Source: Polynucleobacter cosmopolitanus (lineage in GTDB: Bacteria > Pseudomonadota > Gammaproteobacteria > Burkholderiales > Burkholderiaceae). Taken from it: DNA of 64,000 nt. Where the stretch lies: positions 835,374-899,373 of the forward strand of contig NZ_NJGG01000001.1 in NCBI RefSeq assembly GCF_002224225.1, in the 5' to 3' direction. This document shows, piece after piece, positions 1 to 64,000 of the stretch. A model generated the notes under the pieces. The model was not told the origin of the DNA and made no database searches. It saw only the letters and a program-made list of their open reading frames with translations. Position 1 is the first letter of the stretch; each line of letters begins with the position of its first letter. The translations under genes were made by a program, and so were the position numbers.

Positions 1-81
1 GCAGAAAAATGTTCTGCGCCAAACCTATGCATGAGCTTTAGGGCTATGACCAGGAATTAATGGTCATAAGGTTAGGTACTA

Positions 82-116
82 AGTAAAAGGCCTTCGTGAG
101 AAGGCCTTTTACTTTT
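82..116. terminator. Bidirectional intrinsic terminator
   Basis: A perfect 13-bp inverted repeat (82-94 with 101-113) closes a 6-nt loop. It has A-rich sequence on its left and T-rich sequence on its right, so it can work in both directions. It lies just past the 3' end of the minus-strand TauE-type gene and probably ends that transcript, and perhaps a rightward transcript entering from outside the window. Confidence 0.8.
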
Positions 117-138
117 ATGAACGATTTTCTAAAATCTT

Positions 139-960
139 TTAATAAAGACCTAAGGTGATCAGACCTTTGTTGAGCATGTAGGCTGACAGTACGAACAGCA
201 CCAAGGCAAAGACTTTTTTCAGTTGTGCCACATTGAGTTGGTGGGCAACTTTGGCCCCAAGTGGAGCGGTGACCACACTGGCCAGTGCAATACAAACAAG
301 GGCTGGCACATAGATGTAACCAACAGAGCCGCTGGGGAGGTTGGGGTTGCCGTAGCCACTGAAGATATAAGCTATCGCGCTGGCTAGAGCAATTGGGAAT
401 CCCAGAGCTGCAGAGGTAGCAACGGCATGGTGCATCGTGACGTTGCACCAGGTCATGAAGGGAACTGATATGAAGCCACCACCAGCCCCGACCAGGCTTG
501 ATAAAAATCCAATGAAACTACCGGCACCAAACATGCCAACTTTGCCAGGCAGCGTGCGACTTGGTTTAGGTTTTTTGTTGGCCAACATTTGGTAGCCAGA
601 AAAACCAACAAATAAAGCAAAAATTAGAGATAGCCAAGATGTTTTAAGTAGGGCAAATAATTTACCGCCGCCTAACAGAGCGCCAATCAAGATGCCGGGC
701 ACTAGAAGAATGACGATGTCCCAGCGCACGGCGCCACGTTTGTGATGAGCTCTCACAGAGGACAACGACGTGAAGATGATGGTGGCCATCGATGTAGCAA
801 TGGCTATGTGAACCACCACTTCAAGAGGAAAGCCATACAGTGTGAATAAGAAGGTCAGGAAGGGCACCATGATCATGCCCCCACCAATCCCTAATAAACC
901 AGCTGCAAAGCCTGTGAAACTTCCAAGAACTGCCAGTGCACCGATTTGAATAAGGGTCAT
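139..960 (-). CDS. TauE/SafE (TSUP) family membrane transporter
   Basis: This 273-residue protein is almost entirely hydrophobic, with about eight predicted membrane segments. It shows the two-fold internal repeat of the TauE/SafE family: a glycine-rich GLLGIGGGMIMVPFL near residue 22 and a second copy, SLVGAGGGFISVPFMTW, near residue 155. Members export sulfite, sulfoacetate or other small organosulfur or carboxylate anions across the inner membrane; the substrate here cannot be read from sequence. It is the last gene of the minus-strand run and starts 10 bp after the cytochrome c gene ends. That pairing fits a sulfur-oxidation or sulfite-export role but does not prove it. Confidence 0.85.
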   Translation of the reverse strand: MTLIQIGALAVLGSFTGFAAGLLGIGGGMIMVPFLTFLFTLYGFPLEVVVHIAIATSMATIIFTSLSSVRAHHKRGAVRWDIVILLVPGILIGALLGGGKLFALLKTSWLSLIFALFVGFSGYQMLANKKPKPSRTLPGKVGMFGAGSFIGFLSSLVGAGGGFISVPFMTWCNVTMHHAVATSAALGFPIALASAIAYIFSGYGNPNLPSGSVGYIYVPALVCIALASVVTAPLGAKVAHQLNVAQLKKVFALVLFVLSAYMLNKGLITLGLY

Positions 961-970
961 TGATTACTCT

Positions 971-1282
971 TTATTTGAATTTATAGAATTGTTGATTGAG
1001 GTAAGCGACTAAATCGGCTTCGTCTTCTGGAAATAAGTCCAAACGCATTTCTGTGTTGCACATGCTCACCATGAACTTGAGGCGTGCAGGATCTTTAACT
1101 TTACGGTCAGCCCTGGTGTAGATGATGTCACCGTTACCAAGACCAGATTTTTGTGCATGGCATTGATAGCACTTGGCTTGATGAAGAGTTTTGCCATTGT
1201 TCACATCCGCTGAGAATGCTGGTGATGCAATGGTGGTTGATGCAATTAAAAGACTTGCTGCGAAGATAGATTTCTTAAACAT
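971..1282 (-). CDS. Small periplasmic c-type cytochrome
   Basis: A 103-residue protein with a clear Sec signal peptide (basic MFKKS start, hydrophobic core, cleavage near SPAFSA). One CxxCH haem site (CYQCH) lies near residue 38. A downstream Met in the MVSMCNTEMRLDLFPEDE stretch could be the distal axial ligand. Size and layout match a monohaem class I cytochrome c that shuttles electrons in the periplasm. A good ribosome binding site (gaaggg) precedes the ATG. It lies just downstream of 6S RNA and upstream of the TauE-type gene. The last residues (DLVAYLNQQFYKFK) are the usual C-terminal helix. The electron donor and acceptor are unknown. Confidence 0.85.
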   Translation of the reverse strand: MFKKSIFAASLLIASTTIASPAFSADVNNGKTLHQAKCYQCHAQKSGLGNGDIIYTRADRKVKDPARLKFMVSMCNTEMRLDLFPEDEADLVAYLNQQFYKFK

Positions 1283-1313
1283 CCCAATTCCCTTCTAAAG
1301 GCTTTTTAAAAGA

Positions 1314-1530
1314 TTCCCCACCTTGGCCGCTAGGCCGTCATCCTGAACCCAGTAGGTTCAAGTTGGCATGGCAATAATGTTTTGGGTGCATCAAGTCTTT
1401 CAGGGAGAGTCTGACCCGAAGTCAAAGTCTATGAGTAACGAGACGCTCGCGCCCACACTATATGGCCCACGCCTGATGCTTGCGCATCGGTTCAAGGAAC
1501 TATTGGCCTTGGCGCACCAGGTAGGGAAAG
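1314..1530 (-). ncRNA. ssrS: 6S RNA (ssrS)
   Basis: On the minus strand this stretch carries the conserved 6S segments. Near the 5' side is TTCCTTGAACCGATG (compare E. coli CCCCTGAGCCGAT). Near the 3' side is AACTTGAACCTACTGGGTTCA followed by ACGGCCTAGCGGCC. The termini can pair (ccctacctgg with ccaaggtgggg) to form the closing stem. Its place directly downstream of zapA is the classical one in proteobacteria. 6S RNA binds the housekeeping RNA polymerase holoenzyme by mimicking an open promoter and adjusts transcription in stationary phase. If the closing stem is placed correctly, the 5' end overlaps the last dozen codons of zapA. The exact ends are estimates. Confidence 0.82.
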
Positions 1531-1842
1531 CATTTTCAGCGCAGAATCAACGGATGCTTCAATTTGATCAACTTTGCCCTGTAAGGCAGTCATTTGATCA
1601 AGGCTGGCACCAGGATTTTCTGTGTTGCTGAGATTCATTTTGGCTGCTTGAAGGTCGCCTGCTAATTTAATAGCGGTCATGATGGCGGCACGTTCAATGC
1701 TGCGATTACCAGCAGATAACGCTGCTTCTAGTTGTTCGTCAACGAGGGCAGCAGCAGCTCTGAGGCTGGTTTCATGTTCTGGCGTTGTGGAAAACGCAAA
1801 TTTCTGACCTGCCAAAGTAAGTTCAATGCGGTGTTGGCTCAT
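1492..1842 (-). CDS. zapA: Cell division protein ZapA
   Basis: A 116-residue ZapA-family protein. The N-terminal part has the typical MSQHRIELTLAGQKFAFSTTPEHETSLRAAAALVDEQL pattern (a beta-hairpin, then an amphipathic helix). A long C-terminal helix (residues 65-105) forms the tetramerising coiled coil. ZapA binds FtsZ and bundles protofilaments at the division site. The start overlaps the stop of the upstream small gene by 4 bp (ATGA type), so the two are translationally coupled. The 3' end runs into the 6S RNA region, a strongly conserved arrangement. Confidence 0.92.
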   Translation of the reverse strand: MSQHRIELTLAGQKFAFSTTPEHETSLRAAAALVDEQLEAALSAGNRSIERAAIMTAIKLAGDLQAAKMNLSNTENPGASLDQMTALQGKVDQIEASVDSALKMLSLPGAPRPIVP

Positions 1843-2081
1843 TGCATATCCTTAGGGTGGACAGAAAGTAAGTCTAGTTGGCCAGTATCAGCTTGGCTCG
1901 GTAATTTTTCCAAGATCTGCTGAATTCGTCCTTGAGCATCTTCAATCTTATTCTCAAGGGCCAAGCGTTCTTTATGGGATTGCTCCACAGCTTCTAGTAA
2001 AGCCTTGGTTTTACCCTCTAGGCGCTCTAGACTGTCTTGCAAACGGCTATATGAATTGTTTGTAAGTTCTGACATAGGCAT
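1839..2081 (-). CDS. Small coiled-coil protein upstream of zapA (TIGR02449-like)
   Basis: About 80 residues, starting at MPMSELTNNS or the Met two codons later. The frame is open a further 18 codons upstream, but that extension has no family-like sequence and runs toward the riboswitch region, so I chose the internal start. Nearly the whole protein is one coiled coil (LQDSLERLEGKTKALLEAVEQ onward). It resembles the small TIGR02449/ZapB-like proteins encoded just before zapA in many beta- and gammaproteobacteria. A cell-division role is inferred from position and coiled-coil form only. It shares an ATGA overlap with zapA. Confidence 0.75.
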   Translation of the reverse strand: MPMSELTNNSYSRLQDSLERLEGKTKALLEAVEQSHKERLALENKIEDAQGRIQQILEKLPSQADTGQLDLLSVHPKDMQ

Positions 2082-2137
2082 ATTGTATATACTACTCTCG
2101 TTCTTAGGTGCTCTTGGAAGATAACAATCTACCAAAG

Positions 2138-2305
2138 TTAAACGGGAAACAGGGGTCTCATTAGTCTAAAACTAAAGGATAACCTGTGCTGCCCCCGCAA
2201 CGGTAAGTGAACGCACGCAAGTGCTTGCTCAATCGATATACCACTGGCTCAGGCTGGGAAGGTCATTGAGTTAGTTTCATGAGCCCGGATACCGGCCTGG
2301 AATGG
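2138..2305 (+). promoter_or_regulatory. Cobalamin riboswitch
   Basis: The core elements are visible in order: AACGGGAAACAGGGGTC near 2140, the highly conserved GCTGCCCCCGCAACGGTAA at 2189-2206, variable stems, and the B12-box-like end GAGCCCGGATACCGGCCTGG at 2281-2300. Such riboswitches bind adenosylcobalamin and lower expression of B12 import or synthesis genes. The element sits about 95 bp before the btuB start. A complementary pair around 2341-2372 (ggttcc with gggaac, plus gcttg with caagc) could form the expression platform before the btuB ribosome binding site. The 5' boundary is estimated. Confidence 0.95.
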
Positions 2306-2398
2306 TTAATTGAGCTACGGGGACGTTGCTCGGTTATGAAGGTTCCGTGCTTGCGGGGGAACAAGCCAGCAACCATTGTTTTTTTGAAAGTTAATCCT

Positions 2399-4333
2399 AT
2401 GTTTTTTAGACCAACCAAGGTTGCGCTTGCCTGCGCAGGTATTTTTGCAACCATCTCAACAGCGCAAGCGCAAATAGATTCAGAATTGAATCCTGTAGTT
2501 ATATCGGCCACTCGTTCCGCTCAGAATATGAGTGAAGTTTTGTCATCAGTTTCAGTCATTACCAGAGCGGATATTGAGAAAACGCAATCTCAAGATGTAG
2601 TCAATATCCTCAATAGCCAACCAGGCTTGGAAATTAATAGAACTGGTGCCGTGGGTAGTGCCACATCGATCTATTTGCGTGGCGGTAACAGTAATCAAAC
2701 ACTCATGCTTTTAGATGGGGTGCCATTTTCAGGGGAGGCGGCATCAGGAGCCATTTCATCAATTGAGATGATTCCGGTTTCACAAATTGAAAGAATTGAA
2801 ATACTGCGCGGTAATGCATCGGCTGTTTATGGTTCTGGTGCGGTGGGTGGTGTGATAAATATTGTGACTAAACAAGGCGGTGGAAAGCCTAGACCAGAGG
2901 CTTCGATTTCGTACGGATCAAATAATTCTAGAAATGCTTATTTAGGTTATGCGGGCGAGGTAGGTAATACCAAATTTTCAATCTCGGGAAATACTCAGTT
3001 AACGGATGGTTTTAATAGCATCAATCCCAAGTCTTTCCAAGATGTTAATCAGTCGCCCAATGGCTTTAGAAGCCAATCATACAGATTATCAGTTATTCAA
3101 AACTTGGGGGAGGGGCTGACGTTTGGGATTAGTTCTTTGGCCAATGATTCATGGACGTCGCTTGATGGAACCTCATCGTCAATAGATGCAGACTATTCAA
3201 ATAGGCAGTTAAAAGCTAATTCAGCTTATGTGAAATATGCAGTCAATGATCGCTGGTTAAGTCAGTTTATTTATTCTGAGTCTGATAACAAGGGGCAGAC
3301 TTTCTATAACCAGTACACCCCATACGATACTAACTGGAATTATGTTGGGACTCTTAGACCAAGTTTTTCGAATAGTGACAGTAAGGACTCTCACAAAAAA
3401 ATTTCTTGGTTAAATAACTATGACGTTAATTCCAACAATAAATTACTATTTGGTTATGATCAGCAGAGATTGCTAGGGCAAAGTCGTGTATCTTGGGCTG
3501 GTTCAGTTAACACGGTTAGAGATATATCTAGTATGTATGCTGGACACACGGGCTCCTATGGCGCTCTCACTACTCAAGTGAATTTGCGTTATGACGATAT
3601 TCAAGATGGTGAGTCAAAGACCACCTGGTTAGCTGGTTTGGGTTATGCCTTAGATCGGAACTGGAAAATAACTTCCACCTACTCTACCGCTTTCAATGCT
3701 CCAACGGGAGGGCAATTAGCAGATATATCTCAGGGCGGTAATGTAAATTTAAGGCCAGAGAAAAGTAAGTCATTTGAATCCGGCTTGCAGTATCAAAATA
3801 TTAATAATCTAGCTAAGCTGGTTTATTTCAAAGTCGACTATCAGGATTTAATTACTCCGGGCAACGTTCGAGTTTCACCTTGTCCATTTTCTGATTGTGG
3901 AAGATATTTGGTTAATACATCTAATGCCAGCAATGATGGTTTGGAATTGTCCTGGAGATCTAATTTACCGCTTGGTACATTGAGGCTTTCTTACACTCGC
4001 CAGAACCCACAAGATGATATTACTGGGACTATGTTATTGAATCGCGCCAAAGAATTTGGTGCTGTAGAGTACTCGTATCCTATAGGTGCTTTAGAAGTTG
4101 GCGGAAAGTTAGTTGCCTCTGGTTACAGATATACACCTGATGCATACAGTGGAGCAACGACGAAAACAGGTGGTTATAGTACTTATAGTGCCTATATGGC
4201 TTATCGTTATGACAAGGAATGGACAGTAAGGTTCTCCGCGGAGAATTTAACCGACAAAGAGTACTATCAAATTCATGGATATAACGCTGCGCCACAAATG
4301 TTCTTCTTAGGTCTTCGTTACCAACCAAAGTAA
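2399..4333 (+). CDS. btuB: TonB-dependent vitamin B12 receptor BtuB
   Basis: An outer-membrane TonB-dependent receptor of 644 residues from ATG 2399. I reject the longer open frame from 2279 because it would translate the riboswitch B12 box; the 2399 start is followed at once by a signal peptide (MFFRPTKVALACAG...STAQA). A TonB-box-like segment (LNPVVISATRS) follows. Then comes the plug domain (VLSSVSVITRADIEKTQSQDV; LDGVPFSG; RIEILRGNASAVYGSGAVGGVINIVTK) and a 22-strand barrel ending in the usual aromatic C-terminus (FFLGLRYQPK). The cobalamin riboswitch upstream and btuCD downstream identify the ligand as a cobamide. It is 4 bp from btuC. Confidence 0.93.
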   Translation: MFFRPTKVALACAGIFATISTAQAQIDSELNPVVISATRSAQNMSEVLSSVSVITRADIEKTQSQDVVNILNSQPGLEINRTGAVGSATSIYLRGGNSNQTLMLLDGVPFSGEAASGAISSIEMIPVSQIERIEILRGNASAVYGSGAVGGVINIVTKQGGGKPRPEASISYGSNNSRNAYLGYAGEVGNTKFSISGNTQLTDGFNSINPKSFQDVNQSPNGFRSQSYRLSVIQNLGEGLTFGISSLANDSWTSLDGTSSSIDADYSNRQLKANSAYVKYAVNDRWLSQFIYSESDNKGQTFYNQYTPYDTNWNYVGTLRPSFSNSDSKDSHKKISWLNNYDVNSNNKLLFGYDQQRLLGQSRVSWAGSVNTVRDISSMYAGHTGSYGALTTQVNLRYDDIQDGESKTTWLAGLGYALDRNWKITSTYSTAFNAPTGGQLADISQGGNVNLRPEKSKSFESGLQYQNINNLAKLVYFKVDYQDLITPGNVRVSPCPFSDCGRYLVNTSNASNDGLELSWRSNLPLGTLRLSYTRQNPQDDITGTMLLNRAKEFGAVEYSYPIGALEVGGKLVASGYRYTPDAYSGATTKTGGYSTYSAYMAYRYDKEWTVRFSAENLTDKEYYQIHGYNAAPQMFFLGLRYQPK

Positions 4334-4337
4334 TTAA

Positions 4338-5297
4338 ATGACCTCATCCAAAACCACTCTTTTTATTTTGCTCGTGATTGCATCACTGGCATCGGTGGCT
4401 TTGGCTCTTTCTATTGGCAGCGTCTCGAATGCAGATGCCGCCATCATTTACCAATTGCGCTTACCCAGAGTGTTGGCAGCATTTGCTGTGGGTGGTTTAT
4501 TGGCCATGTCAGGCAGCCTTTTGCAAATCTTGACTCGCAATCCTTTGGCTGAACCTTCTGTCTTAGGCGTTTCTGGTGGAGCGTCGGTGGGTGCATTGGC
4601 TGTCTTGATGATGGGTGGTGCTGGAACTATTTGGGTTGCTGGTGGTGCTTGGGTAGGAGCGATTGTTGTGATGCTCCTATTGTGGTTGCTGGTTGGTGGT
4701 TACTCCGCGCATCCATCACGGATGTTGTTGGCTGGGGTCATGATTGCCACTGCTTGTGGCGCTATCAGTACTCTCATGATCACATTCGCTTCCAATGTGG
4801 CCATGCCCGGCATGATTCATTGGCTGATGGGTGATCTAGACTCTGTGATTAGTCTTGAAGCAGTGGGTGGCATATTAGGCGTTTGGCTATCTGTGTTGAT
4901 TTTGGTGTGGAGGCTTTCGCCAAAAATTCATTTGCTTCAATTGGGCACTGATAAGGCTTTGACATTGGGTGTTGATGTGTCTTATGTCCAATGGATGATG
5001 GTTTTGTTATCTGCTTTATCTGCGGCTGCAGCTGTGTCGATCGCCGGATCCATCGGATTTGTTGGATTACTAGTGCCACATCTTCTGCGAGCATGCATCA
5101 TTAAAAAACATGGCCCTGACCAAAAGTTCTTATTACCCGCATCTGCTTTATTGGGTGGTACTTTTTTGGTGTTGGCTGATATGTTTGCCAGAACCATCAT
5201 TGCGCCTTCTCAATTACCGGTGGGCATCATCACTGCATTGATCGGGGTGCCAAGTTTCTTGTGGATCTTGTCGCGTTTTAGGCATTGGAATACATGA
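4338..5297 (+). CDS. btuC: Cobalamin ABC transporter permease BtuC
   Basis: A 319-residue FecCD-family permease with about ten membrane helices. Family marks include LRLPRVLAAFAVGGLLAMSGSLLQ (residues 35-58) and NPLAEPSVLGVSGGASVGA just after. The C-terminal GSIGFVGLLVPHLLR segment contains the cytoplasmic coupling-helix region that contacts the ATPase. BtuC forms the homodimeric inner-membrane channel that takes B12 from BtuF. The last codons overlap the btuD start by 4 bp, so the genes are translationally coupled. Control by the cobalamin riboswitch is inferred from operon structure. Confidence 0.92.
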   Translation: MTSSKTTLFILLVIASLASVALALSIGSVSNADAAIIYQLRLPRVLAAFAVGGLLAMSGSLLQILTRNPLAEPSVLGVSGGASVGALAVLMMGGAGTIWVAGGAWVGAIVVMLLLWLLVGGYSAHPSRMLLAGVMIATACGAISTLMITFASNVAMPGMIHWLMGDLDSVISLEAVGGILGVWLSVLILVWRLSPKIHLLQLGTDKALTLGVDVSYVQWMMVLLSALSAAAAVSIAGSIGFVGLLVPHLLRACIIKKHGPDQKFLLPASALLGGTFLVLADMFARTIIAPSQLPVGIITALIGVPSFLWILSRFRHWNT

Positions 5298-6085
5298 TGA
5301 CTACTCATTCTGTTGAAGATGCCAACATCGTTCTAGAAACAAAACAGTTGAATGTTGATGTTCCAGGGCGAAGCTTGATCAAAGATTTGAATTGGCAAGT
5401 GAAAAAAGGGGAGCGTTGGTGTTTGATTGGTCGCAATGGCGCGGGTAAATCAACCTTACTGAGAATCATTGCTGGTGTTCAAGCCAATACTTCTGCTGGT
5501 GAAATCAATTGGTTGGGTCAAGCCTTGCTCAGTTACAAGCCAGAAGAGTTTGCAAAGATTCGGGCCTATGCAGAACAGTTTCCGCTAGGGGGTGTGGGCT
5601 TAAGAGCCATTGATATGGTCTTAGCGGCCCAATGGCCGTGGCACCTTGATTATGCAAAAGAGAATGATCAAGCCCAAGCTGCATTGCGTGCCTGTGATGT
5701 TGCTCATCTAGAGCATGCTCAATGGCAAACACTTTCAGGAGGTGAGCGTCAAAGAGTTTCTTTGGCAGCGTGTTTTGCGCAAAATACCCAGGCCATTCTT
5801 TTGGATGAGCCTACATCTCATTTGGATATTGGTCATCAAGTGAGTCTATTAAAAACATTGACCGAAAGAAGTCAGTCATGCCACCAAACCATCATCGCAA
5901 GCTTGCATGAGATTGGCTTGATTCATCGAGGCTTCACTCATGCACTCTTGCTCATGAATGATGGCTCTTATTTGGCTGGGTCTTTATCTGAAGTGATTAA
6001 TCCGGTTAATTTGGAAAAATCATTGGGCCACCCAATTGCAACCGCTCAAACAGTTGAGGGTCAAGTTATTTACGTGCCAGCTTAA
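5294..6085 (+). CDS. btuD: Cobalamin ABC transporter ATPase BtuD
   Basis: A 263-residue ABC ATPase starting at the ATG that overlaps the btuC stop (ATGA); an upstream in-frame ATG at 5285 lies further inside btuC. Walker A is GRNGAGKST, the Q-loop region is YAEQFPLGG, the signature is LSGGERQRV, Walker B is AILLDEPTSHLD, and the switch histidine is in SLHE. It powers B12 import with BtuC and BtuF. The downstream neighbour on the opposite strand, 28 bp away, is btuF, so the transporter is complete but split between two transcripts. Confidence 0.92.
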   Translation: MMTTHSVEDANIVLETKQLNVDVPGRSLIKDLNWQVKKGERWCLIGRNGAGKSTLLRIIAGVQANTSAGEINWLGQALLSYKPEEFAKIRAYAEQFPLGGVGLRAIDMVLAAQWPWHLDYAKENDQAQAALRACDVAHLEHAQWQTLSGGERQRVSLAACFAQNTQAILLDEPTSHLDIGHQVSLLKTLTERSQSCHQTIIASLHEIGLIHRGFTHALLLMNDGSYLAGSLSEVINPVNLEKSLGHPIATAQTVEGQVIYVPA

Positions 6086-6113
6086 CGATTTAGTCTTTTA
6101 TCTTCTTGCTAGC

Positions 6114-7022
6114 TTAGCGAAGTTGATTGATTTCAGTGCAGATCTTTTGGGCGCCTTGCATGATCCGAGGTGATGGTCTGCTGATGATGTCACCATCAAG
6201 ATCAACAAATGCTTTGTTTTTCGTCGCAGCAAGCTGTGAGAAGGAAGTCCACATTGACCAATCACTGGTCATTTTTTGATTGTCCACTGCGGTAAAAATA
6301 ATTTCTGGGTTGGCTTTGATGACAGCCTCTCTGCTGACCGTTGGGACCAGAACCTTTTCATTCGCAAATAATTGTTCGCCGCCACACAGTTGAATGATGT
6401 CACTGATGATGTGATCTTGATTGAGTGTCATCAGGGGTTGTGCCCAGACTTGATAAAACACCCTGACTTTTCTTTGACTGATATTTTTTTGCTTGTTTTG
6501 ATTATTTTCCTTATTCCTTAGCTCTGTTATTTTGAGTCTCAGAACATCAGCATTTTTTTTGGCAACCAGGTCAGTGCCTAAGGCTTTGCCAATTGTTTCA
6601 ATATCAGTAGCAATATCCAATAGCTTTTTAGGCTCCACAGCAATGAATTGCACATCTTTAGTGAATGTCTTTTTGATCGACTGAATCTGAGATTCAGATG
6701 TTCCGCCGCGCCAATAAATGATCAAATCTGGGCCAAGAGATTTCATTTTTTCAAGATCAATCGATCTCGCATCACTGGTGATGGGTAATTGTTTGACTGA
6801 AGTTGGGAAGTTGCTAAAAGCGCTCACGCCCACGAGGCGGTCAGAGCCTCCGGCTGAATCTACAAGCTCACTCAAGTGTGGGGCGAGAGTGATGATGCGC
6901 TGGGGGTAAGGTTGGGTGTGTCTATCTTGTTTGGCAAAAATCTCGTTAGTGCTAAAACTGAGTGAGATGCCAAATAGTATTTGAGAGGCAATCAATGCTA
7001 TTGAAAACCCTGGTGAGCGCAT
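6114..7022 (-). CDS. btuF: Periplasmic cobalamin-binding protein BtuF-like
   Basis: A 302-residue helical-backbone (TroA/FecB-type) binding protein. An N-terminal hydrophobic segment (residues 5-25) acts as signal peptide. The family pattern follows: PQRIITLAPHLSELVDSAGGSDRLVGVSAFSNFP, then SIDLEKMKSLGPDLIIYWRGG, and late REAVIKANPEIIFTAVDNQ. It should deliver B12 to BtuCD. It is convergent with btuD and is not in the riboswitch transcript; it lies 5 bp after panC, at the end of a minus-strand run of housekeeping genes. Assignment to B12 rather than haem or siderophore rests on the adjacent btuBCD genes. Confidence 0.85.
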   Translation of the reverse strand: MRSPGFSIALIASQILFGISLSFSTNEIFAKQDRHTQPYPQRIITLAPHLSELVDSAGGSDRLVGVSAFSNFPTSVKQLPITSDARSIDLEKMKSLGPDLIIYWRGGTSESQIQSIKKTFTKDVQFIAVEPKKLLDIATDIETIGKALGTDLVAKKNADVLRLKITELRNKENNQNKQKNISQRKVRVFYQVWAQPLMTLNQDHIISDIIQLCGGEQLFANEKVLVPTVSREAVIKANPEIIFTAVDNQKMTSDWSMWTSFSQLAATKNKAFVDLDGDIISRPSPRIMQGAQKICTEINQLR

Positions 7023-7027
7023 CTTGA

Positions 7028-7903
<876 letters not shown>

Positions 7904-8740
7904 TTAGTTAGGCGAATATGCCAAACGTACATAAATTGGAGCATATGGTTCTGCTTGAGTGATTTCAATCAAAGCCTCTCGAGAGAGCTCTAGCATCGCA
8001 ATGAAATTAACCACTACCATTGGCGCACCTTGACCGGTGGCGATCGCATCTTCAAATAGGTCGGTGAATTCAATAAAGCGCTCACCTTGCAATCGTCGCA
8101 AAATACGCGTCATAAAATCACGCACGGATAATTGTTCGCGGGTGATGGTGTGATGTTGATTGAGTTTGGCGCGATATAGAACATCCTTCCAGGCTGCTTG
8201 GATGTCATTTGGGTTGATGTCAGGCCAGGTGACCGCCACAGTAGTATCAACGTGGCCGCTGGCTTTATAAAAATCACGACCCAGCACTGGCATCTTGTCG
8301 AGTTCTTGAGCTGCTAATTTCATGCGCTCGTATTCGAGTAAGCGTCTGACCAATTCTGCGCGAGGATCTTCTACCTCTTCATCACTGTCTGCTTTTTTCA
8401 TTGGCAAGAGCATGCGTGATTTGATTTCAATCAACATGGCAGCCATCAACAAATACTCTGCAGCAAGTTCTAAGTTGGTATGACGAATTTGTTCAATATA
8501 GCCAAGGTACTGCTTGGTTACCTCGGCCATTGGAATGTCTAAAACGTTGAAATTCTGTTTGCGGATCAAATAAAGCAAAAGATCCAGCGGACCCTCAAAA
8601 GCCTCTAAGAAAACCTCTAAGGCATCGGGCGGAATATATAAATCAGAGGGTAGCTGAAATAAAGGCTCCCCATAGAGTCTGGCGAAAGACTCTGACATGC
8701 CATCAGTGACATCAGGAATGGCAGTAATTAAATCGCTCAT
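7904..8740 (-). CDS. scpA: Segregation and condensation protein ScpA
   Basis: A 278-residue kleisin. The N-terminal domain contains the conserved FEGPLDLLLYLIRKQNFNVLDIPMAEVTKQYL block (residues 48-79), and the C-terminal winged helix ends the protein. ScpA bridges the heads of the SMC dimer and partners with ScpB to compact and segregate the chromosome. The start overlaps the stop of the DUF3460 gene by 4 bp. smc and scpB are not in the window. Length is typical of betaproteobacterial ScpA. Confidence 0.93.
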   Translation of the reverse strand: MSDLITAIPDVTDGMSESFARLYGEPLFQLPSDLYIPPDALEVFLEAFEGPLDLLLYLIRKQNFNVLDIPMAEVTKQYLGYIEQIRHTNLELAAEYLLMAAMLIEIKSRMLLPMKKADSDEEVEDPRAELVRRLLEYERMKLAAQELDKMPVLGRDFYKASGHVDTTVAVTWPDINPNDIQAAWKDVLYRAKLNQHHTITREQLSVRDFMTRILRRLQGERFIEFTDLFEDAIATGQGAPMVVVNFIAMLELSREALIEITQAEPYAPIYVRLAYSPN

Positions 8741-8919
8741 TGGTAAACGTACGCTTTTTGCTTCACACGAGCGGCTTTTTGGCGTTCTTGCTCTTCAGGA
8801 CTGATGGGGGATTTATCCCATAAAAGAGCGCGCCCCTCTTGCTGAGCCTGCTCTAGCTGAGGGTTTTGAGCTTTTAGCTCTTCCAAAAAATGAGTGATAT
8901 TTGATTTGTATTGGGCCAT
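8737..8919 (-). CDS. DUF3460 family small protein
   Basis: A 60-residue, highly charged, probably helical cytoplasmic protein (MAQYKSNITHFLEELKAQNP...). It fits the DUF3460 family, small proteins seen next to scpA in Burkholderiales. It contains LLWDKSPISPEEQERQKAARVKQKAYVYQ, the typical C-terminal half. No function is known. Translational coupling with scpA (ATGA overlap) suggests co-expression and perhaps a link to chromosome segregation, which is inference only. Confidence 0.82.
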   Translation of the reverse strand: MAQYKSNITHFLEELKAQNPQLEQAQQEGRALLWDKSPISPEEQERQKAARVKQKAYVYQ

Positions 8920-8948
8920 AGTTTGTCAATTGTAGCGATTTAGCTGAA

Positions 8949-10673
8949 TCAACTGCCTACATTTACCTTACAGGCCTCAGCACTCAGCTTTTTGGCTCGC
9001 TCAAAGGCCAATTCCAGGGTTTCTAGACTGTTCTCTGGACCAATCTCATCAATGAAGCCACTGCGCATCATCAATGATGATGGTTGGCTATTGGCACAGC
9101 AGACCAATAGTTGACCGCCATGCTTGTTGAGGGACTTATTCAGTGCTTTTAATGCATCAATCCCGCTGGTATCGATATTGATCAATTGATGCATTTCCAA
9201 AATGATCACTTTTGGTTTTAATCGATTTGGATCTTGAGGATTGAATAAATCTTCAACTTTATCGATGGCCCCAAAAAACAATGAGCCATAAATGCCATAA
9301 GCCTCAACAGTGTTTTTTAAATCAACTGAGTCATTCACTGGCAAATCATCTTTATGAGTGAATGATTCTGGGAGTTCTAGTTTTTCAATGCGAGTCAGTG
9401 ATGAAATTCTGTAGATGAAGAAAATGCACGCTAAAACCAGGCCAGCTTGCACAGCCACAGTCAGATCAAAAATAATCGTTAGGAAAAATGTACCTAACAA
9501 AATCAATTGGTAGGTGATCTGAAATTGTTTTAAGCGCTTGAACTCAGTGCGATCAAACATGTTCCAGGCAATGTAAATCAAGATGCTTGCCAAGCAGGGC
9601 ATAGGAATATGGCTTGCAAAGGGTGCCGCAATGATCATGATCAATAAAATCACCACCGCATGAATCACGCCAGACACCGGTGTTTTTGCACCTGCCTTGG
9701 CGTTTGTCGCAGTTCTGGCAATGGTTCCTGTGACCGGAAGTCCGCCAAAGAATGGCACCACCATGTTCGCAATGCCTTGCCCCATCAATTCTTGATTGGG
9801 GTCATGCTTATCATCACTCAAGGTATCTCCAACTCGTGCACAGAGTAAAGATTCAATTGCGCCAAGAATGGCAATGGTGAGCGTAGGTGCAAAAAGTTGT
9901 TTGGCTGTTTCCCAATTCAAGGCTGGCATCTTGGGGCTGGGTATTTGATTGGGCAATTCACCAAAGCGACTACCAATGGTTTCCACAGGTATATCCAATA
10001 GGTAAACCATGATGGTGATCAGCAGCAGAGCGACGATGATGCCCGGAACAAAGCTGATAGGTTGCCAAACGCGGGCCACTAAGCCGCTGACTTTGGGCCA
10101 CAGAATGATCAAAGCCAGAGTGCTCAAAGCAATCAGAAACGCGAACAGGTTGGCGGTGTTGGCGTATTGATAAAACGCATGAATTTGAGAGAAAAAATCA
10201 GCAGGTAATTTCTCAATTTGTAAACCAAGCGCATCTTTGATTTGAGATAGACCGATTAATACTGCAATCCCGCTGGTGAAGCCAATGATGATCGCCACAG
10301 GTATGAAGCGAATTAAATTACCCACCCGAAACAAGCCCATGGTGAACAACAAAACTCCGGCAAAGAATGTCGAAACTATCAAGTTGGCTACGCCATAGCG
10401 TTCAACGATCGCGTAAACAATCACAACAAAGGCGCCTGCAGGGCCACCAATTTGAACTTTGCTGCCACCAAAGACTGAAATTAAAAAGCCACCAATGACC
10501 GCAGAGATCAAGCCGGCCTCAGGTTTGAGTCCGGATGCAATCGCAAATGCAATCGCTAAGGGGAGGGCAATGACACCAACCGTGATGCCACTGCTTAAAT
10601 CGCTGATAAATATTTGGCTGTTGTAGCCTTTAGCGGCGTTGACGATTTTGGGTCGAAAACGCGCTAAGTTCAT
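8949..10673 (-). CDS. SulP family anion transporter with STAS domain
   Basis: A 574-residue inner-membrane protein. Residues 20-420 hold the SulP/SLC26 transport domain with about 14 membrane segments, including the family signature region SSGITVGVIALPLAIAFAIASGLKPEAGLISA near the start. A C-terminal cytoplasmic STAS domain (about 455-560) has VIILEMHQLINIDTSGIDALKAL and a following GGQLLVCCANSQPSS strand-helix. Substrates in the family include sulfate, bicarbonate and C4-dicarboxylates; nothing nearby decides between them. The start codon shares one base with the metG stop, so it is co-translated with metG. Confidence 0.9.
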   Translation of the reverse strand: MNLARFRPKIVNAAKGYNSQIFISDLSSGITVGVIALPLAIAFAIASGLKPEAGLISAVIGGFLISVFGGSKVQIGGPAGAFVVIVYAIVERYGVANLIVSTFFAGVLLFTMGLFRVGNLIRFIPVAIIIGFTSGIAVLIGLSQIKDALGLQIEKLPADFFSQIHAFYQYANTANLFAFLIALSTLALIILWPKVSGLVARVWQPISFVPGIIVALLLITIMVYLLDIPVETIGSRFGELPNQIPSPKMPALNWETAKQLFAPTLTIAILGAIESLLCARVGDTLSDDKHDPNQELMGQGIANMVVPFFGGLPVTGTIARTATNAKAGAKTPVSGVIHAVVILLIMIIAAPFASHIPMPCLASILIYIAWNMFDRTEFKRLKQFQITYQLILLGTFFLTIIFDLTVAVQAGLVLACIFFIYRISSLTRIEKLELPESFTHKDDLPVNDSVDLKNTVEAYGIYGSLFFGAIDKVEDLFNPQDPNRLKPKVIILEMHQLINIDTSGIDALKALNKSLNKHGGQLLVCCANSQPSSLMMRSGFIDEIGPENSLETLELAFERAKKLSAEACKVNVGS

Positions 10674-12340
10674 TATTGTTGATTGGCTTCTATGAGTTTT
10701 TCTATCATCACGGGATCAATGCGAGTCATCAAGTGCTGATAAGGATTGATCGCTTGCTTAGAGGATAGAGATTTGTTCACATCTTCCCAAGACATTGGTG
10801 ATATGTTGAAGAATTTCTCAACACCCGCAGCCACATTGGGAACCACGGGTTTGAGGTACAAGGTCAAGCGTCTGAACGCTTCCAATGTGATGCTGCAGAT
10901 GGTTTGTAGTTCTTGTTCTTTGCTAGGATCTTTAGCGATTTCCCATGGCTTGTTACTGTCAACAAATCCGTTGACTAAGTCAGCCAATTCCATCACGCGA
11001 CGCAAAGCTTTTGCGTATTCACGAGTTTCGTACAAATCTGCGATTTCATCTTTGGCATCGGCCAACTGACCCAGTAATGGATGGCTCATGGCTGCATCAT
11101 CAACGATGCCACCAAAGCGTTTGACCAAGAAGCCTGCGCTGCGACTGGCGATGTTGATGTATTTGCCTAATAAGTCACTGTTCACGCGCGCAGTGAAGTC
11201 TTGTAAATTCAAGTCCAAATCTTCCATGCTGGCATTCAACTTAGCTGCAAAGTAATAGCGCAACCACTCAGGATTTAAGCCACATTCAATCACGCTGTGG
11301 GCGGTGATGAAAGTGCCGCGTGACTTGCTCATCTTTTCGCCATCAACCGTTAAGAAGCCATGAGCAAAAACATTGGTAGGTGTGCGGTAGCCAGAGAAAT
11401 GCAAAGTCGCTGGCCAGAACAAAGTATGGAAGTACAAAATATCTTTACCAATGAAGTGATACTGTTCAGTGGTCGTGTCTGGTTTGGTCCATTCGTTAAA
11501 GTCCAGACCTTTTTGTTGGCAGAGATTCAAAAAGCTCGCGTAGTAGCCAATCGGTGCATCTAGCCACACATAGAAATACTTGCCTGGGGCATCTGGAATC
11601 TCAAAGCCAAAGTAGGGGGCATCTCTAGAAATATCCCAATCACCTAATTGGCTCTCACCTGGCTCACCTACCCATTCTTTCATTTTGTTGCGAGCTTCAG
11701 CTTGCAAAGGGGTTTTTACTTGAGTCCAATCTCTTAAAAACTTTTCGCAACGCGGGTCAGATAACTTGAAGAAATAGTGATCGGATACTTTGCGAATCGG
11801 TGTTGCACCGCTCACAACTGAGAATGGGTTCTTTAAATCTGTAGGGGCGTAAGTCGCGCCACACTTTTCGCAAGAATCACCATATTGATCTTTGGCGCCA
11901 CACTTGGGGCACTCACCTTTGATGAAGCGATCTGGCAAGAACATTTCTTTGACGGGATCATAGGCTTGCTCAATGGCGCGCTTCTCAATCAAACCAGCAT
12001 CACGCAGCTTGATATAGATTTCTTCTGAAAGTATTTTGTTTTCGGCGCTGTCTGTTGAGTAGTAGTTATCAAAAGAGACCAAGAAATTATCAAAATCTCT
12101 TTTATGTTCTTTCCAAACATTGGCAATCAGCTCTTTGGGCGTGATGCCTTCTTTCTCGGCGCGCAACATGATCGGAGTACCATGCGTATCATCTGCGCCT
12201 ACGTAGTGAACTTCGTGTCCACGCATTCTTTGGAAGCGCACCCAAATATCGGTTTGAATGTATTCCACCAAGTGACCAATATGAATTTGACCATTGGCAT
12301 AAGGGAGGGCTGAAGTGACTAAAATTTGGCGCATAGGCAT
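10673..12340 (-). CDS. metG: Methionyl-tRNA synthetase (short form)
   Basis: This enzyme charges tRNA(Met) in the cytoplasm. The HIGH motif is in [15 protein letters not shown] near residue 20. A zinc-knuckle insert has CPKC...CEKC near residues 149-166, and KMSKS is in [12 protein letters not shown] near residue 340. The anticodon-binding helical domain follows. The protein ends at about 555 residues with [19 protein letters not shown]. coli MetG (677) and most betaproteobacterial versions continue past this point into a C-terminal OB-fold dimerisation/tRNA-binding domain, which is absent here. The stop is followed at once by the SulP start with no relic of the domain. The Met two codons downstream is an alternative start. 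Confidence 0.95.
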
Positions 12341-12402
12341 GGATTTTAGTCTGCGGATATAGTTGAGAGTTGAAAAAACAAAAAAAGCACTAGGAGATAA
12401 GA

Positions 12403-13491
12403 GTGACGGTAACGGTAGAAAACATACAAAATGCGCTTAAAAGCGTTATAGATCCTAATACTGGCAAAGATTTGATTTCTTCTAAATCTGCTAAAAATAT
12501 CAAGGTTGATGGCTCAGATGTGAGTTTGGATGTGGTTTTGGCCTATCCAGCCAAGAGTCAGATTGACCTTATAAGAAAGTTGGTTATTACCGCCTTGCGC
12601 GAGGTTCCTGGGGTTAAAAACGTCAGCACCAATGTGACCATGAGCATTGTGGCTCACACCGTTCAGCGCGGCGTTAAGTTGCTTCCGAATGTAAAAAATA
12701 TCATCGCAGTATCAAGCGGTAAGGGTGGTGTGGGTAAATCCACCACGGCTGTTAACTTAGCGCTGGCCTTGGCTGCAGAGGGCGCCACAGTGGGTATTTT
12801 GGACGCTGACATCTATGGCCCAAGTCAGCCAATGATGTTAGGTATCACTGGCCGCCCTGAATCAATTGCTGAGAACACCATTGAACCGATGGAAGGCCAT
12901 GGCTTACAAGCAAGTTCGATTGGCTTTTTGATTGATCCAGATAGTCCGATGGTTTGGCGTGGTCCGATGGTCACATCGGCGCTTGAGCAGTTACTTCGTC
13001 AAACCAATTGGCGTGATGTGGATTATTTGATTGTTGACATGCCACCAGGCACAGGCGACATTCAATTGACCTTGTCTCAAAAAGTGCCAGTCACTGGGGC
13101 TGTGATTGTGACAACGCCTCAAGATATCGCTTTGTTGGATGCGCGCAAGGGTCTCAAGATGTTTGAGAAGGTCGGCATTCCGATCATTGGCATCGTTGAA
13201 AACATGAGCATTTATGTCTGCCCTAACTGTGATCATCAAGAACATATTTTTGGTCAAGGCGGTGGTCAAAAAATGTGTACGGACTACGGCGTTGATTTCT
13301 TAGGCAGTTTGCCTTTGAACTTGTCGATCCGTGAACAAGCTGATTCTGGTCGTCCAACGGTGGTGGCTGATCCTGATGGCGCCATCAGCGCCATCTACAA
13401 AGGAATCGCGCGCAAGATCGCGATTCAAGTGGCTGAGATGTCTAAGGATATGAGTAGTAAGTTCCCTAGCATTGTTGTGCAGAACACCTAA
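12403..13491 (+). CDS. apbC: Iron-sulfur cluster carrier ATPase ApbC/Mrp
   Basis: A 362-residue P-loop protein that binds and transfers Fe-S clusters in the cytoplasm. The N-terminal MIP18-like (DUF59) domain covers residues 1-85. The deviant Walker A is [21 protein letters not shown] near residue 107. VDMPPGTGD is the Walker B region, and [11 protein letters not shown] carries the CxxC that bridges a cluster between two subunits. The start is GTG at 12403 with a good ribosome site (aggaga, 12392-12397). It is divergent from metG. The formate dehydrogenase accessory gene DUF3305 begins 4 bp after its stop. Confidence 0.94.
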
Positions 13492-13494
13492 ATC

Positions 13495-14016
13495 ATGAAG
13501 CTAAAACTTGCCGTCGTGATGCGCAAAGACTTCTTGGATAACCCATGGCAGTCTTATCGTTGGGTTTTGGATGAAGTTGTTTATGACGTCGGCCAGTTCG
13601 CACACAAAACACCTGATCACATTCTTTCTGATCGTCCTGCGATGTGCATGCGAAGCGATGAGAAAACCGAACGATGGCTTTACACAGGTTTTGAAATTCA
13701 GTTATACAAGGATGAGGCAGAAGGTTATTACTTAAATTCAACATCGACAAAGCCAGCATGGTTTGTGATGTGGCGTCTTGAGGATCATCCAGATGGTGGC
13801 GATCCAATCGCTGTCCCTCATTTCTTGAGCATCAGTTACTACGAAGCGGGACGTTTGCTTGATGGTGGTGAAACGGTTGAGAATGTTCCTTTGGATCCTG
13901 ATACTTCTGCTTGGTTGGCTGATTTTGTTACAGAAAACTACAAGCCTGAGCCTAAGAAACGTGCTCGCCCCGTTTCATTCAAGGGTGCGCATAGACCAAA
14001 AGATGAGGCAAGCTAA
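13495..14016 (+). CDS. DUF3305 family protein, formate dehydrogenase region
   Basis: A 173-residue soluble protein with no signal peptide. Conserved-looking aromatic blocks include NPWQSYRWVLDEVV, RWLYTGFEIQLYKDEAEGYYLN and PAWFVMWRLED. It matches the DUF3305 family, recurrent beside DUF3306 and formate dehydrogenase genes in betaproteobacteria. No biochemical function is established. It begins 4 bp after apbC and shares one base (TAATG) with the next gene. A role in maturation or assembly of the dehydrogenase is inferred from its constant neighbours. Confidence 0.82.
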   Translation: MKLKLAVVMRKDFLDNPWQSYRWVLDEVVYDVGQFAHKTPDHILSDRPAMCMRSDEKTERWLYTGFEIQLYKDEAEGYYLNSTSTKPAWFVMWRLEDHPDGGDPIAVPHFLSISYYEAGRLLDGGETVENVPLDPDTSAWLADFVTENYKPEPKKRARPVSFKGAHRPKDEAS

Positions 14017-14717
14017 TGGCTGGTTTTTTAAATCGTTGGTCCAAAAAGAAATTAGGTGCAGAGCCTGAGTTATCGCCTTCAGAATTGGCTGAGAAGCAAT
14101 TACCTGCCCAATTAAAAAAATCAGCTGATACGTCTGCCAAAGATGCAAAAGACTCAGTATCGGGCGAGCAGTCATCCGAAAAAAATATAGAGCCAGTGGC
14201 CGCCGCGGCTCAAGCGCAGGAAGCTGCGCCAACGCTTGAAGATGTTCTTAAACTCACCAAAGATTCTGATTTCTCTGCATACGTCAAGCCAGGCATTGAT
14301 CCTGAAGTACAAAAGGCGGCCATGCAAAAGCTCTTTTCAGATCCGCGCTACAACATCATGGATGGCTTAGATATTTACATTGATGATTATTCAAAGCCTG
14401 ACCCAATTCCTCTAGAGATGCTCAAGAGAATGAATCAATCAAAAATGCTTGGTTTATTTAAAACAGATGAAGAAAAACTGGCGGATGAAGAGGCTGAGCG
14501 AATTGAAAGAGCCGATTATTACGAGCGTTTGAAAGTTTTGGAGGACAAAGAGGCTGCAGATGAGAAAGCTCTTGCTGATGCAAATTCAGAGACTGATGTA
14601 AGCCCTAGTGCTATAAATGCTGAAAATTCGGCAAAATCACCAGAATTGACTGATTCTCAAGAATCAACAGAAGTTCCAGTGGTTAAAGCAGAAGTAAAGA
14701 CTCAAACAAAAACATAA
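14016..14717 (+). CDS. DUF3306 family protein, formate dehydrogenase region
   Basis: A 233-residue acidic protein. It starts with the family mark MAGFLNRWSKKKLGAE. Residues 20-70 are low-complexity and Ala/Ser/Glu-rich. The conserved core (about 73-145) contains LEDVLKLTKDSDFSAYVKPGID, QKAAMQKLFSDPRYNIMDGLDIYIDDYSKPDPIP and a helical end. The tail is acidic and repetitive. DUF3306 proteins pair with DUF3305 in formate dehydrogenase clusters; function unknown. The start overlaps the DUF3305 stop by one base. The disordered ends suggest a scaffold or adaptor, which is a guess. Confidence 0.82.
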   Translation: MAGFLNRWSKKKLGAEPELSPSELAEKQLPAQLKKSADTSAKDAKDSVSGEQSSEKNIEPVAAAAQAQEAAPTLEDVLKLTKDSDFSAYVKPGIDPEVQKAAMQKLFSDPRYNIMDGLDIYIDDYSKPDPIPLEMLKRMNQSKMLGLFKTDEEKLADEEAERIERADYYERLKVLEDKEAADEKALADANSETDVSPSAINAENSAKSPELTDSQESTEVPVVKAEVKTQTKT

Positions 14718-14728
14718 TTAGTTAATCG

Positions 14729-14748
14729 AACCAGGCCTAGGCCTGGTT
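14729..14748. repeat. 20-bp perfect palindrome between DUF3306 and ferredoxin genes
   Basis: Two 10-bp arms (14729-14738 and 14739-14748) are exact reverse complements with no spacer. In RNA this folds as a GC-rich hairpin with a tight loop. It is followed by TTGTTG rather than a T tract, so it would be a weak terminator at best. It may instead slow ribonucleases or be an operator. It lies 12 bp past the DUF3306 stop and 50 bp before the next start. Confidence 0.55.
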
Positions 14749-14797
14749 GTTGAATATAAAAAGCCAGGTGTATTGATTAAATGGCTGAAGGCAGAGG

Positions 14798-16909
14798 ATG
14801 ACAAAGAAGACGCTCGTTTGTAGCTGTAATCAAACCATGCCCATAGATATCGTTCAGATAGCTAAGGGGATGGGGGTCGACAGCAAAAACATTTCACTCA
14901 ATAACGCTTTGTGCCGCCAAGAGGTGGGTACTTTTATTGCTGCCTCTCAGGGGTCGGACGAGATTGTGCTCGCTTGTACTCAAGAAAAGCGCTTGTTTGA
15001 TGAAGTCGCCAGTGAGCAAGAAAAGCCACTGATTGCCCCAATCAAGTTTGTGAATATCCGTGAGACTGGTGGTTGGTCTGCCGATGCGAAAAATGCCATG
15101 CCAAAGATCGCGGCCTTGTTAGCAATGGCATCTTTGCCTGAGCCAGATTCAGTGAATACAGTCAGCTATCAAAGTGGTGGTCGTGTATTGCTGATTGGCC
15201 CAGGAGATGCAGCGATTCAATGGGCAGAACGTTTATCAAAAAACATGAGCGTTGGCGTGCTGTGCACAGAAAAAGGTTCTTTGCCGCAGCTTCGTGACTT
15301 TCCTGTTTACAGCGGCAAGATCAAAAACCTCAAGGGTTATCTTGGCGCATTTTCGGTTGAGTGGACTCAAGAGAACCCGATCGATCTAGAGTTATGTACT
15401 CGGTGCGGCGCTTGTGTGGATGCTTGCCCAGAAGATGCAATTGATCTTAGCTATCAAATTGACTTGAACAAATGTAAGAGCCATCGCTCTTGCGTGAAAG
15501 CATGCTCTGCAATTGGTGCAATCAATTTTGATCGTGTTGACACAAGTCGCACGGACTCTTGGGATTTGATTTTTGATTTATCAAAAGATCCAATCTTGAA
15601 GATGAGTCAACCACCACAAGGTTATTACGCTCCAAAATCAGATCCATTGGATCAAGCCATTGCTGCATCTGAATTGATGGGCATGGTGGGTGAATTTGAA
15701 AAGCCGAAGTTTTTTGCCTACAACGACAAAGTATGTGCTCATGGTCGCAACGGTAAGGTTGGTTGTTCTGCTTGCGTGGATGTTTGCTCGACCAAGGCTA
15801 TTGAATCTCAATTTAGAGATGGTAAGGGCACGGTCAAGGTCAATCCAAATCTTTGTATGGGTTGCGGAGCTTGTGCGACGGTGTGCCCATCTGGTGCGAT
15901 GCGTTATAACTATCCAAGCGTTCCTTATCAAGGTCAGCAGGTCAAAGTGATGGCCAAGGCTTATCAAGCTGCTGGTGCAAAACTTGCGCCTAGCTTGTTA
16001 TTGCACAGCAATGGTAAGGGTCAAGAGTTGATTCAGTCTTTGGGTCGACTTGCAGCCACTGATAAAGCTAATTTCAAGGGCATGCCCGCGCATTTAATTC
16101 CATTTGGTTTGCATCACAGTGCATCAACTGGTATGGACTTGTGGTTGGGTAGTTTGGCTCATGGTTTTGCTCAAGTGGCTATTTTATTGAGCGGTGAAGA
16201 AGCGCCTGAATATCAGCAAGCATTAACAACACAGGTGACTGTTGCGCAATCCATGCTTGAAGGTTTGGGTTACGCCAAAGACAGCATTGTTCTCTTGCAA
16301 GCTGACAGTGCTCAAGCATTGGAAAAACAATTTGTGGCCTTGCCAGCAAAAGCAGCGTTATGTCCAGCAGCAACTTTTGCTTTTGCCAATGAGAAGCGTG
16401 AAACATTAGAAGCTGCTTTAGAGCATTTGATGTTGCACGGTTCTATCAAGGTCACTGCTGAGAAGCCTCTGACTCTAGCAACAGGCTCTCCAATTGGTGG
16501 TGTGCTTGTCAATAAAGATGCTTGTACTTTGTGCATGTCTTGTGTGGGCGCCTGCCCTGAAAGTGCTTTGCGAGATAACCCAGATGCGCCTCAGTTATCG
16601 ATGATTGAGCGCAACTGCGTGCAATGCGGTTTGTGTGTTCAAACGTGTCCAGAAAATGCTTTGACATTAGCGCCGCGTTTGCAAACCACTGAGATCAGAA
16701 AAAAAACAGTGGTTCTCAATGAAACAAAACCTTTCCACTGCGTCAGTTGTGGCAAAGCATTTGGTACTTTGAAGATGGTTGAATTGATGGTTGGTAAGTT
16801 GTCTTTGCACGCAGCCTTCTCGGGCGCTGCCACTGAGCGTCTCAAGATGTGCAGTGACTGCCGAGTGGTTGACATGATGAATAAACCTAACGATAACGAT
16901 GTGGTCTGA
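14798..16909 (+). CDS. Multi-cluster 4Fe-4S protein of the formate dehydrogenase region
   Basis: A 703-residue cytoplasmic protein with at least five ferredoxin-type sites. CTRCGACVDACPE lies near residue 200, with a modified partner CKSHRSCVKACS just after. GCSACVDVC and CMGCGACATVCPSGA lie near 320-370. CTLCMSCVGACPE and CVQCGLCVQTCPE lie near 575-620. A last CVSCGKAFG plus CSDC pair sits at the C-terminus. Cysteines near the N-terminus (CSCNQTMP) could hold another site. It occurs with DUF3305/3306 and TorD in formate dehydrogenase clusters and overlaps the TorD-like start by one base. It probably carries electrons to or from the enzyme or its maturation; its partner is unknown. Confidence 0.85.
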   Translation: MTKKTLVCSCNQTMPIDIVQIAKGMGVDSKNISLNNALCRQEVGTFIAASQGSDEIVLACTQEKRLFDEVASEQEKPLIAPIKFVNIRETGGWSADAKNAMPKIAALLAMASLPEPDSVNTVSYQSGGRVLLIGPGDAAIQWAERLSKNMSVGVLCTEKGSLPQLRDFPVYSGKIKNLKGYLGAFSVEWTQENPIDLELCTRCGACVDACPEDAIDLSYQIDLNKCKSHRSCVKACSAIGAINFDRVDTSRTDSWDLIFDLSKDPILKMSQPPQGYYAPKSDPLDQAIAASELMGMVGEFEKPKFFAYNDKVCAHGRNGKVGCSACVDVCSTKAIESQFRDGKGTVKVNPNLCMGCGACATVCPSGAMRYNYPSVPYQGQQVKVMAKAYQAAGAKLAPSLLLHSNGKGQELIQSLGRLAATDKANFKGMPAHLIPFGLHHSASTGMDLWLGSLAHGFAQVAILLSGEEAPEYQQALTTQVTVAQSMLEGLGYAKDSIVLLQADSAQALEKQFVALPAKAALCPAATFAFANEKRETLEAALEHLMLHGSIKVTAEKPLTLATGSPIGGVLVNKDACTLCMSCVGACPESALRDNPDAPQLSMIERNCVQCGLCVQTCPENALTLAPRLQTTEIRKKTVVLNETKPFHCVSCGKAFGTLKMVELMVGKLSLHAAFSGAATERLKMCSDCRVVDMMNKPNDNDVV

Positions 16910-17565
16910 TGAGTGATATGGAAAAAAAATTAGATGAAGAAGTCACTGCTTTAAGTGCAGATGGATTAGAGGAAGACGTTGCTCGCGCAGACCTTTATGG
17001 CCTGTTGGCAACACTTTTTTATCAAGCACCAGACGATGACTTATTGCACCGTATTGCCGCATCTGCTGCCTATGGCACTGGATCCGAGGCGCCTGACAGC
17101 GCAGCCTTGACTCAAGCCTGGGATGAATTGGTCAGAGTTGCTTCATCCTCGACTGCTCAAGAATGGGCAGATGAATATCAAGAGCTCTTTATTGGTATCG
17201 GTAAACCTGAAGTCTTTTTATACGGTTCTTATTACCAATCAGGCTTTTTGAATGAAAAACCATTGGTACGCTTGCGTGACTCTCTTAAAGAGTTAGGCTT
17301 GGAAGCTGCTGAAAATATCACGGAGAGTGAAGATCACATTGCCTCCTTGTGTGAGGTGATGCGCTATTTGATCGCCGGTGATGATTTGGCAATTGCTAAC
17401 TTGACGCAACAGAAAAAGTTTTTTGATGAACATTTGCGTTCTTGGGTGCAGGAATTGTGCGATGCAACAGAAGTACACCCCATGGCCAATCATTACAAGT
17501 CAGTTGCCATGTTGGCTAAAGCCTTTTTTGAGGTCGAGGCTTATGCCATGGACATGGTCGAATAA
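16909..17565 (+). CDS. TorD-family molecular chaperone for formate dehydrogenase
   Basis: A 218-residue all-helical protein of the TorD/DmsD family. RADLYGLLATLFYQAPDDDLL near residue 25 is the typical N-terminal helix. The mid-region carries EYQELFIGIGKPEVFLYGSYYQSGFLNEKPLVRLRDSL, and the late helix contains MANHYKSVAMLAKAFFEVE. Such chaperones bind Tat signal peptides and help insert the bis-MGD cofactor before export. The likely client is the catalytic subunit encoded 460 bp downstream. A terminator follows, so it ends one transcription unit. Confidence 0.88.
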   Translation: MSDMEKKLDEEVTALSADGLEEDVARADLYGLLATLFYQAPDDDLLHRIAASAAYGTGSEAPDSAALTQAWDELVRVASSSTAQEWADEYQELFIGIGKPEVFLYGSYYQSGFLNEKPLVRLRDSLKELGLEAAENITESEDHIASLCEVMRYLIAGDDLAIANLTQQKKFFDEHLRSWVQELCDATEVHPMANHYKSVAMLAKAFFEVEAYAMDMVE

Positions 17566-17608
17566 CGCTATAAAAAATCAATCTACTTTTTACCTAAGCA
17601 TTATTGGA

Positions 17609-17643
17609 AAAAGGCTTGCCGATTAAGAATCAGCAAGCCTTTT
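17609..17643 (+). terminator. Intrinsic terminator after the TorD-like gene
   Basis: An 11-bp stem (17609-17619 with 17633-17643) continues as an inner gatt/aatc pair. A-rich sequence precedes it and TTTT ends it. It lies about 45 bp after the TorD-like stop. The 135 bp between it and the next start (17644-17780) hold no gene and should contain the promoter of the structural formate dehydrogenase genes, but I could not settle on one promoter match there. Confidence 0.75.
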
Positions 17644-17780
17644 GAGTTAGGGAAACCCCTAGTCAAGTATTTGGTTTGTCGTGTGCAAAAAAAATAATAA
17701 ACGTTTATAGTTAGACCATAAATGCAAGTGTTACTTTTGTAATTTAGTGGCAGATTGTTAAGAATTAATAGGAGATAGTT

Positions 17781-17978
17781 ATGAGTGAAAACAAACACAA
17801 AGATTCGCGCAGAAAATTCTTTGTTACAGCAGGTGTTACTGCAGGCGCAGTAGCTGTTGTGTCTCAAACACCATTGGGAACAGCCATCGCTGAACAAGCC
17901 TCTACCATGATTGAAGATAGCAAGGGTTACAAGCTTTCTGATCATGTCCGTAAATATTACAAAACTACACTCGTTTAA
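17781..17978 (+). CDS. Formate dehydrogenase region Tat-signal mini-protein
   Basis: A 65-residue protein with a twin-arginine signal (DSRRKFFVTAG, residues 8-18) and a hydrophobic stretch. A short mature part of about 25 residues follows (IEDSKGYKLSDHVRKYYKTTLV). It matches the small TIGR02811-type 'formate dehydrogenase region TAT target' proteins always encoded just before the catalytic subunit. Its job is unknown; it might be a small periplasmic subunit or an export partner. A ribosome site (ggagat) precedes the ATG. Its last codons form the left arm of a strong terminator. Confidence 0.87.
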   Translation: MSENKHKDSRRKFFVTAGVTAGAVAVVSQTPLGTAIAEQASTMIEDSKGYKLSDHVRKYYKTTLV

Positions 17979-17999
17979 TTTTTAAACGAGTGTTTTTTT
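17967..17999 (+). terminator. Intrinsic terminator inside the formate dehydrogenase operon
   Basis: A perfect 10-bp stem (17967-17976 with 17984-17993) with a 7-nt loop is followed by seven T residues. The left arm lies within the last codons and stop of the Tat mini-protein gene. It is only about 30 bp before the fdhA start, so fdhA must be reached by read-through. That would give more mini-protein mRNA than fdhA mRNA. Confidence 0.8.
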
Positions 18000-18028
18000 A
18001 TTTCTCTTGAATCTTTGAGGGTCTATCC

Positions 18029-21010
18029 ATGAGTCTGATTCGTAAAACATCACAACAAGCAGTTGCTGCTTCACGTCACTCCGCCCAAATGGTCGGTAGC
18101 TTAGCGCGCAGTTTGCAATCCGCGATCCCAATGATGGATCGTCGTACATTCCTTAAGCGCTCAGGCGTTGGTGTAGGTGTGGGTCTAGCCGCATCACAAC
18201 TAACCTTGGTGCAAAAAGCCAAAGCTTCTGCAGCAGCAAAGCTAGACGGCAAGGGCAAGATTGAAGTTAAACGTACTGTGTGTACACACTGTTCAGTTGG
18301 CTGTGCCATTGATGCAGTAGTTGAAAACGGCGTTTGGACTCGTCAAGAGCCAGTGTTTGATTCACCGATCAACTTGGGCGCACACTGCGCCAAGGGTGCG
18401 GCGATTCGTGAACACGGTCACGGTGAGTTCCGCTTGAAGTACCCAATGAAGCTTGTGAATGGCAAGTACGAGAAAATCAGCTGGGATCAAGCGCTTGACG
18501 AAATCACAGCAAAAATGAAGAGTTTGAAGAAGACTTCAGGTCCAGATTCATTGTTCTTCATCGGTTCATCAAAGTACAACAACGAGCAAGCCTACTTGCT
18601 ACGTAAGTTTGTTTCTTTCTTTGGTACAAACAACACTGACCACCAAGCGCGTATCTGTCACTCAACAACAGTGGCTGGTGTAGCGAATACTTGGGGTTAT
18701 GGCGCGATGACCAACAGCTATAACGATATGCAGAACTCTAAAGCTGCTATCTACATTGGTTCAAATGCTGCTGAAGCTCACCCAGTTTCTATGTTGCACA
18801 TGTTGCACGCTAAGGAAGCTGGTTGCAAAATGATTGTGGTTGATCCACGTTACACACGTACTGCTGCTAAAGCTGATCAATACGTGCGCATTCGTTCTGG
18901 TTCAGACATTCCATTCTTGTTTGGTGTGCTTCATCACATCTTCAAAAATGGTTGGGAAGATAAGAAATATCTTAACGACCGTGTTTACGGCATGGAAGAT
19001 GTTAAGAAGGATGTGCTTGAAAAGTGGACACCAGCAAAAGTTGAAGAAGCTTGCGGTGCAACTGAAGCTCAAGTATTCCAAGTTGCTAAGACGCTACATG
19101 AGAACCGTCCAGGAACAATCGTTTGGTGTATGGGTCAAACTCAGCACACCATCGGTAACGCGATGGTTCGTGCCTCATGTATCTTGCAATTGGCATTAGG
19201 TAACGTAGGTAAGACGGGCGGCGGTACAAACATTTTCCGCGGTCACGATAACGTTCAAGGTGCTACTGACGTAGGTCCTAACCCAGATTCATTGCCAGGC
19301 TACTATGGTTTAGCAGCAGGTTCATGGAAACATTACGCTGGCGTTTGGGATGTTGACTACGAGTGGATCAAATCTCAGTTTTCTCCAAACATGATGGAGA
19401 AATCAGGTACAACAGTTTCACGTTGGGTGGATGCTGTGCTTGAGAAGAATGAACTCATCGATCAAGACAATAACGTGAAGGGTGTGTTCTTCTGGGGCCA
19501 TGCTCCGAACTCACAAACTCGCGGTCTTGACATGAAGAAAGCCATGGACAAGTTAGAGTTGTTGGTTGTGGTTGATCCATATCCAAGTGCAACTGCTGCG
19601 ATGGCTGCAATGCAAGTAGACGGTGCTCAGGTTAACAAAGACCGTGCAGTTTATTTGTTACCTGCTTGCACACAGTTTGAAACTGTTGGTTCAGCAACTG
19701 CGTCTAACCGTTCAGTCCAATGGCGTGAAAAAGTGATTGATCCGTTATGGGAGTCAGTGCCTGACCACGTGATCATGCAAGCGATGGCTGACAAGCTTGG
19801 ATTTGGCAATGAGTTGTCTAAGAACTACAAGATGTTGAAGAGCAAGTACGCTGGTAAAGAGTGGAAAGAACCAGAAGTTGAATCCATCTTGCGTGAAATC
19901 AACAAGGCAGTATGGACAATTGGTTACACAGGGCACTCACCAGAGCGTCTAAAAGCTCACATGCGCATGATGCACGTGTTTGATGTGAAGACATTGAAGT
20001 CTAAGGGTGGTAAAGATCCAGTGACTGGTTACGATACAACTGGTGATTATTTCGGTTTGCCATGGCCTTGCTACGGTACACCTGAGATGAAGCACCCAGG
20101 TAGTCCAAATCTTTATGACACCAGCAAGCACGTGATGGATGGTGGCGGTAACTTCCGTGCAAACTTTGGTGTTGAAAGAGACGGTAAGACACTATTGGCT
20201 GAAAACGGTTCTCACTCCAAGGGCGCTGACATCAAAACTGGTTACCCAGAGTTTGATCATGCACTTGTGAAGAAACTTGGCTGGTGGGATGAGTTGACTG
20301 ATGCAGAGAAAAAAGCTGCTGAAGGTAAGAACTGGAAGACTGACGTTTCTGGTGGTTTGATACGTGTGATCATGAAGAACCACGGTTGCCATCCATTTGG
20401 TAACGCGAAGGCTCGTGCAGTTGTTTGGAACTTCCCTGATCCAATTCCACAGCACCGTGAGCCTTTGTATGGCACACGTCCTGACTTGATGGCGAAGTAC
20501 CCAACGCATGATGATAGAAAGACTGCATGGCGTCTTCCAATTCTTTACAAGTCTGTTCAAGAGAAGAATATTGCTGACAAGATGCATGAGAAGTTCCCAA
20601 TCATCCTTACCTCTGGTCGTTTGGTGGAGTACGAGGGTGGTGGTGAAGAGACTCGTGCAAACCCATGGTTGGCTGAATTGCAACAAGATAACTTTGTAGA
20701 GATCAATCCGGCAGCTGCTAACAAGCGCGGTATTCGTAACGGTGAGTATGTTTGGGTTAAATCTCCAACCGGCGCGAAGATCAAGGTGAAAGCTTTGGTG
20801 ACAGAGCGTGTTGCTGCAGATACGGCATTCATACCGTTCCACTTCTCTGGATGGTGGCAAGGTAAAGATATATTGGATGCTTATCCAAAAGGTGCTGCAC
20901 CGATCGTACGTGGTGAAGCTGTTAACACTGCAACAACATATGGTTACGACATTGTGACCATGATGCAGGAAACCAAGACAACAATTTGTCAGATTGAGAA
21001 GTTCGCTTAA
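18029..21010 (+). CDS. fdhA: Formate dehydrogenase catalytic (alpha) subunit, Cys type
   Basis: A 993-residue molybdopterin oxidoreductase that oxidises formate to CO2 in the periplasm. An unusually long N-region precedes the twin-arginine motif MDRRTFLKRSG near residues 36-46, so it is Tat-exported. A 4Fe-4S site CTHCSVGC starts near residue 85, with the fourth Cys in GAHCAKGA. The Mo/W ligand position is Cys210 in ARICHSTTV, where E. coli FdnG has selenocysteine; there is no in-frame TGA. The C-terminal dinucleotide-binding domain holds TSGRLVEYEGGGEETRANPWLAELQ. Codon use is strongly biased, suggesting high expression. The FeS subunit gene follows 25 bp later. Confidence 0.95.
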   Translation: MSLIRKTSQQAVAASRHSAQMVGSLARSLQSAIPMMDRRTFLKRSGVGVGVGLAASQLTLVQKAKASAAAKLDGKGKIEVKRTVCTHCSVGCAIDAVVENGVWTRQEPVFDSPINLGAHCAKGAAIREHGHGEFRLKYPMKLVNGKYEKISWDQALDEITAKMKSLKKTSGPDSLFFIGSSKYNNEQAYLLRKFVSFFGTNNTDHQARICHSTTVAGVANTWGYGAMTNSYNDMQNSKAAIYIGSNAAEAHPVSMLHMLHAKEAGCKMIVVDPRYTRTAAKADQYVRIRSGSDIPFLFGVLHHIFKNGWEDKKYLNDRVYGMEDVKKDVLEKWTPAKVEEACGATEAQVFQVAKTLHENRPGTIVWCMGQTQHTIGNAMVRASCILQLALGNVGKTGGGTNIFRGHDNVQGATDVGPNPDSLPGYYGLAAGSWKHYAGVWDVDYEWIKSQFSPNMMEKSGTTVSRWVDAVLEKNELIDQDNNVKGVFFWGHAPNSQTRGLDMKKAMDKLELLVVVDPYPSATAAMAAMQVDGAQVNKDRAVYLLPACTQFETVGSATASNRSVQWREKVIDPLWESVPDHVIMQAMADKLGFGNELSKNYKMLKSKYAGKEWKEPEVESILREINKAVWTIGYTGHSPERLKAHMRMMHVFDVKTLKSKGGKDPVTGYDTTGDYFGLPWPCYGTPEMKHPGSPNLYDTSKHVMDGGGNFRANFGVERDGKTLLAENGSHSKGADIKTGYPEFDHALVKKLGWWDELTDAEKKAAEGKNWKTDVSGGLIRVIMKNHGCHPFGNAKARAVVWNFPDPIPQHREPLYGTRPDLMAKYPTHDDRKTAWRLPILYKSVQEKNIADKMHEKFPIILTSGRLVEYEGGGEETRANPWLAELQQDNFVEINPAAANKRGIRNGEYVWVKSPTGAKIKVKALVTERVAADTAFIPFHFSGWWQGKDILDAYPKGAAPIVRGEAVNTATTYGYDIVTMMQETKTTICQIEKFA

Positions 21011-21035
21011 TAGCGGCGGAATTTAGGAGACGATA

Positions 21036-21665
21036 ATGGCAAGAATGAAATTTATCTGCGATTCAGAGCGCTGCATTGAGTGTAATGGTTGTGTAACAGC
21101 GTGTAAGAATGAGCATGAGGTACCTTGGGGCGTTAATCGCCGTCGTGTTGTAACAATTAACGATGGTGTGATTGGCGCAGAAAAATCAATCTCAGTAGCA
21201 TGTATGCATTGTTCAGATGCACCATGTATGGCTGTATGTCCAGTAGATTGCTTCTACAGAACTGATGAAGGTGTAGTGCTTCACGATAAAGATATCTGTA
21301 TCGGTTGCGGCTACTGTTCATATGCATGCCCATTCGGCGCGCCACAGTTCCCAAGCGCTGGCACATTTGGCCTACGTGGAAAAATGGACAAGTGCACATT
21401 CTGTGCTGGTGGTCCTGAGAAGAACGGTACTCAAGCAGAGTTTGAGAAGTACGGACGTAACCGCCTATCAGAAGGTAAGTTACCAGCCTGTGCTGAGATG
21501 TGTTCTACCAAAGCTTTGATTGGTGGTGATGGCGATGTGGTTGCAGATATTTTCCGCAATCGTGTTGTTAAGCGTCAATCAAATGGTAAAGCAGCTGGCG
21601 CCAACGTATTTGGTTGGGGTACTGCTTACGGTAAACCACAACAAGCTCCAGGAAAAAAATCATGA
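21036..21665 (+). CDS. fdhB: Formate dehydrogenase iron-sulfur (beta) subunit
   Basis: A 209-residue four-cluster ferredoxin. Cysteine groups in order are CIECNGCVTAC near residue 13, CMHCSDAPCMAVCP, CIGCGYCSYACP, and CTFCAGG with CAEMC. This is the standard four 4Fe-4S wire that passes electrons from the catalytic subunit to the cytochrome b. No transmembrane anchor or signal is present; it is presumably exported together with the Tat-borne catalytic subunit. GGAG precedes the ATG. The stop overlaps the lipoprotein start by 4 bp. Confidence 0.94.
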   Translation: MARMKFICDSERCIECNGCVTACKNEHEVPWGVNRRRVVTINDGVIGAEKSISVACMHCSDAPCMAVCPVDCFYRTDEGVVLHDKDICIGCGYCSYACPFGAPQFPSAGTFGLRGKMDKCTFCAGGPEKNGTQAEFEKYGRNRLSEGKLPACAEMCSTKALIGGDGDVVADIFRNRVVKRQSNGKAAGANVFGWGTAYGKPQQAPGKKS

Positions 21666-21895
21666 TTAAAAGAATTTCTTTAACTGCAGCTTTGATCGCA
21701 ACAACATTCACGCTTGGGGCATGTTCTGAAGTCCCTCAGACTGTTGTTGCAGCTAAAAAAGGTGATGAAAAAGCCTATGTAGCTGCTGACAACAAGTATG
21801 TTGAAAAAGGTTGGACTTCGGGCGATCAGGTTACTTGGGAAAAGCAACTTAAGACTCGCAGTCAAGGTCAAGACGATTACGTTAAAGCTAAGTAA
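21662..21895 (+). CDS. Small lipoprotein in the formate dehydrogenase operon
   Basis: A 77-residue protein with a lipoprotein signal: MIKR, hydrophobic core, lipobox LGAC (Cys at residue 21). The mature part is hydrophilic and Lys/Asp-rich (AYVAADNKYVEKGWTSGDQVTWEKQL), with no known fold. It overlaps fdhB by 4 bp and precedes the cytochrome b gene by 26 bp, so it is probably made with the complex. It might tether or cap the enzyme at the membrane; that is inference from position. I do not recognise the family. Confidence 0.78.
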   Translation: MIKRISLTAALIATTFTLGACSEVPQTVVAAKKGDEKAYVAADNKYVEKGWTSGDQVTWEKQLKTRSQGQDDYVKAK

Positions 21896-21921
21896 GTTAC
21901 TCGAGTAATTTAGGAGATAGT

Positions 21922-22965
21922 ATGAGAATTACAATAAGAAACTTACTCGCCAGCGTTGTACTTTCTGTAACAGCTTCAGTGGCATTTGCGCAGGGGGCAG
22001 CTCCTGCCGCAAAGCCACAAGTTGAGTCTGTGAATATTTTGGAAGTAAGTAAAGATGTTCAAGCCCAACGAGAGGCCGGCGAAAACAAACCTGGTAGCAA
22101 TCAACCAATCTGGAAAAATGCTAACTCTGATGTAGCTCACACAGTTAACTTTCCTAACAAGGAAATGGGTGTACTTATTCAGAAGTCTGGTCAGCAATGG
22201 CGCCTTATCCGTAACGGTGTGATCACTGTATGGGGCGGTTGGTTATTGGTGCTCATGGCTGGTTTGATTACAACAGTGTTTGTGATCAAAGGTCAGATTA
22301 AGTTGCATGAGCCAAAGACTGGAAGGTTGTTAAAGCGCTTTACAAGTCTAGAAAGATTTTCACACTGGTTAATGGCGTTCAGCTTCTTGGCGCTTGCATT
22401 TACAGGTATCTTTATTCTATGGGGCAAGTTCTTCTTGTTACCAATCATGGGTGGTGCTGCTTACGGCGCATTCTTGTTGGTGATGAAGAATATCCATAAC
22501 TTCACTGGTCCTTTGTTCACAGCAAGTATCCTTTTATTCTTCGTCTTGTACGTTAAAGACAATATTCCGAATAAAGGCGACTTAACTTGGATCGCTTCAT
22601 TTGGCGGATTATTGTCAGGTAAGCACATCCCATCTCACCGCTTCAATGCTGGTGAAAAGATTTGGTTCTGGGGTGGTGTAACAGTTCTTGGTTTAATTGT
22701 TTCAGCTTCAGGCTGGGTGTTAGACATGATTGTGCCAATCCCTGGTATTGAATACTGGCGTGGCACTATGCAGTTAGCTCACATTGTTCATGCTGTTGCC
22801 GCAATCATCATGACTGTCATGGCCATGGGTCACATCTATGTCGGTTCAATCGGCATGGAAGGTGCATTGCAAGGCATGAAGACTGGTTACGTTGACGAAG
22901 CTTGGGGCAAAGAGCACCATGAACTTTGGTATGACGATATGAAATCTGGAAAAATAAAATCATAG
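21922..22965 (+). CDS. fdhC: Formate dehydrogenase cytochrome b556 (gamma) subunit
   Basis: A 347-residue protein with a cleavable signal (ends SVAFA). A periplasmic segment of about 85 residues follows, then one membrane helix near 105-125 and a four-helix FdnI-type cytochrome b domain. The conserved ERFSHWLMAFSFLALAFTGIFIL contains a likely haem histidine; further candidate histidines are in KNIHNFTGP and LAHIVHAVAAI. It anchors the complex and passes electrons from the FeS subunit to quinone. Ribosome site GGAG precedes the ATG. The long N-terminal extension is larger than in E. coli FdnI (217) and common in the betaproteobacterial type. Confidence 0.92.
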   Translation: MRITIRNLLASVVLSVTASVAFAQGAAPAAKPQVESVNILEVSKDVQAQREAGENKPGSNQPIWKNANSDVAHTVNFPNKEMGVLIQKSGQQWRLIRNGVITVWGGWLLVLMAGLITTVFVIKGQIKLHEPKTGRLLKRFTSLERFSHWLMAFSFLALAFTGIFILWGKFFLLPIMGGAAYGAFLLVMKNIHNFTGPLFTASILLFFVLYVKDNIPNKGDLTWIASFGGLLSGKHIPSHRFNAGEKIWFWGGVTVLGLIVSASGWVLDMIVPIPGIEYWRGTMQLAHIVHAVAAIIMTVMAMGHIYVGSIGMEGALQGMKTGYVDEAWGKEHHELWYDDMKSGKIKS

Positions 22966-22985
22966 ATCCAAGAAAAGAGACAATT

Positions 22986-23297
22986 ATGAAAAAACTTTCA
23001 CTACTATTAGTCACATTATTAAGCTCTGGTTTCGTTTTTGCTAAGTTACCAGCTCCAACACCGGAAGCTGCCGCTGCTGCTGACTTGGCCAAAGCAAGAA
23101 CTGCACACGGTGACAAAGTTGGCGCATATCAACTTTGCAAGTCACAAAATGAAGTGGCTAACAAGTACAAAAAAGCTGGTGCTCCTGCACCTGCTGCTTG
23201 TGTGAACCCTGGCCCATTTGTTGCTCCTACAGCAGCTCCTGCACCAGCACCAGCTCCGGCTCCAGCTCCAGCTGCTGCACCAGCGGCTAAAAAGTAA
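22986..23297 (+). CDS. Exported Ala/Pro-rich protein in the formate dehydrogenase operon
   Basis: A 103-residue protein with a signal peptide (cleavage near GFVFA). A mature core of about 55 residues has two cysteines (YQLCKSQNEVANKY; PAACVNPGPF), and the C-terminal tail is made of Ala-Pro repeats ending in AAKK. The tail looks like a flexible periplasmic linker. It is the last structural gene before a terminator, 20 bp after the cytochrome b gene. The two cysteines could form a disulfide. I cannot assign a function. Confidence 0.75.
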   Translation: MKKLSLLLVTLLSSGFVFAKLPAPTPEAAAAADLAKARTAHGDKVGAYQLCKSQNEVANKYKKAGAPAPAACVNPGPFVAPTAAPAPAPAPAPAPAAAPAAKK

Positions 23298-23313
23298 TTA
23301 GCTTTAAAAACCT

Positions 23314-23349
23314 AATCAGTAACTAAGTTATCTTAGTTACTGATTTTTT
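23314..23349 (+). terminator. Intrinsic terminator ending the structural formate dehydrogenase operon
   Basis: A perfect stem of about 14 bp (23314-23327 with 23332-23345) has a 4-nt loop and a T run. It lies 17 bp after the Ala/Pro-rich gene. fdhD begins 18 bp later with a GTG, so fdhD needs read-through or a promoter within the hairpin region. Confidence 0.85.
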
Positions 23350-23366
23350 ATTTTAAAGAGCATAAA

Positions 23367-24200
23367 GTGGTTAAATTATCCAAAGCCGTCGCGCCCTTGA
23401 TTCATGAAGTCAAAGTAGTGGATGAGCAGGGTCGTGAGAAACTTATTCATGTCCCTGGTGAGCGACCGCTCACTATTTATTTAGATAAAAAAGAATTGGT
23501 CACCCTCATGACACTTGGGGGAGCGCCAGAGGCGTTGATTTTGGGTTACTTGCGCAATCAACGCTTAGTACCCTCCATTGATTACATCGAGAGTATTCAG
23601 GTGGATTGGGACACAGAGTCAGCTGCCGTGACCACCAAGGGAAACACAGTTGATATTGAAGAAAAAACCAGTCGCAGAGTTGTGACAACCGGTTGCGGTC
23701 AGGGAACTATCTTTGGCGGAATCATGGATGACATTGATTCTATTCAGTTACCAATTAAAGCAGAAATAACAAAGCCGGCAATTTATGAAATCATTGACCA
23801 TATTAGAACCAGGTCATCGATATACAAGCAAGCAGGCTCTGTTCATGCTTGCGCCGTGTTTAAAAATAATGGGCAAAGCGTTGAGTTATTGCATTTCATT
23901 GAAGACGTGGGTCGTCATAATGCCGTTGATTCAATCGCTGGGTTGATGTGGCTTGATGAACAATCTGGTGAAGATTTAATTTTTTACACAACTGGCAGAT
24001 TAACTTCCGAGATGGTGATCAAGGGTGCGCAAATGGGCATCCCATTTTTATTGTCACGCTCAGGCGTAACAGCGATGGGTTTAGAGATGGCAAACAAGGT
24101 CAACATGACATTGTTCGGGCGTTGTAGTGGTCAGCATTATTTAATATACAGTGGCGTTAATCGAGTAAATACAAAGGAAGTAAATGTTCATACCGCGTGA
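23367..24200 (+). CDS. fdhD: Formate dehydrogenase sulfurtransferase FdhD
   Basis: A 277-residue FdhD that moves sulfur from IscS to the bis-MGD cofactor of formate dehydrogenase. The start is GTG 23367 after an aaagag ribosome site. Conserved blocks are GERPLTIYLD, the loop TTGCGQGTIFGG (Cys110), VHACAVFKN, FIEDVGRHNAVDSIAG and FYTTGRLTSEMVIKGAQMGIPFLLSRSG. E. coli FdhD has CGLCG in the loop; here only the first Cys remains (CGQG). It overlaps mobA by 17 bp, so cofactor synthesis and sulfuration are coupled. Confidence 0.93.
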   Translation: MVKLSKAVAPLIHEVKVVDEQGREKLIHVPGERPLTIYLDKKELVTLMTLGGAPEALILGYLRNQRLVPSIDYIESIQVDWDTESAAVTTKGNTVDIEEKTSRRVVTTGCGQGTIFGGIMDDIDSIQLPIKAEITKPAIYEIIDHIRTRSSIYKQAGSVHACAVFKNNGQSVELLHFIEDVGRHNAVDSIAGLMWLDEQSGEDLIFYTTGRLTSEMVIKGAQMGIPFLLSRSGVTAMGLEMANKVNMTLFGRCSGQHYLIYSGVNRVNTKEVNVHTA

Positions 24201-24780
24201 TGTGATTTCTGGTCTGGTGCTGTCTGGCGGTCAAGGTCGTCGTATGGGCGGCACTGATAAGGGCTTGCAGCCGTTCAAGGGTGCACCCATGGCGATGCAC
24301 ACCATCATGCGTTTAGAGCCTCAAGTAGATGTTGTGAAAATAAATGCTAATCGCAATTTGGCAGCTTACGAATCACTTGGAGTTTCTGTTTTGCCGGATG
24401 TGATTGGTGATTTTGCAGGCCCTCTAGCAGGTTTCCAGGCTGGCTTGGAAAACTGCGAGCATCCATACTTGGTGACAGTGCCTTGTGATTCTCCAAGATT
24501 CCCGATGGATTTGGTTGAGAAACTATCAGAAGCATTAATCATTCAGGATTTAGATTTGGCCTATGCTGCCACCATGGAAAATGGTGAGTTAAGAACTCAC
24601 CCAGTATTTGCTTTAATGAAGTCTTCTGTCACTGATTCTCTGCTGCCATTTTTATCTGGGGGCGGACGCAAGATTGATAAGTGGTTTGAAAGTATGAAAA
24701 CAAACTACGTGGTATTCGATGATGTTGCTGCTTTTGCCAATGTGAATACCGTGGAAGAGCTACGGGCACTGCAAGGTTAA
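24184..24780 (+). CDS. mobA: Molybdenum cofactor guanylyltransferase MobA
   Basis: A 198-residue nucleotidyltransferase that adds GMP to Mo-molybdopterin to make the guanine dinucleotide cofactor needed by the formate dehydrogenase. The nucleotide-binding loop is LVLSGGQGRRMGGTDKGLQPFKG near residues 12-34. LPDVIGDFAGPLAGFQAGLE and TVPCDSPRFP follow, the latter carrying the metal-binding Asp. The start lies 17 bp inside fdhD; no later ATG keeps the leading strand. Length matches E. coli MobA (194). Confidence 0.93.
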   Translation: MFIPRDVISGLVLSGGQGRRMGGTDKGLQPFKGAPMAMHTIMRLEPQVDVVKINANRNLAAYESLGVSVLPDVIGDFAGPLAGFQAGLENCEHPYLVTVPCDSPRFPMDLVEKLSEALIIQDLDLAYAATMENGELRTHPVFALMKSSVTDSLLPFLSGGGRKIDKWFESMKTNYVVFDDVAAFANVNTVEELRALQG

Positions 24781-24783
24781 GCA

Positions 24784-25158
24784 TTGAAGCGATTAATTTT
24801 GCAGCTTTGGCGCACCAGCGCTGATCAGCCAAATCTTGCAGTAACACCATTTTTAATGGCTTCCACTGCAGCTGCAATCAACTTCGACGTTGAAATCCAT
24901 GCGATTGGCGCGAGTGTCGACTTATTCATCAAAGCCAACCCCAAGAATCAGCAAATCGTTACGCCATCCAATCGTCCTTTATCTGCTTTTGTTGAGGATG
25001 CTATTCGAACAGGTGTAAAGATCAAGGTTTGCAGCACTGCTTTAAGAGATAGACAATTAGAGCTTGGTGACTTGGTTGAAGGAGTGACTGAGGTGATTGG
25101 GATGGTGACCATGATTGACCTTGCTACTAATTCAAATACCACCGTTTTTACCTATTAA
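24784..25158 (+). CDS. DsrE-like small protein
   Basis: A 124-residue protein with a probable TTG start (24784), 4 bp after mobA. The fold pattern looks DsrE/F-like: a first strand RLILQLW, a helix with PFLMASTAAAINFDVEIHAIG, and a central strand VDLFIKA. SAFVEDAIRTGVKIKVCSTALRD then matches the stretch where sulfur-relay members carry a reactive Cys (here Cys near residue 82). Position after fdhD-mobA suggests a link to sulfuration or the Mo/W cofactor, but this is inference. A distant DsrE-type sulfur carrier is my best guess. Confidence 0.6.
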   Translation: MKRLILQLWRTSADQPNLAVTPFLMASTAAAINFDVEIHAIGASVDLFIKANPKNQQIVTPSNRPLSAFVEDAIRTGVKIKVCSTALRDRQLELGDLVEGVTEVIGMVTMIDLATNSNTTVFTY

Positions 25159-25246
25159 GCGAAGCGTTAGAGGCGGTGTCTCATAAAGAACTGGGCGGGG
25201 CACCTGAAAACATGCAATCCTACCCAGATATGTCAAAATAGAGTTT

Positions 25247-25816
25247 ATGACTATTAAATCTGACCGCTGGATCCGCCGTATGTGCGAAGAGCACGATATG
25301 ATTTCCCCATTTGAGCCAGGCCAAGTCCGCCAGTCTCCTGAGGGTCAAAAAATCGTGAGTTATGGCACATCAAGTTATGGCTATGACATTCGTTGTGCAA
25401 ACGAATTTAAGATTTTCACCAATATCAATAGCACCATCGTTGATCCAAAGAATTTTGACGATAAATCCTTTGTTGATTTTAAGGGCGATGTTTGCATCAT
25501 TCCTCCCAACTCATTCGCCTTGGCGCGCACGGTTGAGTATTTCAAGATTCCAAGAAGTGTCTTAACTGTTTGTTTGGGCAAGAGCACCTACGCTCGTTGC
25601 GGCATCATTGTGAACGTCACTCCTTTTGAGCCAGAGTGGGAAGGTTATGTGACATTGGAGTTCTCAAATACAACACCATTGCCAGCAAAGATTTACGCAG
25701 GCGAAGGATGTGCTCAGGTCTTGTTCTTTGAGAGCGATGAGATTTGTGAAGTGTCTTACAAAGACCGTGGTGGCAAATACCAAGGTCAAGTCGGCGTTAC
25801 CTTACCAAAAACCTAA
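25247..25816 (+). CDS. dcd: dCTP deaminase
   Basis: A 189-residue trimeric enzyme that deaminates dCTP to dUTP for thymidylate synthesis. It starts [28 protein letters not shown]. The catalytic and nucleotide-binding stretch is [71 protein letters not shown] holds the catalytic Glu. Length is standard. It begins 88 bp after the DsrE-like gene; that gap holds no recognisable feature. A terminator lies 60 bp downstream. Confidence 0.96.
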
Positions 25817-25874
25817 ACAAGCCACATAAAGCGCCTAAAAGCCTGCAGAGGCTTATTTAGTATGAGCAGTACTC

Positions 25875-25899
25875 AAAGCACCTAAATAGGTGCTTTTTT
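25875..25899 (+). terminator. Intrinsic terminator after dcd
   Basis: A 9-bp stem (25875-25883 with 25888-25896) with loop AAAT is followed by TTTTT. It ends the dcd transcript. The remaining stretch to 26060 is AT-rich and should hold the decarboxylase promoter. Confidence 0.82.
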
Positions 25900-26017
25900 A
25901 ATTGATTTTTCTGTCCATTCAAGGGTTGAATGACTACACTAACCCTCTGGGGCTTATTTTTGTTGAAATAAATTCAGCGAAATATTCGTTTTATCGATAT
26001 AGTCACGTTTTTAAGAA

Positions 26018-26042
26018 AAAACCCCATTGTTTTTGAGGGGTT
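26018..26042 (+). other. Leader hairpin before the basic amino-acid decarboxylase
   Basis: A 6-bp C/G-rich stem (aacccc at 26020-26025 with ggggtt at 26037-26042) lies about 20 bp before the start codon, just upstream of the ribosome site agggag. No T run follows, so it is not a standard terminator. It may set mRNA stability or translation. Confidence 0.4.
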
Positions 26043-26060
26043 GCTAGGTAGGGAGTTGCT

Positions 26061-28310
26061 ATGAAATTTCGTTTTCCTGTGGTCATCATTGATGAGGATT
26101 TCCGTACTGAAAATATTTCAGGTTCGGGTGCGCGCGCCCTGGCTGAAGCGATTGAAAAAGAAGGCATGGAAGTTCTGGGCTTGACCAGTTACGGAGATCT
26201 AACTTCTTTTGCTCAACAGGCGGCTAGAGCTTCATGCTTCATTTTATCGATTGACGACGAAGAGTTCGGCGCTGGATCACCTGCTGAAATCGATACGGCA
26301 CTTCAAGGTTTAAGAGCTTTTGTTGCAGAGGTCCGTAAACGTAACGAAGAAATCCCAATTTTCTTGTACGGTGAAACGAGAACTTCAAGACATATTCCTA
26401 ATGATGTGTTGCGCGAATTACATGGCTTTATTCATATGAATGAAGATACGCCAGAATTCGTAGCACGCACGATTATTCGTGAATCAAAAGTTTATTTGGA
26501 CGCCTTAGCGCCACCATTCTTTAAAGCATTGACGCACTATGCTTCTGATGGCTCTTATTCATGGCATTGCCCAGGTCACTCAGGTGGCGTGGCGTTCTTG
26601 AAGAGTCCAGTAGGTCAAATGTTCCATCAATTCTTTGGTGAGAACATGCTGCGTGCAGACGTTTGTAATGCTGTTGATGAATTAGGTCAGTTGCTGGATC
26701 ACACGGGCCCTGTGGCCGCTAGTGAGCGCAATGCTGCGCGTATTTTTAATGCAGACCATTTGTTCTTTGTGACCAACGGTACTTCAACATCAAACAAAAT
26801 CGTTTGGCACTCAACAGTGGCTCCAGGCGACATCGTGATTGTGGATCGCAATTGCCATAAATCAATTTTGCACGCCATCATGATGACAGGTGCTGTGCCT
26901 GTTTTCTTGATGCCAACGCGTAATCACTACGGCATCATTGGTCCGATTCCTAAAGAAGAATTTGACTGGAAGACCATTCAGAAGAAGATTGATAACAATC
27001 CTTTCATTTTGGATAAAAAGGCTAAACCCCGCGTTTTAACAATTACACAAAGTACCTACGATGGTGTTTTGTATAACGTAGAAACAATCAAAGAGATGTT
27101 GGATGGCAAAGTCGATACTTTGCATTTTGATGAGGCATGGTTGCCGCACGCGACTTTCCATGACTTCTACAAAGACATGCACGCGATTGGTAAAGATCGT
27201 CCACGCTCAAAAGAGAGCATGGTTTTCTCTACGCAATCAACGCACAAGTTGTTAGCGGGTCTATCGCAGGCATCGCAAATTTTGGTACAAGACTCAGAGT
27301 CCAATAAGTTGGATAACGATTGCTTTAATGAAGCCTATTTGATGCACACATCCACTAGTCCGCAGTACGCCATCATTGCATCACTTGACGTAGCAGCGGC
27401 GATGATGGAGCCTCCGGGTGGTACAGCTTTGGTTCATGAATCAATCGCCGAGTCTTTGGACTTCCGTCGCGCCATGCGCAAGGTGGATGAGGAGTGGGGC
27501 GCTGACTGGTGGTTCAAAGTTTGGGGCCCAGAGTACCTTGCCGAAGAGGGCATAGGTGAAAGAGATGATTGGGTACTTCAGGCCGATGAGCGTTGGCATG
27601 ATTTTGGCAAGTTGGCTGCGGGCTTCAATATGCTCGATCCAATCAAGGCAACCATCATCACCCCAGGCTTGGAGATGGATGGTAGCTTTGCAGATACCGG
27701 TATTCCAGCCAGCATTGTGACCAAGTATTTATCTGAGCACGGTGTGATTGTTGAGAAGACAGGCCTTTATTCTTTCTTCATCATGTTCACCATCGGTATC
27801 ACGAAGGGCCGTTGGAATACCATGGTCACAACCTTGCAACAATTCAAGGATGACTTCGATAAGAATCAGCCTTTGTGGCGGGTTCTTCCAGAGTTTGTTG
27901 CTAAGTATCCGCGCTACGAGCGCATTGGTTTGAAAGATCTGTGCCAGCAAATCCATCAAGTTTACAAAAAGCACGATGTGGCTCGCATGACCACAGAGAT
28001 GTATTTGTCAGACATGATTCCTGCGATGAAGCCATCTGATGCATGGGCAAAAATGGCGCACCGTGACATTGAGCGTGTGGTCATTGATGACTTAGAGGGC
28101 CGTGTCACAGCGATGTTGGTAACGCCTTACCCACCAGGTATTCCGCTTTTGATTCCAGGTGAGCGTTTCAATAAGCGCATCGTTGATTACTTGCGCTTCA
28201 CTCGAGACTTTAACGAACAGTTCCCTGGCTTTGAAACCGATGTTCACGGTTTGGTCAAAGGTGATTTGAATGGTCGCAAAGAGTATTACGTTGACTGCGT
28301 GAAAGATTGA
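26061..28310 (+). CDS. Orn/Lys/Arg decarboxylase, class I (fold type I)
   Basis: A 749-residue PLP enzyme that decarboxylates a basic amino acid. Residues 1-130 form the flavodoxin-like wing domain. The large domain has SWHCPGHSGG, GENMLRADVCNAVDELGQLLDHTGP and VTNGTSTSNKIV. The PLP lysine is in STQSTHKLLAGLSQAS, preceded by the Asp-containing HFDEAW. Length is closer to E. coli AdiA (756) than CadA (715), but several positions (TNGTSTSNKIV) resemble the lysine enzyme, so the substrate is undecided. No antiporter gene is adjacent, which argues for a polyamine role over acid resistance. A terminator follows. Confidence 0.88.
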   Translation: MKFRFPVVIIDEDFRTENISGSGARALAEAIEKEGMEVLGLTSYGDLTSFAQQAARASCFILSIDDEEFGAGSPAEIDTALQGLRAFVAEVRKRNEEIPIFLYGETRTSRHIPNDVLRELHGFIHMNEDTPEFVARTIIRESKVYLDALAPPFFKALTHYASDGSYSWHCPGHSGGVAFLKSPVGQMFHQFFGENMLRADVCNAVDELGQLLDHTGPVAASERNAARIFNADHLFFVTNGTSTSNKIVWHSTVAPGDIVIVDRNCHKSILHAIMMTGAVPVFLMPTRNHYGIIGPIPKEEFDWKTIQKKIDNNPFILDKKAKPRVLTITQSTYDGVLYNVETIKEMLDGKVDTLHFDEAWLPHATFHDFYKDMHAIGKDRPRSKESMVFSTQSTHKLLAGLSQASQILVQDSESNKLDNDCFNEAYLMHTSTSPQYAIIASLDVAAAMMEPPGGTALVHESIAESLDFRRAMRKVDEEWGADWWFKVWGPEYLAEEGIGERDDWVLQADERWHDFGKLAAGFNMLDPIKATIITPGLEMDGSFADTGIPASIVTKYLSEHGVIVEKTGLYSFFIMFTIGITKGRWNTMVTTLQQFKDDFDKNQPLWRVLPEFVAKYPRYERIGLKDLCQQIHQVYKKHDVARMTTEMYLSDMIPAMKPSDAWAKMAHRDIERVVIDDLEGRVTAMLVTPYPPGIPLLIPGERFNKRIVDYLRFTRDFNEQFPGFETDVHGLVKGDLNGRKEYYVDCVKD

Positions 28311-28347
28311 TTTTGGATTGATTTAAAAACTAATTCTTCTTAGTCAA

Positions 28348-28380
28348 AAAAATGGCTCACTTTTTAGTGAGCCATTTTTA
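28348..28380. terminator. Bidirectional intrinsic terminator between decarboxylase and argH
   Basis: A 13-bp stem (28348-28360 with 28367-28379) has A-rich and T-rich flanks on opposite sides. It lies between two converging genes, 38 bp after the decarboxylase stop and 28 bp from the argH stop, and can end both transcripts. Confidence 0.85.
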
Positions 28381-28407
28381 TTTGGTTTGCAGAAACTCTA
28401 TTACTGC

Positions 28408-29838
28408 TTACTTCATATTTTTGCGATAAGCTGCAATGGCTTTCTTTACCTGCTCTGGAGCAGTGCCGCCCACGTGATTGCGACTGTTGATGGATCCTTC
28501 AAGAGTCAATACTTTGAACGCATCTTCACCGATAAGATCAGCTTTATCTCCAAGGTCACACGCCGCTCTTAAGTCGGCCAAAGATAAGTCTGCTAAGTCG
28601 CAGCCTTTGTTAGAGCATGCCTTCACAGCATGCGCAACAGCTTCATGCGCATCACGGAAAGCCAAACCTTTTTTAACCAAGTAATCGGCTAAATCAGTGG
28701 CAGTTGCAAAACCTTGCAGTGCTGCGGCTCTCATCACATCTGCTTTAACTTGGATATGAGGCACCATGTCAGCAAAAATACGCAAAGTGTCGCGCAATGT
28801 ATCTGCTGAATCGAATAATGGCTCTTTGTCTTCTTGATTGTCTTTGTTGTAGGCCAAAGGTTGGCCTTTCATCAACGTCAACAAAGAAATGAGGTTGCCG
28901 TTCACACGACCGGTTTTGCCTCTTGCCAATTCTGGTACATCCGGATTTTTCTTTTGCGGCATGATCGAGCTGCCTGTGCAAAAACGATCTGGCAGATCTA
29001 CAAAGCCAACTCTTGGGCTCATCCAAATGATCAGCTCTTCTGATAAACGTGAGATGTGCGTCATCACCAATGATGCTGTGGCACAAAACTCAATCGCAAA
29101 GTCTCTATCTGAAACTGCATCTAAGGAGTTCTGGCAAACACCATCAAAACCCAAGGTCTTAGCAACACGTTCACGATCAATCGGATAGCTCGTGCCGGCA
29201 AGAGCTGCAGCACCAAGAGGTAAACGATTGACGCGCTTGCGGCAATCAGCCAAACGCTCAGCATCACGCGCAAACATTTCCGCGTAGGCCATCACATGGT
29301 GACCAAAGGTGATCGGTTGGGCTACTTGTAAATGAGTGAAGCCAGGCATGATCGTTTCAGCATGCTTCTCAGCTAGACCAAGTAAACCTGAACGCAGGGC
29401 AGTGAGCTCTGCCTGAATCTCATCAATGGCACCACGCAACCATAAGCGAATATCTGTTGCCACTTGATCGTTTCTTGAGCGACCCGTGTGAAGACGTTTA
29501 CCAGCATCACCAATGAGTTTGGTCAGGCGTGCTTCGATGTTCAGATGAACGTCTTCAAGAGCGAGTTCCCAAACAAATGAACCTGCTTCGATTTCAGAGC
29601 GTATCTCTGCCATGCCTTTTTGGATCGCGGCGAAATCTTCCGCACTGATGATCTTCTGTGCGGTCAACATTTCGGCGTGAGCCAATGAGCCCTGGATATC
29701 AACCAAGGCCATGCGTTTATCAAAATCAACAGAAGCGGTGTATCGCTGCACGAGTTCCGCCACAGGCTCTGCAAAGCGAGCCGACCATGCTTGGTCTTTG
29801 TTGTCCAAGGAATTCTTGTTTTTATCTAAATCTGCCAT
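28408..29838 (-). CDS. argH: Argininosuccinate lyase ArgH
   Basis: A 476-residue lyase that splits argininosuccinate into arginine and fumarate, the last step of arginine synthesis. The fumarase/aspartase signature [12 protein letters not shown] lies near residue 293. [19 protein letters not shown], with the substrate-binding SRNDQ, is near 118, and [16 protein letters not shown] follows near 165. Length fits (about 457-470). It is divergent from hemC with a 35-bp gap, so the promoters overlap. Confidence 0.96.
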
Positions 29839-29879
29839 AAATATAAGTATATTGCCTCAAAGGCCTTATCCTTATGGTT

Positions 29880-30824
29880 ATGACACAAATTTCTTATCCT
29901 AAAAAGCTGGTAATTGCCTCCCGAGAGAGCCGTTTGGCCATGTGGCAGGCTGAATATGTTCGTGATTGCTTGAAAAAGCTCTATCCAGGCTGTGATGTCA
30001 GTATTTTGGGCATGACCACCCGGGGTGATCAAATTTTGGACAGAACCCTCTCCAAGGTTGGTGGTAAAGGGCTTTTTGTCAAAGAATTAGAAGTGGCTTT
30101 GGAGGAAGGGCGGGCAGATTTGGCGGTTCATTCCCTCAAGGATGTACCGATGCAGCTACCGGTTGGTTTTGAATTGTCTTGCATCATGGAGCGTGAAGAT
30201 GCCAGGGATGCTTTTGTTTCGAATGACTATGCAACTTTGGCGGATTTACCCGCTGGGGCCGTTGTAGGAACTGCTAGTTTGCGTCGTGAGGCTTCATTGC
30301 GCTCACGCTATCCCCATCTGAATATCCAGCCTCTACGAGGCAATTTGGACACTCGTTTGGGTAAATTAGACAAAGGCGAGTACGCCGCCATTATTTTGGC
30401 AGCTGCTGGTCTTAAGCGTTTGGGGATGGCTCAACGTATCCGCAGCTTATTGGCTCCCGAAGACAGTTTGCCAGCTGCTGGCCAAGGTGCTTTGGGTATT
30501 GAAATCAGAGCGGGAAGACCTGATCTGAAGGATTGGCTAGCTCCTTTGAATCATGCTCCTTCAGCGATGGCGGTGACAGCAGAAAGAGCTGTTTCTAGAG
30601 CGCTTGGTGGTTCTTGCGATGTTCCCTTGGCGGCTTATGCCATTTGGGAAGGTTCAGATTCTTTGTATCTTCGTTCCTTTGTGGCCAGCACGGATGGGCA
30701 AAGTATTTGCCGATCTGAAAAGAAGTTATCGGTTGCCAGCATGGACCATGCAGACAGGATGGGTTTACAAGTCGCTGATGAGTTGATTGCTCAGGGCGCT
30801 AAAGATTTATTACCTCCAAGATAA
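29880..30824 (+). CDS. hemC: Porphobilinogen deaminase (hydroxymethylbilane synthase)
   Basis: A 314-residue enzyme that joins four porphobilinogen units into hydroxymethylbilane for haem. Motifs: [18 protein letters not shown], the catalytic Asp in [30 protein letters not shown], and the dipyrromethane-binding Cys in [14 protein letters not shown]. The ATG at 29880 is taken; another in-frame ATG lies two codons upstream. It is the first gene of a hemC-hemD-hemX-hemY operon that starts 35 bp from the divergent argH. Confidence 0.95.
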
Positions 30825-30839
30825 TCCAGGTTAAAACTC

Positions 30840-31640
30840 ATGCCCACCATTGTTCTGACTCGCCCACTAGGACAGTCTCTAAGATTGGGAGAGTTATTAC
30901 ATCGGAAGTTTCCGATGCTCGAACAAATTCAATTGCCTTTGTTATCGATTGTGCCCAATGAAAACCCTGTAGATGCCAAGCGTTTAAAAGAACTGTTGCT
31001 GACAACTGATTTGGCAGTTTTTGTGAGCCCTAATGCCATTGAGTGTTCAATGCGTTTGTTACAGGAGGAGTGGCCAAAAAATATTCCAGTAGCAGTGGTG
31101 GGGGGCGGTAGCTTAGAGACATTGAGTCATCATGGCATCACTGCTCAGCATGACTACACCATCTACTCACCCAGTAATCCAAGCGAATGGGATTCAGAGG
31201 GGTTGTGGAAGATTTTGAATCAATCCCAAGCGTCTTGGGCGGGTAAGAAAATTCTCTTTTTAAAAGGCATGGGTGGAAGAGCTTGGCTTGGTGAGCAATT
31301 TTTATTGCAAGGGGCTGAAATACACTCAGTGTTGACTTATAAAAGAGTTCCCTTGGTTGATGATTCTCCAGCATGGCTTGGTTTGAAAAAATCTATCCCG
31401 AGTGATTCTATTTGCCTGATGACTTCTTCTGAGGCGGCAAGACACTTTGCTCAATTTTTAAAAGAAAATTCATCATGGGCAATGTCTTGGTTAAATGAAG
31501 CTATGATGTTGTGTACGCATGAGCGAATCACTCAGGTATGTACTGAACTTGGATTTAAAAATATCGATCAGTGCGCTCCAGGCGATGATCAATTGCTTGT
31601 CAAAATTGATCAGTGGTACGTCAATAAAATTAGGAATTGA
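30840..31640 (+). CDS. hemD: Uroporphyrinogen-III synthase
   Basis: A 266-residue protein of the poorly conserved HemD family, which closes hydroxymethylbilane with inversion of ring D. Recognisable parts are the N-terminal IVLTRPLGQSLRLGELL, LAVFVSPNAIECSMRLL, ILFLKGMGGRAWLGEQFLLQGAEIHSVLTYKRVP and CLMTSSEAARHFAQFL. Position between hemC and hemX supports the call. Its stop is one base before the hemX start. Confidence 0.9.
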   Translation: MPTIVLTRPLGQSLRLGELLHRKFPMLEQIQLPLLSIVPNENPVDAKRLKELLLTTDLAVFVSPNAIECSMRLLQEEWPKNIPVAVVGGGSLETLSHHGITAQHDYTIYSPSNPSEWDSEGLWKILNQSQASWAGKKILFLKGMGGRAWLGEQFLLQGAEIHSVLTYKRVPLVDDSPAWLGLKKSIPSDSICLMTSSEAARHFAQFLKENSSWAMSWLNEAMMLCTHERITQVCTELGFKNIDQCAPGDDQLLVKIDQWYVNKIRN

Positions 31641-31641
31641 A

Positions 31642-32349
31642 ATGGCTACAGATCTTGATCAAGTAAACACCAAAACTGCTAAACAAGTGCAGTCAGAAGC
31701 TTTAGGTAAGGGCTTGTGGAGAGCTTTATGGATTGCCATTGCTGTTTGCCTTCTTTGGTTGGTGATCGAAGGGGGTTTTCGTCTTTACCATCGCCCAGCT
31801 CAACTTGATGCCAGAGTTGTCGAATTAGAAACTCAATTGAGCAAAGTATTGACTCACGAAGCTGAAATCAATTTGGCCTTAAAAAGCTCTTTGGAAAATC
31901 AAAAAAATCTTGCGCCTGTTGCCAATCGACTGAATCAATTATTAACTCAGGTAGCACAGTTGCCTATGAACGCTCTTCCAGTGACAGGGGCTCCAACGGT
32001 TGCAAGTCATGCAGGTGCCCAAACGGTTATTCAAAAAGTAATGGCGGCAATTCAGAGTTTGGGTGATCAGTTGATGCGCATTCAGGTCGTGGGTGATGTC
32101 AAGGATGTGGCGATGACCCCAGCGGCCCAAGATTTGATTCGTCAGCAATTAAGGTTGCATTTTTTAAGCGCAAGGCTTGCCTGGTTATCTCAATTGCCGC
32201 AGGCCAGTAGAGATGATTTGATGCAAGCAGAGCAGTTGATTGCAAAACATTTTCAAGCACAAGCAAGCTCAGTCGTGCAGATTCAAAAAAACATCAGCGA
32301 GCTTCGTGCTGAAGTATCTAAATCAATTCCAGTGAACAAGGGTCAGTGA
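31642..32349 (+). CDS. hemX: HemX, haem operon membrane protein
   Basis: A 235-residue inner-membrane protein. I chose ATG 31642, just after the hemD stop; a longer frame from 31519 lies inside hemD in another frame and looks spurious. One transmembrane helix (residues 29-49, LWIAIAVCLLWLVIEGG) is followed by a coiled-coil periplasmic domain (ARVVELETQLSKVLTHEAEINLALK) and more helices. Proteobacterial HemX resembles a uroporphyrinogen methyltransferase only by old annotation; its role is unclear, perhaps assisting haem synthesis. It overlaps hemY by one base. Confidence 0.87.
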   Translation: MATDLDQVNTKTAKQVQSEALGKGLWRALWIAIAVCLLWLVIEGGFRLYHRPAQLDARVVELETQLSKVLTHEAEINLALKSSLENQKNLAPVANRLNQLLTQVAQLPMNALPVTGAPTVASHAGAQTVIQKVMAAIQSLGDQLMRIQVVGDVKDVAMTPAAQDLIRQQLRLHFLSARLAWLSQLPQASRDDLMQAEQLIAKHFQAQASSVVQIQKNISELRAEVSKSIPVNKGQ

Positions 32350-33545
32350 TGATGCGCGGCGCATTGTGGTTGGCTTTCTTATTTGCAGCAGCAGTCTTGC
32401 TGGCTTTGTTTGCCAGTGGTAACGCTGGTCATATCACCATTTACTTCCCACCCTATCGCTTGGATACCAGTCTTAATCTTTTCATTGTGGTGATTTTAGG
32501 AGTCTTGATTGTCGGATTTTTAGCTTGGCGAACTTTTGCCGCGGTGTTGGATTTGCCAAAGCAAGCCGCCTTGTATCGACGTAAGCAGCGTGAGGCTCGT
32601 GCGATTGTTTTGCTGTCTGAGGCAGTTGAAGATATTTTTGCGGGGCGCTTTTCAAAAGCTTTAAAAGCAGCAGAAGCAGCCAGCGTTAATCAAGCATTAT
32701 CAGAAACGGCTGCTTTGTTAGCAGCCAGGGCAGCGCACCGATTGAACCGCTATGATTTGAGAGATCAATGGTTATCAAAAATACAGTCGGCCAATAAGCA
32801 GCAAGCTCGCCTCGTGGCCACGGCTGATATGCAGATGGATTCAAATGATCCAGCTGGTGCGCTTGACACCATTGAGCAATTACAAAAGGGTGGCGCGAGA
32901 CAGTTGTTTGTTCAGCGCATTGCACTCAAAGCCAATCAGCAACTCAAGCGTTGGGATGAGGTCTTAAAATTAAGTCATAGCTTGAGTAAGCGTGATGCCA
33001 TTCATCCGGTACTGGCTCAAAAAACAGTGCAAGAGGCTGTTGCTAAGCTAGTTCAAGAAAAATCAACCGACCATCAAGCACTTTTAGCTATTTGGAAGAA
33101 TTTGCCAAAGGCTGATCGAAAGGTCTCTAGGGTTGCTTTGGTGATGGCCAAAGGTTTGTTGGCGGTTGGTCAGCAAGATATTGCTCGTGGGTTCATTGAA
33201 GAATCTTTGGATGAGCAATGGGATGAGTCATTGATTGCCATTTATCCAGATTGCTTGCCATCAGGATCGACCACTTTGAGCTTGGTTCAGAAGATTGAAG
33301 CTTGGATGATGAAATACCCCAGTGAACCATCTCTTTCTTTGGCCTTGGCCAAAGTTTGTTTGGCTCAAAAGTTATGGGGCAAAGCTAAATCAAGTTTGCA
33401 AGGCGTGATCAAAGATCCAAAAACAAAACCTTTGATAAAGGCCAGTGCGCACATGAATATGGCCAAATTGCATGAAGCTTTGGAAGAGCCTCTTGAAGCT
33501 GCGACTCACTATCAGCTAGCTGCTCAGATATATTCAGTTAACTAA
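32349..33545 (+). CDS. hemY: HemY, haem biosynthesis TPR membrane protein
   Basis: About 398 residues from the ATG that overlaps the hemX stop (TGATG); a GTG three bases earlier is less likely. Two N-terminal membrane helices (residues 3-20 and 38-60) with the NAGHITIYFPPYRLDTSLN turn between them match the HemY_N domain. The rest is a TPR-like helical repeat region (SKALKAAEAASVNQA; DPAGALDTIEQLQKGG; WGKAKSSLQGVIKDP). It is unrelated to Bacillus HemY oxidase. It probably organises late haem synthesis at the inner membrane. It is the last gene of the operon. Confidence 0.9.
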   Translation: MMRGALWLAFLFAAAVLLALFASGNAGHITIYFPPYRLDTSLNLFIVVILGVLIVGFLAWRTFAAVLDLPKQAALYRRKQREARAIVLLSEAVEDIFAGRFSKALKAAEAASVNQALSETAALLAARAAHRLNRYDLRDQWLSKIQSANKQQARLVATADMQMDSNDPAGALDTIEQLQKGGARQLFVQRIALKANQQLKRWDEVLKLSHSLSKRDAIHPVLAQKTVQEAVAKLVQEKSTDHQALLAIWKNLPKADRKVSRVALVMAKGLLAVGQQDIARGFIEESLDEQWDESLIAIYPDCLPSGSTTLSLVQKIEAWMMKYPSEPSLSLALAKVCLAQKLWGKAKSSLQGVIKDPKTKPLIKASAHMNMAKLHEALEEPLEAATHYQLAAQIYSVN

Positions 33546-33548
33546 GGC

Positions 33549-33575
33549 AATCTAGCTGAGTAGTCTGGCTAGATT
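33549..33575. terminator. Weak hairpin between hemY and aldehyde dehydrogenase
   Basis: Eight-bp arms (33549-33556 with 33568-33575) flank an 11-nt loop between converging genes. The flanks are AT-rich but lack a clean T run, so termination is probable, not certain. Confidence 0.5.
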
Positions 33576-33577
33576 AA

Positions 33578-34969
33578 TTATCTAAGCCAGCGCAATAATC
33601 GTTCAGTGGTTTTATTGTAAGGGGGGTGGGCTAATTTGCTACCCATCCAAGCTTTAATGCCGAGCAAGCCACGAACCTGAAGGATTGGTTTGAGGTGGCT
33701 GAACGTATCAAAGCCAGCTTGACCGTGATAAGCACCCATTCCACTAGCACCAATACCACCAAAAGGTATTTGTTCAATTCCAGCTTGTATGAGTGTGTCA
33801 TTGGCAGTCACGCTGCCTGAATGAGTTTTTGAGATTAAATGCCTCAATGCTTTTTTATCTTTACCAAACCAATAGATGCTCAATGGGCGATCTTTTGAAT
33901 TGATGAATTCAATCGCGTCTTCTTGGGATGACACGCCGATGATTGGCAAGATAGGACCAAAAATTTCTTCTTGCATCACCAGGCTGTGAGGTGTAACTTG
34001 AGTCAGTATCAATGGGGTGAAAGGATGATTTTCTGACTCAGGAAGAAGAGGGGTGACTCGGGCGCCTTTACTTCTGGCATCAGAAACCAGTTGTTGCCAA
34101 CGCGATAGTTGTTCTTGATCGATTGAATGAGTCAGCTCGGATGGATCTTTGAATAAGCTCCCAGCAGCTTGAACTAAGGCATCCTTTAGTTCTGGAATTA
34201 ACTCATGCTTGATCAAAATGTAATCGGGAGCAACACAGGTTTGTCCGCCATTGATCAATTTACCAAAAATGATTCTTGTGGCGGCATCTTCTAAGTTGGC
34301 ATCATCATTGATGACCACTGGTGATTTGCCACCCAGTTCCAGAGTCAGCGGTGTGAGGTTGTCTGCTGCTGCTCTCATCACTCGCTTACCAGTGGCAGTT
34401 GAGCCTGTGAAAAACAAATGATCAAAGGCTAATTCTGAAAAGTCACGAGCAACATCTTCTCCACCTGTTGTGACGCAAAGTTCTAGGGGGTGAAAGAATT
34501 CTCCGATGATGGTGGCGAGATAGCCGGATGTCCTAGGGGAGCGCTCTGAAAGCTTTAGCCAAACTCTGTTACCAGCTGCTATGGCTGAGATGGCAGGAAT
34601 CAAAGCCAGTTGAATCGGGTAATTCCAAGGGCTGATGATGCCAACCACTCCTTTGGGCTGGGCTTGAATCCAGGCTTTTGATGGTTTTAGGTGCATTGGC
34701 ATAGAAATGTCGCGCATTTTCATCCAAGACTTGAGATGTTTGATCGCGTATTTCGCTGCCTGACGCACCATGGCCAATTCAGTTAAGCGCGTTTCAACTG
34801 AGTGGCGATTGCCAAAGTCAGCATGAACCACTTTGCACAAGTTGTCTTCATATTTATCAATCATTGCCACCACGCGCTCAATTCTTTCTTTGCGTTCAGC
34901 AAAGCTGGGTGATGGTTCATGCGCAAAGGCTTGCTGCAAATCTTCAAGTTGTAATTGGAGGGCGTTCAT
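33578..34969 (-). CDS. Aldehyde dehydrogenase, coniferyl-aldehyde type
   Basis: A 463-residue NAD(P)-dependent aldehyde dehydrogenase. The cofactor loop region is GVVGIISPWNYPIQLALIPAISAIAAGNRVWLKLSERSP near residue 110. FFTGSTATGKRVM precedes the catalytic Glu in LTLELGGKSP, and the catalytic Cys is in NGGQTCVAPDYIL near residue 243. The short N-terminus, VAPDY after the Cys, and the C-terminal PYNKTTERLLRWL tail match the CalB-like group, which acts on coniferyl or fatty aldehydes; the real substrate is unknown. It may end with a membrane-active helix. It converges with hemY. Confidence 0.85.
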   Translation of the reverse strand: MNALQLQLEDLQQAFAHEPSPSFAERKERIERVVAMIDKYEDNLCKVVHADFGNRHSVETRLTELAMVRQAAKYAIKHLKSWMKMRDISMPMHLKPSKAWIQAQPKGVVGIISPWNYPIQLALIPAISAIAAGNRVWLKLSERSPRTSGYLATIIGEFFHPLELCVTTGGEDVARDFSELAFDHLFFTGSTATGKRVMRAAADNLTPLTLELGGKSPVVINDDANLEDAATRIIFGKLINGGQTCVAPDYILIKHELIPELKDALVQAAGSLFKDPSELTHSIDQEQLSRWQQLVSDARSKGARVTPLLPESENHPFTPLILTQVTPHSLVMQEEIFGPILPIIGVSSQEDAIEFINSKDRPLSIYWFGKDKKALRHLISKTHSGSVTANDTLIQAGIEQIPFGGIGASGMGAYHGQAGFDTFSHLKPILQVRGLLGIKAWMGSKLAHPPYNKTTERLLRWLR

Positions 34970-35126
34970 TTGGTAGTGGAGAAAAGTGAATAGCAGAAGT
35001 ATATGGGGAATTGCTGGAACAAAGAATCAGGGATTTGACTAATACGGGCTAGCTGAATGCCCTTGCTCTAAGCAGATTAATGCTCAGAGGATTAAGATGA
35101 CATCATTGATATAGGGGATGAGCATC

Positions 35127-35657
35127 ATGAATCAACAAGCGACATTGGGTGGTGGGTGTTTTTGGTGTCTGGAAGCCGTTTATCAACATGTGAAGGGGGT
35201 ACATCGTGTTGAGTCTGGTTATGCCGGTGGTAAGGCTTCTGATGCCAACTACGATGCTGTCTGCAGTGGAAGAACCGATCATGCAGAAGTGGTTCGTTTG
35301 GAATTTGATTCTTCTGTGATCAGTTTCAAGCAATTGCTGGAGATTTTTTATGCTATTCATGATCCAACGACGCTTAATCGCCAGGGTAATGATGTGGGCT
35401 CACAATATCGCTCAGTGATTTTTACTCATGATGAGAGTCAAAAGACCGCTGCTATGGAATTGGTCAAGCAATTAGATGAATCTGGAATTTTTGGCAATAA
35501 GATTGTCACTGAAATTTCAGATTTGCCAAACTACTATCCGGCGGAAGAGTATCACCAGAATTATTTCAACTTACATCCTGATCAGGGTTATTGCGCTTTT
35601 GTGGTCAGCCCTAAAGTGTCTAAATTCAGAGATCAATTCAAAGATCTTTTGATGTAA
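35127..35657 (+). CDS. msrA: Peptide methionine-S-sulfoxide reductase MsrA
   Basis: A 176-residue enzyme that repairs oxidised methionine. The catalytic motif GGGCFWCLEAVY lies at the start; GYAGGKASDANYDAVCSGRTDHAEVVRLEFD and DPTTLNRQGNDVGSQYRS follow. NYYPAEEYHQNYF carries the conserved YHQ. I chose ATG 35127 because the ribosome site (agggg, 35113-35117) is too close to the upstream ATG at 35118. The C-terminal region has few cysteines, so recycling may use external thioredoxin directly. Confidence 0.95.
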   Translation: MNQQATLGGGCFWCLEAVYQHVKGVHRVESGYAGGKASDANYDAVCSGRTDHAEVVRLEFDSSVISFKQLLEIFYAIHDPTTLNRQGNDVGSQYRSVIFTHDESQKTAAMELVKQLDESGIFGNKIVTEISDLPNYYPAEEYHQNYFNLHPDQGYCAFVVSPKVSKFRDQFKDLLM

Positions 35658-35671
35658 ATCAACTGAAGTGA

Positions 35672-36307
35672 TTACGGAGCAAGACGATCAATTTTCCAGA
35701 CGTTTTGCTCAAGTGTGTAACGAATTCTGTCATGTAAGCGTGAAGGTCTGCCTTGCCAAAACTCTGCAGCCTCAGGCTTGACCCGAAAGCCTCCCCAGTG
35801 TGGTGGGCGAGGTGGATTAAGAGCAAACTTAAGAGCGTACTCTGCCGCTTTGGCAACCAATTCACCTCTTCCAGAAATCACTTTGCTTTGTGGTGAAGCC
35901 CAGGCGCCAATTCTTGAGTCCAATGGTCTTGAGTGAAAGTACTCATCACTTTCTTTTTCAGAAATCTTTTCAACGCTGCCTTCAATTCGAATCTGTCTTT
36001 CTAGCTCTGGCCAAAAGAACAAAAGGGCTGCGTGAGGATTAGCCAATAAAGCTTGGCCTTTGCGACTCTCATAATTGGTGAAAAAAACAAAGCCTTCTTG
36101 AGTCACTTCTTTGATTAAAACCACGCGCGCACTGGGTTTGCCATTTTCATCAACCGATGCTACTGTCATAGCATTGGGTTCAGGTAATTCTGCATGTTGA
36201 GCTTGATCAAACCAAATCTTGAATTGATCAACGGGGTTGGCTTGAACATCCTCTTCAGAGAGGCTGCCTTTCATGTAGGATTTTCTGAGATCAGCTAGCT
36301 TTGTCAT
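35672..36307 (-). CDS. pdxH: Pyridoxamine 5'-phosphate oxidase PdxH
   Basis: A 211-residue FMN enzyme that makes PLP from PNP or PMP. Typical blocks are [55 protein letters not shown] and [16 protein letters not shown] near residue 75. The C-terminal [27 protein letters not shown] and ending RLAP are also typical. The start is ATG at 36307; a longer frame reaching 36409 would run through the divergent promoter. PLP produced here serves the nearby decarboxylase among many others. Confidence 0.95.
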
Positions 36308-36372
36308 AACAGAAGTATATATAGTCTTGAGTGGCTCTGCTTGATTAGCTTTGAATAAAAAGGAATCGATTG

Positions 36373-38277
36373 ATGACGATTGAAGTGCCAAAAGAGGTGA
36401 CCCCATCAAGAAGCTTGGTCATGAATTTGCGTCAGCAGTTGATGCAAGTGATCCCCTTTTCTGAGATGAAGCCTGAGCACGTTGATTTTTTCATCAAGTC
36501 AGCCAAAGAACATTATTTTGCTCCAGAGGAAGTCATTCTTGAGCCTGCTCATGGAGAAGTGAAACAGTTATTTTTTATTCGTCAGGGCAGCGTTATTTCA
36601 AGACGAGGTATGGCGAATGAGGCGGGTGGAGCGCATGAGATTGAGGCGGGTGAATTATTCCCCGTCAGTGCGGCGGTTGCTGGCCGATCTGTGACTGCCA
36701 CCTATGCAGCTTCGGGCGATTGTTTTTGTCTGAGAATTTCAGTCGAGACCATGAAGGAGTTAGCTAATTTATCGAGTCCGTTTGCAGATTATCTGAGTCT
36801 GCGTATCTTGAAATTCCTTGAGCAGTCTCGACAAGTTCTTCAAAGAACGTATGCCTCACAAATTTTTTCCGAACAATCCTTGGAGACCCCTCTTGGGCAA
36901 TTACCAAGGAAGAAGCCTTTGTTTGTTTCGCCGGAGACTTCGATTAAAGATGCTTTGACTCAAATGCATGAACGTCGCGTTGGTTCAATTTTGGTGAGTA
37001 ATCAACAGGATGGCTTATTGGGTATTTTGACGCGCTACGATATTTTGGGACGTGTGACCATCCCTCAAATGAGTCTTGATACGCCGATCAAAGATGTCAT
37101 GACCATGGGCGTTAAAGCTCTGACCATCACTCATACAGCGCAAGACGCTGCCTTGATGATGTCCAAGTTCGGTATTCGTCATGTGCCTGTTGTCGATGGT
37201 AAGGAGATTGTGAACATCATCTCTGAGCGAGATCTGTTTGCTACCCAACGTCTGTCCTTGAAAAATATCAGTACCTCTATACGATCAGCCTCAGATTTAT
37301 CGGACATGATTGTATGTGCTAAAGACATCAGAAAGTTTGCGAAAAATTTGATTGGCCAAGGTGTTCAAGCAAGACAGCTGACGACCTTGATCAGTTATTT
37401 GAATGATGTTGTTTGTGAAAGATTGGTTGAGCTCAATGCCAAAAAGCATGGCTTGGATTTGAAAGAGTTTGCCTGGATTGCTTTAGGGTCCGAGGGACGC
37501 TCTGAGCAAACCATTGCCACTGATCAAGACAATGCTTTGGTGTTTTCTGGGCAAGCCAGCGATGCAGTCAGAGATAAGTATTTGAAATTCGCCTTGGATG
37601 TGAATCAAGCCCTGGATGCTTGTGGCTATCCTTTGTGTAAAGGCAATGTGATGGCAAGCAATCCAAAGATTTGCTTGAGTGAGACTGAATGGTTGGAGCG
37701 ATTCTCACAATGGATTGAGCACGGCACACCTGAAGATCTGTTAAATGCAAGTATCTATTTTGATTTCCGCTTGGTAGCCGGCAATCCTGATTTGCTGGTG
37801 GCAATGAAAAACACCGTGATGCAAAAAGCCAAAGCCATTCCGAGATTCATCAAGTTGCTGGCTGAAAACTCATTGAACATGAGAGTGCCCATCAGTTGGC
37901 ATGGCGGCATTGACACCATCAAGCTCGAAGACAAGGAGTGCATTGATTTAAAGCTTCATGGCACTGCTATTTTGGTTGATGCTGCACGCATCTACTCCTT
38001 AGCCCATGGCATTGGAGATACCAACACCAGAGATCGATTGATTGCAGTGGGTCTTGCCCTTGACATTCCAGAGCGTGAATATTTGGCTTGGGTATCTGCT
38101 TTTGAGTTTTTGCAAATGTTGCGTTTATCGGTGCAAATTGATTCGCATGCGATTGGTGGAAATTTCAATGCACTTGAGTTGAGCAGCTTGAACAACATTG
38201 ATCGCAGAATTCTCAAGGAGTCTCTGAGAGCTACCAGAGATTTGCAGCAGCGCATTGAATTAGATTACGGCCGTTAA
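36373..38277 (+). CDS. cNMP-binding/CBS/DUF294 nucleotidyltransferase-like protein
   Basis: A 634-residue cytoplasmic signalling protein. Domains: a cyclic-nucleotide-binding-like fold (about 20-135, [30 protein letters not shown]), two CBS motifs (about 185-300, [22 protein letters not shown]...; [37 protein letters not shown]) and a DUF294 nucleotidyltransferase-like region with [20 protein letters not shown] near 378. A C-terminal DUF294_C helical domain follows. The GSxGR...DxD pattern suggests PII-uridylyltransferase-like chemistry, unproven. Start ATG 36373 follows aagga; a TTG codon precedes it. It is two bases from the exonuclease gene and lies in a symporter locus, probably as its regulator. 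Confidence 0.87.
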
Positions 38278-38278
38278 G

Positions 38279-38917
38279 ATGTTTTGGTTAAAACGCTTAT
38301 TTGGGCAGGCTCCTGTCATTAATCAAAATCGCTGGGTTGTTTTAGACGTTGAAACCAGCGGTTTAGACCCAAGGCAAGATCGCTTATTGGCGATTGCCGC
38401 TGTGTGCATTCATGTGAACAAGGATCAAAGCTTAAAAATAGATATTTTTGATAGTTTTGAGGCTGTCCTGAAACAAGATTTAGCTTCAGATAAAGACAAT
38501 ATTTTGTTGCATGGCATTGGTGCTCAGGCGCAGATGATGGGGGAGGACCCTCAACAGGTATTGCGAAATTTCGAGCAATGGGTGGGGGATGCTCCTTTAT
38601 TGGCTTTTCATGCAGCTTTTGATGAATCCATGATTCAAAGAGCCTATCAATACCAACTTGGATATAAGCTTAAAAATGTTTGGATTGACGTTGAGCCACT
38701 GGTGTCAGCTTCTTATCCTGAAGTCAAGGCCAGATCCTTGGATCAATGGATGGGACATTTAGGGATTGAGTGTGCAGTGCGTCATCAAGCAGCTGCAGAT
38801 ACCTTTGCTACGGCTGAATTAATTTTACAAATTTGGCCAAGACTAAAGCCATTAGCACCAAGGGTAGATTTGCTGGAAAAATTGGCCCGAGAGTCGCGTT
38901 GGTTACCTCGAAATTGA
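38279..38917 (+). CDS. DEDDh 3'-5' exonuclease (DnaQ-like)
   Basis: A 212-residue exonuclease-fold protein. Exo I: WVVLDVETSGLDPRQDRLLAIAAV (Asp and Glu ligands). Exo II: ALLAFHAAFDESMIQRAYQY. Exo III: RHQAAADTFATAELI with the His and Asp of the DEDDh type. It resembles the epsilon-like exonucleases found next to DUF294 proteins in acetate-symporter loci of many proteobacteria. Whether it acts on DNA, RNA or a nucleotide signal is unknown. It starts one base after the DUF294 stop. Confidence 0.87.
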   Translation: MFWLKRLFGQAPVINQNRWVVLDVETSGLDPRQDRLLAIAAVCIHVNKDQSLKIDIFDSFEAVLKQDLASDKDNILLHGIGAQAQMMGEDPQQVLRNFEQWVGDAPLLAFHAAFDESMIQRAYQYQLGYKLKNVWIDVEPLVSASYPEVKARSLDQWMGHLGIECAVRHQAAADTFATAELILQIWPRLKPLAPRVDLLEKLARESRWLPRN

Positions 38918-39081
38918 GAATATATTCCTTATTTTGTTTGGGGGAAATATTTCGATAACTATATGATTTATATAGATAAATAAATAGGGTAAGTACTTAT
39001 TCTCGAATTACCCAAAAAAATTCATAGTTCGGGTGTTGTAAGAAATCTCCAAGTTTGGGGTTTAAACCTAGAGGTAAGAAT

Positions 39082-39378
39082 TTGATTCAGTTTTTAAATG
39101 TGTTGCAGTTGGTTTTGTATATCGGTGGTTTGGCTTTAGTGGGTCAAGCAATTCTTTATGCAATCGTTGGTAACAAGAGAGAAACCAATATGTTTTATCA
39201 ATTGTTTGTGGTCTTGAATAAACCTTGGACATCGATTGCCAAGTTAATTTCTCCAAAAATGGTTGCAGAGCGACATATTCCGGTGGTGGCTTTTTGTGTT
39301 GTTTCAGTTTTGTATATCGCAGTGACTCTGGCAAAAATTGAGCACTGCGTATCGATAGGGATGGTTGGTTGCAGATGA
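39082..39378 (+). CDS. Small membrane protein of unknown function
   Basis: A roughly 98-residue protein. The best start is TTG 39082, preceded by agaggtaag; an upstream TTG at 39055 has no ribosome site. Two transmembrane segments are visible (FLNVLQLVLYIGGLALVGQAILYAIVG and IPVVAFCVVSVLYIAVTLAKI). Between them lies a basic cytoplasmic loop with GNKRETNMFYQLFVVLNKPWTSIAKLISP. It overlaps the TPR gene by 4 bp (ATGA), so the two are coupled. The 164 bp between the exonuclease stop and this start are AT-rich and probably carry a promoter. I do not recognise the family. Confidence 0.72.
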   Translation: MIQFLNVLQLVLYIGGLALVGQAILYAIVGNKRETNMFYQLFVVLNKPWTSIAKLISPKMVAERHIPVVAFCVVSVLYIAVTLAKIEHCVSIGMVGCR

Positions 39379-39953
39379 TGAAAATTGATCTTAAATGGCA
39401 TTTGCACAAGTGGCGAGCAATCACATTCATTGTGCTTGGTCGCAGGGCTTGGGCGATTGAAACATTGGAAGATATGTTGGCTGACTATCCGAACGATGCT
39501 TATGCATTGGGTAGCTTGGCTCATCTTTATGCAGAAGCGGATGACAAGCAGGCCTCCATCAATATGTATAAAAAATTAGTGGCCAAGCCAGATGCTCCTG
39601 CATTTGCTTGGTACAACCTCGGTTACCTTCAGGAAGAAACAAAGCAGATTGCTGATGCTGAGTTCAGTTTCCGTCGTGCTCTTGAATTAAACGAGAAATT
39701 AGATCAGGCCTGGTACGGCTTGGGTCTGACTTTGATTCAACAGCAGCGCTTTGAAGAGGCAATTAAAGCCCTTAAGCGCAACACCCAATTGCAGCCTATG
39801 AGCCCTTACGCTTGGTATCAATTAGCGCGGGTTCATGTGGATCGTCAGGAACCTGAAGAGGCGGTGAAGATCATTCGCCATCTCAAAGGGTTTGAGCCTA
39901 AATTTGCCGCTCAATTAGAGCGGGAAACTGGGCTTGAAGTGAAAGCTTCTTGA
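39375..39953 (+). CDS. TPR-repeat protein
   Basis: A 192-residue protein starting at the ATG that overlaps the preceding stop. At least four TPR units: WAIETLEDMLADYPNDAYALGSLAHLYAEADDKQASINMYKKLV, FAWYNLGYLQEETKQIADAEFSFRRALELN, QAWYGLGLTLIQQQRFEEAIKALKRNTQLQ and YAWYQLARVHVDRQEPEEAVKIIRHLK. No signal peptide; the first 30 residues are basic and could lie on the membrane. It probably acts as a scaffold with the small membrane protein encoded before it. A structured leader for the DUF4212 gene follows. Confidence 0.82.
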   Translation: MMKIDLKWHLHKWRAITFIVLGRRAWAIETLEDMLADYPNDAYALGSLAHLYAEADDKQASINMYKKLVAKPDAPAFAWYNLGYLQEETKQIADAEFSFRRALELNEKLDQAWYGLGLTLIQQQRFEEAIKALKRNTQLQPMSPYAWYQLARVHVDRQEPEEAVKIIRHLKGFEPKFAAQLERETGLEVKAS

Positions 39954-39959
39954 CAAATC

Positions 39960-40021
39960 GCGATTCGGTTGCAAGCCAGAAGTGAAATTCTGGAGAATCG
40001 CAAAAGGTTCCGGGGAAACCT
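39960..40021 (+). promoter_or_regulatory. Structured leader before the DUF4212-symporter pair
   Basis: Two stems can form. A compound stem pairs gcgattc (39960-39966) with gaatcgc (39995-40001) around an inner ccagaa/ttctgg hairpin (39976-39981 with 39988-39993). A short aggtt/aacct hairpin follows (40005-40021). They lie between the TPR stop and the DUF4212 ribosome site (gaggag). No T run follows. They could regulate translation or stabilise the mRNA; no known riboswitch class is recognised. Confidence 0.45.
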
Positions 40022-40052
40022 GGTTTTAGAGTAATAACGAGGAGAAACTGTT

Positions 40053-40316
40053 ATGCAATTAACGGAATCGCATCGCCAGTATTGGGCAAAAAACCTAAGA
40101 ATCACGGCCATTTTGTTGGGTCTTTGGTTTGTTGTCACTTACGTGGTCGCTTACATGGCTCGTGACCTAAGCTTTACATTCTTTGGCTGGCCTTTCAGCT
40201 TCTGGATGGGAGCGCAAGGATCATTGATCGCTTACGTATTAATCATTGTCTACTATGCTCATTACATGAACAATTTAGACAAAGAGCACGGTTGTGCTGA
40301 AGAAGGGGAGGAATAA
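40053..40316 (+). CDS. DUF4212 small subunit of a sodium:solute symporter
   Basis: An 87-residue inner-membrane protein with two helices (NLRITAILLGLWFVVTYVVAYMA; WPFSFWMGAQGSLIAYVLIIVYYAHYM). The FFGWPFSFWMGAQGSLIAYV turn is the DUF4212 hallmark. Such proteins are always encoded just upstream of VC_2705-type symporters and are thought to be their small subunit. Three bases separate it from the symporter. A strong gaggag ribosome site precedes it. Confidence 0.93.
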   Translation: MQLTESHRQYWAKNLRITAILLGLWFVVTYVVAYMARDLSFTFFGWPFSFWMGAQGSLIAYVLIIVYYAHYMNNLDKEHGCAEEGEE

Positions 40317-40318
40317 TC

Positions 40319-42436
40319 ATGGCTGGAATGTCTCCTGATAGCGGTGGTAGCGCGTTTACTGGTGGCGGTTCGAACGCTGCTTTTAAAAAACAACTTAATA
40401 AGGTTTATGCCTGGTACGTTGGTGGATTTATTCTATTTGTAGCGATTCTTGGAATCGCCGAGCAAATGGGATTAACACGTAACTACATTGGTTACGCCTT
40501 CCTAGCAGCAACAGTATTCCTCTATGCTGGTATCGGTTTTATGAGTCGTACAAACGATGCTGCTGAGTACTATGTGGCTGGTCGACGTGTTCCTGCTATG
40601 TATAACGGTATGGCGACAGGTGCTGACTGGATGTCTGCAGCTTCCTTTATCGGTATGGCTGGTACTCTTTACTTGACAGGTTACAGCGGTCTTGCCTTCA
40701 TCATGGGTTGGACAGGCGGTTACTGTTTGGTGGCCTTGTTCCTTGCACCATATCTACGTAAGTTTGGTCAGTTCACAATTCCTGACTTCTTGGGTGCTCG
40801 TTATGATGGTAACTTGCCGCGTTTCCTAGGTGTAGTTGCTGCGATCTTGTGTTCGTTTGTTTACGTTGTTGCCCAGATCTACGGTGTAGGTTTGATCACA
40901 ACACGTTTGACAGGCGTTTCATTTGAGATGGGCATTTTCTTGGGCTTGGGCGGTATTTTGGTTTGCTCATTCTTGGGTGGTATGAAAGCCGTTACTTGGA
41001 CTCAAGTGGCTCAGTACATCATCTTGATCATTGCTTACTTGATTCCTGTGGTGTGGTTGTCAGTGAAACAAACTGGTTTCCCAATCCCACAAATCGTTTA
41101 CGGCTACCAGCTTGAAAAAGTGACAGCTCGTGAAGCAGAGTTGATCAAGGATCCAAAAGAGCTAGAAGTTATTGCAATTTTCAAAGAGCGTGCAGATGCT
41201 TTAGGTGAAAAACTTAAAGATATCCCAACAGCTCTAGCTGCTGATAAAGCTGCTGCTGAGAAGAAAGTGGCTGATCTAAAAGCTGCTAACGCTCCTGCTG
41301 CTGAATTAGCTGCTGCTGAGAAAGCATTGGCTGCTGTTCCAAAAGACGCAGCTGCTGCTAAAGACGCTTGGACTAAAGGTAAGGCTGCAAACGAAGCAAG
41401 AGCTAAGCCTTTGGCTGGCATGCCTCGTCACGCGGCACAGTACGCTGGTGATCCAAATGGCGATGAAAAAGCAAAGACTGCTTATGACACATCACGTCGT
41501 AATTTCTTGGCTTTGATTTTCTGTTTGATGGTTGGTACAGCTGCATTGCCACACATTTTGATGCGTTTCTACACAACACCATCTGTGAAAGAAGCTCGTG
41601 AATCTGTGTCATGGTCATTGTTCTTCATCTTCTTGTTGTACTTCACAGCTCCTGCGTTAGCAGTGCTTGTTAAGTATGAAGTGTTCAACGTTCTCGTTGG
41701 CACGCCATTCGATAAGCTACCAGCATGGATTTCAAGCTGGGCAGCGGTTGATCCAACTTTGTTGACAGTAGCTGACGTTAACAAAGACGGTATCTTCCAA
41801 TTGGGTGAGATGAGAATCGGTGGCGACATCATCGTGTTAGCAACTCCAGAAATCGGTGGCTTGCCATACGTTATTTCAGGCATGGTTGCTGCGGGTGGTT
41901 TGGCTGCTGCGTTGTCTACAGCTGACGGCTTGTTGTTGACGATTGCTAACGCTTTGTCTCATGACTTGTACTACAAGATGATCGATCCAAATGCTTCAAC
42001 AGGTCGTCGTGTGGCAATTTCTAAGGCATTGTTGTTGGTGGTTGCTCTAGCTGCTGCTTATGTAGCTGCTCAGAAACCAGCTGACATCTTGTTCTTGGTT
42101 GGTGCTGCGTTCTCATTCGCTGCTGCTGCTTTCTTCCCAGTTTTAGTATTGGGTATCTTCTGGAAGCGTGCTTCTAAGTGGGGCGCAGTTGCCGGTATGA
42201 TCGGTGGTCTTGGTATAACCATTTACTACATGGTTACAACTCAGCCATGGATGCGCGGTGTATTCGGCGTGACATCACCAATTGAACTTTGGTACGGTAT
42301 TGCACCAATTTCAGCAGGTGTGTTCGGTGTGCCAGTTGGTTTTGCCTTGGTTATCTTGGTTAGCTTGATTACTCCAGCTCCAAATAAAGAAGTTCAAGAC
42401 TTGATTGACCACGTACGTTACCCAACTTTGAAGTAA
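40319..42436 (+). CDS. Sodium:solute symporter, VC_2705/ActP-like
   Basis: A 705-residue SSS-family transporter. Core motifs: RTNDAAEYYVAGRRVPAMYNGMATGADWMSAASFIGMAGTLYLTGYSGLAFIMGW near residues 80-130 and GGLAAALSTADGLLLTIANALSHDLYY late. It is probably an acetate or other short-chain carboxylate/Na+ symporter, by analogy with ActP. Two oddities: a hydrophilic Ala/Lys-rich loop of about 130 residues (264-392), and a perfect EF-hand-like loop, DVNKDGIFQLGE, at residues 486-497. Strong codon bias (GCT, GGT) suggests high expression. A strong terminator follows. Confidence 0.9.
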   Translation: MAGMSPDSGGSAFTGGGSNAAFKKQLNKVYAWYVGGFILFVAILGIAEQMGLTRNYIGYAFLAATVFLYAGIGFMSRTNDAAEYYVAGRRVPAMYNGMATGADWMSAASFIGMAGTLYLTGYSGLAFIMGWTGGYCLVALFLAPYLRKFGQFTIPDFLGARYDGNLPRFLGVVAAILCSFVYVVAQIYGVGLITTRLTGVSFEMGIFLGLGGILVCSFLGGMKAVTWTQVAQYIILIIAYLIPVVWLSVKQTGFPIPQIVYGYQLEKVTAREAELIKDPKELEVIAIFKERADALGEKLKDIPTALAADKAAAEKKVADLKAANAPAAELAAAEKALAAVPKDAAAAKDAWTKGKAANEARAKPLAGMPRHAAQYAGDPNGDEKAKTAYDTSRRNFLALIFCLMVGTAALPHILMRFYTTPSVKEARESVSWSLFFIFLLYFTAPALAVLVKYEVFNVLVGTPFDKLPAWISSWAAVDPTLLTVADVNKDGIFQLGEMRIGGDIIVLATPEIGGLPYVISGMVAAGGLAAALSTADGLLLTIANALSHDLYYKMIDPNASTGRRVAISKALLLVVALAAAYVAAQKPADILFLVGAAFSFAAAAFFPVLVLGIFWKRASKWGAVAGMIGGLGITIYYMVTTQPWMRGVFGVTSPIELWYGIAPISAGVFGVPVGFALVILVSLITPAPNKEVQDLIDHVRYPTLK

Positions 42437-42490
42437 TCAGTTGATTCTTAATTGATGAAACATTGGTGAAGCCCTTCGGGGCTCACATTA

Positions 42491-42519
42491 AAACCCGCCT
42501 CTCCAGGCGGGTTTTTTCT
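42491..42519 (+). terminator. Strong intrinsic terminator after the symporter
   Basis: A perfect 10-bp GC-rich stem (42491-42500 with 42505-42514) with loop CTCC and a T run. A smaller hairpin (gccc/gggc, around 42470-42485) precedes it. tcdA starts only 10 bp later. Confidence 0.9.
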
Positions 42520-42528
42520 TATATAGTC

Positions 42529-43368
42529 ATGGCTATGGATGCAAATCAGGATACAAATCAAATTAGACGCTTTGCGGGGGTCGCTCGTTTATATGGCGAG
42601 AGTGGTTTACAGACCTTTGAGAAAGCGCACGTGCTCGTTGCTGGATTGGGTGGCGTAGGCTCTTGGGCAGTCGAAGCTCTGGCCAGGAGTGGCATTGGTG
42701 AGCTGACATTGATGGATTTTGATCACATTGCTGTCAGCAATGTGAATCGGCAGTTACATGCGATTGAAGATAACTTCGGGAAATCAAAATCAGAAGCCAT
42801 GGCCGAGCGAGTCAGGCAGATCAACCCACTGATCAAGCTCAATATCATCGACGAGTTTTTAACGCCAGACAATTTGGATGCTCATTTGCATAAGAACGCT
42901 GAGAACCCGTATTTTGCAGTGCTTGATGCCACAGATGATGTCAAGATGAAGATTGTCTTAGCGGCCTATTGTGAGGGCAGGGATGAGCTTGGTAGAGCCA
43001 GGCTGTCTGAGCAAAAAGAACAAGAAAGAACAAAGCAGAGCAATAAAAAGTCTTTAACAATTCCGTTGATCATTTGCGGTGGTGCTGGTGGCAAGCTAGA
43101 TCCAAGTCGTATCAAGGCAGCCGATTTAGCTAAAACAACCCAGGATCCAGTGTTGTCAAAAATTAGATACTCATTGCGCAAAGAGTATGGCTTTAGCAAT
43201 GATCCTAAAAAGAAGTTAGGTGTTACTGCGATTTACTCGGATGAGCCAAGGCAAGGTGTGGCCAGTGGAGGGTTGTCTTGCGCAGGTTATGGCTCTGCTG
43301 TGACTGTCACGGCCACCTTTGGATTTGTTGCGGCTGCTGAAGTATTAAAACTTCTGCAAAAGCCATGA
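42529..43368 (+). CDS. tcdA: tRNA threonylcarbamoyladenosine dehydratase TcdA
   Basis: An E1-like ATPase of about 280 residues that cyclises t6A37 to ct6A in tRNAs. Motifs: RRFAGVARLYGESGLQTFEKAHVLVAGLGGVGSWAVEALARSGIGELTLMDFDHIAVSNVNRQ, the nucleotide-binding E1 core, and GVASGGLSCAGYGSAVTVTATFGFVAAAEVLK at the end. The chosen ATG at 42529 avoids a longer frame that would read through the terminator; a second ATG lies two codons on. A charged insert (EQKEQERTKQSNKKSL) is longer than in E. coli. It converges with cphA, 15 bp away. Confidence 0.92.
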   Translation: MAMDANQDTNQIRRFAGVARLYGESGLQTFEKAHVLVAGLGGVGSWAVEALARSGIGELTLMDFDHIAVSNVNRQLHAIEDNFGKSKSEAMAERVRQINPLIKLNIIDEFLTPDNLDAHLHKNAENPYFAVLDATDDVKMKIVLAAYCEGRDELGRARLSEQKEQERTKQSNKKSLTIPLIICGGAGGKLDPSRIKAADLAKTTQDPVLSKIRYSLRKEYGFSNDPKKKLGVTAIYSDEPRQGVASGGLSCAGYGSAVTVTATFGFVAAAEVLKLLQKP

Positions 43369-43383
43369 CCCCTAGAGCTTTGG

Positions 43384-45948
43384 TCAGCGAACGTTTTTGG
43401 CGATGTGAGCCAAAGACTCTTCAACCTGATCAACCAAAATAAGGCAAACGTCGCCTGCTTCAATTTGAGACAAAGCTTGATCTATGGCTAAAAACTCGCC
43501 ATGGAATTCTTGAATTTTCTTCACTTGTTTTGAGGACATCAGACCTTCTCTCATGATGCCAATCACTTCGCCGTCTGCGCGGCCACGTTGGCATTGGTCC
43601 TCATAGAGAATGACATGGTCAAAGTATTGACCAAGGATTTCTGTTTGGCGTCGCAAGTCTTCATCACGACGATCACCGGCTCCACTGATCACAACCATGC
43701 GTTTCTTGGCAGGCATGTTGATGATGGTTTCTGATAGGGCCTTGATTGCATCAGGATTATGACCATAGTCAGCAATCACAGTGGCACTCTGATGCTTGAA
43801 TATATTAAAGCGACCAGGTACTGTTTCTGAGTCACTCACAAAGGTGGCCAATGCTTCAGCAATCGTTTCCCAAGGAATATTCAAGGCCCATGCGGCACCA
43901 ACTGCTGCTAGGACATTTTCAACCTGAAAGCTGATGCTGCCATTGACCGTGACAGGCACTTGGTTCAAATCAATGTGGAATTCTTTTTTACCTTCGCTTG
44001 CAACGATCTTGTTGTTATCAACAAAAACCACGCGCTGACCTTGTGCGCGATGTTTTGCCATCACTGGGTGCTGTATATCTCTTGCAAAGAAGGTGACTTG
44101 GCCAGGACATGACTTGGCCATCTTGGCAACCATTGGATCTGCTGCATTAAGAACAGCCATGCCATTGCTGGCCACATTTTGAACAATCACACGTTTAACA
44201 GTGGCTAACTCTGAGGTCGTGTTGATGTAATTCATGCCAAGGTGATCGCCTTCGCCCAAATTAGTCACAATCGCCACTTGGCAACGATCAAAGCCCAGGC
44301 CTTCACGCAAAATGCCGCCCCGTGCCGTCTCTAAAACAGCCGCATCAACGTCTGGGTGCATCAAGACGTTGCGTGCGCTCTTAGGGCCGCTGCAGTCCCC
44401 TGTGTCGATTCTTTTGCCATTCACATAGACGCCATCAGTGCCTGTGTGTCCAACACGCAAACCCTGTTGCTCAAACAGGTGACTCATCAACTTGACGGTG
44501 GTTGTTTTGCCATTCGTGCCAGTGACTGCCACCACTGGAATTCGGCCATCATCTTCTTTGCCAAACATCGTTGAAATGATGGCTTCACCAACTGGTCGAC
44601 CTTTGCCGTAAGAAGGGTGCAAGTGCATGCGCAATCCTGGAGCAGCGTTGACTTCAACAATGCCACCGCCTTGTTCTTCCAGTGGTCTGTAAACGTTGTC
44701 ACAAACCACGTCTACGCCACAAATATCCAGGCCAACCATTTGTGCTGCCGCAATGGCTGAAACAGCAAGATCAGGATGCACGTCATCAGTCACATCAGTG
44801 GCAGTACCACCAGTGCTTAAGTTCGCATTGTTGCGCAAGGTGACGCGCAACCCTTTAGGAGGAATCGAGTCTGGAGTGAGTTGCTGATTCTTAAGAGTAG
44901 CAATGGCGATTTCATCAATTCGGATCTTGCTCAGTGAAGTGGCGTGACCATCACCTCTCAAAGGGTCTTTGTTCACTTCTTCAACCAATTCGCGAACGGT
45001 ATTTTTATTATTACCAATCACGTAGGGTGGTTCACGACGAGCGGCTGCTACTAACTGACCGCCGATGATTAAAAGACGATGATCATGTCCTGGCATGTAA
45101 CGTTCAACAATCACTTCAGAAGAAATGGCTGAAGCTGCTTTAAAGGCAATCTCTATTTGTTCGCGGTTATCAATATTGACAGCCACACCTTTGCCTTGAT
45201 TACCGTCACGTGGCTTAACTGCTACAGGAGACTTGATTTCTAAATAAGCTTCCCATGCTTCTTCGGCAGTGGTCACGATTTTTCCCATGGGTACTGGCAC
45301 GCCAGCAGCATGGAGTAAGTCTTTGGTTAGCTGCTTATCTTGGGCAATTGATTCAGCAATCGCACTCGTAGAGCTTGTTTCAGCAGCTTGGATGCGGCGT
45401 TGTTTACTGCCCCAGCCTAACTGAACCATGCTGCCTTCAGTTAAACGACGATAGGGGATGCCACGCGCAATGGCAGCTTCAACGATTGATCCTGTACTTG
45501 GCCCCAGACGAATATCTTCATCCAAATCTCTTAGTTGCTTGAGGTACTCATCGAGGTGTGAGCCGTTATCAATTAGAGCTGAACGACATAACTGCATGGC
45601 CAAATCAAGTGCCAGGCGGCCGACTTTTTCTTCGGTGTATTCAACCACAACAATGTACACACCTTCATCTGGTGTTGACATGGTTCTACTGAAAGTGATC
45701 GGGCATCCTGCTTGAGCTTGTAAATCTCTTGAGCACACCTCTAATGCATGAGCCAAAGAGACGGTTTCATTTTGTGTGTGTGGGCGCAATGGGCCAAGCT
45801 GTGGGAAGCGTTCACGCAAGCGAGTTTCAAAACCAGAAATATTGGTGATGATTTTTTCATTTTCTTCGCACTTGACTAATGCCTCTAGAGAAGTGTGTTT
45901 GCCCCAAAAATTAGGACCTCTGAGAGCGCGTATGCGAATTAATTCCAT
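43384..45948 (-). CDS. cphA: Cyanophycin synthetase CphA
   Basis: An 854-residue enzyme that builds multi-L-arginyl-poly-L-aspartate using ATP. The N-terminal domain covers residues 1-160. The ATP-grasp domain (about 200-465) has VAVKPRDGNQGKGVAVNI and GGIVEVNAAPGLRMHLHPSYG; it adds Asp. The Mur-ligase-like part starts at VTGTNGKTTTVKL (Gly477) and includes DCSGPKSARNVLMHPDVDAAVLETARGGILREGLG; it adds Arg. The C-terminal domain has VIADYGHNPDAIKAL. All parts are present, and length matches the family (about 870). It lies 6 bp after the shorter paralogue, so the two form one operon. Confidence 0.96.
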   Translation of the reverse strand: MELIRIRALRGPNFWGKHTSLEALVKCEENEKIITNISGFETRLRERFPQLGPLRPHTQNETVSLAHALEVCSRDLQAQAGCPITFSRTMSTPDEGVYIVVVEYTEEKVGRLALDLAMQLCRSALIDNGSHLDEYLKQLRDLDEDIRLGPSTGSIVEAAIARGIPYRRLTEGSMVQLGWGSKQRRIQAAETSSTSAIAESIAQDKQLTKDLLHAAGVPVPMGKIVTTAEEAWEAYLEIKSPVAVKPRDGNQGKGVAVNIDNREQIEIAFKAASAISSEVIVERYMPGHDHRLLIIGGQLVAAARREPPYVIGNNKNTVRELVEEVNKDPLRGDGHATSLSKIRIDEIAIATLKNQQLTPDSIPPKGLRVTLRNNANLSTGGTATDVTDDVHPDLAVSAIAAAQMVGLDICGVDVVCDNVYRPLEEQGGGIVEVNAAPGLRMHLHPSYGKGRPVGEAIISTMFGKEDDGRIPVVAVTGTNGKTTTVKLMSHLFEQQGLRVGHTGTDGVYVNGKRIDTGDCSGPKSARNVLMHPDVDAAVLETARGGILREGLGFDRCQVAIVTNLGEGDHLGMNYINTTSELATVKRVIVQNVASNGMAVLNAADPMVAKMAKSCPGQVTFFARDIQHPVMAKHRAQGQRVVFVDNNKIVASEGKKEFHIDLNQVPVTVNGSISFQVENVLAAVGAAWALNIPWETIAEALATFVSDSETVPGRFNIFKHQSATVIADYGHNPDAIKALSETIINMPAKKRMVVISGAGDRRDEDLRRQTEILGQYFDHVILYEDQCQRGRADGEVIGIMREGLMSSKQVKKIQEFHGEFLAIDQALSQIEAGDVCLILVDQVEESLAHIAKNVR

Positions 45949-45954
45949 GATTGG

Positions 45955-48105
45955 CTATTGGTAAGTTTGGAGGCCTGCAGCAATGATGTCTTTGGGTGTA
46001 TTCAAAGACCACGCTGCAGCGACGGCAGCCAGAATACTTTCTAGGGTATTTGTTTTGCTGCTGGCTTGTAAGAGGGGAATGTTAGCGGTGCTGATGAGAG
46101 GGTATTGATCATTGCCTGTGGCCAAGATGATCATGTTGTTTTCGGTGAATAAGGCACGACCACCTTTTTGAAGATGCTTTTTGGTGTGCTCATTAGGGCC
46201 ATATTTGCTGAAGAAAATAACTTCGCCATCTGATAGCTCTGCCATTTTTACAACAGCTTCATCATCCGCGTTTAGAACTGAGCACCCATTAGGCAACACA
46301 ACATCCACTTGGGTTCGTAAGACATTGTAAATATGCTCTGGTTCAGTGATTGAGCACTCGGGTACTGTGTCTAGAGGATCAAGATTGGTCACCACACCAA
46401 CAGTGCAGCGATCGTATGCCAAACCTTCATTCAAAATTGTGCGGCTGTCATTTTCAAATACTGCAGCCTCAACCTGACGGTTCAATAAGATTCGGTTTGC
46501 GCTGATCCAGTTAGCGCAATTGCCTTGAGTTTGAAGTCGATGATTGAAGAAGGCTCCCTTGCTACATGCTAGGCCGACTTTCTTGCCGGTTAATTGCATG
46601 AGGTGGGTGGTGAGTTGTGCCACCATGGTCTTACCGCGAGATCCTGTGATGCCAACAATTGGAATGCGTCCATCCGCATTATTCGGGAAGAGGTGATCAA
46701 CGATTGCGGCCCCGACTGGTTGAGGTTCCCCAACAGCAGGCTTGAGATGCATGATCAAACCTGGGCCGGCATTAACTTCAACAATGGCGCCACCTTGATC
46801 TTCAAGTGGCTTCGAAATATCTTCAGCCACGATATCAACACCAGCAATATCAAGACCAATCACTCGTGCGGCCAAAGCAGCTTGTTCAGCAACTGAAGGG
46901 TGAACTAAATGAGTGACTTCAAAAGCCATGTTGCCTGAAGCTTGAACTAAAACATCGTGACCCATTGTAGGGATTGAGTCCAAGGTGAAGTTTTGACGCG
47001 CTAGCTCTAGTTCTAATTTTGTATCAAATACAACAGGGCTCAAAGGTAGTATCTCTGCATCGCCTCTGCGAGGGTCGGTGTTGATCTCTTGTTCAATCAG
47101 TTCGCGAATACTTCTTTTGCCATCACCCTTGGCCCACGCTGATTCGCCTTTGGCAGCAGCAACCACTTTTTTGCCAACCACCAATAAGCGATGTTCGTTG
47201 CCTGGAATGTAGCGCTCAACAATCACGCCACTACCTTCTTTTAAGGCATCGTCATAAGCTTTTTTAATCTGTGCCTGATCTGATAAGTTGGTGAATACAC
47301 CTCTGGCATGATTGCCGTCATAAGGTTTAACCACCACAGAGCCATCGATGTCTTGAGCAGCAGCCCAGGCATCTTCAGCACTATCAACCATGCGACCCTC
47401 AGGAACTTGAACGCCACAAGAAGCCAAGAGGGATTTGGTTAAGTCTTTGTCTTTTGAAATGCCTTCAGCAATCGCGCTGGTCAAATCGGTTTCTGCTGTC
47501 CAAATTCTGCGTTGTTTATTGCCATAGCCCAATTGCACCAAATTGCCTTCAGATAATCTGGTGGCTGGAATCTTCTTTTCTCTGGCCGCATCAACGATGC
47601 AAGCGGTGCTGGGGCCCAAATAAAGGCTATCCACCATGTCTTCAATTTCTTTGATGGCGGCTGGCACATCAAATGGGCGATCTTCAATGGCGGCCATCAC
47701 CAAGTCACGTGCGTGATAGAGGGCTTTTTCAGTGATCTTTTCATGCCAAGCGCGAACCACCACTTTATAAACACCGCGCTTATTGGTCTCGCGAGCCTTG
47801 CCAAAGCCTCCTGGCATACCTGCAAGATTCTGTAGTTCGAGGGTAACGTGCTCAAGGATGTGGGCTGGCCAGGTGCCTTCTTCGAGTCTCTTGATAAAGC
47901 CGCCTCGCTCTTCGTAGGAGCAACGATGCTCAATTAAGCTGGGAAGCCAAGCCACCAACCTATCAGTAAAGCCTGGCAAGGTGTTTGAGGGGCAATCTTC
48001 TAGATCATGTATATCGACCCAGGCTTCTAAAACCGGGCGATAGGTCCACATGCTGGGTCCTTTAAGAACCTTTATATCTATGATTTCTATAGTTTTTTTA
48101 GTCAT
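45955..48105 (-). CDS. cphA': Second cyanophycin synthetase, shorter form (CphA')
   Basis: A 716-residue paralogue of CphA. The N-terminal and ATP-grasp domains are complete (VVVKPYDGNHARGVFTNL; GGAIVEVNAGPGLIMHLKPAVG). The Mur-like centre has a changed loop, GITGSRGKTMVAQL (residues 488-493 GSRGKT instead of GTNGKT), and the protein ends at AAGLQTYQ. The last Mur domain (about 140 residues in the neighbour) is missing. Betaproteobacteria often carry such a second gene. It may make a heteromer with CphA or have a different acceptor specificity. It is first in the operon and divergent from the ABC exporter. Confidence 0.9.
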   Translation of the reverse strand: MTKKTIEIIDIKVLKGPSMWTYRPVLEAWVDIHDLEDCPSNTLPGFTDRLVAWLPSLIEHRCSYEERGGFIKRLEEGTWPAHILEHVTLELQNLAGMPGGFGKARETNKRGVYKVVVRAWHEKITEKALYHARDLVMAAIEDRPFDVPAAIKEIEDMVDSLYLGPSTACIVDAAREKKIPATRLSEGNLVQLGYGNKQRRIWTAETDLTSAIAEGISKDKDLTKSLLASCGVQVPEGRMVDSAEDAWAAAQDIDGSVVVKPYDGNHARGVFTNLSDQAQIKKAYDDALKEGSGVIVERYIPGNEHRLLVVGKKVVAAAKGESAWAKGDGKRSIRELIEQEINTDPRRGDAEILPLSPVVFDTKLELELARQNFTLDSIPTMGHDVLVQASGNMAFEVTHLVHPSVAEQAALAARVIGLDIAGVDIVAEDISKPLEDQGGAIVEVNAGPGLIMHLKPAVGEPQPVGAAIVDHLFPNNADGRIPIVGITGSRGKTMVAQLTTHLMQLTGKKVGLACSKGAFFNHRLQTQGNCANWISANRILLNRQVEAAVFENDSRTILNEGLAYDRCTVGVVTNLDPLDTVPECSITEPEHIYNVLRTQVDVVLPNGCSVLNADDEAVVKMAELSDGEVIFFSKYGPNEHTKKHLQKGGRALFTENNMIILATGNDQYPLISTANIPLLQASSKTNTLESILAAVAAAWSLNTPKDIIAAGLQTYQ

Positions 48106-48214
48106 GTGGGGCTAAAGTGCCAAAAATACCTAATTGTACGTTGTCGTTTAACGATTTGGGCAATCTTTGGTTGACATAAAAAGGTAAATATTTTGAATGG
48201 CAAATTTGCGATAA

Positions 48215-50551
48215 TTGCCGACAAATAAAGATATAAAGACATCCTTGACCTCTACTATCAATACCACCCCCATCGCTATCCATAGCCCCACGGATCCTTT
48301 AGAACGTTTGCCAAATGAGTGGCGACGATCTGTTGCTCGGACCTTGAATGACAACGAGTCAGTGATTGCTGTTTTGGAGCTAGATCTCAATGAGCAGTTG
48401 CATTTTGCAAAAGGCTTGGTTTGCTTAACCAATCAAGGTTTGATTGCGAGCAAAGAAGACTTGTTGTCATGGTCGAGATGGTCTTTTTCTGAAGACTTGA
48501 AATTGCAATTACACGATCATGCTGGAGTGGCAAATTTAGAATTGCTCAACCAAACAGGCAGATTGGCCAGATGGCGATTCACGCTGGCGCAAAATCCTGT
48601 GGCCAATCGTCTGGTCCAACATTTTCAGGTTGAGTTGGCCAAGTCCTTAGGAAAATTTAATGCTGAGCTTGCTGAAGCCACGCAGCCACTTTGTCCAACT
48701 TGTTGGGTCCCACTACCACCTGATCAAGACGAGTGCCCAGCTTGTAGTTCAGAAAACTTAACGCCACCATCAACTTGGACGTTGTTGAGGTTATGGCGTT
48801 TTGCTAAACCTTATAAAGGCCAATTATTTGCAGGCTTTGCCTTAACACTTGCCTCTACTGCGGCAACCTTAGTGCCACCTTATCTGACCATGCCGTTGAT
48901 GGATGATATTTTATTGCCTTATCAAAATGGTCAAGCCATTGATATCAATTTAACGTTGTTTTATTTGGGCGCCTTGCTTGCTGCAGCATTATTGGCATGG
49001 GCGTTGGGTTGGGCTAAAACATATATTTTGGCTTTGGTGAGTGAGCGGATTGGTGCTGATCTTCGAACCACCACTTACCAACATTTGATGAAGTTGTCAT
49101 TGGAATATTTTGGAGGCAAAAGAACGGGTGATTTGATGGCCCGCATTGGCTCAGAGTCAGATCGTATTTGCTTGTTCTTGTCATTACATCTTTTAGACTT
49201 TGCAACTGATGTCTTGATGATTTTGATGACAGCTGCCATCTTGATCTCAATCGATCCATGGTTGGCTTTGGTGACATTGATACCTTTGCCATTTATTGGA
49301 TGGGCCATTCATGTGGTGCGAGATAAATTGCGTTATGGCTTTGAGAAAATAGACCGCATTTGGTCAGAGGTCACCAGCGTATTGGCTGACACGATCCCTG
49401 GTGTGCGTGTGGTGAAAGCCTTCGCACAAGAAGAGCGTGAGTCTGACCGTTTTAGGTTGGCCAATGAACATAATTTGGCTGTGAACGATCGAGTCAATAG
49501 AGTCTGGGCCTTGTTCTCGCCCACCATTACTTTGTTAACAGAGATTGGATTATTGGTGGTGTGGGCTTTTGGTATTTGGCAAATTTCACACGATGCCATC
49601 ACCGTTGGTATGTTGACGGCTTGCTTGGCATACATTGGACGTTTCTACACACGTCTAGACTCTATGAGCCGCATTGTTGCTTTCACTCAGCAGGCGGCCA
49701 CGGCATCTAAACGTATCTTTGATATTTTGGATCATGTGTCGAGCGTTCCAGAACCAAGTCAGCCAATCAAGCTAACAAAAGTAGAAGGTCTCATAGAGTT
49801 AAATAATGTGGGCTTCAGGTACGGTAATCGTTCTGTGACACGAGGAATTAATCTAAAGATTGCTCCCGGTGAAATGATCGGTTTGGTTGGTCACAGTGGA
49901 TCAGGTAAAAGTACTTTGGTGAATTTGATTTGTCGTTTTTATGATGCAGCCGAAGGCACGATTCGCTTGGATGGCGTTGATATCCGTTCGATCGCTGTGG
50001 CTGACTATCGCAGGCACATTGGCCTAGTTCTTCAAGAGCCATTTTTATTCTTCGGTACGATTGCTGAAAACATTGCCTATGGCAAACCAAATGCCACTCG
50101 GGCAGAAATCATTTCGGCCGCAAGAGCAGCTCATGCCCATGAATTTATCTTAAGACTACCGCATGGATATGACTCATTGGTCGGTGAGAGAGGCCAGTCT
50201 TTGTCTGGTGGCGAAAGACAGCGTATTTCGATTGCAAGAGCTTTGTTAATTGATCCGCAGATCTTGATACTCGATGAGGCAACCTCATCAGTGGATAGTA
50301 CGACCGAAAAAGAGATTCAAAAAGCTTTGGATAATTTGGTCAAAGGTCGAACCACGATCGCTATTGCGCACCGTTTATCAACGCTGCGCAAAGCAGATCG
50401 TTTAATAGTATTAGATAGAGGGCAAATCATTGAACAGGGTGGGCACGATCAATTGATGGCTTTGGGGGGTGTTTACCGCCGGATGTATGACACTCAAGCT
50501 AGACAAGCCATGGATGCAGTTGATGTTGAGTTGGTGGTGAAGCATGAGTAA
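48215..50551 (+). CDS. Cyanophycin-associated ABC exporter (fused permease/ATPase)
   Basis: A protein of up to 778 residues with no early ATG; TTG 48215 or TTG 48245 is the likely start. A soluble N-terminal domain (about 1-185) ends in a zinc-ribbon-like CPTC...CPAC (Cys160, 163, 174, 177). An ABC transmembrane domain with six helices (about 200-500) follows, then the ATPase with GHSGSGKST near residue 559, QEPFLFFGT, LSGGERQRI and ILILDEATSSVD. It matches ABC proteins repeatedly found next to cphA with a DUF1854 protein in betaproteobacteria. The cargo is unknown. It overlaps the DUF1854 gene by 8 bp. Confidence 0.87.
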   Translation: MPTNKDIKTSLTSTINTTPIAIHSPTDPLERLPNEWRRSVARTLNDNESVIAVLELDLNEQLHFAKGLVCLTNQGLIASKEDLLSWSRWSFSEDLKLQLHDHAGVANLELLNQTGRLARWRFTLAQNPVANRLVQHFQVELAKSLGKFNAELAEATQPLCPTCWVPLPPDQDECPACSSENLTPPSTWTLLRLWRFAKPYKGQLFAGFALTLASTAATLVPPYLTMPLMDDILLPYQNGQAIDINLTLFYLGALLAAALLAWALGWAKTYILALVSERIGADLRTTTYQHLMKLSLEYFGGKRTGDLMARIGSESDRICLFLSLHLLDFATDVLMILMTAAILISIDPWLALVTLIPLPFIGWAIHVVRDKLRYGFEKIDRIWSEVTSVLADTIPGVRVVKAFAQEERESDRFRLANEHNLAVNDRVNRVWALFSPTITLLTEIGLLVVWAFGIWQISHDAITVGMLTACLAYIGRFYTRLDSMSRIVAFTQQAATASKRIFDILDHVSSVPEPSQPIKLTKVEGLIELNNVGFRYGNRSVTRGINLKIAPGEMIGLVGHSGSGKSTLVNLICRFYDAAEGTIRLDGVDIRSIAVADYRRHIGLVLQEPFLFFGTIAENIAYGKPNATRAEIISAARAAHAHEFILRLPHGYDSLVGERGQSLSGGERQRISIARALLIDPQILILDEATSSVDSTTEKEIQKALDNLVKGRTTIAIAHRLSTLRKADRLIVLDRGQIIEQGGHDQLMALGGVYRRMYDTQARQAMDAVDVELVVKHE

Positions 50552-51020
50552 TCCTATGAAGAATTTCACTTTATCAAGAAATGCTTTTGGTCAGTTGTGC
50601 CTAAAGACTGAAGCCGGACAATTCTATGAACAAGTTCTTCCAGTCAGAGCTTTCCCTATCAGTCTTCCAGGCGAATGTATTGCGATTGTTGACCGAGATG
50701 GTCAAGAATTAGTTTGGTTAGACGACTTAAATCAAGTCAGTGCTGATAATCTGATCATCATCAAAGAAGAACTCGCCAATAGGGAGTTCATGCCAGTTTT
50801 GATGAAGATATCTGAGGTTTCTTCATTTGCAACCCCCAGCACATGGACGGTTGAGACCAGTAGGGGTGCGACCCAGTTCGTTTTAAAGGGCGAGGAAGAT
50901 ATTCGCCGTATAAGTAAAGATACTTATTTGATTTCTGATAATCATGGTGTTCAATACTTGATAGAGAATATTCAGTTATTGGATAAACACAGTCGAAGAT
51001 TGTTGGACAGATTCTTATAA
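50544..51020 (+). CDS. DUF1854 family protein, cyanophycin-associated
   Basis: A 158-residue cytoplasmic protein. Family-like blocks are RNAFGQLCLKTEAGQFYEQVLPVRAFPISLPGECIAIVDRDGQELVWLDDL, ELANREFMPVLMKISEVSSFATPSTWTVETSRGATQFVLKGEEDIRRI and VQYLIENIQLLDKHSRRLLDRFL. DUF1854 proteins are coded with the ABC exporter above in cyanophycin loci; no biochemical role is known. The start lies inside the ABC gene (8 bp overlap), so it is co-translated. It may bind the exporter's N-terminal domain, a guess from pairing. Confidence 0.88.
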   Translation: MSNPMKNFTLSRNAFGQLCLKTEAGQFYEQVLPVRAFPISLPGECIAIVDRDGQELVWLDDLNQVSADNLIIIKEELANREFMPVLMKISEVSSFATPSTWTVETSRGATQFVLKGEEDIRRISKDTYLISDNHGVQYLIENIQLLDKHSRRLLDRFL

Positions 51021-51026
51021 AAAACA

Positions 51027-52172
51027 ATGACAGCAAATCAAACCAATATTCACTTTGAGTCTCGTGGGATTGAGTTTGTTGTTAAGACCGCAGAAGACTT
51101 AAGTGCCCTGCGGGCCAGTATGCGCAAGTACTTTGAGGGCTTGCAATTGTGGCCGCATGTTGATTCAGTTTTATCCAATCACAATGGCGCTCATCATTGC
51201 ATTTACAGGCTCAAGGAGAGTGCCCGAGAGCAGTGGGCGCCAGCTTGGGATACCACTCGTTTATACGCCACCATGGGTATTGATGGTCAAAAAAATACCG
51301 AAGATTTAGAGAAAGAAATCTTGGTCGCGATGTTAATCGCAACAATCCCATTCACTTTTCCTAATTTTGATGAGTTAGTGTCAGCGATCAGAATTCGACA
51401 TTATGTTGTTAAAGCTGGTTATAAGGCAGCGTTGAATTTTGATACAAGGGCCATTGAGAGGCCAGCTGACTATTGGCATTATGACGAAGAAGAAGGGTTT
51501 TTGTTGAACAAGGGCCAGTCAATCATTGATGGTTTGATCAAGGCCACTCAACCTACCAGCTCTAAGGATGCTTATTCCTTTTCTTGTTATCGAGCAACAG
51601 AATATGTGATCCTGCTCAGCATTGCTCAAGAGCTGAAAAATGTGAATCCTGATTTATTAAAAAAGTTGGAATTACGTTCTGAGCGAAGCGCTATTCGTTC
51701 GGGCGAGTTTCATGAGATTTTTCTCAAAGAGTATGGCACTTTAGATCATCCATTCCCCATGAAGTATTACGTGCCCGGGGATCGTGTCTGGTTTCGCAAT
51801 CCTGATGATCGCTCTTCAGATATTTCGGGGTATGAGGGTTCTTGGGTCATCTATTTGGGGCATAACTTATTCACCAATTTTTGGAAAAGAGATCAGCCAT
51901 TCAGTTTGGAAACAAAATGTGTAGAGGTATACCACTGGCGAGACGGCGCGTTTGTTGGCGATGATGGTGAATTACATATGGATGAAGAGATTGTTGAATC
52001 TTGCGTCAAGCAATCATTGGCAAATCCATCAAAGTACCAGATGATCATTGATCGAATGATGTGTTACAGAGATCCTCAAGGCGTTTATAAAGACGGCGGT
52101 TGTATCGATGCATCGAGAGAGTCTCCGCGCTATGTTCGTCCATCCACATCAGATTTAAATTTTTCTAATTAG
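51027..52172 (+). CDS. Tgl-like (spore-coat transglutaminase-like) protein of the cyanophycin locus
   Basis: A 381-residue soluble protein with no signal. By eye, residues 112-280 follow Bacillus Tgl closely. DELVSAIRIRHYVVKAG matches AELMFELKLRMNIVAAA. DYWHYDEEEGFLLNKG matches TYWRVSPEGALELKY. AYSFSCYRATEYVILL (Cys187) matches YAFECATAIVIIYY with its catalytic Cys116. GDRVWFRNPD then GSWVIYLG match GDCLYFKNPE then ENVILLG. The spacing also agrees. Glu residues beside the catalytic Cys and in GENVILLG are Ser here, so chemistry may differ. Residues 1-110 and 300-381 are extra. It starts 6 bp after DUF1854. The comparison uses remembered Tgl sequence. Confidence 0.6.
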   Translation: MTANQTNIHFESRGIEFVVKTAEDLSALRASMRKYFEGLQLWPHVDSVLSNHNGAHHCIYRLKESAREQWAPAWDTTRLYATMGIDGQKNTEDLEKEILVAMLIATIPFTFPNFDELVSAIRIRHYVVKAGYKAALNFDTRAIERPADYWHYDEEEGFLLNKGQSIIDGLIKATQPTSSKDAYSFSCYRATEYVILLSIAQELKNVNPDLLKKLELRSERSAIRSGEFHEIFLKEYGTLDHPFPMKYYVPGDRVWFRNPDDRSSDISGYEGSWVIYLGHNLFTNFWKRDQPFSLETKCVEVYHWRDGAFVGDDGELHMDEEIVESCVKQSLANPSKYQMIIDRMMCYRDPQGVYKDGGCIDASRESPRYVRPSTSDLNFSN

Positions 52173-52229
52173 TTAAATTTTAAAAATTTCTCTCAAGTTA
52201 CACTTAAATTCCTCAAATATTTGGATTAC

Positions 52230-52288
52230 TTCCTTGTAGGAATCTTCTGATTCCTTTGTAGGAAACTTCTTATTTTCTTGTAAGAAAA
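52230..52288. promoter_or_regulatory. Three phased palindromes before the alanine permease operon
   Basis: Three near-identical dyads: TTCCT-TGT-AGGAA (52230-52242), TTCCT-TTGT-AGGAA (52251-52264) and TTTTCTT-GT-AAGAAAA (52273-52288). Centres lie 21-23 bp apart, about two helical turns, so the sites face the same side of the DNA. A half-site (GTGTAAGAAA) follows near 52325. The 281-bp gap holds nothing else I recognise. This looks like an operator array for a cooperative regulator of the permease-alanine dehydrogenase pair. Confidence 0.6.
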
Positions 52289-52453
52289 ATTCTGAGATTA
52301 ATCTCGCGATCCCATGTTTATTGGGTGTAAGAAATTTTGCATTGTCACTTTTCTTAAATTAAATATTTCATGCATTTCTAGACCATATACAAGCGATTGA
52401 TTGCCTCCTATTCTGCCTGTTCAAATTTTTGAATGACACAGTAGAGGTGAGAA

Positions 52454-53827
52454 ATGGTTCATGACAATCATGGATTAAAAAGAAGTCTTCAGCCACGACA
52501 TATTCGTCTTATGGCTTTGGGATCAACAATTGGTGTTGGTTTATTTTTAGGATCAGCCACAGCTATTCAACTGGCAGGGCCATCCATCATGTTGGGGTAT
52601 GTCTTGGCTGGTTTGGTGGCATTCATTGTTCTTAGAGCTTTGGGTGAGATGGCTGTGCATGAGCCGGTGGCAGGATCCTTTGCTCATTACGCCGGCAAAT
52701 ACATTGGTCCTCTAGCGGGCTATCTTGTTGGTTGGGGGTATTGGACTTACTGGATTGTGGTGGGCTTGGCTGAGGTGACGGCTGTTGGTATCTACATGAT
52801 GATGTGGTTCCCGGACGTCCCTCAATGGGTGTGGGCATTGTCCTCATTGCTGGCCATGGGTGGTATCAACTTTGTTGCTGTGAAGGTTTTTGGCGAATTT
52901 GAGTTTTGGTTCTCCCTCATCAAAGTGGTCGCGATTGTGACAATGATTGCGATGGGCTGCGGAATGATTTTCTTTGGCCTTGGTGTTGGTGGTGAGCCAA
53001 TTGGTATCGCCAACCTTTGGCAGCATGGTGGATTTTTTCCTAATGGGGTGAGTGGTTTCTTGTTATCACTTCAAATGGTTTTATTTGCCTACGTTGGTAT
53101 TGAAATGATTGGCTTATCGGCAGGTGAAGCTGAAAATCCAACAAAGACCATTCCTATGGCCATTGATTCATTGGCCTGGCGCATATTGATTTTTTACGTC
53201 GGAGCCTTGTTTGTTATTTTGGCGATCTTCCCTTGGCATCAAGTTGGTCAGCAAGGCAGTCCATTCGTCGCCATGTTTGAGAGCATTGGCTTGAGAGAAG
53301 CAGCCGGCATCATCAATTTTGTGGTGATCACTGCGGCACTTTCTTCTTGTAATGCAGGCATATTCAGTGGTGGTCGATTGCTCTTGGGTTTATCCAAAAT
53401 AGGTAATGCTCCTCAAGCATTGGGCGAAGTATCTAAATCTGGTGTGCCTATGAAAGCCATTTTGATGACGATTCTGTTGCCAACTTTGGGAGTTGCCTTG
53501 AACTATTTTGTTCCAGAGAAGGCATTTCAGTGGATCACAGCAGCAGTGACTTTGATTGGCTTATTGGTTTGGATCGCCATCTTATTCACGCAAATTCAAT
53601 TCAGGAAATCATTAACTCAAGCTCAAAGAGATGAGTTGCCATACCGTGCAATTCTGTGGCCATACGGCTCATGGTTTGCGATCTTCTTTGTGATGTTTGT
53701 GATTGGCTTAATGGCTTATTCAGAATCAACACGTATGGCGTTTTATGTTGGTCCTCCAATTTTGATTGGATTGACATTGTTGTATTTTATTTTTGGTCTA
53801 CATAAGAAAGAAAGGAGTGCATCATGA
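52454..53827 (+). CDS. Amino acid permease, alanine/glycine/D-serine type (APC family)
   Basis: A 457-residue APC-superfamily transporter with 12 membrane helices. N-terminal signature: GLKRSLQPRHIRLMALGSTIGVGLFLGSATAIQLAGPSIMLGYVLAGLVAFIVLRALGEMAVHEPVAGSFAHYA. FAYVGIEMIGLSAGEAENPTKTIPMAI lies in the middle. It resembles CycA and ProY. With alanine dehydrogenase directly downstream (ATGA overlap) the substrate is probably L- or D-alanine or glycine. gaggtgag precedes the ATG. The phased palindromes upstream suggest specific control. Confidence 0.88.
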   Translation: MVHDNHGLKRSLQPRHIRLMALGSTIGVGLFLGSATAIQLAGPSIMLGYVLAGLVAFIVLRALGEMAVHEPVAGSFAHYAGKYIGPLAGYLVGWGYWTYWIVVGLAEVTAVGIYMMMWFPDVPQWVWALSSLLAMGGINFVAVKVFGEFEFWFSLIKVVAIVTMIAMGCGMIFFGLGVGGEPIGIANLWQHGGFFPNGVSGFLLSLQMVLFAYVGIEMIGLSAGEAENPTKTIPMAIDSLAWRILIFYVGALFVILAIFPWHQVGQQGSPFVAMFESIGLREAAGIINFVVITAALSSCNAGIFSGGRLLLGLSKIGNAPQALGEVSKSGVPMKAILMTILLPTLGVALNYFVPEKAFQWITAAVTLIGLLVWIAILFTQIQFRKSLTQAQRDELPYRAILWPYGSWFAIFFVMFVIGLMAYSESTRMAFYVGPPILIGLTLLYFIFGLHKKERSAS

Positions 53828-54939
53828 TTGTTGGCGTACCTAAGGAAGTTAAAAATCACGAGTATCGAGTTGGCTTAACGCCCGATCAAGTGACAGAATT
53901 AAGACTCTGGGGTCATCAGGTACTGGTTCAAAAAAATGCGGGTGAAGCCATTGGGTTTATGGATGAGCACTATGTCATGGCTGGGGCCCAGATGGTGGAT
54001 TGCCCAAGTGACATATTTGCCGAAGCTGAGATGATTGTTAAGGTCAAAGAGCCACAGCCTGAAGAGTGCAAGATGCTTCGCTCAGGGCAGGTACTGTTCA
54101 CATACTTGCATTTGGCTCCGGATTTACACCAAACCCAAGCCTTAGTTCAATCAAATGCAATTTGTATTGCTTATGAGACGGTGACCAGTGCTAACGGTCG
54201 GTTACCTTTGTTGGCTCCCATGAGTGAGGTGGCCGGCAGAATGTCGATCCAAGCAGCGGCGCATCATTTAGAAAAGGCCAATGGTGGTCGAGCATTGCTA
54301 TTGGCGGGTGTGCCAGGTGTTCCGGCAGCTGATGTGGTGATTTTGGGTGCTGGCGTTGTGGGCAGTGCTGCTTTGCAAATGGCGGTTGGCATGGGATCTC
54401 GTGTGACCATCATTGATAAAAATCTTGATCGCTTAAGAGAATTGGATGCTTTATACGGCAACAGTATTCACACCTTGTATTCAAGCACAGCCAATATTGA
54501 GAGATCGGTATTAAGTGCCGATGTGGTGATTGGTAGTGTGCTGGTGCCAGGTGGCGCTGCTCCAAAGTTGGTGACTAGAAAAATGGTGTCTGCCATGAAG
54601 TCTGGATCGGTGATTGTGGATGTGGCGATTGATCAGGGCGGTTGTTTTGAGACATCACATGCAACCACGCACCAAGAACCCACTTATCAAATCGATGATG
54701 TGATTCATTATTGTGTTGCCAACATGCCTGGGGCGGTTGCTAGAACTTCAACAATGGCTTTGACCAATGCAACGGCACCATTTGTGATGCAGATTGCAAA
54801 CAAGGGGGCTCAGCAGGCATTGATTGAAAATCCTCATTTGATGAATGGCTTGAATGTTTATCAAGGTCACATCACATGCAAAGCTGTTGCCTGTGCCCAT
54901 GGGCTTGATTACATGGATCCTACAACGATGATGCATTGA
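53824..54939 (+). CDS. ald: Alanine dehydrogenase
   Basis: A 371-residue NAD-dependent enzyme that interconverts L-alanine with pyruvate and ammonia. Motifs: MIVGVPKEVKNHEYRVGLTPDQV, MIVKVKEPQPEE with the catalytic Lys, LAYETV-like AYETVTSANGRLPLLAPMSEVAGRMSIQ, and the Rossmann GAGVVGSAALQMA. DVAIDQGGCFETSHATTHQEPTYQIDDVIHYCVANMPGAVARTST matches the family. Length is standard (about 371). It overlaps the permease by 4 bp, so import and catabolism of alanine are co-expressed. A strong terminator follows. Confidence 0.96.
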   Translation: MIVGVPKEVKNHEYRVGLTPDQVTELRLWGHQVLVQKNAGEAIGFMDEHYVMAGAQMVDCPSDIFAEAEMIVKVKEPQPEECKMLRSGQVLFTYLHLAPDLHQTQALVQSNAICIAYETVTSANGRLPLLAPMSEVAGRMSIQAAAHHLEKANGGRALLLAGVPGVPAADVVILGAGVVGSAALQMAVGMGSRVTIIDKNLDRLRELDALYGNSIHTLYSSTANIERSVLSADVVIGSVLVPGGAAPKLVTRKMVSAMKSGSVIVDVAIDQGGCFETSHATTHQEPTYQIDDVIHYCVANMPGAVARTSTMALTNATAPFVMQIANKGAQQALIENPHLMNGLNVYQGHITCKAVACAHGLDYMDPTTMMH

Positions 54940-54954
54940 TCATAGTGCCCTAAG

Positions 54955-54992
54955 AAAAAAGCCTCTGATCGAGATGGATCAGAGGCTTTTTT
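54955..54992. terminator. Bidirectional intrinsic terminator between ald and fbp
   Basis: A perfect 16-bp stem (54955-54970 with 54977-54992) with a 6-nt loop, A run on the left and T run on the right, between converging genes. Confidence 0.92.
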
Positions 54993-55017
54993 ACTGGATA
55001 AGAGTTTTTGGAACTAA

Positions 55018-56004
55018 CTAGGATCCTTGATGATATTTCTGTATTAAATCCACTTCGTTTTTTGAGCCAAGCACAACAGACACGCGTTGGTGTAATTTTT
55101 CAGCAGGCAAAGTCATGATGCGGTCTTTGCCGTTGACTGAGGCACCACCCGCTTGCTCAATCAAAAAGCTCATGGGGTTTGCTTCATACATCAAGCGTAA
55201 CTTGCCTGGCTTGCTTGGGTCGCGTTTATCCCATGGGTACATGAACACACCACCTCGGCACAGGATGCGATGCACATCGGCCACCATTGAGGCAATCCAA
55301 CGCATATTGAAGTCTTTTTTACGAGCGCCTTCAGTGCCTGCAAGACACTCATCAACATAGCGTTTCACGGGTTGATCCCAGTGACGCATGTTCGACATAT
55401 TGATGGCAAATTCTTTGGTGTCAGGTGAAATGGTGATATTTTCTTTGATGAGTAAAAACTCATTTGTTTCATGATCGAGCGTGAACATGTGAACACCTTG
55501 ACCGGTGGTGTAGACCAAAGTGGTTTGTGGGCCGTAGACCACATAACCTGAAGCAACCTGATCGCACCCAGCTTGAAGAAAATCTTTTTCAGTTAATTCT
55601 CCAGTGGATTGTTTTTTAAGGATGGAGAAAATGGTACCAATCGAAACGTTCACATCAATATTGGATGAGCCATCCAGTGGGTCAAACAATAGTAGAAAAT
55701 TACCATTTTTATTGGCTGGGAAAATGTTTTCCATTTCTTCGGAAGCCATGCCCGCCAATGTTTGATCTAATCCACAAGCCTCTAACAATATGTCGTTAGA
55801 AATGATGTCTAGTTTTTGCTGGGTTTCACCTTGAACGTTGCCACTGCCAGCAGAGCCAATGATGCCAGCTAGTGCACCTTGCTCGACTTGTTTGGCAATT
55901 AATTTACAAGCATTGGCAACAGATATCAACAGTGATGCTGGAATCTGGGGGTTCTTAGAGCCAAGCTCCGTGATGTATTTGGTAAATGTGGTGCCTTGCG
56001 ACAT
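55018..56004 (-). CDS. fbp: Fructose-1,6-bisphosphatase class 1
   Basis: A 328-residue gluconeogenic phosphatase. The metal site is [24 protein letters not shown], with EMENIF upstream and the active-site loop [37 protein letters not shown] at the end. I chose the ATG at 56004, preceded by caggaa; the frame runs 12 codons further, but that lacks family sequence and crosses the gap after pepN. It lies 13 bp after pepN and is probably cotranscribed. Confidence 0.95.
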
Positions 56005-56017
56005 ATGTTTTTCCTGA

Positions 56018-58630
56018 TTAACTATTAAGCGCCTTTTCAATGACTTCAGCCACGTCTGAGGACAAGTTATCTTGCTTAGCTATCAATTCTAGTGCTGATT
56101 TCATGTGAACTTGATAATTCGGGGCAAATTGTTTCCAACGATCAAGTCCTCTGGCCAATCTTGCGGCCACTTGAGGGTTGATTTGGTTAAGTTCAATCAC
56201 GTGCTTGGCCCAAAATTCATAGCTTGCTGCCTCAGGCTGATGAAAAGCTCCCGGATTATTCATGCAAAAGGCATGAATCAAACTTCTAGCTCTATTTGGG
56301 TTTTTAAGGCTGAAATCTGGATGTTGACGCAAAGCCAGCACATCCTTCAATACTGACCGAGGATTGCTTAAATCTGATTGTCTTGTTGCCTGTAAGGCAA
56401 ACCATTTATCAATCACCAAGGCATCTGATTGGAATGTTTGGTGGAAATGTTGCAGGCACTTGGCGGCATGAGCTGATGCAAAGTTAACCATTACTGCCAA
56501 TGCACCATATCTTTCAGTCATGTTGTTAGCATTTTCATATTGCTTGAGAGCGAAATCACCCGCACCAGCATGGCCAGATTCTGACAGCATGTGAAGCGCT
56601 AAGTTTTTGAGTGATCGTTTGCCTGCGCTCATGGCATCTGGGTTGAATTTGCCAGGTGTTTGATGGTGCTCGTAAGCCCATAGCCAAGCTTCTTGTAAAT
56701 GATGGGCTAGTTGATGGCGTAATTTGCGGCGTGATTGATGAATGGCCTGTGGATCAATGACCTTGACTTGTTCATACAGGTAACTCTCAGCTGGCAGTGT
56801 GAATATCAGATCTTTGAAAGCAGGATCCAACTGACCATCTAAGAGAATTTCTTTCAGGGTGTTGAGCAGGTCTGATGTGAGAGTCGCACCATTCAGAATG
56901 CTTCTCATGAATAGCTTTTGCGCAGCCTCCCAACGGTTGAACGCATCTTCATCTTGACGAAGAAGGGTCAAGAGATCAGATTCTGACTGCTCAAAGTCCA
57001 ACACAATCGGGGCTGAAAAATTTCTGTTGATTGACAGGGTGGGCTTTTGCTTCAATCCTTCAACCGTGATGGTCTGTGATGTTTGAGTGAGCTCAAACAA
57101 TTGTTCGTTGGATGCTTTGCTTGAATCTGAAGATGACTCTGTCCCAAGTATTTTGTAGAGCAATGGAATGTGAAACGGCTCTTTTGTATCTTGTCCTGGC
57201 GTGGCCGGACAAGATTGTGTGAGTTTGACTTGGTAAGTATTACCGGCAAAGCTTTCTTCAACTTTTACCCGAGGTGTTCCTGCTTGACTGTACCAGCGCT
57301 TGAATTCGGTTAAATCTTTTTGATTGGCATCGGACATTGCGGAAACAAAATCATCACAAGTAACCGCTTGGCCATCATGACGTTTGAAATACAAGTCCAT
57401 GCCTTTGCGAAAACCTTCGCGTCCCAAAAGGGTTTGTTGCATGCGGATGATTTCTGCACCTTTTTCATACACAGTGACGGTGTAGAAGTTGTTGATTTCT
57501 TGATAGCTATCTGGTCTGATGGGGTGAGCCATTGGGCCAGCATCTTCTGGGAATTGCACTTGACGAAGTAGGCGCACATCTTCAATTCGCTTAACTGCTT
57601 TGCCAGAAGCGCTGCCCATTTGGTCAGCTGAGAATTCTTGATCTCTGAACACAGTCAAACCCTCTTTGAGTGAAAGCTGAAACCAATCTCTGCAAGTAAC
57701 TCGGTTGCCAGTCCAATTATGGAAGTACTCGTGCGCCACAACGCTTTCAATGTTGCTGTAGTCAACATCACTGGCAGTTTCTGGATTGGCTAAAACAAAT
57801 TTTGTGTTGAAAATATTCAAACCCTTGTTTTCCATGGCACCCATATTGAAGTCGCCAACGGCCACAATCATGAATCGATCAAGATCCAGTTCAAGTCCAA
57901 AGCGCTGTTCATCCCATTTGATGGATGCAATCAATGAATCCATCGCATGTTCTGTTTTATCAAGATCCTTGGCTTCCACCCAGACTTGTAAAAGCTTGTC
58001 TTTGCCAGATTGGCTTTTGATGGTGCGTTCAATGGACTGTAATTTGCCAGCCACCAATGCAAATAAATAAGATGGTTTTGGAAATGGGTCTTGCCAAACT
58101 GCGCTGTGCCAACCATTGGGTAATTCTTCTTCTTTGATCAGATTGCCATTGGATAACAGAACAGGAAAATCTTTTTTGATGGCACGCAAGGTCACTTGGT
58201 AAGTGGCCATGACATCTGGTCTATCCAAGAAGTAAGTGATTTTTCTGAAGCCTTCAGCCTCACATTGAGTGAAGAAGTTACCGTTAGAAACATACAGCCC
58301 CATCAGGGATGTATTTTTTTCAGGGATATTGGCGCTGGTGATGCTTAATTCAAATTGATCAGGCAAATTATGGATGGTCAGTGAGTGTGGTGTTAATTCA
58401 TAGCCACGCACAATTTCACCATTGACCCTCACGCTGATGAGTTCTTGCTCTTCACCATGCAGAACCAGAGATTGACCTATTTGACCTGCTGCTCGTTGAA
58501 TCATCATTCGATTCACGACCATTGTCTTGGATGGGTTTAGGGCAATATCTAAGTCGACTGTTTGAATAGTAAAAGCCGGTGCCTTGTATTCACTTCTTAG
58601 GAAGGTGATGGAATTTTCTGTGCGTGCCAT
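56018..58630 (-). CDS. pepN: Aminopeptidase N
   Basis: An 870-residue M1 zinc metallopeptidase that removes N-terminal residues from peptides in the cytoplasm. The GAMEN exopeptidase motif is in [12 protein letters not shown], and the zinc site is [15 protein letters not shown] followed by the second Glu in [14 protein letters not shown]. The C-terminal helical domain ends with [14 protein letters not shown]. Length is as in E. coli PepN (870). The ATG at 58630 has a clear upstream gap (63 bp to the GDT1 gene end). It is followed by fbp. Confidence 0.95.
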
Positions 58631-58693
58631 TCAATGTCTCTTAGATGATCTTTGATTAAATAGTTAAAGCAATTTAATTATTATTTATGTTGT

Positions 58694-59272
58694 TTAAAAC
58701 TTCACAAATAATGTTGCTACACCAATACCAATGAAGATGATTGCGGCAATGCCATGCACCCATTTGATCGGTAGAGCTTTCGTGAATTTTTTCCCAAGCC
58801 AAACTGCAGGAGCATTCGCGAGCATCATGCCAACGGTTGTGCCCATCACCACAGCCAATAAATCATCATAGCGTGCACCTAAAGCCACAGTGGCAACTTG
58901 GGTTTTATCGCCCATTTCAGCAATAAAAAATAATGAAGTAGTGATCGTGAAGACTTTCCAAGAACTGCTTGTTGGAGGGGCTTCTTCATCGCCATCGAGT
59001 TTGTCGGGTATTAAAAGCCATAAACCTAGGGCTATAAAACCACCACCTAAGATCCATTTCATGACTTCTGGGCTGATCCATGTAGAAATGGCGCTCCCTA
59101 AGAAAGCTGCTAAAGCATGATTGAGGAGGGTGGCAATGAAAATTCCTCCAATGATGGCCCAATGATGATCTTTGTATCTTGCAGACAGCATGAGGGATAA
59201 AAGCTGTGTTTTATCGCCAATTTCAGCGAGGGCAACAATGCTGGTTGCCAGGAAAAAGTAATTTAAATCCAT
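58694..59272 (-). CDS. TMEM165/GDT1 family (UPF0016) cation transporter, probably Mn2+ export
   Basis: A 192-residue inner-membrane protein with six helices and two copies of the family motif E-x-G-D-K-T: VALAEIGDKTQLLSLML near residue 15 and FIAEMGDKTQVATVALGARYDD near 115. Members export Mn2+ or move Ca2+/H+. Many bacterial genes of this family have a yybP-ykoY Mn riboswitch upstream; I looked in the 200 bp upstream and did not find one. It is divergent from rubrerythrin. A role in Mn balance near oxidative-stress genes is plausible but unproven. Confidence 0.88.
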   Translation of the reverse strand: MDLNYFFLATSIVALAEIGDKTQLLSLMLSARYKDHHWAIIGGIFIATLLNHALAAFLGSAISTWISPEVMKWILGGGFIALGLWLLIPDKLDGDEEAPPTSSSWKVFTITTSLFFIAEMGDKTQVATVALGARYDDLLAVVMGTTVGMMLANAPAVWLGKKFTKALPIKWVHGIAAIIFIGIGVATLFVKF

Positions 59273-59360
59273 TTAAAAACAATAGGTTAGTCGATTAATT
59301 CTATTTTAGTTAAAAGCTATTAGAAAAATTAATAAATACAATTTAACTATCGAGTTGTTT

Positions 59361-59383
59361 TAGACATAAACTACGTCTGTCTA
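59361..59383. promoter_or_regulatory. Inverted repeat upstream of rubrerythrin
   Basis: TAGACA (59361-59366) and TGTCTA (59378-59383) flank 11 bp, with an inner agac/gtct pair possible. It lies about 90 bp before the rubrerythrin start, within the 199-bp divergent gap with the GDT1 gene. It is a candidate operator for a redox or metal regulator; I cannot match it to a known one. The rest of the gap is AT-rich with nothing recognised. Confidence 0.35.
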
Positions 59384-59471
59384 GTTAGATTGCTGTGTGT
59401 ATTTGGATGACCAAAGCCATATAGCTATCGTAACCGACTTGGAAGTTAAATCTATCGATAGGAGTAAAAAA

Positions 59472-59900
59472 ATGCCAACATTAAAAGGTAGCAAAACAGA
59501 ACAGAGCTTGAAAGAAGCTTTTGCTGGTGAGTCAATGGCCAACCGCCGTTACTTGTATTTCGCGAACATGTGCGATATCGCTGGTGAGAACGACACAGCA
59601 GCATTGTTCCGTTCAACAGCTGAAGGTGAAACTGGTCACGCCCACGGTCATATGGAGTTCTTGATCGAAGGCGGTGCAGGCGAGCCAGGTACAGGTCTTC
59701 CAGGCCGCACACCAAAAGAAGCTCTAGAAGCTGCTGTTCATGGTGAAACACACGAGTACACAGATATGTACCCTGGTATGGCTAAGACAGCCCGTGACGA
59801 AGGATTCGACGAGATCGCTGATTGGTTCGAAACTTTGGCAAAGGCTGAGCGTTCACACGCTAACCGTTACCAGAAGGCTTTGGATACATTAGGCGCGTAA
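59472..59900 (+). CDS. Rubrerythrin-type diiron protein without rubredoxin domain
   Basis: A 142-residue four-helix ferritin-like protein from ATG 59472, preceded by AGGAG; the upstream frame extension has no family sequence. Metal ligands are visible: [50 protein letters not shown] and [19 protein letters not shown] (Glu and ExxH sets). There is no C-terminal rubredoxin CxxC pair, so electrons must come from another carrier. Family members reduce peroxide. Strong codon bias suggests a highly expressed gene. The FeS and DUF3501 genes downstream are its usual partners. Confidence 0.92.
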
Positions 59901-59928
59901 TTCGCTGATGTACTGAAGGCTTTTTTAG

Positions 59929-59956
59929 GATTCCTGGGATGTAAATCTCGGGAATC
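59929..59956 (+). other. Intergenic hairpin between rubrerythrin and FeS gene
   Basis: A 12-bp stem with G-T pairs (59929-59940 with 59945-59956) and loop GTAA. It lacks a T run. It may protect the upstream mRNA 3' end or act as partial terminator, fitting the strong codon bias of rubrerythrin. Confidence 0.45.
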
Positions 59957-60033
59957 TCATAAAGAGTCTTAAGCTAAGTAAGTTAAATAAATAGCAAAAC
60001 ATACAAATTTAAAAATACAGAAGGTGAATGGTC

Positions 60034-61371
60034 ATGAGTCAGAGAGAAGGTAACTTAGAAGCGCCAACAAGACACGCTCTTGATTGGAAAAATCCTGATT
60101 TCTACAATGAAGAGTCTCTTAATACCGAGTTAGAGCGTGTATTTGATATTTGCCATGGCTGCCGCCGCTGCGTGAGTTTGTGCGGTTCATTCCCAACATT
60201 ATTTGATTTGGTCGATGCCACTGAAGATGGTGAAGTTCATGGCGTGGACAAGAAAGATTACGACAAAGTCGTTGATCAGTGCTACTTGTGTGATCTTTGC
60301 TACATGACCAAGTGCCCATACACGCCACCACACGTTTGGAACCTTGATTTCCCTCACTTGATGTTGCGTGCAAAAGCGATCAAACACAAGAATGGTGAAA
60401 CAAGCTTCCGTGACAACCTGTTGTCATCAACTGACAAGATGGGTAGCTTTGCTGGTATTCCAATTGTGACAAAAGCTGTTAATGCAGTGAATAGTACAAA
60501 AGTGATGCGCTCTGTGATGGAAACAACGTTGGGTGTTGATAAAGATGCATGGATTCCTGAATATGCTCCGCAAACATTCAAGCAAGTGGCTAAAGAATCT
60601 GCAGCATGGCCTGTTAAAGCTGGCGAGAAGACCCCAGGTAAGGTTGCGGTGTATTCAACATGCTTTATCAATTACAACGAACCAGGCATTGGCCAAGATT
60701 TATTAAAGATATTGGCTCACAACGAGATCCCTTACAAATTAGTTGAAAAAGATGCTTGTTGCGGTATGCCAAAGTTAGAGATGGGTGACTTAGAGTCTGT
60801 TGCCAAGAACAAAGACATCAATATTCCTCAATTGGCTAAATTGGCCAAAGAGGGTTATGCGATTGTGACTCCAATCCCATCATGCACATTGATGTTCAAG
60901 CAAGAGTTACCGTTGATGTTCCCTGATGAAGCTGATGTTCAGTTGGTCAAGGAAGCCATGTGGGATCCGTTTGAGTACCTCGTGGCGCGTAACAAAGATA
61001 GTTTGTTGAAGAATGATTTCAAAGTTGAGTTGGGTAAAGTGAGTTACCACGTACCTTGTCACTTGCGTGTACAAAACGTTGGTAAGAAAACACTAGAAAC
61101 TCTACAAATGATTCCTGGTACAGAAGTGAATGTGGTTGAGCGTTGCTCAGGTCATGCTGGTACTTGGGGTGTGAAGAAAGAGTTCCACAAGACTGCTATG
61201 AAGATTGGTAAGCCAGTATTTAAAAATATGGCCAGCACTGAACCTGATTTCATCAGCTCAGACTGCCAGCTAGCTGGACACCACATTGAACAAGGCATGG
61301 AAGAGGGCGGGATGAAGAAGTCACAAATGGCTCATCCAATTTCTCTTTTAGCTAAGGCATACGGCCTTTAA
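60034..61371 (+). CDS. CCG-domain Fe-S oxidoreductase (GlpC/HdrD-like)
   Basis: A protein of about 445 residues. Two ferredoxin-like motifs at the N-terminus are CHGCRRCVSLCGSFP and CYLCDLCYMTKCPYTPPHVW (residues 40-105). Two CCG domains follow: CFINYNEPGIGQDLLKIL...CCGMPKLE (about 210-260) and HVPCHLRVQN...VERCSGHAGTWG (about 345-390). It resembles GlpC and heterodisulfide-reductase subunits and could pass electrons from a quinone or flavoprotein to rubrerythrin. I use ATG 60034 because the aaggtg site is too close to ATG 60028. Strong codon bias. DUF3501 follows 22 bp later. Confidence 0.88.
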   Translation: MSQREGNLEAPTRHALDWKNPDFYNEESLNTELERVFDICHGCRRCVSLCGSFPTLFDLVDATEDGEVHGVDKKDYDKVVDQCYLCDLCYMTKCPYTPPHVWNLDFPHLMLRAKAIKHKNGETSFRDNLLSSTDKMGSFAGIPIVTKAVNAVNSTKVMRSVMETTLGVDKDAWIPEYAPQTFKQVAKESAAWPVKAGEKTPGKVAVYSTCFINYNEPGIGQDLLKILAHNEIPYKLVEKDACCGMPKLEMGDLESVAKNKDINIPQLAKLAKEGYAIVTPIPSCTLMFKQELPLMFPDEADVQLVKEAMWDPFEYLVARNKDSLLKNDFKVELGKVSYHVPCHLRVQNVGKKTLETLQMIPGTEVNVVERCSGHAGTWGVKKEFHKTAMKIGKPVFKNMASTEPDFISSDCQLAGHHIEQGMEEGGMKKSQMAHPISLLAKAYGL

Positions 61372-61393
61372 TTGAATCGTTAGGAGTAGTTAG

Positions 61394-61990
61394 ATGGAGA
61401 TGACCATGGGTAAGATCAAGCGTGAAGATTTATTGTCCTTAGAGGCATATTACAAAGCACGCCCTGAAATGCGTCTTAAGGCAATTGCCGAGCGTAAAAA
61501 GAGAACGGTGATTTTGGGCGAGCATCTCAATATGATTTTTGAGAACAAGTATTTGATGCAATACCAAATTCAAGAAATGCTTCGCGTTGAGAAAATCTTC
61601 GAAGATGAAGGTATTCAAGATGAGATGGAAACATACAATGCGTTAGTTCCTGATGGCACCAACTTCAAAGTGACCATGAAGCTAGAGTATGTGAATGAGG
61701 CGGATCGTAAGGTTGCTTTGGCCAAGTTGATTGGTATTGAGCACCGTGTTTTTGTTGAAGTTGAAGGTCAGCCTCGTGTTTACGCGATTGCTAATGAAGA
61801 TTTGGACCGCACAACTGCTGAAAAAACTTCATCTGTTCATTTCTTGAGATTTGAATTAACTCAAGACATGATCAAATCTTTGAAAGCTGGGGCTCAATTG
61901 AAGGTGGGTTGTGATCATAAAGAGTACCCATCTCACGTTGAATCTTTGCCTCCTGAAACTTTGGCTTCATTGATTGAAGATTTGGTCTAA
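61394..61990 (+). CDS. DUF3501 family protein
   Basis: A 198-residue cytoplasmic protein. Family-like blocks: KREDLLSLEAYYKARPEMRLKAIAERKKRTVILGEHLNMIFENKYLMQYQIQEMLRVEKI, then YNALVPDGTNFKVTMKLEYV and SVHFLRFELTQDMIKSLKAG. DUF3501 genes follow rubrerythrin and CCG-domain FeS genes in many proteobacteria; no activity is known. The fixed three-gene set suggests a subunit or assembly factor of a peroxide-reducing chain. Ribosome site aggag precedes ATG 61394. A terminator lies 40 bp downstream. Confidence 0.87.
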   Translation: MEMTMGKIKREDLLSLEAYYKARPEMRLKAIAERKKRTVILGEHLNMIFENKYLMQYQIQEMLRVEKIFEDEGIQDEMETYNALVPDGTNFKVTMKLEYVNEADRKVALAKLIGIEHRVFVEVEGQPRVYAIANEDLDRTTAEKTSSVHFLRFELTQDMIKSLKAGAQLKVGCDHKEYPSHVESLPPETLASLIEDLV

Positions 61991-62029
61991 GGAATGATAT
62001 TTGGCTACAAAAGCCAGATATACAGTTAG

Positions 62030-62064
62030 ATGTAAAAAATGCCGCTGATGCGGCATTTTTTACA
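62030..62064. terminator. Bidirectional intrinsic terminator between DUF3501 and tupC
   Basis: A perfect stem of 15-16 bp (from 62030 to 62064) with loop TGAT, A run before and T run after, between converging genes. Confidence 0.92.
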
Positions 62065-62105
62065 TCTACTTAATTTAGTTTGATCATTTCCAGCTTACTT
62101 CCAAC

Positions 62106-62804
62106 CTACTTCCAACCCAATTCTCTGGCAATGAATTTTTTGGCTTGCTCTGTTTGCGGGCGCACAAAAAAATCTTCTGTACCGCAGGCTTCAAGGCATA
62201 CACCTTCATTTAAGAAAACAACTTGATCTGCCAGTGCTTGTACTTGACCTAGGTGATGCGAAGTAAAAATGACGCCACAGCCATCATCTGCCATCTGTTG
62301 AATAATGGTCTCTACTTGTTCTGTGGTGCTCGGGTCTAGATTGGCGGTTGGTTCATCCAAAAGAATCATCTTGGGGCGTTGACACTTGGCTCTGGCCAAA
62401 CTCAAGCGTTGTCTCTCGCCAGCAGAAAGCTTTAAAGCTGATTGATTTTGAAGATGCGTGAGTCCTACCAAAGCCAATGCTTCATCAATATCACTTTCGG
62501 TGATTTTGTGTTTGCCAATACTGTCTTTAACAATGGCCATGTTGGTTCTAACGCTGGCCTTGATAAGGGGTGTGTGATGAAGTACCAAAGCTGATTGAAG
62601 CTCTACCCAGCCAGGTTGATAAATACCTGAATCTGCCTCGATTGCGCCATGTAAAAGTTTTAGCAGGGTTGTTTTACCCGAACCATTAGGACCAATCACG
62701 GCAGTGATGCCTTGTCTTGGTATTTGGGTTGAAATAGAGAGAATCTTGCGTTCATCACGATGAATCACAATATCTTTTAAGTCAATCATCAAGTCTTTAT
62801 CCAT
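62106..62804 (-). CDS. tupC: Tungstate ABC transporter ATPase TupC-like
   Basis: An ABC ATPase of about 232 residues starting at the ATG that overlaps the permease end by 8 bp; other in-frame ATGs exist at 62819 and 62789. Walker A is GPNGSGKTTLLKLLHG, the signature is LSAGERQRLSLARA, Walker B is MILLDEPTANLD, and the switch His is in TSHHLGQ. It powers import of tungstate or molybdate with TupB and TupA. There is no C-terminal TOBE domain of ModC type; this supports Tup over Mod. Confidence 0.85.
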   Translation of the reverse strand: MDKDLMIDLKDIVIHRDERKILSISTQIPRQGITAVIGPNGSGKTTLLKLLHGAIEADSGIYQPGWVELQSALVLHHTPLIKASVRTNMAIVKDSIGKHKITESDIDEALALVGLTHLQNQSALKLSAGERQRLSLARAKCQRPKMILLDEPTANLDPSTTEQVETIIQQMADDGCGVIFTSHHLGQVQALADQVVFLNEGVCLEACGTEDFFVRPQTEQAKKFIARELGWK

Positions 62805-63492
62805 AGCGGCGCTCAGCAAAAGATTTGATGACGGAGGTCAATAAATTCGCCAATAACACTATTCCCAATAGAACCATGCCTAAGGCAAGAGCAAGGGGTA
62901 AGTCACCTTTGCTGGTTTCTAATGCGATTGCGGTGGTCATGGTGCGTGTTACTCGGTCAATATTTCCACCAACAATCATCACAGCGCCTACCTCAGAGAT
63001 GGCTCTAGCAAAACCAGCAAGCAGAGCAATAGATAAAGAGAAGCGACAGTCCCAGACCAACCATTTAAGCTTTGCAGCGATGGGGAGTCGCAAGGCAGAC
63101 ATGGTTTCACCATGAATACGCCAGCCATCCTCAATGATTTGGCGGGTGAGAGCAGCAATCAGTGGGGTGGTCAAAACGGACTGGGCCAAGATCATGCCTT
63201 TGGGAGTGAACAGCCAATTTAATTCCCCTAATGGGCCAGTTCTAGAAAGAAGTAAGTAAATAGCGACACCCACAATGACAGTGGGCACGCCCATGAGGCT
63301 ATTTAAGATAACGATGACAATCTGCCGACCTGGAAAATTTTGAATTGCAACGAGGGCGCCAAGAGGCATGCCTAAGACGCAACCAATGACAAGGGCTGAG
63401 ATGCTGACATGCAAAGAAACAATCACAATTTCCAATAAATTGGAATCGAGTGTTTCTAAGAGGGAAAAAGCATCATGGAAGGCCGATAACAT
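62797..63492 (-). CDS. tupB: Tungstate ABC transporter permease TupB-like
   Basis: A 231-residue permease with about five helices. The conserved cytoplasmic coupling loop is AISEVGAVMIVGGNIDRVTRTMTTAIALETSKGDLPLALALG, where EVG and the following G lie in the EAA-type motif. It shows the TupB pattern GVPTVIVGVAIYLLLSRTGPLGELNWLFTPKGMILAQSVLTTPLIAALT. It forms the inner-membrane channel for tungstate. It lies 95 bp after the binding-protein gene; that gap has no recognised feature. Confidence 0.87.
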   Translation of the reverse strand: MLSAFHDAFSLLETLDSNLLEIVIVSLHVSISALVIGCVLGMPLGALVAIQNFPGRQIVIVILNSLMGVPTVIVGVAIYLLLSRTGPLGELNWLFTPKGMILAQSVLTTPLIAALTRQIIEDGWRIHGETMSALRLPIAAKLKWLVWDCRFSLSIALLAGFARAISEVGAVMIVGGNIDRVTRTMTTAIALETSKGDLPLALALGMVLLGIVLLANLLTSVIKSFAERRYG

Positions 63493-63587
63493 GGCGATAG
63501 CTTAATGGTTTTTTCGACCTCGTGTTGAAACGAGGCCGAAAGATATGACTATGTCAGATGAAGTTTATTCAGAGCTGCTAATAAACC

Positions 63588-64000
63588 TTATTTTTTAGCG
63601 TTAGGGAAAAAGCTTTGTTGGCCTTCGACCTTATAGCTGGCGATGGTTTGTTGTCCTTCGCTAGAGATGATCCAGTCAATGAATGCCTGGCCCTCAGCCT
63701 TTTTAACGTGAGGATGCTTGCTTGGGTTAACCAACATCACACCATATTGATTGAAAAGCTTTGGGTCGCCTTCAACAACAATGGCCAAGTCGCCTCTATT
63801 TTTAAATGTGAGCCAAGTGGCACGATCTGAAAGAATGTAACCATTCATGCCTGATGCTGTATTCAAAGCTGGGCCCATGCCTGAACCTGTTTCTTTGTAC
63901 CAAGGCTGCGTGGCTGAAACTTCTACGCCAGCACCTTTCCAATAGCGAAGTTCTGCAGCATGGGTGCCGCTTTTATCGCCACGAGAAATAAAGGTGGATT
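63588..64000 (-). CDS. tupA: Tungstate-binding protein TupA-like (partial at window end)
   Basis: The C-terminal 137 residues of a periplasmic binding protein; the reading frame stays open to the window edge, so the start is outside. The visible part begins with the family motif TFISRGDKSGTHAAELRYWK. It continues to PWYKETGSGMGPALNTASGMNGYILSDRATWLTFKN and ends with FIDWIISSEGQQTIASYKVEGQQSFFPNAKK. These fit TupA/PBP-type tungstate binders rather than ModA. It feeds oxyanion to TupBC and so could supply W or Mo for the formate dehydrogenase. Confidence 0.87.
   Translation of the reverse strand, partial: STFISRGDKSGTHAAELRYWKGAGVEVSATQPWYKETGSGMGPALNTASGMNGYILSDRATWLTFKNRGDLAIVVEGDPKLFNQYGVMLVNPSKHPHVKKAEGQAFIDWIISSEGQQTIASYKVEGQQSFFPNAKK

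Follow-up and report, generated by a model that had tools for sequence, protein, structure and literature searches.

A Tat-exported FDH3 formate dehydrogenase of Polynucleobacter cosmopolitanus and its probable cytoplasmic maturation kit, including a flavin-less HdrA-MvhD-HycF-like chimera

Introduction

The insertion of Fe-S clusters and the W/Mo cofactor into formate dehydrogenases exported by the twin-arginine (Tat) pathway is only partly understood. A locus of the freshwater bacterium Polynucleobacter cosmopolitanus surrounds the genes of such an enzyme with several small or uncharacterised companions, raising the question of whether these are parts of the exported enzyme, electron carriers, or helpers in its assembly. 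The operon itself is already known: in the excerpts of Bay et al. 2015 used here (PMC4464133), the same gene types (DUF3305, DUF3306, fer4, and "fdh tat") are mapped around TorD/DmsD-fdhGHI operons, although those excerpts neither break fer4 down into domains nor mention Mrp or any co-occurrence with FDH3. That study was the sole relevant paper in our literature search for DUF3305 and DUF3306; searching for these two and for the 703-residue multi-ferredoxin-type protein (here termed pfd), we found no mutant, interaction, or metal analysis, nor did the search return the pfd architecture or the Mrp link described below.

Results

Organization of the locus. All named genes are present on the forward strand (Table 1), in agreement with an earlier note on this DNA, although FdhD and MobA lie just beyond the end of the range it gave (13495 to 23297). 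Its count of five uncharacterised companions becomes six small or unknown ones, because tat65 (17781 to 17978) had been overlooked, as had the Mrp/ApbC gene, which stops 3 bases 5′ of the DUF3305 gene. Intergenic distances range from -17 to 80 bases, the single exception being the 215 bases between torD and tat65. The 12-bp hairpin before fdhA is present in all nine close relatives checked and absent from five more distant loci checked. Promoter-like sites are not enriched in the region (17 versus 21.2 in shuffles), and no tRNA was found across the window (the whole 64,000-nt stretch of DNA analysed). A DsrE-like gene (24784 to 25158), considered as a sulfur donor for FdhD, turned up in just three of the 79 loci fetched (L002, L005, and L042) and was thus excluded from the module. 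One locus (L028), a single-cell assembly whose copy is broken and inverted in the synteny table, is left out of the argument.

Table 1. Features of the formate dehydrogenase locus, in window coordinates
Feature	Position	Strand	Evidence or remark
ApbC/Mrp gene	12403..13491	+	NUBPL-type P-loop NTPase, Fe-S cluster carrier; PF10609 E 1.7e-104; ApbC equivalog 418 bits, cut-off 348
DUF3305 protein, 173 aa	13495..14016	+	PF11749 E 3.6e-42
DUF3306 protein, 233 aa	14016..14717	+	PF11748 E 2.1e-33
pfd, 703-aa multi-ferredoxin-type protein	14798..16909	+	Flavin-less HdrA-MvhD-HycF-like chimera (predicted)
TorD/DmsD-family chaperone	16909..17565	+	PF02613 E 6.2e-32
tat65, 65-aa twin-arginine protein	17781..17978	+	TIGR02811 44.6 bits, cut-off 48.45
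12-bp hairpin, then T-run	17967..17993	+	Overlaps tat65 stop, precedes fdhA
FdhA, catalytic subunit	18029..21010	+	Tat signal DRRTFLKRS, Cys ligand C210; best PDB match 9vap_A, 1273.9 bits
FdhB, FeS subunit, FDH3 beta	21036..21665	+	NF038355 332.8 bits, cut-off 240; 9vap_B 309 bits
lipo77, 77-aa lipoprotein	21662..21895	+	Lipobox LGAC, by eye
FdhC, cytochrome b	21922..22965	+	TIGR01583 162.7 bits, cut-off 115.85
AP103, 103-aa Ala/Pro-rich exported protein	22986..23297	+	Signal peptide by eye; relatives show two-Cys core
14-bp hairpin and T-run	23314..23345	+	Terminator-like, closes structural unit
FdhD sulfurtransferase	23367..24200	+	PF02634 E 3.4e-72
MobA	24184..24780	+	PF12804 E 3.9e-30

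The enzyme. Sequence places the enzyme among Tat-exported FDH3 of the cysteine type, near the solved W-enzyme SoFdhAB of Shewanella oneidensis (PDB 9VAP). FdhB passes the FDH3 beta equivalog model, FdhA carries both the twin-arginine signal (bearing out the earlier claim of Tat export) and the metal-binding cysteine, and all 68 FdhA rows aligned have cysteine at the metal-ligand position. SoFdhAB, which has this ligand in common with FdhA, is the best PDB match for both subunits, and its gas-tunnel/oxygen-protection residues H653, V666, Y776, and T927, as given in excerpts of its description (PMC13397495), correspond to H689, V702, Y814, and T970 in FdhA. The same excerpts report one plus four clusters (five in all), catalysis in both directions, and expression as an active dimer. 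FdhC, the formate dehydrogenase cytochrome b subunit by its family model, carries an N-terminal extension whose start appears signal-like by eye. Searches of solved structures with FdhC, tat65, and lipo77 matched no further chain of 9VAP; unlike that entry, the Polynucleobacter operon adds genes for a lipoprotein and an Ala/Pro-rich protein.

Co-occurrence and copy number. We surveyed a first sample of 299 genomes from 153 genera (41 with FDH3, 258 without) and a second of 185 genomes. FDH3 beta, DUF3305, and DUF3306 each occur in the same 41 genomes of the first sample (24 of the 153 genera), and neither DUF protein occurs in any of the 258 FDH3-negative genomes; pfd is present in 41 of 41 and in 1 of the 258 (G219), where it is located in a different Tat molybdoenzyme operon. 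These counts are not independent events, because the sampled genomes are related. The linkage is not due to chance, and the genes are not widespread without fdhA, a finding that the earlier note had named as fatal to its proposal. In the second sample, 19 genomes have both FDH3 and DUF3305, 3 have DUF3305 only, and 4 have FDH3 only, with 6 of the 7 discordant genomes limited by contig ends and left undecided; in the remaining one (G430), DUF3305 is really lost while FDH3, pfd, and a fragment of DUF3306 persist, which means that DUF3305 is not an absolute requirement.

In each of two genomes (G240 and G290), fdhB and tat65 are present twice, but only a single copy was found of DUF3305, DUF3306, and pfd (the pfd search scored the best three candidates per genome and could miss a second copy); the helpers are therefore not one-to-one subunits. 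A third genome (G200) has DUF3305 and DUF3306 doubled along with the enzyme. At one locus (L057), a unit ordered mrp-d3305-d3306-pfd-torD-mobA-fdhD is divergent from tat65-fdhA-fdhB-lipo77-fdhC, and DUF3306 is fused to pfd in Thiothrix lacustris (L080). Neither DUF3305 (by eye) nor DUF3306 shows an export signal. The predicted structure of DUF3305 is confident (pLDDT 90.8); set against solved structures, it found no partner in Foldseek at E ≤0.001 and no row with Z ≥2 in VIA. The lack of even weak VIA rows is odd, and no new fold is claimed.

Architecture of pfd. By alignment and structural modelling, pfd is a predicted soluble, flavin-less protein that joins HdrA-, MvhD-, and HycF-like parts in a single chain and is not a plain polyferredoxin, which corrects its former label as a generic multi-ferredoxin. 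Its ferredoxin-type Cys motifs number six (one of which has just three Cys), matching the "five or more" previously claimed, and a further Cys4 stands towards each terminus; its presumed cytoplasmic location agrees with the absence of any export signal seen by eye. The order is N-terminal Cys4 (C8, C10, C39, and C60), Fd1, Fd2, an MvhD-like domain (residues 395 to 528), Fd3, and a Cys quartet (C648, C651, C685, and C688), with all motif and Cys4 cysteines fully conserved across the 17 proteins aligned.

Residues 1 to 387 share the fold of HdrA (Z 13.0, rmsd 6.0, 24% identity, with the match covering 370 of 643 HdrA residues), including an HdrA-type N-terminal Cys4 domain (CxC...C...C), which in HdrA binds a cluster and whose four cysteines are present in 17 of 17 proteins; the profile match of this N terminus to HdrA is weak (E 0.0017). 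The FAD-binding GxGxxG of HdrA is kept in 0 of 17 aligned rows, and HdrA-style electron bifurcation was rejected because this motif is lost. The fold of the MvhD-like domain matches 5odh_D (Z 12.3, 127 aligned residues, rmsd 2.8); Foldseek alone lends it no support (5odc_D, E 0.18), the FlpD model matches 1 of 17 pfd members (E 0.0034), and Pfam alone hardly detects the HdrA and MvhD parts. HdrA and MvhD are methanogen proteins, and the Cys ligands that hold a [2Fe-2S] cluster in MvhD are not retained in pfd, where none of the cysteines between C363 and C576 is invariant. Residues 566 to 695 resemble HycF in having two cluster motifs followed by CxxC-x33-CxxC (CxxC-x34-CPxC in HycF), the phmmer match between residues 572 to 689 and HycF having an E value of 2.9e-7. 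The quartet follows CxxC-x32 to 34-CxxC in 17 of 17 proteins and is retained in 42 of 42 aligned pfd proteins. In formate hydrogenlyase, this HycF quartet faces the formate dehydrogenase FdhF, as described in part of PMC9474812; pfd differs in that its HycF-like part is joined to other domains, and a family search of the operon genes found no [NiFe] hydrogenase or membrane arm (elsewhere in the window, only open reading frames were read). The HdrA-like N terminus is missing from 11 of 41 pfd proteins and Fd1 from 34 of 41, so both are dispensable.

Small partners. The tat65 protein, which falls just below the cut-off of its model ("formate dehydrogenase region TAT target"), was detected in 40 of 41 FDH3 genomes; its twin-Arg start and YY-containing C terminus are conserved among the 60 relatives listed. 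Its copies match those of fdhB in three of three duplicated genomes (one second match is weak), and on the best reading it goes with the enzyme rather than with the maturation kit. A constant additional structural component is better sought in tat65 than in lipo77 or AP103. Neither tat65 nor lipo77 gave a credible match to solved structures. In 10 of 41 FDH3 genomes (7 by profile, 3 by simple lipobox scan), a lipoprotein gene separates fdhB from fdhC, and AP103 was found in 7 of 41 by profile search, numbers that may miss more divergent lipoproteins and Ala/Pro proteins because the profiles were built from Burkholderiales-type loci. Both look like lineage-specific periplasmic additions; the earlier view of them as extra periplasmic subunits keeps the position of their genes inside the structural operon and their export signals (by eye) in its favour but is weakened by these low frequencies.

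The lipoproteins of three genomes (G280, G016, and G262) have a lipo77-like position and a lipobox, and their Y..G.Y.G motif recalls, by eye, that of Methyloversatilis (L065). The lipo77 profile failed to detect them, and they were not accepted as lipo77 homologues.

The Mrp/ApbC link. The Mrp at the locus exceeds the ApbC equivalog cut-off. Mrp lies <3 kb from pfd in 15 of 41 FDH3 genomes. Wherever an FDH3 genome has at least two Mrp genes (11 of 11 cases), one of them follows pfd in the same orientation at a distance of <1.5 kb. A second Mrp occurs in 2 of 17 FDH3-negative genomes of three groups (f48, f41, and f31; all such genomes sampled); within f41, only 2 of 6 FDH3 genomes have one. 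In the 11 genomes with short-form pfd, Mrp is not nearby. Membership of Mrp/ApbC in the kit in Polynucleobacter and some other lineages is part of the favoured reading, and its proximity to pfd in the Polynucleobacter line may be a relic of an old metG-mrp neighbourhood.

Discussion

We favour, with moderate confidence, a module made of a Tat-exported, membrane-anchored FDH3 (FdhABC plus tat65) and a dedicated cytoplasmic maturation kit comprising DUF3305, DUF3306, pfd, the TorD-like chaperone, FdhD, MobA, and, in some lineages, Mrp/ApbC. The pfd protein would dock on the cytoplasmic FdhAB precursor via its HycF-like end and supply or redox-tune its Fe-S clusters, or provide electrons, with DUF3305 and DUF3306 as its putative partners; TorD would meanwhile hold the FdhA signal peptide, FdhD would insert the sulfurated W/Mo cofactor, and FdhAB, once loaded, would exit by Tat.

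Co-occurrence, copy number in G240 and G290, the divergent L057 arrangement, the DUF3306-pfd fusion, and the architecture of pfd all argue for this reading, as do the HycF quartet, Mrp adjacency, the rarity of FdhE, and two precedents. FdhE (PF04216), the classical accessory factor, restricted to periplasmic formate dehydrogenases according to part of PMC10609526, belongs to a family unrelated to the pfd kit; it was found in 2 of 41 FDH3 genomes, missing in the other 39, and was not found in the P. cosmopolitanus genome (the E. coli control was positive). The same source describes NapF of Rhodobacter as a cytoplasmic protein with several [4Fe-4S] clusters that is needed for Fe-S assembly of a Tat-exported nitrate reductase; pfd is much longer, is made of HdrA/MvhD/HycF parts, and falls below the NapF equivalog cut-off (67.6 versus 102.2 bits). 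FdhM of Campylobacter jejuni, a TorD homologue whose gene likewise adjoins fdhA, is needed specifically for formate dehydrogenase (PMC4148689, in part). Counting against the kit are G430, the distance of Mrp from pfd in most FDH3 genomes, the doubling in G200, the dispensable parts of pfd, the weak Foldseek value for its MvhD part, and the active SoFdhAB dimer (PMC13397495, in part). Of the roles previously suggested for pfd, maturation fits best; its Mrp neighbours favour Fe-S or electron handling over W/Mo or sulfur loading, for which the locus already has FdhD and MobA.

A sharper, non-exclusive form of the kit reading, tentative in our judgement, has Mrp filling a cluster reservoir in pfd, from which clusters pass to the five sites of FdhAB. 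Ferredoxin-type sites usually bind clusters tightly, Mrp could serve the clusters of pfd itself, and the short-form pfd genomes manage without a nearby Mrp. Set against these points are the Mrp-pfd adjacency, above all where an extra Mrp exists, the ApbC identity of Mrp, the NapF precedent, and the cluster content of SoFdhAB (PMC10609526 and PMC13397495, both in part).

It is unlikely that pfd instead serves a cytoplasmic pool of FdhAB as its functional partner in electron transfer, tying formate oxidation/CO2 reduction to cytoplasmic carriers: FdhA has a Tat signal, pfd lacks a flavin motif and is accompanied by TorD and (in all genomes seen but one) DUF3305, and the operon genes searched include no cytoplasmic oxidoreductase to accept electrons. 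Such a role would nevertheless suit the resemblance of all pfd parts to electron-transfer proteins, the reversibility of SoFdhAB (PMC13397495, in part), and the ferredoxin-like HydN and YsaA, which are interaction partners of FDH-H and increase its dye-linked activity (PMC6004506, in part). Still less probable is a reading of every companion as an additional subunit of the finished enzyme complex, as operon position, the export signals of lipo77 and AP103, and the tracking of fdhB by tat65 might suggest, given that pfd, DUF3305, and DUF3306 lack export signals and were found as single copies in G240 and G290, where fdhB is doubled, that the lipoprotein and Ala/Pro-rich protein are infrequent, and that FdhC, tat65, and lipo77 matched no further chain of 9VAP, although that enzyme is described, in the excerpts cited, as expressed as a dimer.

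A candidate helper set for Tat-exported formate dehydrogenases is now named and tightly linked, and pfd is assigned a specific domain architecture and an end by which it is predicted to dock. In a speculative extension to which we give little weight, pfd would act as a redox proof-reader, docking on finished FdhAB as HycF does on FdhF and taking formate electrons in a test turnover, such that a redox change at the Cys-quartet metal frees only active enzyme to Tat; if true, export would be gated by function and not by folding alone. The helper set may also be of use in making oxygen-tolerant W-formate dehydrogenases, relevant to CO2 reduction, in other hosts.

Gene set and gene order

In the 1.78-Mb genome holding the window, the genes of the Tat-exported formate dehydrogenase FdhABC (FDH3) and its helpers lie on the plus strand, nearly without gaps, in the order mrp–DUF3305–DUF3306–pfd–torD–tat65–fdhA–fdhB–lipo77–fdhC–AP103–fdhD–mobA; here, pfd encodes a 703-aa multi-ferredoxin-type protein, tat65 a 65-aa twin-arginine protein, lipo77 a small lipoprotein, and AP103 an Ala/Pro-rich exported protein. 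The genes named in an earlier note were correctly recognized, but that list omitted tat65 (a TIGR02811 match of 44.6 bits, slightly below the family cutoff) and mrp (an ApbC equivalog match). The closest relatives of Pfd are from Polynucleobacter (L002, 96% identity). Across the whole genome, two proteins with a Molybdopterin domain are found; one is FdhA, and the other, a 789-aa reading frame of contig 2, is presumably NuoG.

Features of the window and of related loci
Feature	Sequence	Positions	Remark
Hairpin with T-run	Window	17967-17993	Directly 3' of tat65, before fdhA
Small lipoprotein	Window	21662-21895	Between fdhB and fdhC
Terminator-like hairpin	Window	23314-23345	After AP103
DsrE-like gene	Window	24784-25158	PF02635, E 1.6e-10; 3 bases 3' of mobA
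DUF3306-Pfd fusion	L080 (Thiothrix lacustris)	9566-11566	DUF3306 at residues 5-105, E 5.9e-22
TorD-like protein	L092 (G219)	7846-8781	PF02613, E 9.6e-11
DUF6494 and biotin/lipoate ligase-like gene	L098 (G067)	14605-16724	PF16917 plus DUF4444 (ligase-like); flank pfd-linked mrp

The hairpin preceding fdhA recurs in all nine close relatives inspected, where both of its arms carry substitutions, and was not seen in five more distant loci; together with the second hairpin, it may allow helpers and enzyme to be made at different levels.

Synteny was compared over 79 named loci (L002 to L080), mostly from Polynucleobacter and other Burkholderiales, many of which end at contig ends. DUF3305, DUF3306, and pfd are all present in 73 and follow this order on one strand in 71 (exceptions, L053 and L076). 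Order is likewise maintained for pfd–torD–fdhA (70/71), tat65–fdhA–fdhB (54/55), fdhB–lipo77–fdhC (58/58), fdhC–AP103 (54/54), and fdhC–fdhD (21/24). The exception to pfd–torD–fdhA, L057, has a helper block (mrp–DUF3305–DUF3306–pfd–torD–mobA–fdhD) divergent from a structural block (tat65–fdhA–fdhB–lipo77–fdhC), and the sole fusion of DUF3306 with Pfd in one protein was found in L080. Small lipoproteins occupy the fdhB–fdhC interval in loci of the Burkholderiales type and also in three genomes from other classes (L089, L091, and L094), with homology across classes suggested by eye only. The DsrE-like gene has a counterpart in only 3 of the 79 loci (L002, L005, and L042). By eye, three loci (L089, L094, and L098, of genomes G280, G262, and G067) encode a CxxCH-containing WD40-like repeat protein near the FDH genes, 3' of fdhC.

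FdhA of the window carries a Tat signal together with a Cys ligand. Among solved structures, its best match is SoFdhA of Shewanella oneidensis (9VAP), which is an oxygen-tolerant enzyme of the Cys-W type. The four SoFdhA residues named for the gas tunnel and oxygen protection in the consulted part of a review (PMC13397495, also the source for the enzyme's properties) are all found in the window FdhA; over 68 aligned FdhA rows, these positions hold H in 67, V in 65, Y in 57 (F in 7), and T in 64, the remainder being mostly gaps. In L071 (Polynucleobacter necessarius PPGSP2), the fdhA region is split between two frames that overlap, and the gene may be broken.

Co-occurrence with FDH3

In a phylum sample of 299 genomes, the FDH3 beta subunit, scored against its own cutoff, was present in 41 (weakest pass, 314.7 bits; next below, 99.5 bits). 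Compared genome by genome, DUF3305 and DUF3306 each occur in these same 41 and in none of the 258 FDH3-negative genomes. Pfd, searched with profile A1 at E 1e-30 among the top three candidates of each genome, occurs in all 41 and in one further genome, G219. Tat65, counted when a match reached at least profile position 63, was found in 40 of the 41 (missing in G111) and in no FDH3-negative genome of this sample; the family's own cutoff is passed by only 23 of the 40, and profile matches beyond these 40 are confined to the Tat signal. The traits also vary together within groups: all are missing from one same-genus genome (G150) and from three of five g77 genomes (g77 being a genus). Fisher tests of co-occurrence give tiny values, which ignore the relatedness of the genomes.

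In a second sample (185 genomes from 177 genera), DUF3305 was found in 22, FDH3 in 23, and both in 19. Contig boundaries limit what can be read in six of the seven discordant cases: the contig ends before fdhB in three with DUF3305 (G343, G379, and G465), and fdhB is at a contig end or on a very short contig in the other three (G378, G414, and G464). The seventh, G430, is a real exception, with pfd, a DUF3306 fragment, torD, tat65, and fdhABC present without DUF3305.

Mrp (PF10609) is found in 41/41 FDH3 genomes, with two or more copies in 11, and in each of these 11 (six in family f48, three in f18, two in f41) a copy encoded in the same orientation as pfd lies <1.5 kb downstream of it; in total, Mrp lies within 3 kb of pfd in 15/41. 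Among all 17 FDH3-negative sampled genomes of families f48, f41, and f31, a second Mrp occurs in two (G175 of f48 and G191 of f31). Within families, it is present in 6/6 FDH3 versus 1/8 FDH3-negative genomes of f48 and in 2/6 versus 0/2 of f41; no FDH3-negative member of f18 was sampled. In G235 (L105), frames similar by eye to the two flanking genes of G067 lie beside the pfd-linked mrp. FdhE, which the consulted part of a review describes as systematically associated with periplasmic FDH operons (PMC10609526), was, in contrast, found in only 2 of the 41 FDH3 genomes (G246 and G287).

Uneven copy numbers

Three genomes (G240, G290, and G200) each carry two fdhB genes and two tat65 genes (the second G200 tat65 being weak, 22.8 bits), and scoring of the top three candidates per genome found one pfd in each. 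G200 has two copies each of DUF3305 and DUF3306, whereas G240 and G290 have one of each. The second copy in G240 consists of tat65–fdhA–fdhB–fdhC only, and G290 has one helper set followed by two enzyme copies in tandem. These arrangements imply that the helpers can serve in trans and that tat65 travels with the enzyme. In Shewanella, SO4508 and SO4512 are designated "formate dehydrogenase accessory protein" and predicted to be Tat substrates, and deletion of either moderately lowers the growth rate, as does deletion of SO4509 or SO4513 (fdhA) (PMC3623810, consulted in part); by position and Tat prediction, both are probably homologues of tat65.

Architecture of Pfd

The AlphaFold model of Pfd (from a 17-sequence alignment; pLDDT 88.3, pTM 0.83) is predicted to combine parts resembling HdrA, MvhD, and HycF. 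Foldseek matches it to HdrA (8rvu_A, E 3.7e-15; 5odc_A, 4.1e-15) with a low overall TM of about 0.25, because the domains cannot be overlaid together as a single rigid unit, as well as to HycF (7z0s_F, E 5.3e-7) and, at an E of only 0.18, to MvhD (5odc_D). By part (VIA), residues 1 to 387 align with HdrA (8rvu_A; Z 13.0, 370 aligned, rmsd 6.0, 24%), residues 395 to 528 with MvhD (5odh_D; Z 12.3, 127 of 137, rmsd 2.8, 11%), and residues 566 to 695 with HycF (7z0t_F; Z 9.5, 128 aligned, rmsd 2.6, 22%). Sequence comparison agrees weakly: with E values of 1 or less admitted, HdrA is the sole PDB match of the N-terminal profile (0.0017 at best), the C-terminal part matches HycF (E 2.9e-7) behind stronger general polyferredoxin matches, and a FlpD/MvhD family match is seen in 1 of 17 members. 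The GxGxxG flavin motif is absent from all 17 aligned rows.

Pfd takes three forms in the 41 FDH3 genomes: N-domain with ferredoxin part Fd1 (n = 7), N-domain without Fd1 (n = 23), and neither (n = 11). All 41, as well as G219, retain Fd2, Fd3, and the Cys quartet at the C terminus, although the 11 short-form proteins lack the second Cys of Fd2b. In formate hydrogenlyase, the HycF quartet holds a single metal, tentatively iron, near the interface to FdhF (the FDH subunit), with Arg122 beside it (PMC9474812, consulted in part); the position equivalent to Arg122 is Lys in 14 and Thr in 3 of the 17 Pfd rows.

In G219 (L092), a short-form Pfd accompanies a Tat catalytic subunit (best models ArrA and PhsA, both far below cutoff), an FeS subunit, a membrane subunit (NrfD-like by eye, with a weak HmcC match), and a TorD-like protein. 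By eye, the latter has a C-terminal CxxC...CxxC pair like the end of Pfd.

Proposed role

The operon is already in print (Bay et al. 2015, PMC4464133, consulted in part); a search of open-licence papers found no mention of the HdrA-MvhD-HycF architecture, of the Mrp paralogue, or of one-to-one co-occurrence. NapF is the nearest functional precedent for Pfd, and HydN and YsaA are precedents as ferredoxin-like helpers of an FDH (PMC6004506, consulted in part). What has been observed comprises the genes themselves, their shared inheritance, the domain composition predicted for Pfd, and the unequal copy numbers; beyond these, Pfd would dock on FdhAB via its HycF-like end and there handle Fe-S or electrons, with FdhAB exported afterwards. 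We regard a dedicated cytoplasmic maturation role as moderately probable, with the Mrp control and the doubling in G200 weighing slightly against it, and hold docking through the quartet end only tentatively. Given the operon content of G219, the core of Pfd may also support Tat molybdoenzymes other than FDH3.
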